Part shown: in pieces, positions 1 to 64,000 of the stretch
How positions within the stretch are numbered: position 1 is the first letter of the stretch
Layout: the number at the start of each line of letters is the position of its first letter
NCBI RefSeq assembly: GCF_019578655.1
Contig: NC_063256.1
Span: 18,520,531-18,584,530 of the forward strand
Length of the DNA stretch: 64,000 bases
Reading direction: 5' to 3'
From: Ricinus communis
Lineage: Eukaryota > Streptophyta > Magnoliopsida > Malpighiales > Euphorbiaceae
Notes under the pieces: model-generated
Databases searched by the model: none
What the model was told of the DNA's origin: nothing
Seen by the model: the letters and a program-made list of their open reading frames with translations, nothing else
Position numbers and translations under genes: made by a program

Positions 1-214
1 TGGGTCCAATTTAAATTAGAAGGACATAACTCCTTGCCCACTTGGTTTATGAAATGTTTTTTCAATTGGAGACTATTTTCTATTATATCCCAAAATAAAG
101 TTAGAATTGTTTATTAAATGTTTGTTTCGGGGAACAAAACACATAGAAATCACCATCTCTCCTTTGCTCTTTTTTAGAAAATCTCATGTATTATAAAGTG
201 GGAGTGACAGATAT

Positions 215-664
215 TTGGAAAATTAAAAACACCTAAATTTGAAGAAACTATAGAAAAGGTTCGTTGGTTAACTAGAAGGGTATTAATTAAATGGTGGGAT
301 AAATTTAATTTTTTCTCACCATCTTCTATTTTATTCTGTAAAAGGAATAATTACTTTTGGAAAGAAGAACTTATCGTAGGGCTCCTCATCATCCTAGCCT
401 ATCCTTGGACACCTAAGCACTGCAAATTTAAAAAATTTGTTTAGAGATATTTTTGATAATATTCCAAAAGATGGAATAAAGCAACAATTCATGGCAACTC
501 TAGCAGATAAGGAGCAATCGTTTTCTTCAAAAACAAGGTTACGTAGGAGACATGACAGGCTAAAAGACAAGGACAACTCAAAGAAATTTGATAACGAAGA
601 TAACATGTCAGTGGATGCACTACCAATAATAGACTTCCAAGACCCTTACGATTATGATATTTAA
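215..664 (+). pseudogene. Unclassified coding relic with a KWWDKFN motif
   Basis: I do not recognise this gene. A forward frame beginning near position 215 reads a stretch containing LTRRVLIKWWDKFN before it is lost. From 437 another frame stays open for 75 codons to a stop at 662-664; it is very rich in charged residues (for example RLRRRHDRLKDKD) and ends in an acidic tail. Tryptophan-rich motifs of this sort occur in plant retroelement or pararetrovirus-like polyproteins, but I cannot place this one in a family. No promoter or intact start context is visible. It is best treated as a decayed mobile-element or viral-type relic; chance open frame is the alternative for the 437-664 part. Confidence 0.3.
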
Positions 665-1016
665 AACATTATGTTAGAAAATAATTGAGGTTGCTTATGA
701 CAACAATGATGTCAAAACTAAAGGAGAAGGAAGTGGGAGAACAAGTGAAGAAAAATATTCAAAAACAATTTCTACGTTCTCTCTAAAATCTAAGTGTTAT
801 TACGTAGTGAGTGTATTTAAAATATGAGTGTTTGTGAGTTTCTAAATAAGGCTTGTAAAAGAGTGCATAGTAAGTGTGAGTGTTCTTAAGTAGTGACCAG
901 TGAGGGTGCTTTGTTTGTGGAAGCTTATAATCAGCTATGTGTTTTCCTGCTCAGACTAGTGGTTGTGCTAAATAATAACATATTAAGTTTTCTATCTCAT
1001 CTCTTATGCATTCTTC
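665..1016. other. AT-rich spacer without a recognised gene
   Basis: No open frame of note. It contains several repeats of a GAGTGT-type word (GTGAGTGT, GAGTGTTT, GTGAGTGTTC) between 800 and 900, which look like leader or untranslated sequence of a mobile element rather than host coding sequence. Nothing else can be supported. Confidence 0.4.
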
Positions 1017-1247
1017 ATGGTTACAGCCATAGAGAAATTTATTGAAAAGTTTGGATTAATAGAGTGGGGAGATAAAGAAAGCTTAATTCAATTAAGAGAA
1101 GAATTCATTCAATAAGTAAGATTTTTATATAACGAGCATTATAATAACCTAGAAGATTATTTAAATCTTAAAGAAATAGAGAATCAATTTTTTATTCTAG
1201 ATAGTTTAATAGCTACTTTAGAAAGAATAATTCCTGAGACTCCATAA
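1017..1247 (+). pseudogene. Small ORF relic with one internal stop
   Basis: Starting at an ATG at 1017, a single frame runs 77 codons to a TAA at 1245-1247, broken only by one in-frame TAA at 1113-1115 (codon 33). The predicted protein is acidic and helical in character, starting MVTAIEKFIEKFGLIEWGD, and the part after the stop (beginning VRFLYNEHYNNLEDY) has the same character, which suggests one former gene with a nonsense mutation. I do not recognise the family. It lies about 350 bases downstream of the relic at 215-664, in the same direction, so the two could belong to one degraded element. Confidence 0.35.
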
Positions 1248-1714
1248 CTCTTTTACACTTCTTATGTTAATCCAAAAATTCCGTGGAAACTCTTGATGAT
1301 AATCATCACTCCTTTGTCCCCCACCATGTATCATAAGATTGATAACAAAAATCTTGATGTTGTCTTGCAAAATTCTCTTGATGAACATCTCTCAACAAAC
1401 AACTCGCGTGTTTAACACTAAAAGAAAATCAGAATTAAAATGGCACGAAAAGAAGAAGACAAAACTAGACTTAATGAACAAGATTAAGCCAAAATACAAA
1501 AAGAAAATGTAAGAACAAGAAGCAATAGAAAATAACTAATCTTAATGAACGAACAATAAAAAGAAAAAGATTAAAATACCAAAATACTTTTTTAAGTTTA
1601 GAACTCTTATAATTGACTTAAATAAAGAACTAATAACAAGAACCAAATTAAAAGAAAGAACAAAGAAACACAAGAAATCAGAATTGACTAATGAAAATAT
1701 AAAAGGATAAAACC
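1248..1714. other. A-rich stretch flanking an LTR
   Basis: Very adenine-rich on the plus strand from about 1430 to 1714, with no gene. It lies just outside the terminus of the minus-strand LTR at 1715. No primer-binding site is present here, which fits this being the outer flank of a 3' LTR rather than an element interior. Part may be older decayed element sequence. Confidence 0.4.
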
Positions 1715-2661
1715 TGATATAGAGCTAAAGATATGGAATCTCTATGAATAAGCTTGAGAACCCGTTTTGATTTGTGGATCCCCAACACATTAACATGAAA
1801 ACCCCAAGAACTAAATCGATTCAACCCCTAAGAAAAGTTAGAGAACATATTTGTTAGAAAGATAATCAAGAATTAGAATTTAGAAAACTTGTTCCCAAAT
1901 CCCAATTTCGAAACACTGCACAAGAAGATGATCAATCTACTTCAATGTGTCTTAAGCATGCATTTTACACAAGAAGACAAAGACAAAAGCAAAACAGCTT
2001 TTAGGTTTAATAACCAATTATTACTCAAATTCAACTTAATTAATTACATCAGAATTCGTACTAGCCTTATTTAGGCCTTAGAAAACCCTAAATCTTAACT
2101 AATAAAGATTTACATCTGATTTAGGATAAAGATAACCTTCCTAACTAAAAAAGATAACTTAAACAAAGTCCTAACTAGGATAAAATACATGTGTGGCCGC
2201 CCAACTTAAGTCAGAAAATCTTAATTTACATCATTCATAATGGGCCTCAAAACGTAAGCCAAGTTAGTTCCAAAGTCTTCATATTTTACAATTCAGCTTC
2301 TTTGGTCATTTTAAGCCTAATTAGATTTATTCAAGCCCAATAAACTGAATTAGATTAATGAGCCTCGAACTTAAATCCAATTTTTCAAGCCTTGATGTGT
2401 CCTTAGCCCAAATGTCTTGGATAAGCTTATTGACTTAGGATTCCTAGTTGAGTTAGGATTCCTAGTTGACTTAGGATTCCTTGTTGAATTAGGATTCCTA
2501 GTTGAATTAGGATTCCTTTCATTGCTTGAACTCCTAATATCATCAGGACTCCTTGCAGGATTAGGATTCCTAGTTGAGTTAGGACTCTTATTGGATTAGG
2601 ATTCCTTAAGCTAGTAGGATCTGCATTATCAAGACTCCTTGTGCTAGTTTGGTTCGTATCA
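1715..2661 (-). mobile_element. 3' LTR of a minus-strand Ty3/gypsy element (LTR A)
   Basis: Read on the minus strand this begins TGATACGAACC at 2661 and ends CTATATCA at 1715, giving TG...CA termini and about 947 bp. It contains a TATA-like AAGGCCTAAATAAGG near 2070-2085 followed by TAGTACGAATT, a pairing also seen in the solo LTR at 24769-25634 (AAGGCCTATATAAG, then TAGTACGAATT) and in the LTR at 18571-19930. The 5' part holds an 18-bp tandem repeat. On the inner side the LTR is joined directly to a truncated protease region, so the RT, RNase H and integrase genes of this copy are missing. No matching target duplication is seen. Confidence 0.7.
2435..2524 (-). repeat. 18-bp tandem repeat in LTR A (hexapeptide coding register)
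   Basis: Five consecutive 18-bp units of the form TTAGGATTCCTAGTTGAN (plus strand) lie at 2435-2524, the last one diverged. On the minus strand each unit reads as a TRNPNS-type hexapeptide. Single or double copies of the same word occur at the matching place in the related LTRs near 19300-19370, 19870-19915, 23770-23830 and 24780-24960, so the run here is a local expansion of a word already present in the family. Confidence 0.8.
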
Positions 2662-4040
2662 CACTACATCATACAACACCTCATCATGATATTTACCAAT
2701 AGAAAATGAAATAATAGCTTGCTTGTTTACCTTAACCTCATCATAATCATTAAGCCATTGAAGCTTGAATGGATGAGGGTAGGGTATGTTAGGCAGCCCG
2801 ATCTACTAACCAAGAGAGTACTCACAACATTAGTGCAAATCCCACTATCAATAATCACACTACAGGCCTTGCCTTGGACATGACATCTTATGTGAAACAA
2901 GTTGTCCCTTTGTTGCTCATGACAATCCTCCTTCATTTGAGTATTAAGAGTATGCCTTGTGACAAGTATATCTCCTCTAATTGTCTCTTCAATAATCCCA
3001 TCACTACCATATTCCAATTTGGGCATCTCATTACTACTACTCTCATTCTCGCTCTTTTCATCATATGTCACTACCTCACCATTTCTTATGGTCATAGTGG
3101 TCCTATTAGGACACTCCTTACTAATATGACCTACTACTTAACACTTCTAACACTTAATGTCTCTATTTCTACCCTTAGAAGCTTCATTTTGGCATCCCTT
3201 TTAGAAACTGAAACATCCTTCCCCTTTGCACCATCATAGGCAGCCTTGTTTCCACCCTTATAATTACCAAGGACATCTTTTTCCTAATTAGAATTACTAT
3301 TGGAATAGGGTTTGAGAAACACACCTTGCTATCCCTCTTCCTTGGAGTTGCTTTTCCACCTTGATGGCAATGTGCATCATCTGTTATAACTCTGTTTATG
3401 GCTACAAATCCACTCGGTCAACTACATCTTTATTTAGACCAGCCAAGAGATGTGCCATGGTAGCCTCCATGTTCCCCTCTATGTTAGATCTAATCATTAT
3501 CATCTACATCTCGCTGTAGTAATCTTCAACACTCTTATTGCCTTGTTTGAGAACTTGAAGTTTTTGAACAAGCTCCCTTTGCTAATGCTTAGGTACAAAC
3601 CTTTTCCTCATAAATGATTTGAGGTCATACCAAGTATCAATAGGGTACTCCAAATTCCTTCTCCTACTAGTCACCAATTGATGTCGCAAAGCTATAGCAT
3701 AATCTAAAAATTGGGTAATGGTAAGCTTTACCTTCTTATCCTCACTAAGAAGTTTAATAACGGTAAAAAGGTTCTTATCCTCATTGAAAATTAGGTAACA
3801 GTAAGCTCTTTCTCCACCTCTATTTCAATCTATTCCAACAAGAGTGGCATCATCATCCTCTTCATAGTCCATATCATACGCTTGACCAATCCCATCTAAG
3901 TTAGGTTCATAACCACCTCGGTTTATCTCTCTTTGAACTCCTCTATTACCTTCATCAACAGGTGGTGGTCTTTGCTCTAGACGTGCAAATCTTGCATTGT
4001 TGTGCAAGTTCATTCTTTCGATGGAATCATTGATCTCCAT
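2662..4040 (-). pseudogene. Ty3/gypsy gag and protease remnant (copy A)
   Basis: On the minus strand a gag start is visible at 4040 (MEINDSIERMNLHNNARF), followed by an acidic stretch and, across stops, by sequence resembling the gag capsid-like domain. A zinc knuckle of the C-X2-C-X4-H-X4-C form lies near 3110-3155 but contains stop codons. The protease follows at 3095-2727, with the active-site motif IIDSG near 2850. Gag packages the RNA and the aspartic protease processes the polyprotein in virus-like particles. The protease is cut off near 2665, where the sequence passes directly into LTR A. At the other end, near 4050, the gag start abuts RNase H sequence of another copy, the reverse of the normal gene order. 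Confidence 0.8.
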
Positions 4041-4057
4041 TATTTCCCTTAGTAGTC

Positions 4058-5396
4058 TTCTTTAAACAAAAACCCATAAAGTCTATAAAATTTACTAAAA
4101 GCACCTTTTTCACAAGCATTAAACACATTGACAAAATCAGAGTCATGCTCATAAATTTCTTTGATATGCTCAAAACTAAGGAATTTGGCATTCAAAGTAG
4201 AAAGAAGTGCATACCTTCAAAATAACGCATCCGCAACAACATTATCTTTACCGTGCTCGTATTTGATCATATATGGAAAGGACTCAATGAACTCACTCCA
4301 TTTAGCATGGCATTTATTAAGCTTAATTTTCCCCTTCATATGCTTCAATGACTCATGATCCATGTGAATCACAAACTCTTTAGGCCAAAGATAGTGTTGC
4401 CATGTCTCTAAAGCTCTCACCAATGCGTACGTCTCCTTATCATAAGTTGGGTAGTTAAGGCTACCCTGTTGAGCTTTTCAGTAAAATAAGCTATAGGCCA
4501 TCCTTCTTGCATAAGAACAGCTCCAAAACCAATTCTGGAAGCATCACATTCAATCTCAAAAGTCATGTCAAAATTAGGTAAAGCAAGTAAAGGTGCACTA
4601 ATTAACTTAGATTTAAGCAAGTTAAAAGCCTTTTCTTGTTCCTCACCAGATTTAAATCCCATATTATTTTTAATTACTTCCGTTAAAGGTGCGGCTGTGC
4701 TAAAGAAATCATTAACAAACCTCCTATAAAAACTAGCTAAGCCATGGAACGTTCTTACATCCCTGACACTCTTAGGTTTCGGCAAGACTCTATTGTCTTA
4801 GCCTTTTCACTATCAAATTTCTACTCCTTTAGCACTCACAAAAAATCCCAAACACACAAGTTTATTAGTGCAAAAAGAACATTTAGCAAAATTAATATAC
4901 AACTTATCTTTTTGTAAAACATCAAGTACCATACGTACATGTTCAACATGATCATCTAAAGACTTGCTATAAATCAAGATATCATCAAAATAGACAACCA
5001 TAAATTTTCCAATAAAAGCACACAAAACATGATTCATTAATCTTATAAAAGTGCTAGGTGCATTAGTCAAGCCAAAAGGAATGACTAACCGTTCATAAAA
5101 ACCATACTTTGTTTTAGATGTGGTTTTCCATTCATCACCCACCTTTATCCTAATTTGATGATAACCAGATTTCAAATCAATTTTAGAGAAGATAGTCGAC
5201 CAACAGAGTTCATCTAACATATCATCCAAACGAGGAATAGGATGACCATACTTTACTGTAATCTTGTCGATAGCACGACAATCAACACACATACACCATG
5301 ATCCATCCTTTTTTAGTACAAGTAAGACGGGCACCGCACATGGGTTCATACTTTCTCTAATCAACCATTTGGCCATCAAATCTTCTACTAGTCATT
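4058..5396 (-). pseudogene. Ty3/gypsy reverse transcriptase and RNase H (C-terminal part of a split pol)
   Basis: The RT runs 5379-4813 on the minus strand with [34 protein letters not shown] and the catalytic [11 protein letters not shown] motif intact. RNase H and its connecting region follow at 4785-4217 ([29 protein letters not shown]), in at least two frames, so frameshifts are present near 4800 and 4430. These enzymes copy retrotransposon RNA into DNA. The RT lacks its N-terminal ~75 residues, which are found 8.7 kb away at 14101-14318; the two pieces are separated by the tandem array and share a duplicated GCAAC at the cut. No integrase follows; RNase H ends near 4058 against gag of another copy. 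Confidence 0.9.
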
Positions 5397-5401
5397 GCAA
5401 C
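5397..5401. repeat. Target-site duplication, left copy (GCAAC)
   Basis: GCAAC (GCAACT if one base is shared with the insert) lies exactly where the RT gene is broken, and the same word occurs at 14096-14100. The unbroken relative at about 22550 has one GCAAC-type word at this place, as expected for a 5-bp duplication made by integrase. Confidence 0.7.
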
Positions 5402-8164
5402 TAATTTGGACCTTGGCAACTTGTGACAAGACCCAACACGCGGAATCGGAATTAGAATCCAAAGAAAGCCAAATCTGATCTTTGATGACATAAATCAATT
5501 AAGATTTATTCCTAAATAACAAGATATGCGGCTGCCCCATTATTTAATATTTGAAATTGGCGCACTCTTAGGTCAAGTAACACAAGTTAGGCTCCTTCTT
5601 TTGGTATCCTCTTCAAGGAAATTCGACCTCCCATTTCCTTATGAATATTTTGGCCCAAACTAGCTTTTGTCAAGGCCTAACATGGTGGATTAGGCTATTG
5701 AATAGGCCCATTTAAGGCATCCTTCCTCCTCTTAGCCCTAGCTCTTATAATTGGACCTCTGTTGATGAATAAGGGGTCATTTAAACTTGTAATTGGACTT
5801 GGAGTAGAAATCGACCCTTGATTTAAAGTTGGATCATGAGTTGCCTTTGAGTCTTGATTCGCATTATTAAATGATGTGAATCTTGGCAACTTGTGATAAA
5901 ACCCAACATGCGGAATCGAGATTAGACACCCAAGAAAGCCAAATATGATCTTTGATGATCTTGACCTAAAGATAACTTCTATCTCGAACCTTGGTATAAA
6001 AATAATGGTTGATGTCAAACTCAAGAAGGGTAGAAGGTGAGTGATAAGTAGATGTTGAATGCCATAAGAACAAGTTCTTGGTAAGTACGAAGTTCTTCCA
6101 AAGAACCAAGAAAGAATGATTCTCACAAATATATTTAACTTAAAATATTCACTAACTTGTGCCATTCGGCTACATATAATTTAAATAGACAAATAAATTA
6201 CCCTAATTTCATATTTGCATAAAGAAAATAAACTAAATAGGAATTAAATAAAGTATATGCTAAATAAAATTTTTTCTAAATAAATAAAATAAGGAACTAT
6301 GGTTAATTATGATATAATAAAATAAGAAGCCTAATTGATTTAGTCAATCATAGTCAATAAAGACATGGCTAAATAATCAAGATTTATTCCTAAATAATAA
6401 GATATGCAGGTGCCCCATTGTTTCCTCTTTGAAGTTGGCACATTCTTATGTCAAGCAACACACATTAGGCGCATTCTTTTGGTTTCGTCTTCAAGGAAAT
6501 CCCTCCGACCCCTTTTCCTTACGAATATGTTAGCCCAAACTAGCTATTCTTAAGGCCTAACATAGTGGATTGGGCTATTGAATAGGCCCATTTAAGGCCT
6601 CATTCATCCTCTTAGCTCTAGCTCTTATAATTGGACCTCCTTTGATGAATAACATATCCTTTGAACTTGTAATTGAAGTCGGAGTAGAATTCGACCCTTG
6701 ACTTGAAGTTGGATCATGACTTGTCTTTGACTCTTGATTCACATTATTAAATGATGTGAACCTTGGCAACTTGTGACAAAATCCAACACATGAAATCGAG
6801 ATTAGAATCCTAGGAAAGCCAAATATGATCTTTGATGATCTTGACCCAAAGATAACCTATATCTCAAACCTTGGTATAAGAATACTGGTTAATGCCACAA
6901 TCAAGAAAGGTAGAAGGTGAGTGCTAAATCAATTATGAACACCACAAAAACAAGTTGTAAGTTCGAAGTTCTTCCAATGAACAAAGCAAGAATAATTCTC
7001 ACAAATATGTTTAACTCAAAATATTCATTAACTTGTGCCAATCGGCTACGTATAAATTAAATAGACAAAGACATTACCCTAATTTCCTATTTGCATAAGG
7101 AAGAAAAACTAAATAGGAATTAACTAAAGTAGAATTTGTAATTGGGCATGGAGTAGAATTTGTAATTGGGCATGGAGTAGAATTTGCCCCTTGACATGAA
7201 CTTGGATCATGACTTGGCTTTGACTCTTAATTTGCATTATTAAATGATGCGAGCCTTGGCAACTTGTGATGAGACCTAACAAGCGAAATCGAGATTAGAA
7301 TCCCTAGAAAGCCAAATCTGATCTTTGCTAACCTTGACCCAAGAATAACTTGTATCTCAAACCTTAATATAAGAATAATGGTTGATGCCACATTCAAGAA
7401 AGGTAGAAGGTGAATGATAAGTCGATGTTGAATTCCACAAGGACAAATTCTTGCTAAGTTTGAAGTTCTTCCAAAGAAGCAAGCAAGAACAATTCTCACA
7501 AAAATGTTTAACTCAAAATATTCATTAACTTGTGCCATTCGGCTACATATGATTTAAATAGACAAAGATATTACCCTAATTTCCTATTTGCATAAGGAAA
7601 ATAAACTAAATAGGAATTAACTAAAGTATATGCTAAATAGACATTTTTCAAAATAAACAAACTAAGGAAATATGCTTAATTAGGATATAATAAAAAACCT
7701 ATTCTAAAAGGAAATAATAAAATACTTCCAAAATAACAAAATAAGAAGCCTAATTGATTTAGTCAATCATAATCAACAAAGGTATGGCTAAATCAATAAA
7801 GATTTATTCGTAAATAATAAGATATGCGGCTACCCTATTGTTTCCTCTTTGATGTTCGTGCACTTTTAGGTCAAGCAACACACATTAGGTGCCTTCTTTT
7901 GGTTTCCTCTTCAAGGAAATTCATCCCCCCTTTTCCTTATGTATATTCTGGCTTAAAATAGATTTTCTAAAAGTCTAACATGGTGGCTTGGGTTATTAAT
8001 TAGGTCGATTTAAGGCCTCTTTCAATCTCTTAGCCCTAGCTCTTAAAATTGGATCTCCGTTGATCAATAACGGATCCTTTGAACTTGTAATTAGACTTGG
8101 AGTAGAATTCAATGCTTGACTTAAAGTTGGATCACGACTTGACTTTTACTCTTGATTCACATTA

Positions 8165-11100
8165 TTAAATGACCTGAGTCTTGGCAACTTGTTACAGACC
8201 CAATATGCGAAATCGGGAGTAGAATCCCATGAAAGCCAAATTTGTTCTTTGAGGAGCTTGACCCAAAGATAACTTGTATCTCGAACCATGGTATAAGAAT
8301 AATGGTTGACGCCATACTTAAAATAGGTAGAAGGTGAGTGATAACTCGATGTTGAATGCCACAAGGATAAGTTCTTGGTAAGTTCGAAGTTCTTCTAAAG
8401 AACCAAGCAAGAACAATTCTCACAAAAAATGTTTAACTCAAAATATTCATTAACATGTGCCATTTGGCTACATAGGATTTAAATACACAAAGACATTACC
8501 CTAATTTCCTATTTGCATAAATAAAATAAACTAAATAGAAATTAATTAAAGTATATGCTAAATAGAAGTTTTTCTGAATAAACAAAATAAGGACCTATGC
8601 TTAATTAGGATATAATAAAAAGCCAATTCTAAAAGGAAGTAATAAAGGCCTTCCTAAATAAAAAAATAAGAAGCCTAATTGATTTAGTCAATCATAATCA
8701 ATAAAGACATAACTAAATCAATCAAGATTTATTCGTAAATAATAAGATATGTGGCTGCCCCATTGTTTCCTCTTTGAAGTTTGCGCACTCTTAGGTCAAG
8801 CAACAAACATTAAGCGCCTTCTTTTGGTTTCCTCTTCAAGTAAATTCGTCTTTCCCTTTTTCCTATGAATATTTTGGCTGAGACTAGCTTTTCTTAAGGC
8901 TTAACATAGTGGATTAGGTTATTGAATAGGCCCATTTCAGGCCTCCTTAATCCTTTTAGCCCCAGCTTTTATAATTGGACCTCCTTTGATGAATAACGGA
9001 TCATTTGAACTTTTAATCGGACTTGGAGTAGAGTTTGACCCTTGACTCGATGTTGGATCATGACTTAGAATTAACTCTTGATTCGAATTATTAAATGAAG
9101 TGAACCTTGGCAACTTGAGAGAAGACCCAACAAGGAGAATTGGGACTAGAATCCTAAGAAAACCAAATCCGATGTTTGATGACCTGGACCCAAAGATAAC
9201 TTGTATCTCGAACCTTGGTATAACAATAATGGTTGACGCCACACTCAAGAAAGGTAGAAGGTGAGTGATAAGTCGATGTTGAATGCCACAAGAACAAATT
9301 CTTGCTAAGTTTGAAGTTCTTCCAAAGAAGCAAGCCAGAACAATTTAACTCAAAATATTCATTAACTTGTTCCATTCGGCTGTATATGATTTAAATAGAC
9401 AAAGACATTACCCTAATTTCTTATTTGCATAAAGAAAATAAACTAAATAGGAATTAACTAAAGTATATGCTAAATAAACATTTTTCAAAATAAACAAACT
9501 AAGGAACTATGCTTAATTAGGATATAATAGAAAACCCTAAAAGGAAATAATAAAAGACTTACAAAATAACAAAATAAGAAGCCTAATTGATTTAGTCAAT
9601 CATAATCAATAAAGATATGGCTAAATCAATCAAGATTTATTCATAACTAATAAGATATGCGGATGTCCTATTGTTTCCTCTTTGAAGTTGGCGCACTTTT
9701 AGGTCAAGCAACACACATTAGGCGCCTTCTTTTGGTTTCCTCTTTAAGAAAATTCATCCCCCCTTTTCCTTATGTATATTTTGGACCAAAATAGATTTTC
9801 TCAAAGCCTAACATGGTGGCTTTGGTTATTCAATAGGCCGATTTAAGGCCTCTTTCATCCTCTTAGCCCTAGCTCTTAAAATTGGACCTCCGTTGATGAA
9901 TACCAGATCCTTTGACTTGTAATTAGACCTGGAGTAGAATTCAACACTTGACTTAAAGTTGGATCATGACTTGAATTTTACTCTTGATTCGCATTATTAA
10001 ATGACGTGAGTCTCGGCAACTTGTGACAAGACCCAACACGCGGAATCGGGAGTAGAATCCTAAGAAAGCCAAATTTGTTCTTTGAGGAGATTGACCTAAA
10101 GATAACTTGTATCTCGAACCATGGTATAAGAATAATGGTGGACGCCATACTTAAAATATGTAGAAGGTGAGTGATAAGTTGATGTTGAATGCCACAAGGA
10201 TAAGTTCTTGGTAAGTTCGAACTTCTTCCAAAGAACCAAGCAAGAACAATTCTCATAAAAACGTTTAACTCAAAATATTCATTAACATCTGCCATTTGGC
10301 TACATAGGATTTAAATAGACAAAGAAATTACCCTAATTTCCTATTTGCATAAAGAAAATAAACTAAATAGGAATTAATTAAAGTATATGCTAAATAGAAG
10401 TTTTTCTGAATAAACAAAATAAGGAACTAAGCTTAATTAGGATATAATAAAAAACCAATTCTAAAAGGAAGTAATAAAAGACTTCCTAAATAAAAAAATA
10501 AGAAGCCTAATTGATTTAGTCAATCATAATCAATAAAGACATAACTAAATCAATCAAGATTTATTCGTAAATAATAAGATATGTGGCTGCCCCATTGTTT
10601 CCTCTTTGAAGTTTGCGCATTCTTAGGTCAAGCAACAAACATTAGGCGCCTTCTTTTGGTTTCCTCTTCAAGTAAATTCGTCTCTCCCTTTTTCCTATGA
10701 ATATTTTGGCCCAAACTAGCTTTTCTTAAGGCTTAACATAGTGGATTAGGTTATTGAATAGGCTCATTTCAGGCCTCCTTAATCCTTTTAGCCCTAGCTT
10801 TTATAATTGGACCTCCTTTGATGAATAACGGATCCTTTGAATTTTTAATCAGACTTGGAGTAGAGTTTGACCCTTGACTCGATGTTGGATCATGACTTGG
10901 CATTGACTCTTGATTCGCATTATTAAATGAAGTGAACCTTGGCAACTTGTGAGAAGACCCAACATGGAGAATTGGGACTAGAATCCCAAGAAAACCAAAT
11001 CTGATGTTTGATGACCTGGACCCAAAGATAACTTGTATCTCGAACCTTGGTATAAGAATGATGGTTGACGCCATACTCAAGAAAGGTAGAAGGTGAGTGA

Positions 11101-11790
11101 TAAGTCGATGTTGAATGCCACAAGAACAAATTCTTGCTAAGTTTGAAGTTCTTCCCAAGAAGCAAGCCAGAACAATTTAACTCAAAATATTCATTAACTT
11201 GTTCCATTCGGCTACATATGATTTAAATAGACAAAGTCATTACCCTAATTTCCTATTTGCATAAAGAAAATAAACTAAGTAGGAATTAATTAAAGTGTAT
11301 GCTAAATAGAAGTTTCTCTGAATAAACAAAATAAGGAACTATGCTTAATTAGGATATAATAAAAAACTAATTCTAAATGGAAGTAATAAAAGACTTCCTA
11401 AATAGAAAAATAAGAAGCCTAATTGATTTAGTCAATCATAATCAATAAAGACATAACTAAATCAATCAAGATTTATTCGTAAATAATAAGATATGTGGCT
11501 CCCTGGTTGTTTCCTCTTTGAAGTTTGCACATTCTTAGGTCAAGCAACAAATATTAGGCGCCTTCTTTTGGTTTCGTCTTCATGTAAATTTGTCCCTCCC
11601 TTTCTCCTATGAATATTTTGGCCCAAACTAGCTTTTCTTAAGGCTTAACATAGTGGATTAGGTTATTGAATAGGCCTATTTCAGGCCTCCTGAATCCTTT
11701 TAGCCCTAGCTTTTATAATTGGACCTCCTTTGATGAATAACAGATCCTTTGAACTTTTAATTGGACTTGGAGTAGAGTTTGACCCTTGAC
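8165..11790 (-). repeat. Dimeric higher-order block (P-Q-P-Q, ~1.83 kb period) in the LTR-like array
   Basis: Units beginning near 8180 and 10015 share variants not found in their neighbours (GGGAGTAGAATCC, CCAAATTTGTTCTTTGAGGAG, GCCATTTGGCTACATAGG). Units beginning near 9105 and 10933 share another set (AGAATTGGGACTAGAATCC, GATGTTTGATGACCTGG, loss of the TTCTCACAAAAATG segment before TTTAACTC). The alternation gives a two-unit period of about 1.83 kb, which means pairs of units were duplicated together. The unit at 12240 is Q-like and the one at 13187 is mixed. Confidence 0.7.
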
Positions 11791-11793
11791 TCG

Positions 11794-12182
11794 TTTCCTT
11801 ATTTCTTTAATAATAGAGTTGGCTATCTTTATGGCATCGATTGTACAAGTTCATGAAGAAGGCTGGACGAGTGGAATGAGGGAAAGCAGTTCGATCGACA
11901 AAAAAGAAAAGTAGCCCCCCTAGAACCTGGCAAAGTAACTATTAATGAATTCCCGAGCAATTCTCAATCAACATATGCATTTCATCCCCGTAAAGATTAT
12001 AACACGCAAAAGACTCCTTATCGCTCCGTGGGGAGTGGGATGAGTGATACATCCGGCGAGCGCCGGTGTAGAACGCAAGCAAAGGTGAGCTTTTCAAAGC
12101 GAACCAATCTTCCGTACCGATCCTTTTACTCTCTATCTATAAAAAAAAGAGCGCTAAGGAAACACCAATGGAGAGAGATAAG
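11794..12182. other. 389-bp organelle-like insert in an array unit
   Basis: The array unit is interrupted after CTTGACTCG and resumes at GTTGCAGGATCATGAC. The insert is clearly richer in G and C than its surroundings (for example ACATCCGGCGAGCGCCGG) and unrelated to anything else in the window. Its texture resembles plant mitochondrial intergenic DNA, which often enters nuclear DNA at break repair, but I cannot name a source gene. The forward frame at 12028-12222 is most likely incidental. There is no target duplication; a few bases of the unit are replaced at the junction, fitting end-joining. Confidence 0.45.
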
Positions 12183-14095
12183 GTTGCAGGATCATGACAT
12201 GGCATTGACTCCTGATTCGTAATATTAAATGAAGTGAACCTTGGCAACTTGTGAGAAGACCCAACATGGGGAATCGGGACTAGAATCCCAAGAAAACCAA
12301 ATCTAATGTTTGATGACATGGACTCAAAGATAACTTGTATCTCGAACCTTGGTATAAGAATAATGGTTGACGCCACACTCAAGAAAGGTAGAAGGTGAGT
12401 GATATGTCGATGTTGAATGCCGCAAGGACAAATTCTTGCTAAGTTTGAAGTTCTTCCAAAGAAGCAAGCAAGAACAATTTAACTGAAAATATTCATTAAC
12501 TTAATTTCCTATTTGCAAAGACATTACCTTAATTTCCTTTTTGCAAAGACATTACCTTAAATAGACAAAGACATTACCTTAATTTCCTATTTGCATAAAG
12601 AAAATAAAGTAAAAAGGAATTAACTAAAGTATATGCTAAATAGACATTTTTCAAAATAAACAAACTAAGGAACTATGCTTAATTAGGATATAATAAAAAA
12701 CCTATTCTAAAACGAAATAATAAAAGACTTCCAAAATAACAAAATAAGAAGCCTAATTGATTTAGTCAATCATAATCAATAAAGATATGGCTAAATCAAT
12801 CAAGATTTATTCGTATATAATAAGATATGTGGCTGCCCTATTGTTTCCTCTTTGAAGTTGGCGCACTCTTAGGTCAAGCAACACACATTAGGCGCCTTCT
12901 TTTGGTTTCCTCTTCAAGGAAATTCATGCCCCCTTTTCCTTATGTATATTTTGGCCCAAAATAGAAATTTCTCAAAGCCTAACATGGTGGATTTGGTTAT
13001 TGAACAGGCCGATTTAAGGCCGTTTTCATCCTCTTAGCCCTAGCTCGTATAATTGGACCTCCGTTGATGAATAGTGGATCCCTTGAACTTCTAATTGGAC
13101 TTGGAGTAGAATTCAACCCTTGACTTGAAGTTGGATCATGACTTGACTTTGACTCTTAATTAGCATTTTTGAATGATGTGAGCCTTGGCAACTTGTGACA
13201 AGACCCAACACACGGAATCAGGAGTAGAATCTAAAGAAAGCCAAATTTGTTCTTTGATGACCTGGAGCCAAAGATAACTTGTATCTCGAACCTTGGTATA
13301 AGAATAATGGTTGATGCCACACTCAAGAAAGGTAGAAGGTGAGTGATAAGTTGATGTTGAATGCCACAAGGACAAAATCTTGCTAAGTTTGAAGTTCTTC
13401 CAAAGAAGCAAGCAAGAACAATTTTTACAAAAATGTTTAACTCAAAATATTCATTAACTTGTGCCATTCGGCTACATATGATTTAAATAGACAAAGACAA
13501 TACCCTAATTTCCTATTTGCATAAAGAAAATAAACTAAATAGGAATTAACTAATGTATATGCTAAATAGACGTTTTTCTAAATAAACAAAACTAAGGAAC
13601 TATGCTTAATTAGAATATAATAAACAACCTATTCTAAAAGGAAATAATAAAAGGCTTCCAAAATAACAAAATAAGAAGCCTAATTGGTTTAGTCAATCGT
13701 AATAAATAAAGGCATGACTAAATCAATCAAGATTTATTCGTAAATAATAAGATATGCAGCTGCCCTATTGTTTCCTCTTTGATGTTGGCGCACTCTTAGG
13801 TCGAGCAACACACATTAGGCGCCTTCTTTTGGGTTCCTCTTTAAGGAAATTCGTCCCCTATTTTCCTTTATGAATATTTTGGCCCAAACTAGCTTCTCTC
13901 AAGGCCTAATATGGTGGATTAGGTTATTGAATAGGCCCATTTAAGGCCTCCTTCATCCTCTTAGCCCTAGCTCTTATAATTGGACCTCCTTTGATGAATA
14001 ACAGATCCTTTGAACTTGTAAGTAGACTTGGAGTAGAGTTCGACCCTTGACTTGAAGGTTGATCATGACTTGCCTTTGACGCTTGATTCTGATTA

Positions 14096-14100
14096 GCAAC
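14096..14100. repeat. Target-site duplication, right copy (GCAAC)
   Basis: Matches GCAAC at 5397-5401. It is the last part of the RT N-terminal fragment before the array begins (reading the minus strand). Confidence 0.7.
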
Positions 14101-14318
14101 TCTTTTGTCTCCTCAGGATTACTTTGATAAGCTGGTCTACTTGGAATTGAAGCGCCAGGTATAAAAACAATTTGATGCTCGATTCCCCTTATTGGTGGTA
14201 GTCCTTTACGCATCTCTTCAGGGTACAAGTCTTTGAATTCACGCAAAATAGATTGAAATACACTAGGAAAACTGATACGAGCTAAACACGACTGACAATC
14301 TACAAGCAACTCCACCTA
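14101..14318 (-). pseudogene. N-terminal RT fragment of the split pol
   Basis: On the minus strand this reads PSVFQSILREFKDLYPEEM, then RGIEHQIVFIPGA, then NPEETKEL, the usual entry to the RT domain of this Ty3/gypsy group (element B has the same words at 22815-22560). It stops where the next residues should be LQRQV, and those resume at 5396 downward. An open frame continues into the array to 13974 but that part is array sequence. Its outer side is joined to the Athila-like solo LTR at 14324. Confidence 0.85.
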
Positions 14319-14323
14319 TCAAA

Positions 14324-15758
14324 TGTAATCTAGCTATGGCAAGTATCAATATCGTACCCCACGGGAATTGAGAAGCTATTGCTACTATGCTATTCCTATT
14401 ATCTAACCGATCAAAAAGTGGTGAAGATCTTTAACTAAAATGATTGAGAATGCAAATGAACACTAAATTTTAACAAAGAGAATGAAAGTTTGAAAAGATA
14501 ATGGGATGAGTTAACCCAATTGGGGATCCTTTTAACTAGCCGGCTTAAAAACAATAATTCACAAATTGATTGATTAAGAATTGCGATTTGTGGATAATTT
14601 CTTAAATGAATTGGCCTCTCTCTCGAGTTAACCAATTGCTAATCCTAAAGATCTAAAGTTGGAATCTCTTCCTAACAATTGATTTTACAGCATTAATCTC
14701 TAAATTACCGCTAATAAGAATGTCTAGTTCTTATTCCAGTAAGTTATTACACTTATCTCTCAGATGCAAATCACTTAATCACACAATTAGTTGTCCAAAC
14801 TCAATTAAATCTCTCAACTACAAAGAAGTTGTCAAATTGATTCAATAATGAAGAAGAAACATTAGATTTTATTATACTTGAATGAAAACTACAATCTTAA
14901 ATCAACAATTCAATCAATTAAGCATAAGACAAGTTTAGCAAAGCTAAAGATCACCCCCAAATGGGTTTAATAAGATTAGTTACACATGTTCATGATTAAG
15001 CTAATACAAGAATCAAATACAAAAGTAAACAAGAATCGAAAAGAACATGTACACCCTTTTCTCAAATGGTGGAAATGTTCTCCCCTCTTGAATAACTCTG
15101 AATCCAATCTCTACAGCTTAAGATCTCCTCCTTCTTTCCTTTGAATCTTCAATCCAATCCTCAAGAACAACTATCTAGATAATGTTGAAGTGGAATTCAT
15201 CTCTGTTTTCCTCTTCTTGATCGTCTGGAAAGTTGCTCTCAAAGTCAGACTTGAATACCCCAAAGTTCTCTCTCTAGAATCCCCTTTTCTCTTTGTTTTT
15301 CTTTTCTTTTAAATTAGGCATCGGGATCAACACAGCTTGGATATGGCCCGTGCTTGACTAGCACAGCCTGGATCCATGCCGTGTTGGGCTAAAATTGTAC
15401 ATCTGGCCTTCTTCCAGCAAAGCTTGGATTTAGGCCGTGCTGCTCAACATGGGTATGCTCATAGGCTGTGTTACTCTCGGGAACCGTGTTGCAAATTATT
15501 TCTTCTCGCCCATGGTAAGGAATTTCAGCATGCCCACTGACCCTAACCGTGCTTCTTAGCACGGGCATGTTGAACAGTCTAATGCGCCTAATTCATCTGT
15601 TTCTTCCTCATTTTTGTCCAATTTTGCTGATATACCAAGAAAAACATGTAAGACATAAAGGAAACTAAAACATAGTGATTCTAATACAAAATCACATAAT
15701 TTTCCCTAGAAACAACTCAAAATCAAGCATGCAAACATGTCTAATATCAAGGATATCA
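14324..15758 (-). mobile_element. Athila-like solo LTR (1.4 kb)
   Basis: On the minus strand it begins TGATATCC at 15758 and ends GATTACA at 14324, flanked by CAAA at 14320-14323 and 15759-15762 (a 4-bp direct repeat, weaker than a normal 5-bp duplication). It is laid out like the Athila-type LTR at 47855-49359: TG start, AT-rich opening, CACGG-rich block, then a 3' part with TAGCCGGCTTAA and a GAGAGAGG word matching TAGCCGGATTAAG and CTCGAGAGGGAG there. No open frame matters. It separates the protease-linker part of the minus-strand element from the RT fragment at 14318. Confidence 0.65.
15318..15595 (-). repeat. Imperfect CACGG/CCGTG inverted-repeat cluster in the solo LTR
   Basis: Short words such as GCACGG, CCGTGC, AGCACGGGCATG and GGCCGTGCTG recur in both orientations at 30-60 base spacing and could form many small stem-loops. 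The same block type occurs at 43630-44040 and 48055-48295. It lies upstream of the presumed transcription start in each LTR. Confidence 0.6.
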
Positions 15759-15761
15759 CAA

Positions 15762-16440
15762 ACTAGTGTTCTCTTAGTTAGTGCTTAAATAGGCATCCTT
15801 ATACAAAAATACAAGCATGGGTTGCTTGACAGAAAAGCTCTCTTCACCTCACCCTCTCTTGCATAGAAATTACCTTTTTTCTCACAACTCACAATAACAC
15901 CCTTTCCTTTTGCATGCACCTCTCTTCTATTTTCTTCTTTGTCCATCACCCTCTTTCTCTCCTTTTTCCTCTCTAGGCTCACATCTCTCATGGCTTTTCA
16001 TAGAGCTCTCCTTTTGTTGCGTTTTTAACTCTTTTTCCCTCTCAAGCACTTTCTCTTTCTCTTCTAAAACTTTTGGTCCTCACAAACTTGCTTATGAGAT
16101 AATGGTACAAGTCTAATAGCTTTTTTCTTTATCATAAAAGAATATCGATTTGAATATCCATTATGCACAACTTGCCTATCATATTGCCATGGACATCCGA
16201 ATAATATATGACAAGCATGTATAGGAATGACATCACATAACACTTCATCATGATAACGCCCAATAGAGAATGATATCAATGCTTGCCTATTAACCCTTAT
16301 TTCCCCATAATCATTCAACCATAACAATCTATAGGATTTTGGATGTTTAGTAGTAGGTCAACACAACATATCAACTAAACTAGCACTAACAATATTGGTA
16401 AAACTCCCCCCATCTATAATTAAACTACATACCTTGTCTT
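15762..16440 (-). pseudogene. Ty3/gypsy protease and protease-RT linker
   Basis: The protease begins near 16430 with IIDGGSFTN on the minus strand and continues through LWLNDYGEIRVNRQAL, FSIGRYHDEVLCDV and HILFGCPWQYDR to about 16140, ending in the normal landmark (hydrophobic-G-x-PW). The linker 15991-15785 is basic and rich in K, E and R, ending before the solo LTR at 15758. The same order and words occur in element B at 23420-22740. Individual stops and a frameshift around 16120-16000 show decay. DGG in place of DSG is seen in both B-type copies and is known in this group. Confidence 0.85.
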
Positions 16441-17740
16441 GGACTTGGCATCTAGCATGAAAGATATTCTCTCTTTTGACTTCATTCTCTTCCTTTGCTT
16501 GCATATTAAGAGCACATCTTATGACAAACAACTCATCCGTAGGCCCAATTTGTTTATCTATGTCACTTGCATCCTCAAGCTCAGTTCTTCACCATCATCA
16601 CTATCACTCTCAATATCACCATTTTGTGTAGCCACCATTACACGCTTATTTGGGCATTATGATGTAATATGTCCCTTCCTCAAACATTTAAAACACTTAA
16701 TATCTCGAGATCTAGTGTTAGAAGTTTTGAATTTACCTTACGTTGTAGTGTTGCCCAAATCTTTCCCATTCTTGCTAACATGTACTTTGGGCTTGGAAAA
16801 GCTCTCGCCACTATCTTTCCAGTTCGGTTTCCATGTGGAAGCTGTATTTCCTGAATTATACCTAGTCGTTTTACTCTTCAATCACTTTTCAATCTTGATG
16901 GCTTTATATAGCATGTCCTCCATCTCAACATATTCTTGCAACTCTAATACATCAGCATTATTCTTGTTCAATCCACTCGAGAATCGTGCCATAGTTGCCT
17001 CTTTTCCTCCTTTATGTTGCCTCTTTTCATTGCAATTTCCATCTTTTGATAGTACTACTCCATTTTTAGATCCTTGTACCAATCTTTATAGTCAATTGCA
17101 TACATCTCTATAGTAATGTTAGGATAAAAATCTCTTTTTCATGACGGTTTTTTCATCTCTTGCCAACTAGTAATAGGCACTTCTCCGTTTCTCCTCCTAC
17201 TCAGCAAAAATTGATCCTACCAAATTATAGCATAATTTGTGAATTCAACAATTGTGAGTTTTACCTTTTTCTCTTCGGAGTAGTTATGAAAATCAAAGAT
17301 GAAATCTACTTTCTTTTTTCATTCCAAGTATGCTTCAGGATCGGCTTTGCCTTGGAACTTAGGAATCTTCATCTTTATATTTTCAAAGTTGTTATCTTGC
17401 CTTCTACGCCCATGTTCATTATCAACATGGGCTCATCTTCATCATCATCATGCCATCACTAAAATCTCGAAGTTACCTCCATATACGCTCCAAATGCTCC
17501 ATAACTTGTGCCACGGTTGGCTCCAGCGGATCAGCCATTACAATCTATAATAACACAAAAGGGAACAAAGAAATCTCACAAATAACACTCCATTGTGTGT
17601 TTATACTCAAAGGATATGACTTACGCTCCTATTTCACTTCAATGGGCTTTTACTCTCTAGTAAACTCACCACTCGCCTTTTACCACTCAATCTCTACTAT
17701 TTGGCTCTTATAAAGGCTAAAACAATTAATAACGCTAGTC
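16441..17740 (-). pseudogene. Ty3/gypsy gag remnant next to a primer site
   Basis: Minus-strand gag between the primer site at 17747-17758 and the protease. Best landmark is the zinc knuckle near 16650-16710, reading C-F-K-C-L-R-K-G-H-I-T-S-stop-C, with one nonsense codon inside. Fragments of the capsid-like region can be followed from about 17550 to 16880 in shifting frames, so the gene is broken many times. Gag would form the particle that carries the RNA; this copy cannot. Plus-strand open frames here (for example 16439-17113) are shadows. Confidence 0.75.
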
Positions 17741-17746
17741 ACTGAC

Positions 17747-17758
17747 GCTCTGATACCA
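17747..17758 (-). promoter_or_regulatory. Primer-binding site for initiator Met tRNA
   Basis: The minus strand reads TGGTATCAGAGC, complementary to the 3' end of plant initiator methionine tRNA, the common primer of Ty3/gypsy and Ty1/copia elements. It is separated by two bases from the end of the LTR at 17761. This fixes the direction of the element (minus) and the inner edge of its 5' LTR. Confidence 0.9.
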
Positions 17759-17760
17759 AA

Positions 17761-18051
17761 TGATACCAACCTAACCTATATTAAAGGATTAAACCTGTAT
17801 GCAAGTTTGATTTCATTGCCCAAGATCTATCTAGAACTAGATCAATGGAAAGCTTATACCCTTCAAGTATATTAAACTATCAAACCTAAGGTATTAGAGG
17901 TAGAAGACGCTACAATTTAGTATGGATTCTAAATTGAGAAGTCGAATTTGAACTCCACAAATAATGAATTGCTTGATAAGTTCGGATTAGCTCTAAACAA
18001 GAACTAAGAATAGAGTATAAACTCATAAAATATATTAATCATCAATCTATT
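17761..18051 (-). mobile_element. 3' part of a 5' LTR (LTR y)
   Basis: Minus-strand LTR end, closing with GGTATCA at 17761. It matches the first ~290 bp of LTR x (18571 upward) base for base with modest divergence, as far as ATTAATCATCAATC, then the match stops at 18051. The rest of this LTR is therefore missing and its place is taken by unrelated sequence. Confidence 0.75.
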
Positions 18052-18556
18052 ACCAAACAACCAAAATTGTAACTATTCAATAATCAATAAATCATATTTA
18101 AAACACACACAAGAACGCCAAAATAAGAAGACTAAACTAAACTTAATAAACAAGAATTATCCTATACACAATGAAGGACACAAGAACAAAGGTAATAAAA
18201 GACTAACTAAGTTTAACAAGTGAAGAAAACAAAAGGGAAAAAAAATTTTGTTTCTTTTTTTTAGAGAATCGGTCGTAGAGCTGGTTGACAACAACAACTC
18301 TTTTTTCTTTTTCTTTTTTGATATTTTTCTTAGCTCTTTTTCCTTTTGTTCTTTTTTTTTCTAAAGGCACCTGACTAAAGAATTTGGAACAAGTAAAAAT
18401 GTGATTAGAACAATTAATAACAAACAATCATAAAAAATCTTTAAATAAGGTAATAAGAATGAAACTGATTTTCCTTCTTTTTATTTGAACAAAATTTAGA
18501 TAGAGAAGAATGACAAAAGAAGATAACAAAAAGAATATATTGATTTAGAAGCAAAA
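18052..18556 (-). other. Leader-like AT-rich segment between two LTRs
   Basis: No gene. Contains long A and T runs (18236-18360) and lies directly inside the degenerate primer site of LTR x. I read it as 5' leader of a second element copy, cut and joined to LTR y. The small minus-strand open frame at 18203-18427 is low-complexity and not a gene. Confidence 0.45.
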
Positions 18557-18568
18557 ACTCAAATACCA
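18557..18568 (-). promoter_or_regulatory. Degenerate primer-binding site
   Basis: The minus strand reads TGGTATTTGAGT at the place where TGGTATCAGAGC is found for LTR y, again two bases from the LTR edge. It shows that LTR x once served as the 5' LTR of another element. Confidence 0.65.
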
Positions 18569-18570
18569 AA

Positions 18571-19930
18571 TGATACGAACCTAACTTATATTAAAGGATT
18601 AAACCCGTATGCAAGTTTGATTTCATTGCCCAAAATCTATTTAGAACCAGATCAATGGAAACCTTAAACCCTTTAAGTATATCAAGCTATCAAACCTAAG
18701 GTTTTAGAGGTAGAAGACGCCACAATTTATTATGAATTCTAAATTGATAAGTCGGATTTGAACGCTACAAATAATGAATTACTTGATAAATTTGAATTAG
18801 CTCTAAACAAGAACTAATAATATGGTATAAACTCACAAAATATATTAATCATCAATCAGTGAACTTGAAAATTCGTACTAGACTTTTATAGCCTTTAAAA
18901 AACCCTAATTCCAAGATATTAAGGAATTACAACTCAAATAGGATAGAGATAAACATCCTAACTAAAAGAGATAACTAAAAACAAAGTCCTAATACTCCCA
19001 AAATACTATGTAGTCGCCCATTAGGAGTAAGAAAACCTAGTTTCTTTAAGCCACACGCATAAGCCATCTTTGGTGGAGCTAGTTAGGCCCAAACTCCCTT
19101 ATGTGCTCCTTTATATTCATTAAGTCCATATTAGATTTATTCAAACTCAATAAACTAAATTATATTAATGAGCCTTGAATTTGAACCCAACTCTTTAAGC
19201 CTTGACGTGTCCTTAGCCCAAACATCTTGAATAAGCCCATTGAGAGCTTCTTTTATCTTCTTAGCCTTGGACCTAGTAATTGGGCCTCCATAAATGTAAA
19301 GTGGATCTTGAATCCTAGTTGAAGTAGGATTCCTTATTGGAGTAGGACTCCTAATGCCAACAATATTCACATCAAATAGGGTATGAACTTACAAAATATA
19401 TTAATCATCAATCAATGAATTTAAAAATTCATACTAAGCTTTTACAGCCTTTAGAAAACCCTAATTCTAAGCTATTAAGGAATTAAAACTCAAATAGGAT
19501 GGAGATAAACATCCTAACTAAAAGAGATAACTAAAAACAAAGTCCTAATACTCCTAAGATACTATGTAGTCGCCCATTAGGAGTAAGAAATCCTAGTTTC
19601 TTTAAGCCACATGCATAGGCCATCTTTGCTGCAGCTAATTATGCCCAAACTCCCTTATGTGCTCCTTTATGCTCCTTAAGCCTATATTAGATTTTTTGAA
19701 GTCCAGTAAACTGAATTAGATTAATGAGCCTTGAATTTGAATCCAACTCTTCAAGCCTTGATGTGTCCTTAGCCCAAACATCTTGAATAAGCCCATTGAG
19801 AGCTTTTTTTATCTTCTTAGCCTCATACCTTGTAATTTGGCCTCCATGGATGTGAAGTAGATCTTGAATCCAGTTGAAGTAGGATTCCTTGTTGGAGTAG
19901 GACTCCTAGTGCCAATACGATTCATATTCA
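18571..19930 (-). mobile_element. LTR x, shared between two tandem elements, with internal duplication
   Basis: On the minus strand it starts TGAATATGAATCG at 19930, just after the pol end words DDSRM, and ends GGTTCGTATCA at 18571 before the degenerate primer site. It is therefore both the 3' LTR of element B and the 5' LTR of a following copy. Its length, about 1,360 bp, is explained by a 556-bp internal tandem duplication. A TATA-like GGCTATAAAAG followed by TAGTACGAATT is near 18875-18895. The minus-strand frame at 19370-19155 carries GGPITRSKAKK, the basic motif typical of this family's LTRs. Confidence 0.75.
18841..19930 (-). repeat. 556-bp tandem duplication inside LTR x
   Basis: The word TATATTAATCATCAATC occurs at 18841 and 19397, and homology continues through both copies to AGTAGGACTCCTA(A/G)TGCCAA near 19355 and 19910. 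The duplicated part runs from the LTR start through the TATA region, so this LTR has two U3/R-like segments. The copies differ at several percent of positions by eye, so the duplication is not recent. Confidence 0.75.
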
Positions 19931-21020
19931 TCCTCGAATCATCACCTATGTCAAAATCAAAAAGAGAAAGATCAACAACATTAAAAGTAGCACTAATTCT
20001 ATAATTATTAGGCGATTCAAGTTAATAAGCATTATCATTAATCCTTTTAAGAACTTGAAAAGGACCATCTCATTATGGAAGTAACTTGGAACCCTTTTGT
20101 GAAGGAAACCTTTCCTTGCGCATGTGCACCCAAACCCAATCACCTGGTTCAAAAAAAACCTTCACACGCCCTTTGTTCGCTTGTTAAGCATAAACTTTAT
20201 TCATTCTTTCTATATTTGCACGCACCTTATCATGCATACTCCTCACAAGATTCGCCTTTTTCTTTCCATCTAGATTAACACGTTCACTCAATGGTTAAGG
20301 AATCATATCTAATACAGATAAAGGAATAAAAACATAAACAACTTCAAAAGGACAGAATGGAGTAGATGAATGCACACTATGATTATATATAAACTCTATA
20401 TGCGGCAAACATTCTTCCTAAGATTTTAGGTTCTTTTTAACAATAGTACGCAAGAAAGTACCTAAAGTCCTATTAACTACTTCAGTTTGACCATCAACTT
20501 ATGGATGACTTGTAGTAGAAAATAATAACTTAGTACCTAACTTTCCCCACAAAGTCTTCCAAAAGTAGCTTAAGAACTTTGCATCCCTATCACTAAAAAT
20601 AGTTTTAGGCATGTACCATGCGAACGCATAATTTCTTTGAAGAACAAGTTAGAAATATATGTTGCATCCTTAGTTTTATGACATGGAATGAAATGAGCCA
20701 TCTTAGAGAATCTATCAAAAACATATATTGAATCATTACCACGCCTAGACCTAGGTAAACCAAGCACAAAATCCATAGGAATATCAATCAAATGTGAACT
20801 AGGGACGGGCAATGGTGTATACATGCCATAGGGTTTAAATTTAGACTTTGCTTGTTTACAAACAATGCATCTATCAAAAAATCTAGCAACATCTCGCCTT
20901 ATATTAGGCTAATAGGAAACAACATGCAGAACATCTAAAGTCTTAGCAATTCCAAAGTGTCCATTAAACCACCATAATTAGCTTCCCTAACTAATACCTC
21001 ACGCATAGAACATATGGGAA
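19931..21020 (-). pseudogene. Integrase of Ty3/gypsy element B
   Basis: Minus strand. The catalytic core is visible at 20824-20460: [25 protein letters not shown], then in other frames SDRD-type and [10 protein letters not shown] words carrying the second Asp and the Glu. The C-terminal part follows at 20300-19946, with GDWVWVHMRKERFP-like sequence, ending DDSRM next to LTR x. Integrase inserts the cDNA into the host chromosome. Several frameshifts and stops are needed to follow it, including a stop in the HP-x-DGQTE segment, so it is not functional. The N-terminal zinc-binding region near 20850-21000 is poorly preserved. Confidence 0.85.
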
Positions 21021-21723
21021 TACATAAACGTTTTTCTTTAAAAGAAAACTATCATGTCTACAAAACTTATCAAAAGCACCTTTTTCACAAGTATTAAACA
21101 CATTGTCAAAATCAGAGTCATGCTCATAAATTTATTTAATATGCTCAACACCAAGGAATTAAAAATTCAAAGCAGAAAGAAGTGCATACCTTGAAGATAA
21201 CAGATGCGCAACAACATTATCTTTATCTTACTTGTATTTGATCACATATGGAAAGGACTTAATGAACTCACTCCATTTAGCATGGCATTTCTTAAGCTTA
21301 TTTTGCCTCTTCAAATGCTTTAATGACTCATGATTTGTGTGAATCACAAACTCTTTGGGCCAAAGATAGTGTTGCCATGTCTTTAAAGCTCTCACCAATG
21401 CGTACATCTCCTTATCATAAGTTGGGTAGTTCAAAGGCTGCCCATTGAGCTTTCCACTAAAATAAGCTATAGAAAATCCTTCTTGCATAAGAACAGCTCA
21501 AATACCAATTCTGGAAGCATCACATTCAATCTTAAAAGTCATGTTAAAATTAGGTTAAAATTAGGTAAAGCAAGTAAAGGTGGACTAACTAACTTAGATT
21601 TAAGCAAGCTAAAAGCCTTTTCTTGTTCCTCACCCTATTTAAATCCCAAATTCTTTTTAATTACTTTTTTTAAAGGTGCGACTATGCTAGAAAAACCCTT
21701 AACAAACCTCCTATAAAAAATAG
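21021..21723 (-). pseudogene. RNase H and connection region of element B
   Basis: The clearest part is 21488-21228: [29 protein letters not shown], then [12 protein letters not shown]. The last motif normally reads TDHES; the Asp, one of the catalytic metal ligands, is Asn here, so this RNase H would be inactive. The connection region upstream to 21720 (RRF-type and CDAS-type words) has a short duplication around 21538-21560 and frameshifts. The segment 21060-21200 corresponds to the RNase H to integrase linker found also at 4060-4210. Confidence 0.85.
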
Positions 21724-22815
21724 CTAAGCCATGGAACTCTTAGGTTTTAGCCAAGACTCTATTGCCTTAACCTTTTCACTATCAACTTCTATTCCTTTAG
21801 CACTCGGAACAAATCCTAAAAACACAAGTTTATTAGTGAAAAAAGAAAATTTAGCAAAGTTGATATACAACTTCTCTTTACACAAAACATCAAGTACCAT
21901 GCGCACCTGTTCAACATGATCATCTAAAGACTTACTAGAAATTAAGATATCATCAAAATAGACAACCATAAATTTTCCAATAAAAGCATGCAGAACATGG
22001 TTCATTAATTTCATAAAAGTGCTAGGTGCATTAGTCAAGCCAAAAGGCATGACTAACCATTGATACAAACCATACTTTGTTTTAAATGTGGTTTTCCATT
22101 CATCACCCACCTTTATCCTAATTTGGTGATAACCAGATTTCAAATCAATTTTAGAGAAGATAGTCAAGTGGTTGTCCCTTTTCCATTCTTCAAACCTGGT
22201 TGTTAAGAACGGCACCGGCATCTTGTGCGGAGGCAGGCCTTCCATCGGGCTGGGAAAGTTGTCTAATTAAGACATGTATTTGCTCCAACTCCAGCTCGGA
22301 AGCCATCTGGAGCCCTATTTCTTTCGCAATCCTATCCCTGAACCCTTTTAGAGCACTCTGACCCATAGATTTCATCTAACATATCATCCAAATGAGGAAT
22401 GGCGATACTTTACTATAATCTTGTTGATAGCATGACAATCAACATACAAACGCCATGTTCCATCCTTTTCTGGTATAAGTAAGACGGGAACCACACATGG
22501 CCTCATACTTTCTCTAAGTAGCCCTTTGGCCATTAAATCTTGCACTTGTCGTTGCAACTCATTCGTCTCCTTAGGATTACTTCGATAAGCTGATCTATTT
22601 GGAATTAAGGTGCCGGGTGAAAAATCAATTTGGTGCTTGATTCCCCTTGTTGGTGGTAGTCCTTTAGTCATCTCTTCGAGGTATAAGTCTTTGAATTCGT
22701 ACAAAAGATATTGAAAGACACTAGGCAAACTAGTGTTTTCTTGGTTAGTGCTTAAATAGGTGCCCTCGTACAAAAATACAATTATGGGTTGCCTTGAAAG
22801 AAAAGCTCTCTTCAC
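21724..22815 (-). pseudogene. Reverse transcriptase of element B, interrupted by a foreign insert
   Basis: Minus strand. N-terminal part 22815-22384: FKDLYLEEM, RGIKHQIDF, NPKETNELQRQVQDLMAKG, VPVLLIPEKDGTWRLYVDC. Middle and C-terminal part 22165-21724: [27 protein letters not shown] and [11 protein letters not shown] with the catalytic Asp pair intact. Between them, at the DMLDEL segment, about 200 bp of unrelated sequence replaces some 20 bp. RT copies the element RNA into DNA. Beyond the insert there is a frame change near 22390. The order protease-linker-RT-RNase H-integrase is complete for element B, making it the best preserved minus-strand copy. Confidence 0.9.
22165..22366 (-). other. 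~200-bp GC-richer insert within RT of element B
   Basis: The sequence between the words AGAGAAGATAGTC and AGATTTCATCTAACATATC has no match in the other RT copies (5195-5220 and 38205-38230), where the two sides are nearly contiguous. It is visibly richer in G and C. On the minus strand it is open throughout, beginning MKSMGQSALKGFRDRIAKE and continuing through ELELEQIHVLIRQL. That looks like a piece of real protein-coding sequence, perhaps of another mobile element, but I do not recognise it. No target duplication is evident. Confidence 0.6.
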
Positions 22816-23502
22816 CTCATCCTCTCTTGCATAGAAATTGCCTTTTTCTCATAACTCACAATCACATCCTCTCCTTTTGCATTTGCCTATCTCTCTTTTC
22901 TTCTTTGTGCATCACCCTCTTTCTATCCTTTTTCCTCTCTAGGCTCACATCTCTTATGGCTTTTCACACAGCTCTCCTTTTGTTGCGCTTTTAATTCTTT
23001 TTCCCTCTCAAGCACTTTCTCTCTCTCTTTTAGAACCTCTTAGTCCTTATAAACTTCCTTAGGAGATAATGGTACAAGTGTAATAGGTTTGATGTTCATC
23101 ATAGAAGAATATTGATTTGAAAATCCATTATGCCCAACTCACCTATCATATTGCCATGGACATCCTAATAATATATGACTAGCATGCATAGGAATGACAT
23201 CACATAACACTTCATCATGATAATGTCCAATAGAGAATGATATCAATGCTTGCCTATTAACCCTTATTCCCCCATAATCATTCAACCATAACAATCTATA
23301 GGACTTTCGATGTTTAGTAGTAAGTAAACACAACCTACCAACTAAACTAGCACTAACAACATTAGTACAACTCCCTCCATCTATAATCGAACTACATACA
23401 TTGTCTTGGACTTGGCATCTAGCACGAAAGATGTTCTCTCTTTGGACTTCATTCTCTTCCTTTGCTTGTATATTAAGAGCATGTCTTGTGACAAACAACT
23501 CA
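22816..23502 (-). pseudogene. Protease and linker of element B, fused to an LTR piece
   Basis: Minus strand. Starting at the fusion near 23502: GELFVTRHALNIQAKEE, then CQVQDNVCSSIIDGGSCTN, LWLNDYGGIRVNRQAL, FSIGHYHDEVLCDV, HILLGCPWQYDR at about 23140. The linker to RT follows (23090-22800), low in complexity and rich in K, E and R. The reading frame is open from 23552, but its first ~17 residues (MAYACGLKKLGF) are LTR sequence, so the gag gene, primer site and 3' part of the 5' LTR were deleted and the frame happens to cross the scar. Confidence 0.85.
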
Positions 23503-23845
23503 CCATTAGGAGTAAGAAATCCTAGTTTCTTTAAGCCACATGCATAGGCCATCTTTGGTGGAGCTAATTAGGCCCAAACTTGCTTATGTGCTCCTTTATG
23601 CTCATTAAGCCCATATTAGATTTATTCAAGCCCAATGAACTGAATTAGATTAATGAGCCTTGAATTTGAATCCAATTCTTCAAGCCTTGATGTGTATCTT
23701 GAATAAGCCCCTTGATAGTTTTTTTATCTTCTTAGCCTTGGAGCTTGTAATTGGGCCTTCATGGATGTGAAGTGGATCTTGAATCCTAGTTGAAGTAGGA
23801 TTCCTTATTGGAGTAGGAATCCTAGTGCCAATAAGATTCCCATCA
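23503..23845 (-). mobile_element. Truncated 5' LTR of element B
   Basis: On the minus strand it begins TGATGGGAATC at 23845, beside the ~1.0-kb array, and contains the same words as LTR x (CACTAGGATTCCTACTCC, CCACTTCACATCCATG). It is cut at 23502 where protease sequence begins. It marks the right boundary of the minus-strand element cluster. Confidence 0.75.
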
Positions 23846-24763
23846 TTTCTACCTTGCTAGAAAGCAAGTTATGGATTCTTTCAAGAATTTTGGGAGTTAT
23901 CTAGACTTGTGCGAGCGAGCATATACTTATCGCTCATGTCCTTCCTTTCTTTTGTGTTCTTTGTCTACCCTTGTATTTAAATCAATTCGATTTGATCCTT
24001 ATGCTTAGCTGTATGGAAGAGAATAATTAACTTGTGATTTCTTTACATATCAAATTTGAAATCCTACCTATGTTTTCATTTTGTTCATTTCTTTGTGCCT
24101 CTCTTTCTAATCTTTGTCTAATATTATGGTTTGGTTTTATTTAGAGATCATAAACACAAGTGTTAAGTTAATGCGCTTGGAAGCAGCAATCATAGCACCG
24201 ATCCAATGCTTGGACAAATGTAAGGAAAGAAAATTAGTTGATCAAGTATTGATATCATTCTCTGAATAATCCTAGATGAATCTTATAGAGGAAAGAAGGA
24301 ACAATGAGAATCACGACACGCTCTAATATTTCGATTCAAGATTTCCACCATTTGAATCTCCATTATTTCTTGCTCCTCTAGACACGAGGACTCCTAGTAA
24401 CATAAGAATATGTGTAAGGAATCATGAGAATGTAATTGACAATCTTGACCGGTGGCATTGCGGATTAGCTTGATGATCAAGGAGGATAAGACATAAATCC
24501 ATGCCCGTAAGGGAGAAATCATGGTTTCTTTTATTGATCCAAGCAGGAATGACTGTGTTTGGATGTTTGCGAGGCTTATAATGAAGTAAATTAGGCTGGA
24601 GTGTTATTAAGTATGCTGAAGCAAATTTCCCCTTATTTTCATTAAAAAATCATGAGAATACAATTAACAAGCTTGACGGGTGGCATTGGGGCATGCCTTG
24701 ATGATCAAGCAGCATGAGATGCAAATCCATGTTCATAAGGGAGAAATCATGTTGCTTTCGATT

Positions 24764-24768
24764 AATTA
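24764..24768. repeat. Target-site duplication of solo LTR, left (AATTA)
   Basis: AATTA directly before the TG of the LTR at 24769; the same five bases follow its CA at 25635-25639. Confidence 0.75.
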
Positions 24769-25634
24769 TGATGAGAACCCATGTAGCACAAGGAATTCTA
24801 CACCAACAAGGAATCCTAAGGATAGAATTCATACTTGCTTAATGAAGCCTACTTCAACAAGGAATTCTAATCCAACAAGGAGTCCTGATGACATTAGGAG
24901 TTCAAGTGAGATATCCTATTTCCACTAGGAATCCTAATACAACTAAGAGTCCTAGTTAGATTCGAAGTCTAAGTGAGATTGGGCTTTAATCAAAACAATG
25001 GGCCTCAAGATACTCTTATCAACTTAATCCAACATATGGAGGCATGAACAAGTCAAGATAAGCCTAAAATATACAAGTTAAACTATTTAGAGTCCAATGC
25101 TTAAGAATAGGCTATTTATCACATGTTACTTAAGCCTAAATGTCATGTTTATTATATAGGCTTGGGTTAGATGAATGTTAGGAGTATTTGTTTATTTAAA
25201 GAAGTATTTTAATAGTTAGGAGTCTTGTTTTAAGTTATCCTTTTAATTTTTTTTACAAGTTCTATTCCTAGTCTTATTGTCATTTGTTTCCTTTTCATTA
25301 TAGAATTAGGTTTTTTAAGGCCTATATAAGATAGTACGAATTTATAGGTAAAGGTTGTTGAATATTGATTATTTTAGACTTAATTGTCTTTTTTAATTTT
25401 TCATGAACTTGGTGAATTTATTAAGTGAAGGCTTGGTGTTTTATAAACTTAGTTTTTACTAAACTTCATTTTATATTGAACAACCATTAATTCTTTATAA
25501 TTAAGGTTCTTAAATAAGATTATTTAAGGGTCTTGTTAGGAGTTAGAGCTTGTCTGCTTGATTAGGTGAACAATCCTTGGTGAAGACATCAAAATTGAAT
25601 ACGGGTTTGGCACAAGTTAGTCACATTCATATCA
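24769..25634 (+). mobile_element. Solo LTR (866 bp) of the same Ty3/gypsy family
   Basis: Starts TGATGAGAACCC and ends CATTCATATCA, flanked on both sides by AATTA. It has the family words in order: repeated ACAAGGAATCC-type words at 24785-24960 (hexapeptide register TRNPKD, TRNSNP), then a TATA-like AAGGCCTATATAAG at about 25318-25332 followed by TAGTACGAATT, then an AT-rich U5. It is in the opposite direction to the element cluster on its left. No internal sequence remains, as expected after recombination between the two LTRs of a full element. Confidence 0.85.
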
Positions 25635-25639
25635 AATTA
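25635..25639. repeat. Target-site duplication of solo LTR, right (AATTA)
   Basis: Matches AATTA at 24764-24768. The array sequence on the two sides is not contiguous in the unit consensus, so the target was already a deletion junction when the element inserted. Confidence 0.7.
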
Positions 25640-25934
25640 TTACAGTCTTCTACCTTACGGAAAATCAAGTTATGGGTTCGTTGAAGAACTTTGAGGGCTT
25701 ATCAACACTCATGCTAGCGTACATAGACTTATTGCTCACGTCCTTCCTATTTTTTATATTCTCTATCTACCCTTGTGTTAAAATAAATTCAATTTGATCC
25801 TTACGCTTAGCTATATGGAAGAAACAAAGAACTGGTGATTTCTTTCCTTATTGGATATGAAATCCTACTTATGTTCTCATTTTGTTCATTTCTTTTGTGC
25901 CTCTCTTTCTATTCTTTATCTAGTATGATGGCTT

Positions 25935-26010
25935 GATAGTGACTTTTTTCATTTGGTAGGGCGACGAAAGGCCTACTTTAATCTAGGAAAAAGCCGGAAA
26001 CATGAAAGGT
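25935..26010. other. Small non-array insert (~75 bp)
   Basis: Array sequence CTAGTATGATGG is followed by about 75 bases that other units lack, containing TAGGGCGACGAAAGGCC and AAAAGCCGGAAACATG, before GGTTTGGTTTTATTTGG resumes. It is slightly richer in G and C than its surroundings. Source unknown; filler from break repair is likely. Confidence 0.45.
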
Positions 26011-28010
26011 TTGGTTTTATTTGGGGAGCATAAGCATGAGTGTTGAGTGAAAGCGCATAGAAGAGGCAATCATAGGCATCGATCCAATGCTTAGACAAAT
26101 GTAAAAAAAAAAAAGAAAATTAGTTGATCGACTATTGATATCATTCTCCATATGATCGTCGACGAATCATTTGGAGGAAAAAGAGATGATGAGAATGAAG
26201 GCTTGTAAATTTTCCCTTGTTTTAATCGGTGGCATTGGAGCATGACTTGATAATCAAGTAGGACGAGAGGCAAAGCCAACCGCGTGATGTAGAAATCATG
26301 TTGCTTTCAATTCATCCAAGTGGAAATGCGTAAATTTTTTTCATGTTTGGGGCGCGTATAATAAAGTAATTTGTTCAGAGTATTATTCGTTAAACTGGCT
26401 CATAAAAGTTAGGAGTATGAGAGTTGTTGGCCAGTCAACTTCTCTTTGATTCTTGATTTGACTTTAATTTATTCATCTTTCTTTCTTTATTTATTTACTG
26501 ATATTTAGCTTCAAGTTTCTCATTATTATGGAATGACGGCTTTCGCACTATGAAAACCGCATGCAACTGAATATTTGAGCCTAGTGAGTATATTATTTCA
26601 ATTTTCTACCTTGCGGAGAATTAAGTTATGGGTTCTTTCAAGAACTTTGCAAACTTATAAAGACTCGCACTAGCGAACCCAAACTTATTGCTCACGTCCT
26701 TCCTTTCTTTTGTGTTTTTAATCTACTCTTGTGTTTAAATCAATTCAATTTGGTCCTTATGCTTAGCCATGATAGAGAATAAAGAACTAACGGTTTCTTT
26801 CCTTATTGGATATGAAATCCTACCTATGTTCTTATTCGCTCGTTCCTTTTATTTTTCTCTTTCTAATCTATATCTAGTATGATAGTTTAGTTTTATTTGC
26901 TTAGCATAAACACGAATGTTGAGTTAAGGTGCATGGAAGTGGCAATCATAGGCACCTATCCAATGCTTGGACAAATATGAAGAAAGAAAATTAGTTGATT
27001 TATTATTGACATCATTCTCTGAATGATCATGAATGAATCTTTTAGAAGAAAAAAGGAATACTGAGAATCGAGGCACACCCAAATATTCCATTTCAAGATT
27101 TGCACCATTGGGATCTCCATCATTCTTTGTTCCTCTAGGCACGAGGACTCCTGATGGCATAAGGAATTTGTGGTAATGCAATTAACAATCTTGACCGGTG
27201 GCATTAGGGCTTAGCTTGATGATCAAATAGGATGAGGATAAATCCACGGGCGTACGAGAAAAATCATGTTGTTTTCAATTAATCCAAGCATAATACAAGC
27301 AGCAATACGAGCGTTTTAGTATTTGGTACGCACATAATGAAGTAATTTAGGTCGAAATGTTATTAGGTAGGCCCACACAAATTTCTCCTAATTTTCATTA
27401 GCTGGCACATAAAATTTGGGACTACGAGAGTTGTTGACCAGTTAACTCCTCTCTCATTCATGATTTCACTTTAATTACAATTGGGAATACAATCATTTTG
27501 GATGTCTGGGACACAAATAATGAAGTAATTTTGTTTGGAGTGTTATTAGGTAGGCCCACGTGAATTCTCCTTTGGATCATTAAGCTGGTTCTTAAAATAT
27601 AGGACTACGAGAGTTGTTGACCAGTCAACTCCGTTCTAGTTCTTGATTTGACTTTAGTTTATTCATCTTTATTTATTTATTTATTAATATTTAGCTTCTA
27701 GTTTCTTCTGCTTATGGAATGAGGGCTTTCGCACAATAAAAACTGCATGCAACCGAATAATTAATATTATTTCAGTTTTCTATCTTGCGAGAAATCAAGT
27801 TATGGGTTCTTTCAAAAACATTGCGGACTTATCAACACTCGTGCTAACGAGCATAGACTTATCACTCACGTCCTTCCTTTCTTTTGTATTCTTTGTTTAC
27901 CCTTCCATTTAAATCAATTTGATTTGATTCTTACGTTTAGTCATATCGAAGAGAACAAAGAACTTTTGATTTCATTCCTTATCGAATATGAAATCCTATT
28001 TATGTAATCA

Positions 28011-31000
28011 TTTCCACTTTGAATTTGGGCGTGCCTCAATTCTTGTCGGTCCCTCCTTCCTCCAAAAGATTCGAATGAGATGATTCGAGAATGATATTAA
28101 TGCTCGATTAATTGATTTCATTTCATTCGAGAATGATATCAATACTAGATCAACTAATTTAATTTCCTTGCATTTGTCCAAGCAATGGATCTATGCCTAT
28201 GCTTGCCGCTTACACTCGCTTTCACTCGACACTTATGCTTATGCTTTGCAAATAGAAAAAAACCATCCTACTAAATAAAGATTAGAAAGAGAGGCATAAA
28301 AGAAAGGAGAGAAACTGCAAGTTCTTTATTCTTCTCGGTACGACTAGACGTAAGGATCAAATCGAGTTGATTTAGACACTAGGGTAGACAAAGAACACAA
28401 AAGAAAGGAAGGACGCGAGGATAAGTCTTTCTTTGCTAGGGCGACTCATGATTAGGTCGCAAAGTTTTTGGAAGAACCGATAACTTGATTTTTCACAAGG
28501 TAGAAAACTGAAATAGTAAGCTCATTAGTCTCAAGTGTTCGGCTGCATGTGTTTTTATGGTGCGAAATCCCTCATTCCATAAGAAAAAGAAATTAGAAGC
28601 TAAATATGAATTAATAAATAAAGAAAGATGAATAAACTAAAGTCAAATCAAGAACCATAGAGGAGTTGACTAATCAACCGTAGTTCTATATTCTATGAGC
28701 CAACTTAATGAAAATAAGGAGAAATTCGCGTGGGCCTATCTAATAACACTCCGACCAAAATTACTTCATTGTATGCGTCCCATACATCAAAACCGGTTGC
28801 GTTCCTGCTTGTATTATGTTTAGATTAATCCAACACAACATGATTTCTCCCTTTAACGCGTGGATTTACGTCTCGTCTCGCCAGATGATCAAGCAAAGCT
28901 TCAACGCCACCGGCCAAGCTTGTCAACTACCTACACATGATTCTTTAAACTAATCCTTGTGCCATAAGGAGTCCTCGTGCTGAGAGGAACAAGGAATGAT
29001 GGAGATCCCAGTGATCCAAGTCCTGAATTTTAGTGTGCCTTGATTCTCATCGTTCCCTCCTTCCTCCAAAAGATTCGACCGAGATCATTCGAGAATGATA
29101 TCAATGCTCGATCAATTAATTTCATTTCATTCGAGAATGAAATCAATACTCGATCAACTAATTTATTTTCCTTGCATTTGTCCAAGAAATGGATTTGTGC
29201 CTATGCTTGCCGCTTACACGTGCTTTCACTCGACACTCGTCCTTATACTCCCCAAATAAAACCAACCCATCATTACTAAACAAAGATTAGAAAGAGAGGC
29301 ACAAAAAAAGGAAAGAAATGGCAAGTTCTTTGTTCTTCTCCGTACGGCTAGGCATAAGGATCAAATCAAATTGATTTAGACACTAGGGTAGATAAGAACA
29401 CAAAATAAAGGAAGGACGCGAGTGATAAGTCTATGTTTTTTATCTCCCACAAGGTAGAAAACTAAAATAGTATGCTCATTAGCCTCAAACATTCGGTTGC
29501 ATGCGGTTTTTATGGTGCGAAATCTCTCATTCCATAATAAAAAGAAACTAGAAGCTAAATACGAATTAATAAATAAAAAAAGATGAATAAACTAAAGTCA
29601 AAACAAGAACTAGAGAGGAGTTGACTAGTCAACTGTAGTCCTAGATTCTATGAGTCAGCTTAACGAAAACAAGGACAAATTTGTGTGGGCTTACCTAATA
29701 ACACTCCGACCCAAATTACTTTATTTTATGCATCCCAAACATCAAAACGGACGCGTTCCTGCTAGTATTACAATTGGATTAATAAAAAACAACATGATTT
29801 ATCCCTCTCGAGCGTGGATTTACGTCTCGTCCCGCTTGATGATCAAGCAGAGCATCAATGCCACCGGCCAAGCTTGTCAACTGCCTTCTCATGATTCCTT
29901 ATGCTAATCCTTGTGACATCAGGAGTCCTCGTGCCGAGAGGAACAAGGAATGATGGAGATTCCAATGGTCAAAGTCTTGAGTATGGGCGTGCCTAGACTC
30001 TTGTCGTTCACTCCTTCCTCCAAAAGATTCGACCGAGATCATTGGAGAATGATATCAATGCTCGATCAACTTATTTCATTTCATTCAAGAATGATATCAA
30101 TACTCGATCCACTAATTTAATTTCGTTACATTTGTCTAAGGAATGGATATGTGCCTATGCTTACCGCTTAGACGCGCTTTCACTCGACACTCGTGCTTAT
30201 GATCCCCAAATAGAACCAAACCATCATACTAAACAAAGATTACAAAGAGCGGCACAAAAAAAACGAACAAAATCAGAACATAGGTACAATTTCGGGTCTG
30301 ATAAGGAAAGAAATCAGAAGTTCTTTGTTCTTCTCCGTATGGCTGGGCATAAGGATCAATTCGAATTGATTCAAAGACCAGGTAGACAAAAAATACAAAA
30401 GAAAGGAAGGACGCGTGCGATAAGTCTTTGTTTTTGATTTCCAACAAGGTAGAGAACTGAAATAGTATGCTCATTAGCCTCGATTATTTGGTTGCATGCA
30501 GTTTCTAAGGTGCAAAATCCCTCATTCCATAAGAGAAAGAAACTAGAAACTAAATACAAATTAATAAATAAAGGAAGATGAATAAACTAAAGTCGAATCA
30601 AGAACTAGAGAGGAGTTGACTGGTCAACCGTAGTCCTAGATTCTATGAGCCACCTTAACGAAGATAAGGAGATATTCGTCTGGGCCTACCTAATAACACT
30701 CTGACCTAAATTACTTCATTGTATGAGTCCCTCTTGATGATCAAGCAAAGCATCAACGCCACCGGCCAAGCTTGTCAATTGCCTTCTTATGATTCGTTAC
30801 GCTAATCTTTATGCCATCAGGAGTCCTCGTGCCTAGAGGAGCAAGGAATAATAGAGATCCTAATAGTCCTAAATTTGGCCCTCGATTCTCGTCGTTCCCT
30901 TCTTCCTCCAAAAGATTCGACCGAGATAATTCGAGAATGATATCACTACTCGATCAACCGATTTCATTTCATTCGAGAATGATATTAATACTCGATCAAC

Positions 31001-34000
31001 TAATTTAATTTCCTCGCATTTTTCCCAGCAATGGATCTACGTCTATGCTTGCCGCTTACATGAGCTTTCACTCGACACTCGTGCTTATGCTCCCCAAATA
31101 GAACCAAACCATCATATTAAACAAAGATTAGAAAGAGAGGCACAAAAGAAACGAAAGAAATTGCAAGTTCTTTGTTCTCCTCTGTACGGCTGGGTGTAAG
31201 GATCAAATTGAATTGATTTAGATACTAGGGTAGACAACAAACACAAAAGAAAGGAAGGACGTGAGCGATAAGTCTATTTAGACACTAGGGTAGACAAAGA
31301 ACACAAAAGAAAGGAAGGATACTCATGCTTATGCTCCCCAAATATAACCAAACCATCATACTAAACAAAGATTAGAAAGAGAGGCACAAAAGAAAGGAAA
31401 GAAATAGCAAGTTCTTTGTTCTTCTCCATACGGCTGGGCATAAAGATCAAATCGAATTGATTTAGACACTAGGGTAGACAAAGAACACAAAAGAAAGGAA
31501 GGGCATGAGCTATAAGTCTATGTTTGCGAGGACGACTCGTGATTAGCTCGCAAAGTTCTTGAAAGAACCCATAACTTGATTTCCCATAAGGTAGGAAACT
31601 GAAATAGTATGCTCATTAGCCTCAAGTATTCGGATGCATGCGGTTTTTATGGTGTGAAATCCCTCAATCCATAAGAAAAAGAAACTAGAAGCTAAATACG
31701 AATCAATAAAAAAAGAAGGATGAATAAACTAAAGTCAAATCAAGAACTAGACAGGAGTTGACTGGTCAACCATAGTCCTAATTCTCCGAGCCAGCTTAAC
31801 GAAAATAAGGAGAAATTCGGGAGGGCCTACCTAGTAACACTACGACCCAAATTACTTCATTATATGCGTCCCATACATCAAAACAGTTGTGCTTCTGCTT
31901 GTATTACACTTGGATTGATTGAATACAACATGATTTATCCCTTTCGCACATCGATTTATGTCTCGTCTCACTTAATGATCAAGCAAAGCATCAACGCCAC
32001 TGGGCAAGCTTGTCAACTGCCTTCTCATGATTCTTTGCGCTAATCCTTGTGCCATCAGGAGTCCTCGTGCCGAGAGGAATAAGGAATGATGGCGATCCCA
32101 ATGGTCCAAGTCTTGAATTTGGGCGTGCCTCGATTCTCGTCGTTCCCTCCTTCCTCCAAAAGATTCGATTGAGATCATTCAACAATGATACCAATGCTCG
32201 ATCAATTGATTTCATTTCATCTGAGAATGATACCAATACTCGATCAACTAATTTAATTTCCTTGCATTTGTCTAAGTAATGGATCTGTGCTTATGCTTGT
32301 CGTTTACACGCGCTTTCGCTCGACACTCGTGCTTATGCTCCCCAAATAAAACTAACCCATCATAATAAATAAAGATTAGAAAGAGAGGCACAAAAAAAAG
32401 GAAAGAAATTGCAAGTTCTTTGTTCTTCTACGTACGGTTGGGCGTAAGGATCAAATCGAATTGATTTAGACACTAGGGTAGACAAAGAACGCAAAAGAAA
32501 GGAAGGACACGAGCAATAAGTCTTAAATATTCGGTTGTTTTTTATTTCCTACAAGGTAGAAAACTGAAATAGTATGCTCAGCAGCCTCAAATATTCGATT
32601 GCATGCGATTTTTATGGTGCAAAATCCCTCATTCTATAAGAGAAAGAAACTAGAAGCTAAATACAAATTAATAAATAAATAAACATGAATAAACTAAAGT
32701 CAAATCAAGAACAAGAGAGGAGTTGACTGGCAATCGTAGTCCTAGATTCTATGAGCCAGCTTAACGAAAATAAGGAATAATTCGTGTAGGCTTACCTAAT
32801 AAACTCTAACACAAATTACTTCATTGTATGCATCCCAGACATCAAAACGGTCGAGTTCCTGATTGTGTTACAGTTGGATTAATCGAAAATAACATGATTT
32901 CTCCCTTTCGCATGTGGATTTACATCTCGTCCCGCTTGATGATCAAGCAACGCATCCATGCTACCGTCCAAGATTGTCAGCTACCTTTTCATGATTCCCT
33001 ATGCTAATCCTTGTGCCATCAGGAGTCCTCGTGCCAAGAGGAACAAAGAATGATGGAGATCCCAATGGTTGATGTCCTGAATTTGGGCACGCCTCGATTC
33101 TCATCGTTCACTCCTTCCTCCAAAAGATTCGACCGAGAAAATTTGAGAATGATATCAATGCTCGATCAACTGATTTCATTTCATTCGAGAATGATATCAA
33201 TGCTCGATCAACTGATTTCATTTCATTCGAGAATGATATCAATGCTCGATCAACTGATTTCATCTCATTTGAGAATAATACAAATACTTGATCAGCTAAT
33301 ATAATTTCTTTACATTTGTCTAAGCAATGGATCTATGCATATGCTTGCCCTTACATGTGCTTTCACTCGACACTCGTGCTTATGGTCCCTACATAAAACC
33401 AACCCATCATACTAAATAAAGATTAGAAATAGAGGTACAAAAGAAAGGAAAGAAATCGCAAGTTCTTTGTTCTTCTCTATACGGCTGGGCGTAAGGATCA
33501 AATCAAATTTATTTAAACACTAGGGTATTCAAAGAAAATAAAAGAAAGGAAGGACGTGAGCAATAAGTCTATTTTTTCCAAGGGCGAGTTATGATTAGCT
33601 TGCAAAGTTCTTGAAAGAACCCATAACTTGATTTCCCACAAGGTTGAAAACTAAAATAGTATGCTCATTAGCCTCAAGTATTCGGTTGCATGCAGTTTTT
33701 ACGGTGCGAAATCCCTCAATCCATAAGAAAAAGAAACTAGAAACTAAATATGAATTAATAAATAAAGAAAGATGAATAAACTAAAGTGAAATCAAGAACT
33801 ATAGGGGAGTTGATTGGTCAACCGTAGTCTTAGATTCTGTGAGCCAGCTTAACGAAAACAAGGAGAAATTGGTGTGGGCCTATCTAATAACACTCTGACC
33901 CAGACATCAAAGCGGTCGCGTTCCTGCTTGTATTACGCTTGGATTAATTGAAAACAACATGATTTCTCCCTTTCGCACGTGGATTTATGTCTCGTCCTGC

Positions 34001-35265
34001 TAGATGATCAAGCAAAGCATCAACGCCACTAGCCAAGCTTGTCAACTACCTTTTCATGACTCTTTATGCTAATCCTTGTGCCATTAGGAATCCTCGTGCC
34101 GAGAGGAATAAGGAATGATGGAGATCCCATTGTCCAAGTCCTGAATTTGAGCCTGCCTCGATTCTCATCATTCCCTCCTTCCTCCAAAAGATACGACTGA
34201 GATCATTTAAGAATGATATCAATTCTCGATCAACTTATTCCATTTCATTCGAGAATAATATCAATACTCGATTAACTAATTTAATTTCCTTGCATTTGTC
34301 CAAGCAATAGATCTGTGCCTATGCTTGTCGCTTACAAGCGCTTCCACTCGACACTCGTGCTTATGCTCCATAAATAGAACCAAACCATCATACTAAACAA
34401 AGATTTGAAATAGAGGCACAAAAGAAAGGAAAGAAATCGCAGGTTCTTTGTTCTTCTTTGTAGGGCTGGGCGTAAGGATCAAATCGAATTGATTTAGACA
34501 CTAGGGTAGACAAAGAACACAATAAAGAAAGGAAGGACACAAGCAGTAAGTCTAGTTTTTATAAGGGCGAGTCGTGATTAGCTCGCAAAGTAATTGAAAG
34601 AACCCATAACTTGATTTTCCACAAGGTAGAAAATTGAAATCGTATGCTCATTAGCCTCAAGTATTCAGTTGCATGAGGTTTTTATGGTGCGAAATCCCTC
34701 ATTCCATAAGAAAAAGAAACTAGAAGCTAAATACGAATTAATAAATAATAAAAAATGAATAAACTAAAGTCAAATTATGAACCAGAGAGGAGTTGACTAG
34801 TTAACCGTAGTCCTAGATTCTATGAGCCAGCTTAACGAAAATAAGGAAAAATTTGTGTGGGTCTACCTAATAACACTCCGACCCAAATTACCTCATTGTA
34901 TATGTCCCATATGATTTCTCCTTTATGCGAATGGATTTAAGTCTTGTCCCGCTTGATGATCAAGCAAAGTATCAACGCCACCGGCCAAGCTTGTTAACTG
35001 CCTTCTCATGATTCCTTACAGTAATCCTTGTGCCATCAGGAGTCCTGGTGCTGAGAGGAACAAGGAATGATGGAGATCCTAATGGTCCATGTCTTGAATT
35101 TGGGCGCGCCTCGATTCTCGTTGTTCACTCCTTTCTCTAAAAGGTTCGTCCGAGATTATTCGAGAATGATATCAATGCTCGATCGACTGATTTCATTTCA
35201 TTCAAGAATGATATCAATACTCGATCAACTCATTTAATTTCCTCGCATTTGTCCAAGCAATGGAT
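28011..35265 (+). repeat. ~1.0-kb tandem array, first direct block
   Basis: About seven head-to-tail units. The marker TTGCATGCGGTTTTTATGG (with variants) is found near 28548, 29507, 30490, 31632, 32598, 33686 and 34669, spacings 959-1142 bp. Two indel variants recur: an extra ~46-bp segment with CATAGGTACAATTTCGG (only near 30265 in this block), and a ~65-bp GCGAGGGCGACTCGTG segment that is missing near 29430, 30430 and 32530. The unit near 31250-31330 has a partial internal duplication. Conserved open frames of 80-110 codons occur in several units and on both strands, but none looks like a known protein. The block ends abruptly at CAAGCAATGGAT before element D. Confidence 0.9.
33145..33312 (+). 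repeat. 42-bp sub-repeat, four copies
   Basis: GAGAATGATATCAATGCTCG starts units at 33145, 33187, 33229 and a diverged one at 33271, each 42 bp. Ordinary array units carry two copies; this unit has four, a local expansion by slippage or unequal exchange. Confidence 0.85.
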
Positions 35266-35272
35266 GGCCTAT

Positions 35273-35975
35273 TGTTATGAACCTATATTAATAGGTTATA
35301 CGAACCCCTTTTCAATTACGAGCCCGTATAACACTAACATACAAACCCTATAGCAAATTGAATTCAAACCCTAGGATCAACTCTAAATCAGATTATGAAT
35401 GATCAATTAAGAATTAGAACCTAAAGGAAATCAAGCCTTTAAACCCTAACCCTAGCACGCCATAAAGATGGATCAAATCTTTGATAAGTGTTAAATGCAT
35501 TCAACAAGAATACAAGAATTCAAGCAAGGTTGAATAAATAAAGATCAATTTAATTATCATCCCAATCAATTCAGCTAGGGTTAACAAACCCTAGAAGACA
35601 ACTTAAATATGAAAAGACTAAAATATCACTTCACTAAACAAAGTTCATTCTATTTTAAGTTCATAGGCCATGGATTTCGGCCTTGCCTTATTCTCTTTGG
35701 ATTTGAACTTTAATAAGATTGTATGGGTCCAATCTTGATGCTCTCCAATGGTTGTGGGCCTTGGACCTTCAAATGGACTTTCTTTGTTGGCCCATGCTTG
35801 GAAGAAGCCATTTAAGGATTGATGTAGCTTCTTGGCTCTACACCTTGTTATTGGACCTTGTGGCAAGTGCAGGCCATCATTGACAATCCTAGCATTCCTT
35901 GTTTGTTGGTCCTCTTCATCAAGCCTATTATTTTTATGCTTTAAGCTTGATCTATATATAACATTCCCTCATTCA
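35273..35975 (-). mobile_element. 3' LTR of Ty3/gypsy element D
   Basis: Read on the minus strand it begins TGAATGAGGGAATG at 35975 (or TGAGGG at 35971), directly after the pol end words FDSRTN, and ends GGTTCATAACA at 35273. About 700 bp. A frame open from 35866 to 35645 carries GPITRCRAKKLHQSLNG. Seven bases (GGCCTAT) separate the LTR from the array; the flanking duplication cannot be tested because the 5' end of element D is missing. Confidence 0.8.
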
Positions 35976-37399
35976 TTAGGATGATTCGTCCTCGAATCAA
36001 ACTCAATCTAATCACCTACATCGAAAGGAGTTAAATCAGTCACATTGAATGTACCACTTACATTATACTCACCTTGTAAATCGATCTTGTAGGCATTATC
36101 ATTGATTCGTTCCACCACTTGAAATGAACCAGCACCTCTTGGACTCGACTTCGATTTCCTTTAATTTGGAAACCTTTCCTTTCGAAGATGAACCCAAACT
36201 CAATCACCAGGCTTGAACACAACCAACCATCTCCCCTTGTTCACCCTCTCGGCTGTCCTTGTATTTTGCTTATTAATCCTTTCCTTCAGTTGCTTGTGCA
36301 TGGTCTTTACCCAATCTACCTTAGAAACGCCATCATCACTCACAAGATTATTATTAGGAATAGGAATAAAATCAATAGCAGTCAAAGAATTAAAACCATA
36401 GACTATCTCAAATGATGAAGTATGTGTAGTGCTATGAACAACTCTATTATATGCAAACTCAACATAGGGTAATAAATCCTCCTAAGACTTAAGATTCCTA
36501 GAAATTAAAGCACGAAGCAACTTCACCTTAGTTCTATTAACTACCTCAGTTTGGCCATCTATTTGGGGATGACAAGTAGTAGAAAACAATAGCTTAGTAC
36601 CTAATTTAGCCCAAAAATGACTCAAAAACTTCACATCCCTATCACTAACAATAGTTCTAGGTATACCATGCAAACGCACAACTTCCTGAAAGAACAAATT
36701 AGCAATATGACATGTATCATCTGTTTTATGACAAGGAATGAAATGAGCCATCTTACTAAAATGATCCACAATAATAAAAATGCTATCTCTACCTTTCCTA
36801 GTTCTAGGCAATCCAAGCATAAAATCCATAGATAAGTCAACCCATGGTATTTTAGGAACAGGTAAAGGTTCATACAAACCATGGGGTTTTAATTTAGACT
36901 TAGCCTGCATGCATATAACACATTTGCTACAAACATTTTGAACATTGCGTTTCATACCAGGCCAAAAGAAATGATCACATAAAATAGAATAAGTCTTATC
37001 AACCCTAAAGTGACCCATCAAACCACCCCCATATGCCTCATTAATCAATAACACACGCAAAGAATTGTGAGGCACACACAACCTGTTCTTTTTAAACAAA
37101 TACCCATCAAAGACATAAAAGGCATCAAATGCATTCCCATCAATACAAGTACTATACACTTTACCAAAATAAGCTTCATCTATATACAACTCTTTTGTAT
37201 ACTCAAAACCCAATAACTTAGAATCAAGAGTATTAAATAGTGCATCAGCAACCACATTATCCTTACCGTTCTTGTACTTGATCACATATGGAAATATTTC
37301 TATGAATTCCATCCACTTTGTATGTCTTCTATTCAGCTTATCTTGCCCTCTTAGATGCTTTAAGGATTCATGATTGTGTATAACAAATTCTTTGGCCAC
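35976..37399 (-). pseudogene. Integrase of element D
   Basis: Minus strand, 37414-36482 open for 310 codons (its first ~80 are the end of RNase H). The zinc-binding region shows H and C ligands in [20 protein letters not shown] and CSKCVIC. The catalytic core has [22 protein letters not shown] and GQTEVVNRT, giving the D, D and E. The C-terminal part continues to 36000 with broken frames (LVVFKPGD, VWVHLRKERFP, GTFNVTDLTPFDVGD) and ends FDSRTN beside the LTR. Integrase joins cDNA ends to the host chromosome. The core looks chemically complete, so this is the least damaged integrase here, but a stop at 36481 and others after it cut it. Confidence 0.9.
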
Positions 37400-37770
37400 A
37401 GGTAATGCTGCCATGTTTGAAGTGCATGGACCAAAGCAAACAACTCCTTGTCGTATATAGGATAGTTCAAGGCTGCTCCATTCAATTTCTCACTAAAGAA
37501 ACATATAGGTCGCCCCCCATGCATCAAAACAGCCCCAATTCCAGCACCACTAGCATCAGATTCAATCTCAAAAGTCTTATCAGAGTTGGGCAAAACTAGC
37601 AAAGGTGCATTGCACAATTTATCCTTAAGAAAATTAAAAGCATGTTCTTGTGCATCACCCCAATGGAATATAACATTCTTTTTTACTAGTTCATTCAAGG
37701 GTGCAGCAATGGTGATAAAGTCCTTAATAAACCTCCTATAAAAACCAGCCAAACCATGAAAACTCCTCAC
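37360..37770 (-). pseudogene. RNase H of element D
   Basis: Minus strand, 136 open codons: [18 protein letters not shown], then [17 protein letters not shown] with the first catalytic Asp, then FFSEKLNG and [20 protein letters not shown] frameshift near 37395 passes to the next frame, where the expected TDHES reads HNHES: one codon is lost and the catalytic Asp is Asn. A TAA at 37771-37773 separates it from RT; the related copies have a Glu-type codon there, so this is a nonsense change. Confidence 0.9.
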
Positions 37771-38575
37771 TTAACTCACATTAGTAGGTTTCAGCCATTC
37801 TTGAATAGCCTTTACCTTTTCAATGTCCACCTCCACACCATGCATACTAACAAAAAAACCAAGAAAATTGATGCTATCTAAACAAAAACTACACTTTTTA
37901 AGATTAGCATAAAGCTTCTCTTTTCGAAGAACATCTAAAATAGCCCTAACATGCATGACATGTTCATTTAATGACCTAGAATAAATCAAAATGTCATCAA
38001 AGTATACAACCACATATTTACAAAGAATCTCATGCAGGACATGGTTCATTAATCTCATGAAAGTACTAGGTGCATTTGTAAGTCCAAAAGGCATGACCAA
38101 CCACTCAAACAACCCATACTTGGTCTTAAATGCAGTTTTCCATTTATCACCTGATTTCATTTTAATTTGATGGTATCCACTACGCAAATCAATGTTAGTA
38201 AATACACATGCACCATGCAACTCATCAAGCATATCATCGAACCTAGGAATAGGATGACGATACTTTACCATTATTTTATTGATTGCATGGCAGTCCACAC
38301 ACATTCTCCATGTTCCATCTTTCTTGGGTACCAAAATTACTAGAACCGCACATGGACTTAAGCTTTCCCTCACATACCCATTCGACATTAGCTCATCGAC
38401 TTGTCTTTGGAGCTTTTTTGTCTCTTCTGGATTGCTTTTATAGGCTGGTCTATTTGGTATGGCAGCCCCTGGCACGAAGTCTATTTGATGTTCTATTCCT
38501 CTTTCAGGTGGTAAACTACTCGGCATCTCTTCAGGAAACACATCATCAAACTCCTGCAACAAATCAACAAACTCT
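37771..38575 (-). pseudogene. Reverse transcriptase of element D
   Basis: Minus strand, 263 codons open: [92 protein letters not shown] and the catalytic [11 protein letters not shown]. This is the longest intact RT in the window. It is bounded on one side by the stop before RNase H and on the other by a solo LTR at 38584, which separates it from the protease linker. [14 protein letters not shown] integrase and this RT signature belong to a large plant chromovirus group; CRM-like is my best guess. Confidence 0.92.
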
Positions 38576-38583
38576 CTTTAATA

Positions 38584-39333
38584 TGAATCAAGGCTACCAT
38601 AAGATTCCATTGCAAAGGCATGAATCAAAAGGTCCAAAATAGAAATGCAACTCATGCATGAAAACAAGAGTCCAACCTTATAATGAAGCATTCAGTCCAT
38701 TTTGAAGAATAAAAGCCATTCGACTATGATTAGGCCTTTGGACTTAATTCATATTTATATGGGTTCTTATCTTTTGGTTTTTAGCTTAAGTAATTGTTTT
38801 AGTTTATTTTTATTTAATTAAGGATTATTTTATTAGGTGTGAGTTATATGTGTGTTGTGTGGAGTTACAAATTAGTGCACATGTTTAGTTGTCATTTGCG
38901 AGTTACAAAATGAGTGCCATTAATGTAAAAGGCAGCCATTTTTAATGAGTTTTAAGGGAAACTAAAGGGGAAAACATGGGAAAGCTCAAAAGATATCCAT
39001 TTAGGTTTCTTTGTCTTGTTTTGGCTATAAATATCAAAGCCAAATTCATTTATAAAATTGATAATCTTTTTTTGCTCTTTGTGAGTGTTTTTACTTAAAT
39101 TCTTGTATGAACTGTGAACTTATCAAACTATTTTTTAGTTTGTGGCATTCTCTAACCAAAATCTTGTGTTTGATTCTTAACTTATCAAATCATACTTGGT
39201 TTGTGGCGTTTGGAGCTGAATTCAAGTGCTAGTTTCATTGTTGGAACTAGTTTTCCCTAACTTCACTTGAGGAGATCCTTGGGTTTTAGAATCATCTTGA
39301 TTTGAGGTGTTTTCTTGCATTTCATATGTATCA
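38584..39333 (+). mobile_element. Solo LTR (~750 bp) inserted in element D
   Basis: Plus-strand sequence running TGAATCAAGG to ATGTATCA. It has LTR layout: a coding-like opening, a TATA box in GGCTATAAATATCAAAG (TATAAATAT at 39026-39034), then a T-rich U5 with repeated words (CTTATCAAACTATTTTTTAG, CTTATCAAATCATACTTGG). It splits element D between protease linker and RT, and runs in the opposite direction. I could not find a clean 5-bp duplication, so the ends are uncertain by some tens of bases. Confidence 0.6.
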
Positions 39334-40060
39334 TAACTCATTAGTTATTGGGGTGTATGGTTGCTAGGATGATGATTTCCTATCACTCTTGGCAAGGCAA
39401 GATCAAGTGCATTAGTAGTGTTCAAGCAAACATCTTTACAAGTAATAAAAAACACTACTCTATTAGTATGCAATGCATGTCTAATATCACTTTCCCTAGC
39501 CAATAAACTACCCTTTTTCACCTTGGGTTTCTCACTACGCTCAATGCCACTATCCTTACCACTTTTAGGTGGTACAAGTATGTTCTTTGCATTTTCAGCC
39601 TCTACTCTCTCTTTTTCTATCTTACATTGATCATCATACACTTTCTTGGGACAAAGAGGTGTTAGGGTAACTTTCCTCCCATCTTCACAAATGAATACCT
39701 ATTAAAAAAGCCATCATGTCAGACTTTTCTATCAAATTGCCATGGTCTACCTAACAGGATATGTCCAGCATGCATTGGTACTACATCACATAACACCTCA
39801 TCAGCATATCTACCAATTTGAAATGACACTACAACCTGTTTATTTACTTTCATTTCACCATAATTATTTAACCAAAGCAATCTATAAGGTCTAGGATGAG
39901 GAATCAATTTCAAACCCAATTTTTCAACCATGGACACACTAGCAACATTTGTGCAACTACCACTATCAATAATAAGGTTGCAAGTCTTACCTTGTACATG
40001 GCATCTACTGTGAAATATGTTGTCTCTTTGCTGCTCCATATTATCTTCATCCTTGATATG
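39334..40060 (-). pseudogene. Protease and linker of element D
   Basis: Minus strand. Protease 40039-39719: CHVQGKTCNLIIDSGSCTN with the catalytic DSG, LWLNNYGEMKVNKQ, FQIGRYADEVLCDV, HILLGRPWQFDRK. The linker 39641-39345 is charged (KIEKERVEAENAKN, KSGKDSGIERSEKPK) and ends with KDVCLNTTNALDLALPRV, where related elements have KDTLV-type words before RT. A frameshift or stop near 39700-39650 separates the two. This copy keeps DSG where the B-type copies have DGG. Confidence 0.9.
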
Positions 40061-40357
40061 TTATTAAGTGTGCGTCTTACCACTAAGAGCTCTCCTTTTA
40101 TGGGCCCTTCAATGCCATCATCACTACTCTCTTGCTCTTGTTGCATCTCTTCCCCTTCACTCTCACCTTCAGTCTCAATATCTTCATAATCTGAAGCAAT
40201 CATTGTCCTTCTGTTTGGACATTGAGATGTAATGTGTCTGCTGCGTAAGCACTTAAAACACTTGATGTCTTGGTTTATTTGCTTTATGTCTTTGGTGTCA
40301 TTGCTCCAGTTCGGTTTGGTATTGGAATTAGTTCCCCAATTCGGTTTAATTGACAGG
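40061..40357 (-). pseudogene. C-terminal gag with intact zinc knuckle (element D)
   Basis: Minus strand from 40357: polar, Asn-rich sequence (NWGTNSNTKPNWSND), then the zinc knuckle CFKCLRSRHITSQC at about 40265-40222, a complete C-X2-C-X4-H-X4-C, then an acidic stretch DYEDIETEGESEGEE. The knuckle binds the element RNA. The rest of gag, the leader, primer site and 5' LTR are missing because the plus-strand element E begins at about 40358. Confidence 0.85.
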
Positions 40358-41000
40358 TCAGAAGTGCGGAAAGTGAAGTCTTCTTTTGAGGACCCCCAGG
40401 CCTTAGAATTGAAATAAGCTGCCTAAGCACTTAAGCTATGGATTCTTAGATGAGGAAGAAAAGTTACTGGTGATTATTGCAGCAGATTTAACACCTGAGG
40501 AGCGAGCAAAAACTCTAGATGCGCTCAAGAGGTATAAGAAGGCCTTCGCCTACAAGATTGCTAATATTCCCGGGATCAACCCTAGTTTCTGTTCTCACAA
40601 GATTCTTATGTAGGATAGCTATAGAGTAGTAGTTCAGCCACAGAGGCAGCTTAATCCGAACATGAAGGGAGTAGTGAAAAAAAAGGTAATTAAGCTCCTA
40701 GATGCAGGATTAATTTACCCTATTTCTGATAATTCTTGGGTGAGCCCTGTGCGGGTTGTGCCGAAGAAAGGAGGCATGACAGTAATTCAAAATGAGCAGG
40801 ATAAGCTGATACCTACACATACTGTAATAGGATTCCGAGTCTGCATCGATTATAGGAGGCTTAATGATGCAACTCGGAAGGATCACTTCCCTCTTCCTTT
40901 CATTCATCAGATGTTAGAAAGATTGGTAGGACATATGTTTTACTGTTTCCTTGATGGTTTTTCACGATATTTTCATATCCCAATTGCACTTGAACACTAA
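40358..41000 (+). pseudogene. Athila-type pol, start of reverse transcriptase (element E)
   Basis: Plus strand. Sequence before RT can be read as KSSFEDPQALELK, then DEEEKLLVIIAADL and RYKKAFAYKIANIPGI, with stops at about 40418 and 40613. RT proper starts at 40662: VVPKKGGMTVIQNE, GFRVCIDYRRLNDATRKDHFP, FCFLDG-type words. These are hallmark words of the Athila lineage of non-chromodomain Ty3/gypsy elements. A stop at 40998-41000 interrupts the domain. Everything upstream (LTR, gag, protease) is missing; the junction with element D is at about 40358. Confidence 0.9.
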
Positions 41001-41513
41001 GAGAAGACAACTTTCACCTGCCCCTACGGGACATTCGCTTATAGACGGATGCCTTTTGGCCTATGCAATGTGCCGGCTATGTTTCAGAGGTGTATGATGG
41101 CCATTTTTTATGATATGATTGAGGAGTCGATGGAGGTATTTATGGATGACTTCTCTGTTTTTGGTAACTCATTATCTCACTGTTTGGCAAATCTAGAACG
41201 CATGTTAGCTAGGTGCATTGAGGCTAACTTGGTGCTAAATTGGGAAAAGTGTCATTTTATGGTGAGAGAGGGAATCATTCTAGGGCATAAGATTTCACAT
41301 GTGGGGATGGAAGTCGATAGAGCTAAAATAGAAACAATATCTAAGCTACCACCCCCTAGTTCTGTTAGGGCTGTTAGGAGTTTCGTAGGCCATGCTGGAT
41401 TTTATAGAAGATTTATTAGAAATCTCTCTGAAATTGCTAAGCCTCTTACTCAATTACTAGTTAAGGACCTTTCGTTTTCAATGATGCATGTGTATCTTCT
41501 TTTGAGTTATTAA
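41001..41513 (+). pseudogene. Athila-type RT, C-terminal part (element E)
   Basis: Plus strand: TTFTCPYGTFAYRRMPFGLC, then AMFQRCMMAIFYDM, the catalytic VFMDDFSVFG (Met in the variable position, normal for this lineage), NLVLNWEKCHFMV, ILGHKISHVGMEVDRAK, and the connection region [16 protein letters not shown]. Except for the stop before 41001 and a frameshift near 41490 the domain is well preserved. Confidence 0.92.
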
Positions 41514-42310
41514 AGAAACTTTTGACCACAGCCCCTATCATGCTTCGCCTGATTGAGGGCTGCCCTTTGAGTTTAATGTGCGATACTAGTGACTATGCAG
41601 TTGGAGCTGTGCTTGGATAGAGGTTTGATAAAAAGTTCCAACCCATTTACTATGCTACCAAGATATTAATAGGAGCATAGGAACATTACACTACTATAGA
41701 GAAGGAGTTGTTGGCTGTTATTTATGCCTTCGACAAATTCCGATCATACCTCGTCTTATCAAAGACCATCGTCTTCACTGACCATTCAACTTTGAGGTAT
41801 TTGTTTAATAAGCATGATGCTAAGCCAAGATTGATTAGATGGATTTTATTGTTGCAGGAGTTCGACATTGAAATTAGAGATAAGAATGGCCCAGAAAATT
41901 TAGCACCAGATCACCTATCTAGACTGGATAATCCGAGCTTGGAAGCACTTGATGATAGCACGATAGATGATCGATTTCCACAGGAGCACTTGTATTCATT
42001 AAATGTATATTCCGATTCTCCTTGGTTTTCTGATTATGCTAACTATCTTGTGGCTAGGGTCTTACCAAAGGGTATGACTTCTCAGCCAAAGAAGAAATTC
42101 TTTGCTGATTTGAAATACTACATTTGGGAAGACCCCTTCCTATATCGAGAGTGTGCAAACCAGGTCATCCGTCGATGTGTTTATGGCGAAGAGAGTCTCC
42201 AGATCTTGAGGCATTGTCATGAAGGACTTGCAGGAGGCCATCAAGCGGCGAACCATACTACTAGGAAGGTGTTGGATGCAGGCTTTTATAGGCCAACTAT
42301 CTTCTAGGAT
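41514..42310 (+). pseudogene. Athila-type RNase H and integrase zinc region (element E)
   Basis: Plus strand: MCDTSDYAVGAVLG holds the first catalytic Asp, followed by a stop at about 41620 and another at about 41680. From 41708 the frame is open 199 codons: [28 protein letters not shown] (catalytic Asp kept), DHLSRLD, then the start of integrase with [11 protein letters not shown] carrying the His ligands. A stop at 42305-42307 ends it. Unlike the RNase H copies of elements B and D, the TDH motif is intact. Confidence 0.9.
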
Positions 42311-43290
42311 GCTAGAACCTTTGTTCAGGTTTGCGATTCTTGTCGGTGCTCAGGTAATATCTCTGCCAGTGATGAGATGCCCCAAAACAGTATGTAGACA
42401 GTTGAGATATTTGATATTTGGGGTATTGACTTCATGGGACCCTTCCCTTCCTCAAATGGTAATAAGTATATCCTCGTGGCTGTTGAATATTTCTCCAAAT
42501 GGCCAGAGGCACAGGCCTTACCTACTAACAATGCTAGAGTTTTTTGCAAGTTCCTTAAAAAGTTATTTGCTAGGTTCGGCACACCTAGAGCGCTAATTAG
42601 TGACAGGGGAACGCATTTCTGCAACGTCAATTGGAGAAGGCACTCAGGCGCTATGGGGTAATGCAGCGGTTCTCCATTCCCTATCACCCATAAAACCAGT
42701 GAGCAAGTTGAGGTTACTAATAGGGGTTTAAAATGTATATTAGAGAGAACTATGGGTGTAAGTCAGAAGGATTGGGCCTCGAAACTAGATGATGCATTAT
42801 GGGCATTTAGAACTGCATATAAGACCTCCATAGGTTTTACGCCCTATAGGCTGGTTTATGGGAAGTCCTGTCATTTACTTGTCGAATTAGAACACAGGGC
42901 TCTTTGGGCCCTTGAAACTTGCAATTTTGATGTTGATTCTGCAGGTAAGGAAAGACAGTTACAACTGGGTGAATTGCAGGAATGGCGTCAATAAGCGTAT
43001 GAAAACTCCTCAATTTACAAGGCAAAGACAAAGAAGTGGCACGATTAGAGGCTCAAAGGTGTCAAGGAGTTTCAAAGTGGAGATAACGTATTGCTATATA
43101 ACTCACGTCTTCGGTTGTTCCCAAGGAAGCTCAGGATTCGATGGTCGGGGCCTTCGTGGTTAAGCAAGTTTTCCTATATGGCACAATCGAGCTTCATCAT
43201 CCCGAGAAGGGTGATTTCAAAGTCAATGGACATAGGCTCAAGGTGTATCACGGAAACTCGTTGGAGACTGAGCAGTAGGTTAACATGATT
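42311..43290 (+). pseudogene. Athila-type integrase core and C-terminus (element E)
   Basis: Plus strand, in several frames: CDSCRCSG for the zinc-binding Cys pair, then [20 protein letters not shown] (first Asp), [24 protein letters not shown] (second Asp), and after a stop near 42660 SEQVEVTNRG with the Glu. Then WASKLDDALWAFRTAYKT, GFTPYRLVYGKSCHL and the end words [13 protein letters not shown] near 43210-43245. Stops near 42393, 42659 and 42991 and at least one frameshift show it is dead. The final stop lies near 43276. Confidence 0.9.
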
Positions 43291-43629
43291 CTGTACCTAC
43301 AACAATGATTCATATTAAGTCCAGCTAAATGACTCAAGAATAAAAAAGAAGCGCCCTTGGGAGGCATTCCCATTCTAGTTTTATGTTCTTTTCTTCGGTC
43401 CACTTTTATGTTATCATTCATTGCATGCTTGTTGATCTTTAGAACACTTACTTTATATATTAAACATAGTTATATAAACTTAGGGTTGGAATAACTTATA
43501 TTGGATTATTGGTAATCAGTGAAGTGGGACTTTCCCTTTTGATTCATTTACTTGATTTACAGCCTAAATGTGTGCGTATATGTGTCAAATGCAGGTAGGG
43601 AGTTCGGTGACTTGAGATGGCGAAGGAAA
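43291..43629 (+). other. Untranslated region after pol of element E
   Basis: No gene. AT-rich spacer between the end of pol and the CACGG cluster, typical of the untranslated stretch that follows pol in Athila-type elements. Confidence 0.6.
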
Positions 43630-44036
43630 GCCCGGAGCCCACCCTTTCCACCATAGTTTTCATGGCCATCACGGGCTACAACACTAGGTTGTGCTCATCA
43701 GCACGGTCGGAGTCAAGCCCATGATGAGGAAACACATCTAGAATGGGGGGAATTCAGTCGTTCATCACGGCTTCCGAAGGCACCACAGGTTACATCGCTA
43801 AGCCGTGCCGGTTACCACGCCTGTGCCCAAGCCCATGATGAATATACATATAAAGAAAAAAGGAAAATTCAGTCATCACCACGGCTTCTGAAGGCACCAC
43901 GGGCAGCACAACCAGGCCGTGCTGATCAACACGGCCGTGCCCTCACCCATGACAATTGGTGCCATAATGAAGCTTTAGGGTTCACCACGAGCCGAGTCCG
44001 ATCAGCACAGCCTTGCCCTTGCCCGTGCTGACCCCG
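43630..44036 (+). repeat. Internal CACGG/CCGTG inverted-repeat cluster of element E
   Basis: Words such as CACGGGC, GCACGGCCGTGCC and AACACGGCCGTGC recur in both orientations between about 43660 and 44030. The layout is the same as in the 3' LTR at 48055-48295 and the solo LTR at 15318-15595, but this copy is internal, between pol and the downstream ORF. It ends directly before a TATA box. Confidence 0.65.
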
Positions 44037-44038
44037 TG

Positions 44039-44050
44039 ACTATAAAAAGG
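44039..44050 (+). promoter_or_regulatory. Candidate internal TATA box upstream of the Athila ORF
   Basis: ACTATAAAAAGG lies at the 3' edge of the CACGG cluster. In the 3' LTR of the same element ACTATATAGG sits at the same place relative to its CACGG cluster (48298-48307). This suggests a separate promoter for the downstream ORF. No transcript evidence is available. Confidence 0.5.
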
Positions 44051-44146
44051 GGAGTTTTCAAAATTTTCCCGCCTCCCCCTTTCTAAGCTCCAAGCGCTGT
44101 TTTCTTCCATTTCTTTTATTTTTCTTACCTTTCTCAGCAATTTCAA

Positions 44147-44593
44147 GTAAGTCTCTTCACTTTTTGCTTTTATTTGTCTTAATTTTCTTTTTCTTTTATG
44201 CATTTATTTTATTTAGAACATGCTAGTATGTTTTGGTAGCTTTACTTTGTTACACTGCATCAATATGACCTCAACTAGATTTAATTTATATTAGTTGCTA
44301 TGTTTGCTATGAATTCGATTATGAAATGATAAGTGTGGGGTTTGGCAGCAATAAAGTTTATCTATGGCATTTTATTATGAATAATTGTTAGCATAAATTT
44401 GCTTTAGTTGGTGCACGATAAAGTAGGCTGGAATGTATTTGTTAATTAGTTTATGTAGGAGATTGAGGCTTTAGTCTTTTGTTAAGTCTAAAGTTTTATA
44501 TTAGTCAAATTATAGCTGTTGTGCTATTTAATTTTCGGTAGAATTTCTGATTAACTTGATTTCTTGTTCAATACTAATGATTCATTATATTAG
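44147..44593 (+). other. Predicted 447-bp leader intron upstream of the Athila ORF
   Basis: A strong donor-like CAA/GTAAGTCTC at 44147 and an acceptor-like CATTATATTAG ending at 44593, preceded by a branch-like ATACTAATGA at about 44571-44580, in a very T-rich segment. The open frame of the following ORF starts immediately after the acceptor. This is a pattern reading only. Confidence 0.4.
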
Positions 44594-46144
44594 GTAATAC
44601 GAGTGACCGCGATCAATCGCGTAGAAAGCAACCGAAATGTGTCGCTACTAGTAAGCGCTCGCGTGGTGAAAGAACATCTTCCTCCACTTCACCAGCACCA
44701 CAACCAACACCAGCAACTAGTCCGAGCCTGAAGAGCACCAACTGCGAATCCACCTGCACCTGGTCGTCATCCATTATGGACATTCCCTAATGCAGATAAT
44801 GAAAGTCGATTCTAAGTCATGAGATGGAAGCATGTGATGGCGGGTCGTTGCATCAACTTCTTATCCCTAGAAAGAATGGGATCGGCTCAGTATGTGCGCA
44901 CTCTATTCGAAACTCTGCCATATGCGTGATTCTTCGACATAATTGAGCCAACCTACCGTGAGCTTACAATTGAATTCCTCAGCACCTTCTTCCTGCAGCA
45001 ATAGATCACAAACTAGCATCAGCTTGATGCAGTTTACTTCAGACTTGGGGGAAGGGAGTTCTCAATGTCAGTCCCATAACTCGGCATGCACTTGGGATTA
45101 TGGACTAAATAGGAGATCTCAAGGGAGGAGTATTAGGGATGTTTTTACATCAACCCAATATCGTACGACACCATGTGGGACTCATTGGTACTTAGATCGA
45201 AATCGTACTACCCCAGCAGGTCTAAGGCATCTAGCCATTCGGATCATCTCCGCTATCTCCATACCTTATTAGCTTACACGATTACAGGCAGGGGAGATAG
45301 TTTTGGAGCAGTAACACAGACTGATGTCTTCATCCTCTAGGCTATGCAACATCAGAAGAAGCTTGACTTAGGATATTTGTTGGCTCGATAAATCCGTTCA
45401 TTTATAGTAGACGCCCAGAAGAAGATGCATTGTTGTTTTGGCCCGTATGTAACTAGGTTAGCCAAGAGACTAGATGTATTGGATGACTGTCGGTCAGAGC
45501 TTTCACAAATTGGTGACATGGCACCACTAGGGGTCAGACAGATGATCAACATGTAGATGATCACGGCTACTCGACATCCACATGGTACAGAATACAAGCT
45601 TGTGAACACAATAGTCAGGGAGGCTAGAGAGGCAGCGACTAAAGGAGCCCAAGATCCAACAGTTAGGATTCCGGATGTTAGGATTCCTAACCCAACTATA
45701 GTGTTTATGCCTACATCTAGAGCCTCATCCTCTTATTCTGCAGGGACATCGAGTGCTCAGATTAGTGCTTTGGCTGACCGACTAGATCGAGTCTGCGATG
45801 TCTGATGTGACACTATTCGAGTTTCTTGTGATGAAAGGAGTTTGGGGCGTGCTCAAGAGGAGACTAGGGCACAGTTTTGCGATTTGAACAATATGCTTCA
45901 GCAGCTTATGACAGGGTTGGAGAGGCAGGCCACCTAGATAAACTTAATAGTGGAGCAGATTAAAAAGATGATGGACGCTGGAGCACAAAATCAGCGATAC
46001 ATCGATGATATGGAGTTCGATCTGGTAGGATGCTTCACGGACCCTGTGCCACCACCGCCCCCTCCCTCAACGACTTTCCCTACTCCTCATCTTCCAGCAA
46101 ATCCAACCAGTGAGAATACGCCACCAGCAGACTACCAGCAGTAA
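44594..46144 (+). pseudogene. Athila-type ORF downstream of pol (env-position), decayed
   Basis: Plus strand, right after the predicted acceptor. The start is basic and Ser/Pro-rich (KRSRGERTSSSTSPAPQP). Past several stops there are words typical of the Athila ORF family: EPTYRELTIEFLSTF near 44945, LRYLHTLLAYTITGRGDSFG near 45252-45311, DLGYLLAR near 45368, and FGPYVTRLAKRLDVLDD near 45437. The end is Pro-rich (near 46050: PPPPPPSTTFPTP) with a stop at 46142-46144. In Athila elements this ORF lies where retroviruses have env, but its role is not settled and no transmembrane segment can be seen in the broken frames. At least six in-frame stops and several frameshifts; not functional. Confidence 0.75.
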
Positions 46145-47842
46145 AACAAAAAATTATGCTATTTTTCTTTTTTCTTTTTCTTTTTATTTCCTTACTTTAT
46201 TTTATTTTCTTGTCTTTTTGCATGTTTAATTTTATTTTATTTCCTTTCATGTTAATTTATTTTAGTAGAACACTATGCTTTGCCATTTTGAAATGAACAT
46301 TAAGTATGATCTTCAAGGATTATGATGTGCTAGTTATGTGCTATACCCAGTTTTAATTTTCCTAACACTGTGGATAGTGTTATACTCGAGTGTGGGGTGG
46401 GTATCCCTTAATTGTTTAAAAGCAATGATAATGGACCAATCTTAGGATGTTAGGACCTAGGGTTTTCATGACATTCAAGTTTAGTTTATTCTTTCGTAAT
46501 TAATGACTTAATTCACACACTAGTACTTAATTGTCCCTCTTTATCTTTTGTTCTTGAAAGCAATTTCATTGTATTCAATATGTCAATTTGGCCGGGTTAA
46601 ACCGGTGTTACTTGAGTTCCTTGTGAATTCACAACCTTTGACTATGAACTTTGATTATGTCAATCTCGTATTAAATTTATGTTATGATTCAATTGATAAG
46701 TCTGGGAACCAATTGCAAATTTTAGCCACTTCAAACGTGAGTTTTTGAACCAAAAATTGAGCATCCATTGCACATTATGCTCATGAATTTTCTTGTATGA
46801 GTGTGTGCTGTACTTACTTTCGTTTCTAGAACTTGCTCTATAATGCTTGTTGTGGTTGCATGAATTTTTGAATACCATTAGATGATTTGAGCAACTTAGG
46901 ATTTCACCACATATGGCCAAAAGCCTACCCTCTATTTCCATTAGTCAGCCAGTTTGAGCCGTAACCTTTTCTTTATTATTTACACCTAATCACTATGCAT
47001 ACACCATTCTTAACATCTGTCTTTCCTTTCACCCTGTATACTAAGTAATTATGTGTTATGTTTCTTCATTTATGGGATCATAGTGCCTAACATTATTTTT
47101 AATTCTCTTAATCTTTTCAGTCATTCTTTGATGCTCCTTTCAATCCAAATTGGATATTTATTCTTATTGTTTATGTCACTAACCACAGCAGCCCCTATAT
47201 AAGCTATTGTAATATAAATACATAGTATATATATAAAAAAATAAATATATAGAGAAAAAGAAAAAAAAATACTTAGTTCTTAGCTTTTAGCTATTCTGAA
47301 TTTAACTCTTATAAGCATCCTTTGCTTCAAATAAGGCTTAGTTAATACTTTTATTGTTTAGCACTCAGTTCTTGAAGCATTCAGTTCAATTAAGTGCATA
47401 ATTTTTCAGTGTACTTTACACTTCTATCCAAATATTCGTACCTTTACCTCAGCCTTATTACAACCCTTGAAAAGACCTTTTGATTTTAGTATTCAATTAT
47501 TCGCGGTAGCGAAGATGAGATTTGTAAGCAAGCTTATGGTAAACAGGTTTTGTGCAGCTACATTGAGGGAATTTTCTTATTTACCTGTAAACACTGTGAG
47601 TGATTTGAGAGATTTCTGTGAGGCAATGGTTCTTAGTCTTTAATGCTGATTTGTTATGTAAGTTGTGTTTCGAGATGATGTTATTATAGTTCTTTCTTAA
47701 AGGTGTATAACATGTTAGTTACTTGAGTTTCATTCTTTATATGTTGAGTAAGGTTGAGTTGTGAACTTTAGCATGGATTCTGAGGGGTGATTCTTGCTTG
47801 TGCATGTATTGAGTTATTGATTGCTTGAGGACAAGCAAAAGA
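46145..47842 (+). other. 3' untranslated region of element E
   Basis: No gene. AT-rich with T-runs after the ORF (46150-46260) and an AT-only stretch at about 47216-47265. Plus-strand frame 46548-46748 and its minus-strand partner are not supported by any domain. The region ends in the polypurine tract. Confidence 0.65.
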
Positions 47843-47854
47843 TTAAGTGTGGGG
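47843..47854 (+). promoter_or_regulatory. Polypurine tract of element E
   Basis: TTAAGTGTGGGG directly before the TG of the 3' LTR, preceded by GAGGACAAGCAAAAGA. AAGTGTGGGG before TGA is the usual plus-strand primer site of Athila-type elements. Confidence 0.75.
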
Positions 47855-49359
47855 TGATTTGATAGGCATCATATTATACATATTTACATGCCCAATTGTT
47901 TACATTCTTATGTATAATTATCTCATTTTATGCTAGAATCACCTGTCTTTTGGTTCCTTTCACGTTTCAAGTCATTATCGAAGGACATTATCAATAATCG
48001 AGGGAAATACGTGCAATTACGGACCAGAATCCATCAAATTAAGCACGAACTAGCATTCTGAGGTTGAGCACGGCCTAGACTCCGACCGTGCTGAATTGTC
48101 AAGTAGTTGCCCTCCAAGAGTGCCATTTTGGCACGATTTCTGTAGCCACCACGGCCTCGACCATGGCCCATGGTGGCTCAGCACCGGCTAGGGAACGGCC
48201 TTGAAGAGGTCAACAGACGCTGAATGCGTAGGTCCAGCACGGCCTGGACTCCGCCCGTGCTGATCAGCACAGGCTTGACAACGGCCGTGCTGAAGGGACT
48301 ATATAGGAAAAAATGATTTGGTGAATTAGGGTTCGATTTTTTTGACTTGATTTCCATTATACAAGCTTAAACCATTTGGTTCCAGACCTCAATTCTCGAC
48401 CTTGGAAGATCATTTCATCAATTGAAGGAAGGATTACACTTGTTTTAACATCAAATTGAAGATCAAGACAAGATTTGGGAGCATTCAAGAGGCAAATTAG
48501 GGTTTGCTATTCTGAATTGGAGATTTAGGGTTTCTCATCCAACAATAAGAAGAAGGGTGTACATGCCTTTAATTTACTTTTCTGAATCTATACTTTATTT
48601 TGTGATGCTTATTAGTATGATTAGCTAAATTGTCAAACCCAATTAGGGTTCCTATGTTGTTGGATTGATTTTAATGTTATGAGATTTTGATTGTCAATTC
48701 TTGATTCTTCTTGCTTTCATTATTAATGAGAAGTCACTTTATTCATGAGATGTTGTGAATTGTGGTATTTAGATTGCTTTATGTAATTGAGAAATTCATC
48801 ATAGCAATCGAAAATTTGAATAGCAAGAACTGATTAATAATCACTTAGAGATAAGGGTAATTGACTAGCCGGATTAAGAATTAACAAAGCTTAATAGAGG
48901 CGGGTTAAACCTTAATGCTAATCAAATAATCGATCGCTAGGAAGAGATTCCAACTTTAGGTTATTAGGTTTAGGAATTCGGTTATCTCGAGAGGGAGACC
49001 GAATTCAGTTAAGACTTCGTCCACGGGTAATTGCAATTGATAATCAATTTAATCGCTATCTTCACTAAAATCCAATTAACTTGGGTCCCCTAGGGTTTGC
49101 TTTTTCCTTCGAGAGTTTTCCTAAATCCTTTCATATTATTTGACATTTAATTAATTGTTTGTTCATATTTAATCATAGCTTCATATTTAGGTCCCCTAGG
49201 GTTTGCTTCATTGATTTGTTTAGGTTAGATAACATAAGACGCTACAGTAGGTCTAGGATAACCCATTCCCGAGAATACGACCTTAATACTTACCATTTGT
49301 GCTAGTCTGCATCGATAGAATCAATGCCTTAGATTGTAGCTACATAAAAAGCAATATCA
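47855..49359 (+). mobile_element. 3' LTR of Athila-type element E (1,505 bp)
   Basis: Starts TGATTTGATAGGC after the polypurine tract and ends AAAGCAATATCA, where array sequence GCTGGGCGTAAGG resumes. Inside: CACGG cluster at 48055-48295, a TATA-like ACTATATAGG at 48298, a leader with AATTAGGGTTCG, then a long U5 with TAGCCGGATTAAG, CGAGAGGGAG and two copies of GGTCCCCTAGGGTTTGCTT (49083 and 49190 regions). The order matches the solo LTR at 14324-15758. The missing 5' LTR prevents an age estimate. Confidence 0.85.
48055..48295 (+). repeat. CACGG/CCGTG inverted-repeat cluster in the 3' LTR of element E
   Basis: Recurring GCACGGCC and GGCCGTGCTG words on both strands, immediately before the TATA-like site at 48298. 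Same block type as at 15318-15595 and 43630-44036. Confidence 0.65.
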
Positions 49360-52300
49360 GCTGGGCGTAAGGACCAAATCGAATTGATTTAGACACTAGG
49401 GTAGACAAAGAACACAAAAGAAAGGAAGAACGCGAGCAATAAGTCTATGTTTGCCAGGGCGACTCTTGATTAGCTATCAAAGTTCTTGAAAGAACCCATA
49501 ACTTGATTTTTCACAAGATAGAAGATTGAAATAGTATGCTCATTAGCCTCAAGTATTGTGTTGCATGCGGTTTTTATGGTGCGAAATCCCTCATTCCATA
49601 AGAAAAAGAAACTAGAAATTATATATGAATTAATAAATAAAGAAAGATGAATAAACAAAAGTCAAATCAAGAACGAGAGAGGAGTTGACTGGTCAACCGT
49701 ACTCCTAGATTCTATGAGGCAGCTTAACGAAAATAAGGAGAAATTTGTGTGGGCCTACCTAGTAACACTCCGGCCCAAATTACTTGATTGCATGCGTCCT
49801 AGATATCAAAACGGTGGCGATCCTGCTTTTATTATGCTTGGATTAATCGAAAATAACATGATTTCTCCCTTTCACGCGTGGATTTACATCTTGTCCCGCT
49901 TCATGATCAAGCGAAGCATCGAGGCCATCGGCCAAGCTTGTCAACTACCTTCTCATGATTCTTTATGCTAATTCTTATGCCATCAGCAGTCCTCGTGTGG
50001 GGAGGGATAACGAATGATGGAGATTTCAATGGTCAAAGTCTTGAATTTGGGTGTGCCTCGATTCTCATCGTTCTCCCCTTCCTCCAAAAGATTCGACCGA
50101 GATCATTCGAGAATGATATCAATGCTCGATCAACTGATTTTATTTCATTCCAGAATGATATCAATACTAGATCAACTAATGTAATTTCCTTGCATTTGTC
50201 CAAGCAATGGATTTGTGCCTCTGCTTGCCGTTTACACGCGCTTTCACTCGACACTCGTGCATATGCTCCCCAAATAGAACCAGACCACCATACTAAACAA
50301 AGATTAGAAAGAGAGGCATAAAAGAATGGAAAGGAATCACAAGTTCTTTGTTCTTCTCAGTAAGGCTAGATGTAAGGGTCAAATCGAATTGATTTAGACA
50401 CTAGGGTAGATAAAGAACACGCAAAAGAAAGGAAGGATGCGAGCAATAAGTCTATTTTTTCCAAGGGTGAATCCTGATTAGCTTGCAAAGTTCTTGAAAG
50501 AACCCATAACTTGATTTCCCACAAGGTAGAAAACTGAAATAGTACGCTCATAAGCCTCCAGTATTCGGTTGCATACAGTTTTTATGGTGGGAAATCCTTC
50601 ATTCCATAAGGAAAGGAAACTAGAAGCTAAATACGAGTTAATAAATAAAGAAGAATGAATAAAATAAAGTCAAATCATGAATTAGGGAGGAGTTGACTAG
50701 TCAACCGTAGTCTTAGATTTTATGAGCCAACTTAACGAAAACAAGGAGAAATTAGTATGGGCCTAGCTAATAACACTCCAATCCAAATTACTTTATTGTA
50801 TGCATCCTAGACATCAAAACGGCTGCATTCCAAATTGTATTATGCTCGGATTAATAAAAAACGACTTGATTTCTCCCTTTCGCGCGTGGATTTATGTTTC
50901 GTCCCGCTTGATGATCAAGCAAAGCATAAACGCCACCAGACAAGCTTGTCAACTGCCTTCTCATGATTCCTTACGCTAATTCTTGTGCCATTAGAGTTCT
51001 CGTGCCGAGAGGAACAAGGAATGATGGAGATCCCAATGGTCTAAGCCCTAAATTTGGGCGTGCCTCGATTCTCTTCATTCACTCCTTCCTCCAAAAGATT
51101 CGATCGAGATCATTCGAGAATGATATCAATGCTCGATTAACTGATTTCATTTCATTCGAGAATAATATCAATACTCGATCAACTAATTTTTCCAAGAAAT
51201 GGATCTATGCCTATGCTTGCCGCTTACACGTGCTTTCACTCGACACTCATGCTTATACTCCCCAAATAGAACCAAACTATCATACTAAATAAAGATTAGA
51301 AAGAGAGGCATAAAAGAAGCAAACAAAATCAAAGCATAGTTGTGATAGTGGGTCCAATAAGGAAAGAAATCGCAAGTTCTTTATTCTTCTCCGTACGGCT
51401 GGGCGTAAGGATTAAATCGAATTGATTTAGACACTAGGGTAGACAAAGACCACACAAAAGAAAGGAAGGACTATGAGCGATAAGTTTTTTTTTTCCAAGG
51501 GCGAGTCATGATTAGCTCGCGAAGTTCTTGAAAGAACCCATAACTTGATATCCCACAAGGTAGAACACTGAAATAGTATGCTCATTGGCCTCAAGTATTC
51601 GGTTGTATGCGGTTTTTTATAGTGCAAAATCCCTCATTCCATAAGAAAAAGAAACTAGAAGCTAAATACAAATTAATAAATAAAGAAATATGAACAAACT
51701 AAAGTCAAATCAAGTACTAGAGAGTAGTTAACTGGTCAATCGTAGTCCTAAATTTTATGAGCCAGCTTAACGAAAACAAGGAGAAATTCGTGTGGGTCTA
51801 CCTAATAACACTCCAACCCAAATTACTTCATTGTATGCGTCCCAGACATTAAAACGGTCGCATTCCTGCTTGTATTATGCTTGGATTAATTGAAAACAAT
51901 ATGATTTCTCCCTTTCACGCATGGATTTACGTCTTGTCCCGCTTGATGATCAAACAAAGTATCAATGCCACCGGCCAAGCTTGTCAACTGCCTTCTCATG
52001 ATTCTTTATGCTAATCCTTGAACCATCAACAGTCCTCATATGGAGAGGAACAAGGAATGATGGATATCCCAATAGTCCAAGTCCTGAATTTGGGTGTGCC
52101 TCAATTCTTGTTGTTCACTCCTTCCTCCAAAAGATTCGACCTAGATCATTCGAGAATGATATCAATGCTCGATCAATTGATTTCATTTCATTCGAGAATG
52201 ATACGAATACTCGATCAACTAATTTAATTTCCTCACATTTGTCCAAGGAATGGATCTGTGCCTATGCTTGCCACTTACACGCTCTTTCACTCGACACTCA

Positions 52301-54230
52301 TGCTTGTGATCTCCCAATAGAACCCAACCATCATACTAAACAATGATTAGAAAGAGAGGCACAAAAGAAAGGAAGAAAATTGCAAGTTCTTTGTTCTTCT
52401 CGGTACGGTTGGACGTAAGGATCAAATCGAATTGATTTAAACACTAGCGTAGACAAAGAACATAAAAAAGAAAGGTCGTGAGCGATAAGTCTATGTTCGC
52501 GACGGGGACACATGATTAGCTCGCAAAGTTCTTCAAAGAACCCATAACTTGATTTCCCATAAGGTAGAAAACTGAAATAGTATGCTCATTAGCCTCAAGT
52601 ACACGGTTGCATGTGGATTTTATGGTGCGAAATCCCTCATTCCATTAGAAAAAGAAACTAGAAGCTAAATATGATTTAATAAATAAAGAAAGATGAATAA
52701 ACTAAAGTCAAATCAAGAACCTAAGAGGAGTTGACTGGTCAACCGCAGTCCTAGATTCTATAAGCCAGCTTAACAAAAACAAGGAGAAATTTGTGTGGGT
52801 CTATCTAATAACACTATGTTCCAAATTACTTCATCTTATGTGTCTTAGACATCAAAACGATCGCGTTCCTGCTTGTATTAATCGAAAACAATATAATTTC
52901 TCCCTTTCGCACGTGGATTTACATCTCGTCCCGTTTGATGATCAAGCAAAGCATCAATGCCACCGGCCAAGCTTGTGAATTGCCTTCTCATGATTCGTTA
53001 CGCTAATCCTTATACCATCAAGAGTCCTCGTGCTGATAGAAACAAGGAATGATGGAGATTCCAATGGTCCAAGTCCTAAATTTGGGCGTGCCTCGATTCT
53101 CGTTGTTCCCTCCTTCCTCCAAAAGATTCGACCGAGTTCATTCAAGAATGATATCAATACTCGATCAACTAATTTCATTTCATTCGAGAATGATATCAAT
53201 ACTCGATCAACTAATTTAATTTCCTTTCATTTGTCCGAGCAATGGATCTGTGCCTCTGCTTGCCGCTTCTATGCACTTTCACTTCACATTCATGCTTATG
53301 CTCCCCAAATAGAACCAAACCATCATACAGAACAAAGATTGGAAAGAGCGGCACAAAAGAAACGAACAAAATTAGAACATAGGTACGATTTTGGGTCCAT
53401 TAATCAAAGAAATCACAAGTTATTTATTCTTCTCCATACGACCAGGCGTAAGGATCAAATCCATTTGATTTAGACACTAGGATCGACAGAGAACACAAAA
53501 GAAAGGAACGACGCAAGCGATAGGTCTATGTTTTTTATTTCCCATAAGGTAGAAAATTGAAATAGTATGCTCATTAGCCTCAAATATTCAGTTGCATGCG
53601 GTTTTTATGGTGCGAAATCCCTCATTCCATAAAAGAAAGAAACTAGAAGCTAAATGCGAATTAATAAATAAAGAAAGATGAATAAACTAAAGTCAAATCA
53701 AGAAAGAGAGAGGAGTTGACTAGTCAACCATAGTCCTAGATTTATGAGCCAGCTTAACGAGAACAAGGAGAAATTCGTGTAGGCCTACCTAATAATACTC
53801 CGACACAAATTACTTCATTGTATGCGTCCTAGACATCAAAACGGTCGCGTTCCTGCTATTATTACGCTTGGATTAATCGAAAACAACATGATTTCCCCCT
53901 TTTGTGCATGGATTTACGTCTCACCCCGCTTGATGATCAAGCAACGCATCAATGCCACCGTCCAAGCTTGTCAACTGCCTTCTCATGATTCCTTATGCTG
54001 ATCCTTGTGCCATAAGGAGTCCTCATGCTGAGAGAAATAAGGAATGATGGAGATCCTAATGCTCCATGTCCTAAATTTGGGTGCACCTTGTTTCTCGTCG
54101 TTCACTCCTTCCTCCAACAGACTCGACCGAGATCATTTAAGAATGATATCAATGCTCGATCAACTGATTTCATTTCATTCGAGAATGATATCAATGCTCG
54201 ATCGAATGACTTCATTTCATTCTGGAATGA
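49360..54230 (+). repeat. ~1.0-kb tandem array, second direct block
   Basis: About five units; the TTGCATGCGGTTTTTATGG-type marker is near 49562, 50570, 51605, 52610 and 53593 (spacings 983-1035 bp). It resumes mid-unit at GCTGGGCG after element E. The long variant with the ~46-bp segment is found near 51318 and 53355; the GCGAGGGCGACTCGTG segment is missing near 53530. Conserved frames recur (for example 85 codons at 49714-49971, nearly the same as at 29650-29907 and 62314-62571), but contain no known domain. Confidence 0.9.
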
Positions 54231-56984
54231 TATCAATAAGAAAATAACCTTGTAAAAGTAGTGTAATTGCGAGTCTGAGAAAACAGCCTTGTAGAAGGGG
54301 TAAATTTTTTAATATGAGAAAACCCCGCAATATGGGGATATTTATCAATCGGAGAAATAACCCCGTAATTTTGGTAAATTTTTTTGCATGGGAAAACAAC
54401 CCTTTAAATGAGTTAATTTTATAATATGAGAAGACAACCCTATAAAAGGTGTATATTTGTTTGTCTATATAAGAAAATAACCCCGTAAAACGTGTATATT
54501 TATGATTTTGATAAAACAACCCCATAATAGTGCTAATAATTTAATATGAGAAAACGTCCCTGTAAAAGTGGTATATTTATCAATATAAGAAAATAACCCT
54601 GTAATATGTGTATATTTATGAATCTGAGAAAACAACCCCATAAAAGTAGTGTAATTGCGAGTATGAGAAAACGGCCTCATAGAAGGGGTAAATTTCTTAA
54701 TATGAGAAAACAACCCCGTAGTACGGGAATATTTATCAATTGACAAAAATAACCCTATAATTTTGGTATATTTGTGAGTATAGGTGAACAACCCCATAAA
54801 AGGGGTATATTTGTTGATATTGGAAAATAACCCTATAAAACGTGTAAATTTATGAATTTGATAAAACAACCCTATAATAGTGTTAAAATTTATTATGCAA
54901 AAATAACCTCGTAAAAGTTTTATATTTATCAATATAAGAAAATAATCCCATAAAACGAGTATATTTATGAATCTCAGAAAACAACCCTGTAAAAGTAGTG
55001 TAATTGCGAGTCTCAGAAAATAGCCTCGCAGAAGGGGTAAATTTTTTAATATGAGAAAAAAACCCCATATTATCAACCGGAGAAAATAACCTCGTAATTT
55101 TGGTATATTTTTTAGTACGGGAAAACAACCCTTTAAATGGGTTAATTTTAGAGTATGAGAAAACAACCTTATTAAAGCAGTATATTTATCGATATAAGAA
55201 AAAAACCCCGTAAACTGTGTAAATTTATGAATTTGACAAAAAAATTCCATAATGGTGATAATAATTTAATATGAGAAAATGACCCTGCAAAAGTGGTATA
55301 ATTATCAAGATAAAAAAATAAGCACGTAGAACGTGTATATTTATGAATCTCAGAAAACGACCCCGTAAAAGTAGTGTAACTGCGAGTCTAGGAAAACAGC
55401 CTTGTAGAAGGGGTAAATTTTTTAATATGAGAAAACAATCCCGTAATACGGGGATATTTATCAATCGGAGAAAATAAACCCGTAATACGGGGATATGTAT
55501 CAATCGGAGAAAATAACCCCATAATTTTGGTAAATTTGTGAGTGTGGGAGAATAACCCCTTAAATGGTTTAATTTTAGACTTTGACAAAACAACCCCATA
55601 ATAGTGCTAATAATTTAATATGAAAAACCGACCCCGTAAAAGTAGTATATTTATTAATATAAGAAAATAACCTAATAAAATAGTGTAATTGCGAACCTGA
55701 GAAAACAACCTCGTAGAAGGGGTAAATTTTTTAATATGAGAAAACAACCTCGCAATATGGGGATATTTATCAATCGGAGAAAATAACCCCATAATTTTGG
55801 TATATTTTTTAGTGTGGGAAAACAACCCCTTAAATGAGTTAATTTTATAATATGAGAAAACAACCACGTAAAAGGTGTATATTTGTCGATATAAGAAAAT
55901 AACCTCGTAAAACGTGTATATTTATGAATTTAACAAAACAAGCCCATAATAGTGATAATAATTTCATATGAGAAAACAAACTCGTAAAAGTGGTATATTT
56001 ATCAATATAAGAAAATAACTTCTTAAAACGTGAATATTTATGAATCTGAGTATACAACCCCGTAAATGTAGTGTAACTATGAGTCTGAGAAAACAACCTC
56101 GTAGAAGGGGTAAATTTTTTAATATGACAAAACAACCCTGTGATACGAGGATATTTATCAATTGGAGAAAATAAACCTGTAATACGGGGATATATATCAA
56201 ACGGAGAAAATAACCACGTAATTTTGGTATATGTGTGAGTATGGGAGAATAACCCCTTAAATGGTTTAATTTTAGATTCTGACAAAACTAGTGCTAATAA
56301 TTTAATATGAGAAAACGACCCTGTAAAAAGTGGTATATTTATCAATATAAGAAAATAACCTCATAAAAGTAGTGTAATTGCAAGCGTGACAAAACAGCCT
56401 CGTAGAAGGGGTAAATCTTTTATTATGAGAGAACAACCTCGCAATATGGGGATATTTATCAATCGGAGAAAATAACCCCGTAATTCTGGTATATTTTTTA
56501 GTGTGGGAAAACAACCCCTTAAATGAGTTAATTTTATAATATGAGAAAACAACCTTGTAAAAGGTGTATATTTATCGATATAAGAAAATAACCTCGTAAA
56601 ACGTGTATATTTATGAATTTTAAAAAACAACCCTATAATAATGCTAATAATTTAATATGAGAAAACGAACCCGTAAAAGTTGTATATTTATCAATATAAG
56701 AAAGTAACCCCGTAAAATGTGTATATTTATAAATCTGCGTAAACAAACCTGTAAAAGTAGTGTAACTGCGAGTCTGAGAAAACAGCCTCGTAAAAAGGGT
56801 AAATTTTTTAATATGAGAAAACAACCCCGTAATTTTGGTACATTTGTGAGTATGAGAAAGCAACCCTTTAAATGGGTTAATTTTATAATATGAAAAAAAC
56901 AATGTCGTAAAAAGGTATATTTGTCGATATAAGAAAATAACTCTAAAACGTGTAAATTTATGAATTTGACAAAACAACCCCATA
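54231..56984 (-). repeat. 39-bp minisatellite in ~385-bp higher-order repeats, left part
   Basis: Basic unit about 39 bp, of the form TATTTATNAATATGAGAAAACAACCCCGTAAAAG (split: TATTTATNAATATGAG, AAAACAACCCCGTAAAAG). Ten different units make one higher-order period, marked by GTGTAATTGCGAGTCTGAG near 54265, 54649, 55000, 55375, 55685, 56070, 56365 and 56760; spacings are about 384, 351, 375, 310, 385, 295 and 395 bp, so some periods lack two units. Because 39 is a multiple of three, all units share a register: the minus strand stays open for up to 261 codons (55250-54465) as 13-residue repeats of type GLFSHIDKYTTFT. Two minus frames are open over the same stretches, which argues for base composition rather than a gene. 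Confidence 0.9.
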
Positions 56985-56989
56985 ATAGT
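56985..56989. repeat. Target-site duplication, left (ATAGT)
   Basis: ATAGT precedes the TG of the 2.3-kb LTR; ATAGT follows its end at 59294-59298. The uninterrupted minisatellite has CATAATAGTGCTAATAATT here, so a single ATAGT was duplicated. Confidence 0.9.
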
Positions 56990-59293
56990 TGTAACACCCC
57001 CATCACATGTTAACCAATAAACATTAGCCAGGAAGCATACAAGCGTCGTAGAATATATACTACAGGTAGATAGGTCAATATGTAGGTTGTTAAGAATCCA
57101 GACACAAGGTTATTAACATATAAACATATGATTATACTTAAACATCATTTAACAAGTATTACAAACATCTTCTTATGCCTTATAAGGCATACTTCCATAT
57201 ATTTCACATAATTGCATACAAAAATGCATCAGGAGGAGACTTCACAAAGCTGGCCCAACTTGATGTGAATCGCTAAAAGCTAGACTTCGCATACAACCAA
57301 CGGATGCACTACTATTTACAAACCTGAAAAGAAAAATTTTGGAGAAGGGTGAGCCTCCAGAAATAAATAATCAACATAATCTATATCACATACACTTAAT
57401 ACAATTTCCACCCAATCACATAACTTTCCATGATATTCATAGTTTAGGTATAAAGTCATACCATTCTACTCAATTCATTACAACCATCATAGAACAAATA
57501 CAATTCAACAATTATGGTTAGTTCTCACGGCTTGTGGATCCCCTTTAATGTGCTGCTCCGCCTCATCCTCACATATCACACACGTAAGCTCGCCTCATCT
57601 CACATTATACACTTTTATAGCCTCTCTAGGCTTTAGCCTCCCAAGGCTATATATATATATCTTTTTTTTTCATAGGGGAATCCACCATTCACATGCACAT
57701 ATGCACTTAACATCACAATTCAATCATTTCACTTATATCATATTTCAGCAATAACAATTGTTCCACTCAACACCAATCATTTCCATCTCAGTCATTCAAA
57801 CATAAACAATATTAAGCAAACGCAACCATTTGCAGAACATTTGATTAAATATATGAACATAGCAAATATTAACTATTTACTTACTCAAAATATACTTATT
57901 CCTTTAGCATATAAGAACCTCCTTTCTCCACAACTTCCTTTCCGGTGCCTTTGAGTACTGTCAACACATTCATCAATTCACATTTCATGCATATTACAAA
58001 TATTCATGTAAATGCGAGTTCTAATGCATTACAAGATCATCCCCTCTCTAATTCATTGGTCTAACTCTTCCTCTAAGACTCTCAATTACTGTTTTAATAT
58101 CCTATAAACATTTTCCATCTAGTTAAATACCAATTTAACTTAAATTAACATCAATAAATTGCATAAAACTAATCTCCAACATTTCTGTTTTCTAGACAGA
58201 ATTTAGTACCAAGGTATATTTATTGCTGGGAAAAATTGGCTTAATAAAAAAATCTCATATTAAATAGACATATCCATTTATGCGTCTAGTTTCATCTTCA
58301 AGAAGAATTACTCAATTCCGACTTCTATAGATTTAATTATTTTCAAATTACTGAGCAAGGGTCATACAGCTAGTTGTACCCGAGCAGCAATCTGTTTGAT
58401 CAATTTAAGCAACCAAAACGGCAAAAATAGCAAAATCACAAAAATACAAAGTTATAGAGGACTCTTTAAACTTTCCATAGACACCAATTAAGCTTAATTT
58501 GGACTTATATAGCCCATGTTATGCCTAAAATACAGAACATAAAGGTTGCTGGAATTTTGACAGTTTTCTATCTTAACATACTTAAACTTAAATCAAGCTT
58601 AATCTTTATGCAATCATTCAATACTCTACTAATTCATGATAATCAGACCTTTAATTAATCAATGAGAGCATCAAATGAAGTTTGTCCAATTTGTAATCAT
58701 GAACCCTAATGACAAATTAATAACACTCAAGTAACAACTTACCAATTTCAGCTTTTGGGTTGCTAATATGCTTAAATCCTTTAGCTTTAGCTTGGCTCCT
58801 TCAATAGTTGGCAAAAACCTATCTTAATCTTAAGTTTTTCTAGGTATTTCACTCCTCTCTCTTACTCCAAATTTTGTGTTTTTGGCCATGTACGAATTTT
58901 AGAGAAATGAAGAGGTAAAATGAGCTTACTCATGGTTCCAATTTCCAATATTCCTCTCTTAATGCCACCACCTACTAAACTATTTTTATCACCCTAAATT
59001 AATTCTTACTAACCATATATAGGTACTAACTTTTAATTGTATCTTTTAAGTCCAATCTATTTACCCAACCTTCAACTATTGGTTCAATTAAGTCTTAAGG
59101 CTTAATACACATAACCCAAGTACTTAATCAACTTATCTAAATTAATAATCTAATATCATGCTTCTTATTCTCTACTTATAATTAATATATATATGTTCTC
59201 ATAAAATAAAAATATCATTGGTATACCATCATATGCCCAATGATTAAATGTAAATGCACATAACATGGATGATGAGAAAATGCAGGCGTTACA
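56990..59293 (-). mobile_element. Solo LTR (2,304 bp) of a large chromovirus, Del/Tekay-like
   Basis: Ends are TGTAACACCCCC on the left and GGCGTTACA on the right, with a perfect 5-bp duplication. Read on the minus strand it starts TGTAACGCCTGCATTTTC and closes GGGGGTGTTACA, the usual look of Del/Tekay-type LTRs, so minus orientation is likely. No internal element sequence is present. Content is AT-rich without a supported gene; a TA dinucleotide run with a T-run lies near 57645-57672. The small plus-strand frames at 57339-57521 and 57548-57754 are not supported. Confidence 0.85.
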
Positions 59294-59298
59294 ATAGT
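59294..59298. repeat. Target-site duplication, right (ATAGT)
   Basis: Matches ATAGT at 56985-56989; followed by ACTAATAATTT, the continuation of the minisatellite unit. Confidence 0.9.
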
Positions 59299-60005
59299 AC
59301 TAATAATTTAATATGAGAAAATGACCATGTAAAAGTGGTATAATTAGCAATATAAGAAAATAAGCCCTTAAAATGTGTATATTTATGAATCTCAGAAAGC
59401 AACCCCGTAAAAGTAGTGTAAGAGAAAACAGCCTCGTAGAAGGGGTAAATTTTTTAGTATGAGAAATAATCTCATAATACGGGGATATTTATCAATCGGA
59501 GAAAATAACCCCGTAATTTTGGTATATTTGTGAGTATGGGAAAACAACCCTTAAATGGTTTAATTTTAGAGTATGAGAAAACAATCTCGTAAAAAGGGTA
59601 TATTTGTCGATATAAGAAAATAATCCTGTAAAACGTGTACATTTATGAATTTGACAAAACAACCCCATAATAGTGCTAATAATTTAATATAAGAAAATGA
59701 CCCCGTAAAAGTGGTATATTTATCAATAAAAGAAAATATCCTCATAAAAGTAGTGCAATTGCAACTCTGAGAAAACAACCTCATAGAAGCGGTAAATTTT
59801 TTAATATGAGAAAACAACCCCATAATATGGGGATATTTATCAATCGGAGAGAATAACCCCATAATTTTGGTATATTTTTTAGTATGGGAAAATAACCACT
59901 TAAATAAGTTAATTTTATAATATGAGAAAACAGCCCCATAAAAGGTATATATTTGTCTATATAAGAAAATAACCCCATAAAACATGTATATTTATGAATT
60001 TGACT
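59299..60005 (-). repeat. 39-bp minisatellite, right part
   Basis: Continues the higher-order pattern in phase with the left part across the solo LTR. Period markers near 59408 and 59752. Minus-strand open frames (139 codons, 59985-59566) have the same 13-residue repeat character. It stops at GAATTTGAC, where an LTR fragment begins. Confidence 0.9.
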
Positions 60006-60226
60006 AAGCTCATTGACTTACAAGTTGAATTGAACTATGACTCTTAGTTGAATTAGGATTCCTTTTGTTGCTTGAACTCCTAATATCATCAGGACTCCGT
60101 GCAGGATTACGATTCCTACTTGAGTCAGGACTCCTTATTGGATTAGAATTCCTTGAGCTAGTAGGATTTGCATCATCAAGACTCCTTGTTGGTGTAGGAT
60201 TCGTTATACTAGTTTGGTACGTATAA
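60006..60226 (-). mobile_element. Fragment (5' ~220 bp) of an A-type LTR
   Basis: Matches 2421-2661 of LTR A, including GAACTCCTAATATCATCAGG and CTAGTAGGAT words, but without the 18-bp run. Its outer end GGTACGTATA corresponds to the LTR terminus GGTTCGTATCA and abuts array sequence exactly; its inner end is cut against the minisatellite. Confidence 0.75.
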
Positions 60227-63200
60227 CGGTTGCATGCAATTTTTATGGTGCGATATCCCTCATTCCATAAGAAAAGGAAACTAGAAAGTAAATATGAATT
60301 AATAAATAAAGAAAGATGAATAAAGTAAAGTCAAATCAAGAACCATAGAGGAGTTGATTAGTCAACCGTAGTCCTATATTCTATCAGCCAGCTTAACAAA
60401 AACAGGGAGAGATTCGTGTAGGCCTACCTAATAACACTCCGATCCAAATTACTTCATTGTATACGTCTCAAACCTCAAAACGATCGCGTTCCTACTTGTA
60501 TAACGCTTGGATTAATCGAAAACAACATGATTTCTCCCATTCACACGTGGATTTACATCTCATCCCGCTTGATGATTAAGCAAAGCATCAACACCACCGG
60601 CCAAGCTTATTAACTGCCTTCTCATGATTCTTTACGCTAATCCTTATGCCATTAGGAGTCCTCTGCCGAGAGGAACAAGGCATGATGGAGATCCCAATGG
60701 TCCAAGTCTTGAATTTGGGCGTGCCTCGAATCTCGTAGTTCCCTCCTTCCTCCAAAAGATTCGACTGAGATCATTCGAGAATGATATCACTGCTTGATCA
60801 ACTGATTTCATTTCATTAGAGAATGATATCAATACTCGATCAACTAATTTAATTTCCTCGCATTTTTCCAAGCAATGGATTTGTACCTATGCTTGCCGCT
60901 TACACGTGCTTTCACTCGACACTCGTGCTTATGGTCCCAAATAGAACCAAACCATCATATTAAACAAAGATTAGAAAGAGAGGCACAAAAGAAAGGAATG
61001 AAAACACAAGTTCTTTCTTCTTCTCCGTACGGTTGGGCATAAGGAGCAAATCAAATTGATTTAGATACTAGGCTAGACAAAGAACATAAAAGGAAGGACA
61101 TGAGCATATAAGTCCATGTTTGCGAGGGTGACTCATGATTAGCTCATAAGGTTCTTGAAAGAACCCATAACTTGATTTGCCACAAGGTAGGAAACTGAAA
61201 TAGTATGCTCATTAGCCTCAAGTATTTGGTTACATGCAGTTTTTATGGTGCGAAATCCCTCATTCCTTAAGGAAAAGAAACTAGAAGCTAAATACGAATA
61301 AATAAATAATGAAAGATGAATAAACTAAAGTCAAATCAAGAACCAGAGAGGAGTTGACTGGTCAATCGTAGTCCTAGGTTCTATGAGCCAGCTTAACGAA
61401 AACAAGGAGAAATTCATGTGGGCCTACCTAATAACACTCTGATCCAAATTACTTCATTGTATGCGTCCTAGACATCAGAACAGTTCTCTTCCTGCTTTTA
61501 TTAATCGAAGACAATATGATTTCTCCCTTTCGCGATTGGATTTACATCTCGTCCCTCTTTATGATCAAGCAAAGCATCAACGCCACTGGCCAAGCTTGTT
61601 AACTGCTTTTTCATGATTCGTTAGGCTAATACTTGTGCCATCAGGAGTTCTCGTGCTTAGAGGAACAAGGAATGATGGAGATCCCAATGGACCTGAATTT
61701 GGGCATGCCTCGATTCTCGTCATTCCCTCCTTCCTCCAAAAGATTCGACCGAGAACATTCGAGAATGATATCACTATCGATCAACTGATTTCATTTCATT
61801 CGATGATATCAATACTCGATCAATTCATTTAATTTCCTTGCATTTGTCCAAGCAATGGATCTGTGCCTATGCTTGCTGCTTACACACGCTTTCACTCGAC
61901 ACTCACGCTTATGCTCACCAAATAGAACTAAACCATCATTCTAAACATAGATTAGAAAGAGAAGCACAAAAGAAAGGAAAGAAATCGCAGGTTCTTTATT
62001 CTTCTCCATACGGCTAGGCGTAAGGATTAAATCAGATTGATTTAGACACTAGGGTAGACAAAGAACATAAAAAGAAAGGACGCGAGTGATAAGTCTATGT
62101 TCTTGATCTCCCACAAGGTAGGAAACTGAAATAGTATGCTCATTAGCCTCAAATATTCGGTTGCATGCGATTTTTATGATGCAAAATCCCTCATTCCTTA
62201 AGAAAAAGAAACTAGAAGCTAAATACAAATTAATAAATAAATAAAGATGAATGAACTAAAGTCAAATAAAGAACTAGATAGGAGTTGACTGGTCAACCGT
62301 AGTCCTAGATTTTATGAGCCAGCTTAATGAAAACAAGGATAAATTCGTGTGGGCCTACCTAATAATTCTCCAACCCAAATTACTTCATTTTATGTGTCCC
62401 AGACATAAAAATGGTCGCGTTCCTACTTGTATTATGCTTGGATTAATTGAAACCAACATGATTTCTCCCTTTCCCACATGGATTTATGTCTCGTCCAGCT
62501 TGATGATCAAGCAAAGAATTAACACCACCCGCCAAGCTTGTCAACTGCCTTCTCATGATTCTTTACGCTAATCCTTATGCCATCAAGAGTCCTCTTCCGA
62601 GAGGAACAAGGAATGATGGAGATCCCAATGGTCCAAGACCTGAATTTGGGCGTCCCTCGATTCTCTTCGATCCCTCCTTCCTCCAAAAGATTAGACCGAG
62701 GTCATTCGAGAATGATATCAATGCTTGATCAACTAATTTCATTTCATTCGAGAATGATATCAATCCTCGATCAACTAATTCAATTTCATTGCATTTGTCC
62801 CAACAATGGATCTGTGACTATGCTTGCCGCTTACACGCGCTTTCACTCGACACACGTGCTTATACTCGCCAAATAGAACCAAACCATCATACTAAACAAA
62901 GATTACAAAGAGAGGCATAAAAGAAAGGAAAAAGATCGCAAGTTCTTTATTCTTCTCCGCAAAAGAAAGGATCAAATCGATTTAATTTAGAAACTAGGGT
63001 AGAGAAATAACACAAAAGAAAGGAAGGACGTAAGCGATAAGTCTATGTTTACGAGGGCGACTCGTGATTAGCTCACAAAGTTCTTGAAAGAACCTATAAG
63101 TTGATTTCCTACAAGGTAGAAAACTAAAATAGTATGCTCATTAGCCTCAAGTATTCGGTTGCATGCAGTTTTTATGGTGCAAAATCCCTCATTCCATAAG

Positions 63201-64000
63201 AAAAATAAATTAGAAGCTAAATACAAATTATTAAATAAATAAAGATGAATAAACTAAAGTCAAATCAAGAACTAGAGAGGAGTTGACTAGTCAACCGTAG
63301 TCCTAGATTCTATGAGCCACGTTAACGAAAATAAGGAGAAATTGGTGTGGGCCTACCCAATAATACTCCCACCCAAATTACTTCATTCGATGCGTCCCAA
63401 ACATCAAAATGGCCACGTTCCTGCTTGTATGACGCAAGGATTAATTGAAAACAACATAATTTCTCCTTTTCGTACGTGGATTTATGTCTCATCTCGCTTG
63501 ATGATCAAGCAAAGCATCAATGCCACCAGTCACGCTTGTCAATTACATTATCATGTTTCTTTACGCTCATCCTTATGCCATCAGGAGTCCTCGTGCCGAG
63601 AGAAACAAAGAATGATGGAGATCCCAATGGTCCAAGTCCTGAATTTGGGCGTGCCTCAATTCTCGTCGTTCCCTCCTTCTTCCAAAAGATTCGACCGAGA
63701 TCATTCGAGGATGATATCAATGCTCGATCAACTAATTTCATTTCATTCAAGAATGATATCATTACTCGATCAACTAATTTAATTTCCTCGCATTTGTCCC
63801 AGTAATGGATCTGTGACTATACTTGCCGCTTACACGCGCTTTCACTCGACACTCGTGCTTATGCTCCCCAAATAGAACCAAACCATCATACTAAATAAAG
63901 ATTAGAAAGAGAGGCACAGAAGAAAGGAAAAAGATCGCAAGTTCTTTGTTCTTCTCCTGCAATTTACCGACCGTAAGGAGCAAATCGAATTGATTTAGAC
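60227..64000 (+). repeat. ~1.0-kb tandem array, third direct block (runs off the window)
   Basis: Nearly four units, with the TTGCATGC-type marker near 60230, 61230, 62160 and 63163. Orientation is the same as in the first two direct blocks. The GCGAGGGCGACTCGTG segment is missing near 62095. The unit near 62960 lacks a short piece (CTCCGCAAAAGAAAGG). Paired W-box-like GTTGACTGGTCAAC words are kept (for example near 61351 and 62284). The array continues beyond 64000. Confidence 0.9.

Follow-up and report, generated by a model that had tools for sequence, protein, structure and literature searches.

Structure of the array

The sequence analysed, hereafter the window, is a stretch of 64,000 nt from the 315-Mb genome of Ricinus communis (GCF_019578655.1, NC_063256.1, positions 18,520,531 to 18,584,530 of the forward strand). 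A tandem array of ten unit positions of about 0.9 kb, two of them with internal deletions, is found at 5402-14095, where it splits a gene for a Ty3-type reverse transcriptase (RT). Its components are listed below.

5397-5401, left copy of the target site duplication, GCAAC; the same site and word lie beside the arrays at loci L009 and L010
5402-14095, LTR-only tandem array, LTR sense on the minus strand, ten unit positions
5402-5866, minus strand, unit 1; inner part (about 95-546 of the reference) deleted, like the deletion in L009 and L010
5867-6746, minus strand, unit 2; coordinates include the 5-bp spacer at the left, as for the other listed units
6747-7239, minus strand, unit 3; carries an internal deletion whose scar is marked by a 24-bp direct repeat (7128-7186)
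7240-8164, minus strand, unit 4
8165-9090, minus strand, unit 5; 95% identity with unit 7
9091-9996, minus strand, unit 6
9997-10922, minus strand, unit 7
10923-12224, minus strand, unit 8; interrupted by a foreign insert
about 11794-12188, strand not assigned, insert of about 395 bp; 42.5% GC versus 33.9% in the array
12225-13161, minus strand, unit 9
13168-14095, minus strand, unit 10
14096-14100, right copy of the target site duplication, GCAAC

Pairwise identities between window units range from 74 to 95%, far above chance, and blastn pairs inside the block have E-values from 0 to about 1e-91, among the matches listed. The monomer corresponds to one whole LTR plus 5 bp; the nine LTR-LTR joints of the window have no internal domain between the LTRs. 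Unit coordinates and identities confirm the block described in the first-pass annotation, about ten units enclosed by GCAAC copies in an RT gene and devoid of internal domain, and the 5-bp duplication proposed there is present on both sides. The block ends, given as TAAT...ATTA, are also correct, whereas the inner 3' ends of the LTRs, described there as nearly matching them, mostly read ..TCA. The same annotation is corrected on three points: the LTR sense strand is the minus strand, 5 further bp are constantly present at the joints, and a non-LTR insert lies inside the array. Satellite DNA consists of long, homogenised, high-copy arrays; with ten units in the window, and four and three at two further loci, the block is better called a small tandem array.

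Partial or diverged copies of the foreign insert of unit 8 are present at four other places in the genome. No Rfam match was obtained for it, nor a Pfam match for one of its open frames; it has an organelle-like look, and an organelle origin would be no more than a possibility.

The split RT gene can be compared with an uninterrupted paralog within the window:

4813-5391, minus strand, downstream portion of the interrupted Ty3-type RT; the open reading frame matches RVT_1 (PF00078, E 2.2e-34)
14101-14310, minus strand, upstream portion of this RT region, which in the paralog runs uninterrupted into the left flank; 7 stops in the frame given
22360-22731, minus strand, paralogous RT region without array (empty site, one GCAAC)

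When the two flanks were joined (301 and 220 bases) and aligned to the paralog at 22360-22731, no gap appeared at the insertion site, at which the paralog has a single GCAAC. The alignment contains one 5-base gap away from the site. Of the joined sequence, the last 47 bases are unaligned and the initial 97 correspond to another piece, at 22069-22165.

Identification of the unit as an LTR

The array unit is the LTR of an LTR retrotransposon, because elsewhere in the genome it adjoins a PBS and a PPT, and also stands singly between other 5-bp duplications. Eight LTR-PBS borders, located beside LTR-aligned sequence in L027, L028, L031 and L032, all read ..CA/TA-TT-TGGTATC. All PPT-LTR borders at which the LTR start is defined by alignment or by the repeat, two in L028, two in L031 and one in L032, end in AA. 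For the family of the array LTR itself the PBS is seen in L027 and L028 and the PPT in L028, the borders in L031 and L032 belonging to a sister family. When L009-L032 were scanned more broadly for these patterns, 9 LTR-PBS and 9 PPT-LTR matches were obtained, all with TT-TGG or AA, of which one PBS and five PPT matches are unverified as LTR borders; the PPT scan required purines. Genome-wide, the LTR-PBS pattern was matched 136 times at up to 3 mismatches, against none for the control; among the 100 listed of these 136, 6 are exact and 19 have one mismatch. Many of the 3-mismatch matches resemble another family.

The PBS of the element carrying the array LTR is TGGTATCAGAGC. In L028 the LTR measures 927 bp and the distance from PBS to PPT is about 372 bp, for a total of ~2.2 kb with two LTRs. 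A solo LTR in L025 is flanked by GTAGA on either side, and AGCTT is found on either side of the LTR in L011, L019, L021 and L024, which represent one shared insertion; the words flanking the L026 LTR agree at only 4 of 5 letters. The LTR copies found are a minimum, as the initial genome search with the unit scored 40 out of 572 first-look candidates.

The LTR has inverted repeats at its ends (TAATG...CATTA/CATCA) and a short target duplication of fixed length, with the PBS inside the 5' LTR and the PPT before the 3' LTR. Canonical TG...CA ends, usual but not required, are absent: the array LTR family starts with TAATG and the sister LTRs of L031 and L032 with TGATG. Non-canonical LTR ends are known in plants; a literature search on limited terms returned no published example. 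That the unit is an LTR, and that it begins with TA, had been proposed from the window and is borne out; the fuller elements, in which it might have proved to be something else, have it next to the PBS in L027 and L028 and next to the PPT in L028.

The joint sequence

On the sense strand, LTRs are separated by the spacer TTTAA in 13 of the 14 joints known from three loci, the remaining one being TTCAA; within the window the proportion is 8 of 9, and the ninth is the TTCAA joint. An example is:

5867-5871, minus strand, spacer TTTAA in sense (TTAAA on the plus strand), between an LTR end ..CATCA and an LTR start TAATG

The spacer can be read as TT and the first T of the PBS, followed by the AA which precedes the LTR at the PPT. 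A joint of end-joined cDNA should show the U5 end, bases from the PBS side, bases from the PPT side and the U3 start, and 13 of the 14 joints show this order, as ..TCA-TT(T)-AA-TAAT or close to it, with one T beyond the minimal end-joining prediction (TT+AA). TTTAA is identical to the bases that remain at cDNA ends without processing, which suggests that an end-joined (two-LTR) cDNA lies behind the joint. A genome-wide search for the joint pattern, which misses 4 of the 14 known joints, produced 10 matches, all located at the window array and at two loci of the same contig, and none in the control.

Related loci and growth of the array

These two loci, L009 and L010, share with the window the same insertion and position-matched units. 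Their arrays are without right ends, and both copies of the duplication are visible at the window locus only. Homology of the left flank between the window and L009/L010 ends near window position 1412, adjoining one of the paired 484-bp repeats of L009/L010; the right flanks differ.

A tree was built from 32 sequences, 17 array units and 15 other LTR copies, nine of which (L011, L012, L014, L016, L017, L018, L019, L022 and L024) seem to go back to a single insertion; it was built without L013, L015, L020, L021, a third, broken LTR of L028 and the sister LTRs of L031/L032. All 17 array units fall into one clade (support 0.93), on the basis of which a single founding LTR-LTR pair may be supposed. 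Units at corresponding positions group together: the three units 1 with support 1.0, the two units 2 with 0.99, and two units 3 plus the second unit of L010 with 0.98. Within the window block, identity is 91.0% at an offset of two units versus 86.0% at an offset of one. From the tree and from this dimer-like higher-order pattern it follows that several window units arose later, in place.

The mean K2P distance between unit groups is 0.139-0.197, and that between array units and other LTRs is 0.158, with a minimum of 0.122. Unit 1 is 86.7% identical to a solo LTR versus 84% to the best other window unit, and for unit 2 the values are 88.1% versus 88%. Solo LTRs are about as near to units 1 and 2 as the rest of the array is, so that several founding units or cDNAs may lie behind the array.

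Origin of the array

The array probably arose from an integrated small element and an end-joined cDNA joint, through loss of the internal part and multiplication of the unit in place. A non-autonomous short LTR retrotransposon, with an LTR of about 0.93 kb and an internal part of about 0.4 kb, would have entered the RT gene, duplicating 5 bp of the target. The integrated element may then have recombined with cDNA whose LTR ends were unprocessed and joined, in the form of a two-LTR circle or of linear copies linked end to end, giving LTR-TTTAA-LTR, and LTR-LTR recombination would have removed the internal part. The unit of LTR plus 5 bp may have multiplied by unequal exchange or conversion; the locus would have been copied to two places on the same contig once the array had at least four units, and the window array would have reached ten. 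No LTR-LTR-internal form was seen among the loci examined. Two origins had been offered by the first-pass annotation. As regards an LTR concatemer from circular DNA, the part concerning the joint is probably right, and a ready-made block of ten units is not needed, as several units grew later; a solo LTR expanded in place, in its simple form, fails, the joints being LTR-TTTAA-LTR and not LTR-GTTGC-LTR.

If a ready-made LTR-only concatemer of joined cDNA ends, perhaps of several copies, had been inserted by integrase with a 5-bp duplication and had grown later, its outer ends would be processed (TAAT...ATTA with GCAAC) and its inner joints would retain extra bases, as observed. Unit groups 1, 2, 3 and 4 onwards are also about as distant from each other as from other LTRs, which fits several founding cDNAs. 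The array units, however, form a clade apart from the 15 other LTR copies, the same ends are explained by ordinary insertion plus recombination, and the molecule would have to be without internal domain; we know of no step yielding such an LTR-only molecule. Block entry, possible but not favoured, seems to us unlikely, and a smaller founding block is also possible. A first dimer made by double insertion at one target, which McGurk and Barbash reportedly proposed in 2018 as a start for TE satellites, or by tandem duplication of a solo LTR, is very improbable, as GTTGC would be expected where 13 of 14 joints have TTTAA. Nested insertion into the borders of the element itself was rejected, the spacers expected being TTTGG or GGGAA.

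One integrated element would suffice if its internal domain had been deleted almost precisely by chromosomal end joining, fusing the LTRs into a dimer which then grew by unequal exchange. Such an event could yield the same joint letters, and illegitimate recombination has been proposed, in the portion of the account available, for maize CRM1TR/CRM4TR (PMC3648361). An internal part of ~0.4 kb, however, would have to be broken by chance within ~3 bases at its PBS side and within about two at its PPT side, and we hold this route to be quite unlikely. Tandem arrays are difficult to assemble, and the assembly sequence alone was examined; an artefact is nevertheless scarcely credible, because the window units differ by 5-26% and the three loci share position-matched units, with joints and unit order in common, and the insertion site is matched by an empty paralog. 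Insertion of a small element followed by recombination with end-joined cDNA is the origin we favour.

Comparison with known tandem LTR elements

Tandemly arrayed TRIMs (TA-TRIMs, PMC4717578) and Cassandra arrays (PMC7215508) are likewise short non-autonomous LTR elements in tandem, and the Cassandra PBS, as given in the portion available, is identical to that of the element described here (TGGTATCAGAGC). In the parts of these sources at hand, LTRs alternate with internal domains (L3I2, L5I4; TA-TRIMs are drawn with flanking target duplications, PMC4717578), whereas the window array has ten LTR positions joined by 5 bp without any internal domain. TRIMs are there defined as elements under 1,500 bp without retrotransposon proteins (PMC4717578), a limit exceeded by the element of about 2.2 kb. 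L028, L031 and L032 look TA-TRIM-like (LTR-internal-LTR-internal).

Tandem LTR-retrotransposons with flanking target duplications, for which a single insertion is argued, occur in rice and other plants; no choice is made there between recombination and tandem cDNA, and LTRs alternate with internal regions, unlike in the window array (PMC11899658, in the sections available). LTR-LTR, 2-LTR, without internal and concatemer are all absent as terms from that text. Tandem arrangement of LTR elements is frequent in plants; in the plant cases compared, as far as their sources describe them, internal domains lie between the LTRs, and the window array differs in this respect.

According to the excerpts available, the maize CRM1TR and CRM4TR repeats are also entirely derived from LTR retrotransposons and grown by conversion or exchange, but their monomer spans part of the LTR and part of the UTR with an illegitimate joint, in place of a whole LTR plus five bases (PMC3648361). 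Rodent RPCS and potato sobo, cited therein, resemble LTR parts and are further examples of LTR sequence as tandem-array material. Human MaLR "LTR arrays" have LTR sequence in tandem, higher-order structure and segmental duplication; as partially consulted, their 3.5-kb unit is a mixture of LTR fragments with internal parts, present in both orientations, unlike the window array (PMC2588610). End joining of cDNA gives LTR-LTR joints in two-LTR circles, with small indels in carrot, in the extracts available (PMC9324142; PMC3148978 for HIV); those circles are extrachromosomal, whereas the window joint is chromosomal and multiplied. No LTR-only array or integrated two-LTR joint was found among the matches listed by an open-access literature search.

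With three copies of one locus to compare, the enlargement of a small array can be traced, starting from no fewer than four units and ending at ten. Had the array entered as a block, a dead-end by-product of reverse transcription would have become a heritable tandem repeat in one step. The spacer tells origins apart, a target word indicating double insertion and a retained internal part LTR exchange. An LTR-only array with a cDNA-end joint provides a sequence signature for the contribution of two-LTR DNA to chromosomes, and this signature can be looked for in any genome.

The array and its insertion site

The window lies at 18.52-18.58 Mb on contig C1 of the searched genome (315.5 Mb, 140 contigs), which its type of primer-binding site and its repeats suggest to be a plant's. 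The array and the other repeats identified in it are the following:

5402-14095, minus strand: LTR array, ten unit positions, undamaged units of 0.88-0.94 kb
about 11794-12188: insert in unit 8, GC 42.5%, higher than the array
about 23850-35270, 49360-54240 and 60230-64000, minus strand up to about 27980 and plus strand beyond: ~1.0 kb tandem units
54276-56993 and 59310-60004: diverged 39-bp minisatellite (AGAAAACAACCCC...), ~70 copies in the first stretch

The word GCAAC immediately adjoins the array at either end. The left flank is the downstream portion of a minus-strand Ty3-type reverse transcriptase (RT) gene (RVT_1, E 2.2e-34), adjoined by RNase H domains. When the flanks (301 + 220 bases) were joined, 377 bases aligned to a paralog at 22360-22731, ungapped at the insertion site and with one 5-base gap away from it; another 97 bases match a separate piece, outside this alignment. 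Since GCAAC is found on both sides, and the paralog, ungapped at the site, carries a single GCAAC there, the array represents a single insertion that duplicated a 5-bp target.

Two units, 1 and 3, have lost internal sequence, and an insert of ~395 bp, organelle-like in look, interrupts unit 8. This insert recurs as an 88% copy on C4 and as three short, partial pieces on C5, C7 and C8. No indication of a function was found for the array. The ~1.0 kb tandem units, most of them 70-86% alike to one unit, contain a 42-bp sub-repeat and are unrelated to the array.

The repeated unit as an LTR

The repeated sequence is an LTR, which on the sense (minus) strand starts with TAATG and ends with ..GGTTCACATCA or ..CATTA. 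At two loci of contig C3, L027 and L028, the unit-type end is followed by TT and then by TGGTATCAGAGC, which we take to pair with the initiator-Met tRNA; at L028, AAAGAAAGGGGGAA or AAAAAAGAGGGGAA directly precedes the LTR start. A published report gives TGGTATCAGAGC as the primer-binding site (PBS) of Cassandra (PMC7215508).

A pattern scan of the other loci (L009-L032) returned nine LTR-PBS-like borders, all with TT-TGG, and nine borders resembling polypurine tract (PPT)-LTR, all ending in AA, purines being required by the pattern. LTRs known from alignment adjoin eight of the former, the exception being the match at L023, and four of the latter (L028, L031); L032 provides one additional PPT border, likewise AA. 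Genome-wide, 136 sites fit the LTR-PBS pattern when up to 3 mismatches are allowed (control 0). Of the 100 sites listed, 6 fit exactly and 19 with a single mismatch; many of the others resemble another family. The span from PBS to PPT is 372 bp in the measured copies of L027 and L028 and holds no stop-free stretch above 106 codons.

The target word GTAGA stands on both sides of a single LTR at L025, and at L026 the words flanking a single LTR agree at 4/5 letters. AGCTT on both sides of the copies in L011, L019, L021 and L024 represents one insertion within a larger repeat, its letters being altered in other copies. This repeat, of several kb, was seen at thirteen places (L011-L022, L024), nine of them on C9; most of the thirteen also have a second, partly matching LTR copy alongside.

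LTR-internal-LTR tandems of a sister family and relatives were observed at L031 (C9:8.53 Mb), L032 (C1:25.85 Mb) and L028 (C3:16.48 Mb). In L031 and L032 the LTRs are ~1.0 kb and the internal parts ~0.74 kb, and the LTR starts with TGATG, versus TAATG in the array family.

Distribution of the array and of its joints

Two further loci contain the array:

C1:21.95 Mb (L009): array at the same RT position as in the window
C1:21.65 Mb (L010): array at the same RT position as in the window

The unit 1 deletion is common to all three. Where L009 and L010 align over long stretches they are 94-95% alike; on the right, each array breaks off within a unit that is fused to other DNA. Homology of their left flanks to the window ends next to two direct repeats of 484 bp (L029, L030), ~1.5 kb apart, which are possibly another LTR element.

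The spacer at the LTR-LTR joints is TTTAA in eight of the nine window joints (TTCAA in the other), and in all those of L009 (3/3) and L010 (2/2); the letters flanking it differ slightly between joints. A 31-base joint pattern, allowing up to 3 mismatches, matched 10 times in the genome, 5 at the window locus, 3 in L009 and 2 in L010 (control 0). Of the 14 known joints it recovers 10, the missing four all lying in the window, so diverged joints elsewhere could escape the search.

Relationships among units

A FastTree tree was built from 32 sequences, 17 array units and 15 LTR copies from outside the arrays; of these 15, nine seem to go back to a single insertion. All 17 array units fall in one clade (0.93), separate from the others. 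Unit 1 of the window, L009 and L010 groups together (1.0), as does unit 2 of the window and L009 (0.99), while unit 3 of these two groups with the second unit of L010 (0.98). Position-matched units thus group across loci, and at least four unit types therefore predate the copying of the locus. Later copies are among window units 4-10: u5 and u7 are 95% identical, and identity within the array is 91.0% at a two-unit offset versus 86.0% at a one-unit offset.

Mean K2P distances between unit groups are 0.139-0.197. Across loci, matched units 1 and 2 differ by 0.075-0.090 and unit 3 by 0.166-0.171, the window copy of unit 3 being damaged and contributing 493 aligned bases. The host flanks differ by 0.066-0.075 between the window and the other two loci and by 0.03 between L009 and L010. 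Assumed plant substitution rates between 6.5e-9 and 1.3e-8 per site per year would put some 5-15 million years between the unit groups and some 2.5-6 million years between the locus copies.

Origin of the array

In plants, LTR elements arranged in tandem together with their internal parts are common (PMC4717578, PMC7215508, PMC11899658), and LTR-related tandem repeats are known from maize, potato and rodents (PMC3648361) and from humans (PMC2588610). In Lathyrus, satellites derived from subrepeats within retrotransposons are described (PMC7004042). Among the open-access papers listed in the literature searches, none was found with an LTR-only array that has a two-LTR joint.

In TTTAA, the first three letters correspond to the TT between LTR and PBS and the T with which the PBS begins, and the last two to the AA between PPT and LTR. 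If a solo LTR had been duplicated along with flanking bases, or if two elements had entered one target, the joints should read GTTGC, and a second copy inserted at the border of the first predicts TTTGG or GGGAA; TTTAA is seen. Two-LTR circles arise from end joining of linear cDNA, and retroviral integrase trims a dinucleotide off cDNA 3' ends ahead of joining (PMC3148978); small indels are reported at LTR-LTR junctions of carrot eccDNA (PMC9324142). The simplest end joining predicts TT+AA, and the observed joint is one T longer. A tRNA base that stayed attached might have served as template for this extra T.

A plainer rival is a near-precise internal deletion; a bolder one is a ready-made concatemer, perhaps from several cDNAs. 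Array units are at a mean K2P of 0.158 (minimum 0.122) from other LTRs, about the distance among unit groups, which counts against a single founder, as does a solo LTR being as close to window units 1 and 2 as any other window unit. The most likely origin combines insertion, end-joined cDNA, recombination and growth in place. An ordinary insertion would have produced the GCAAC duplication; end-joined cDNA would then have recombined with the inserted element, giving the LTR-TTTAA-LTR joint; internal parts would have been lost by LTR-LTR recombination, and unequal exchange or conversion would have built the array.
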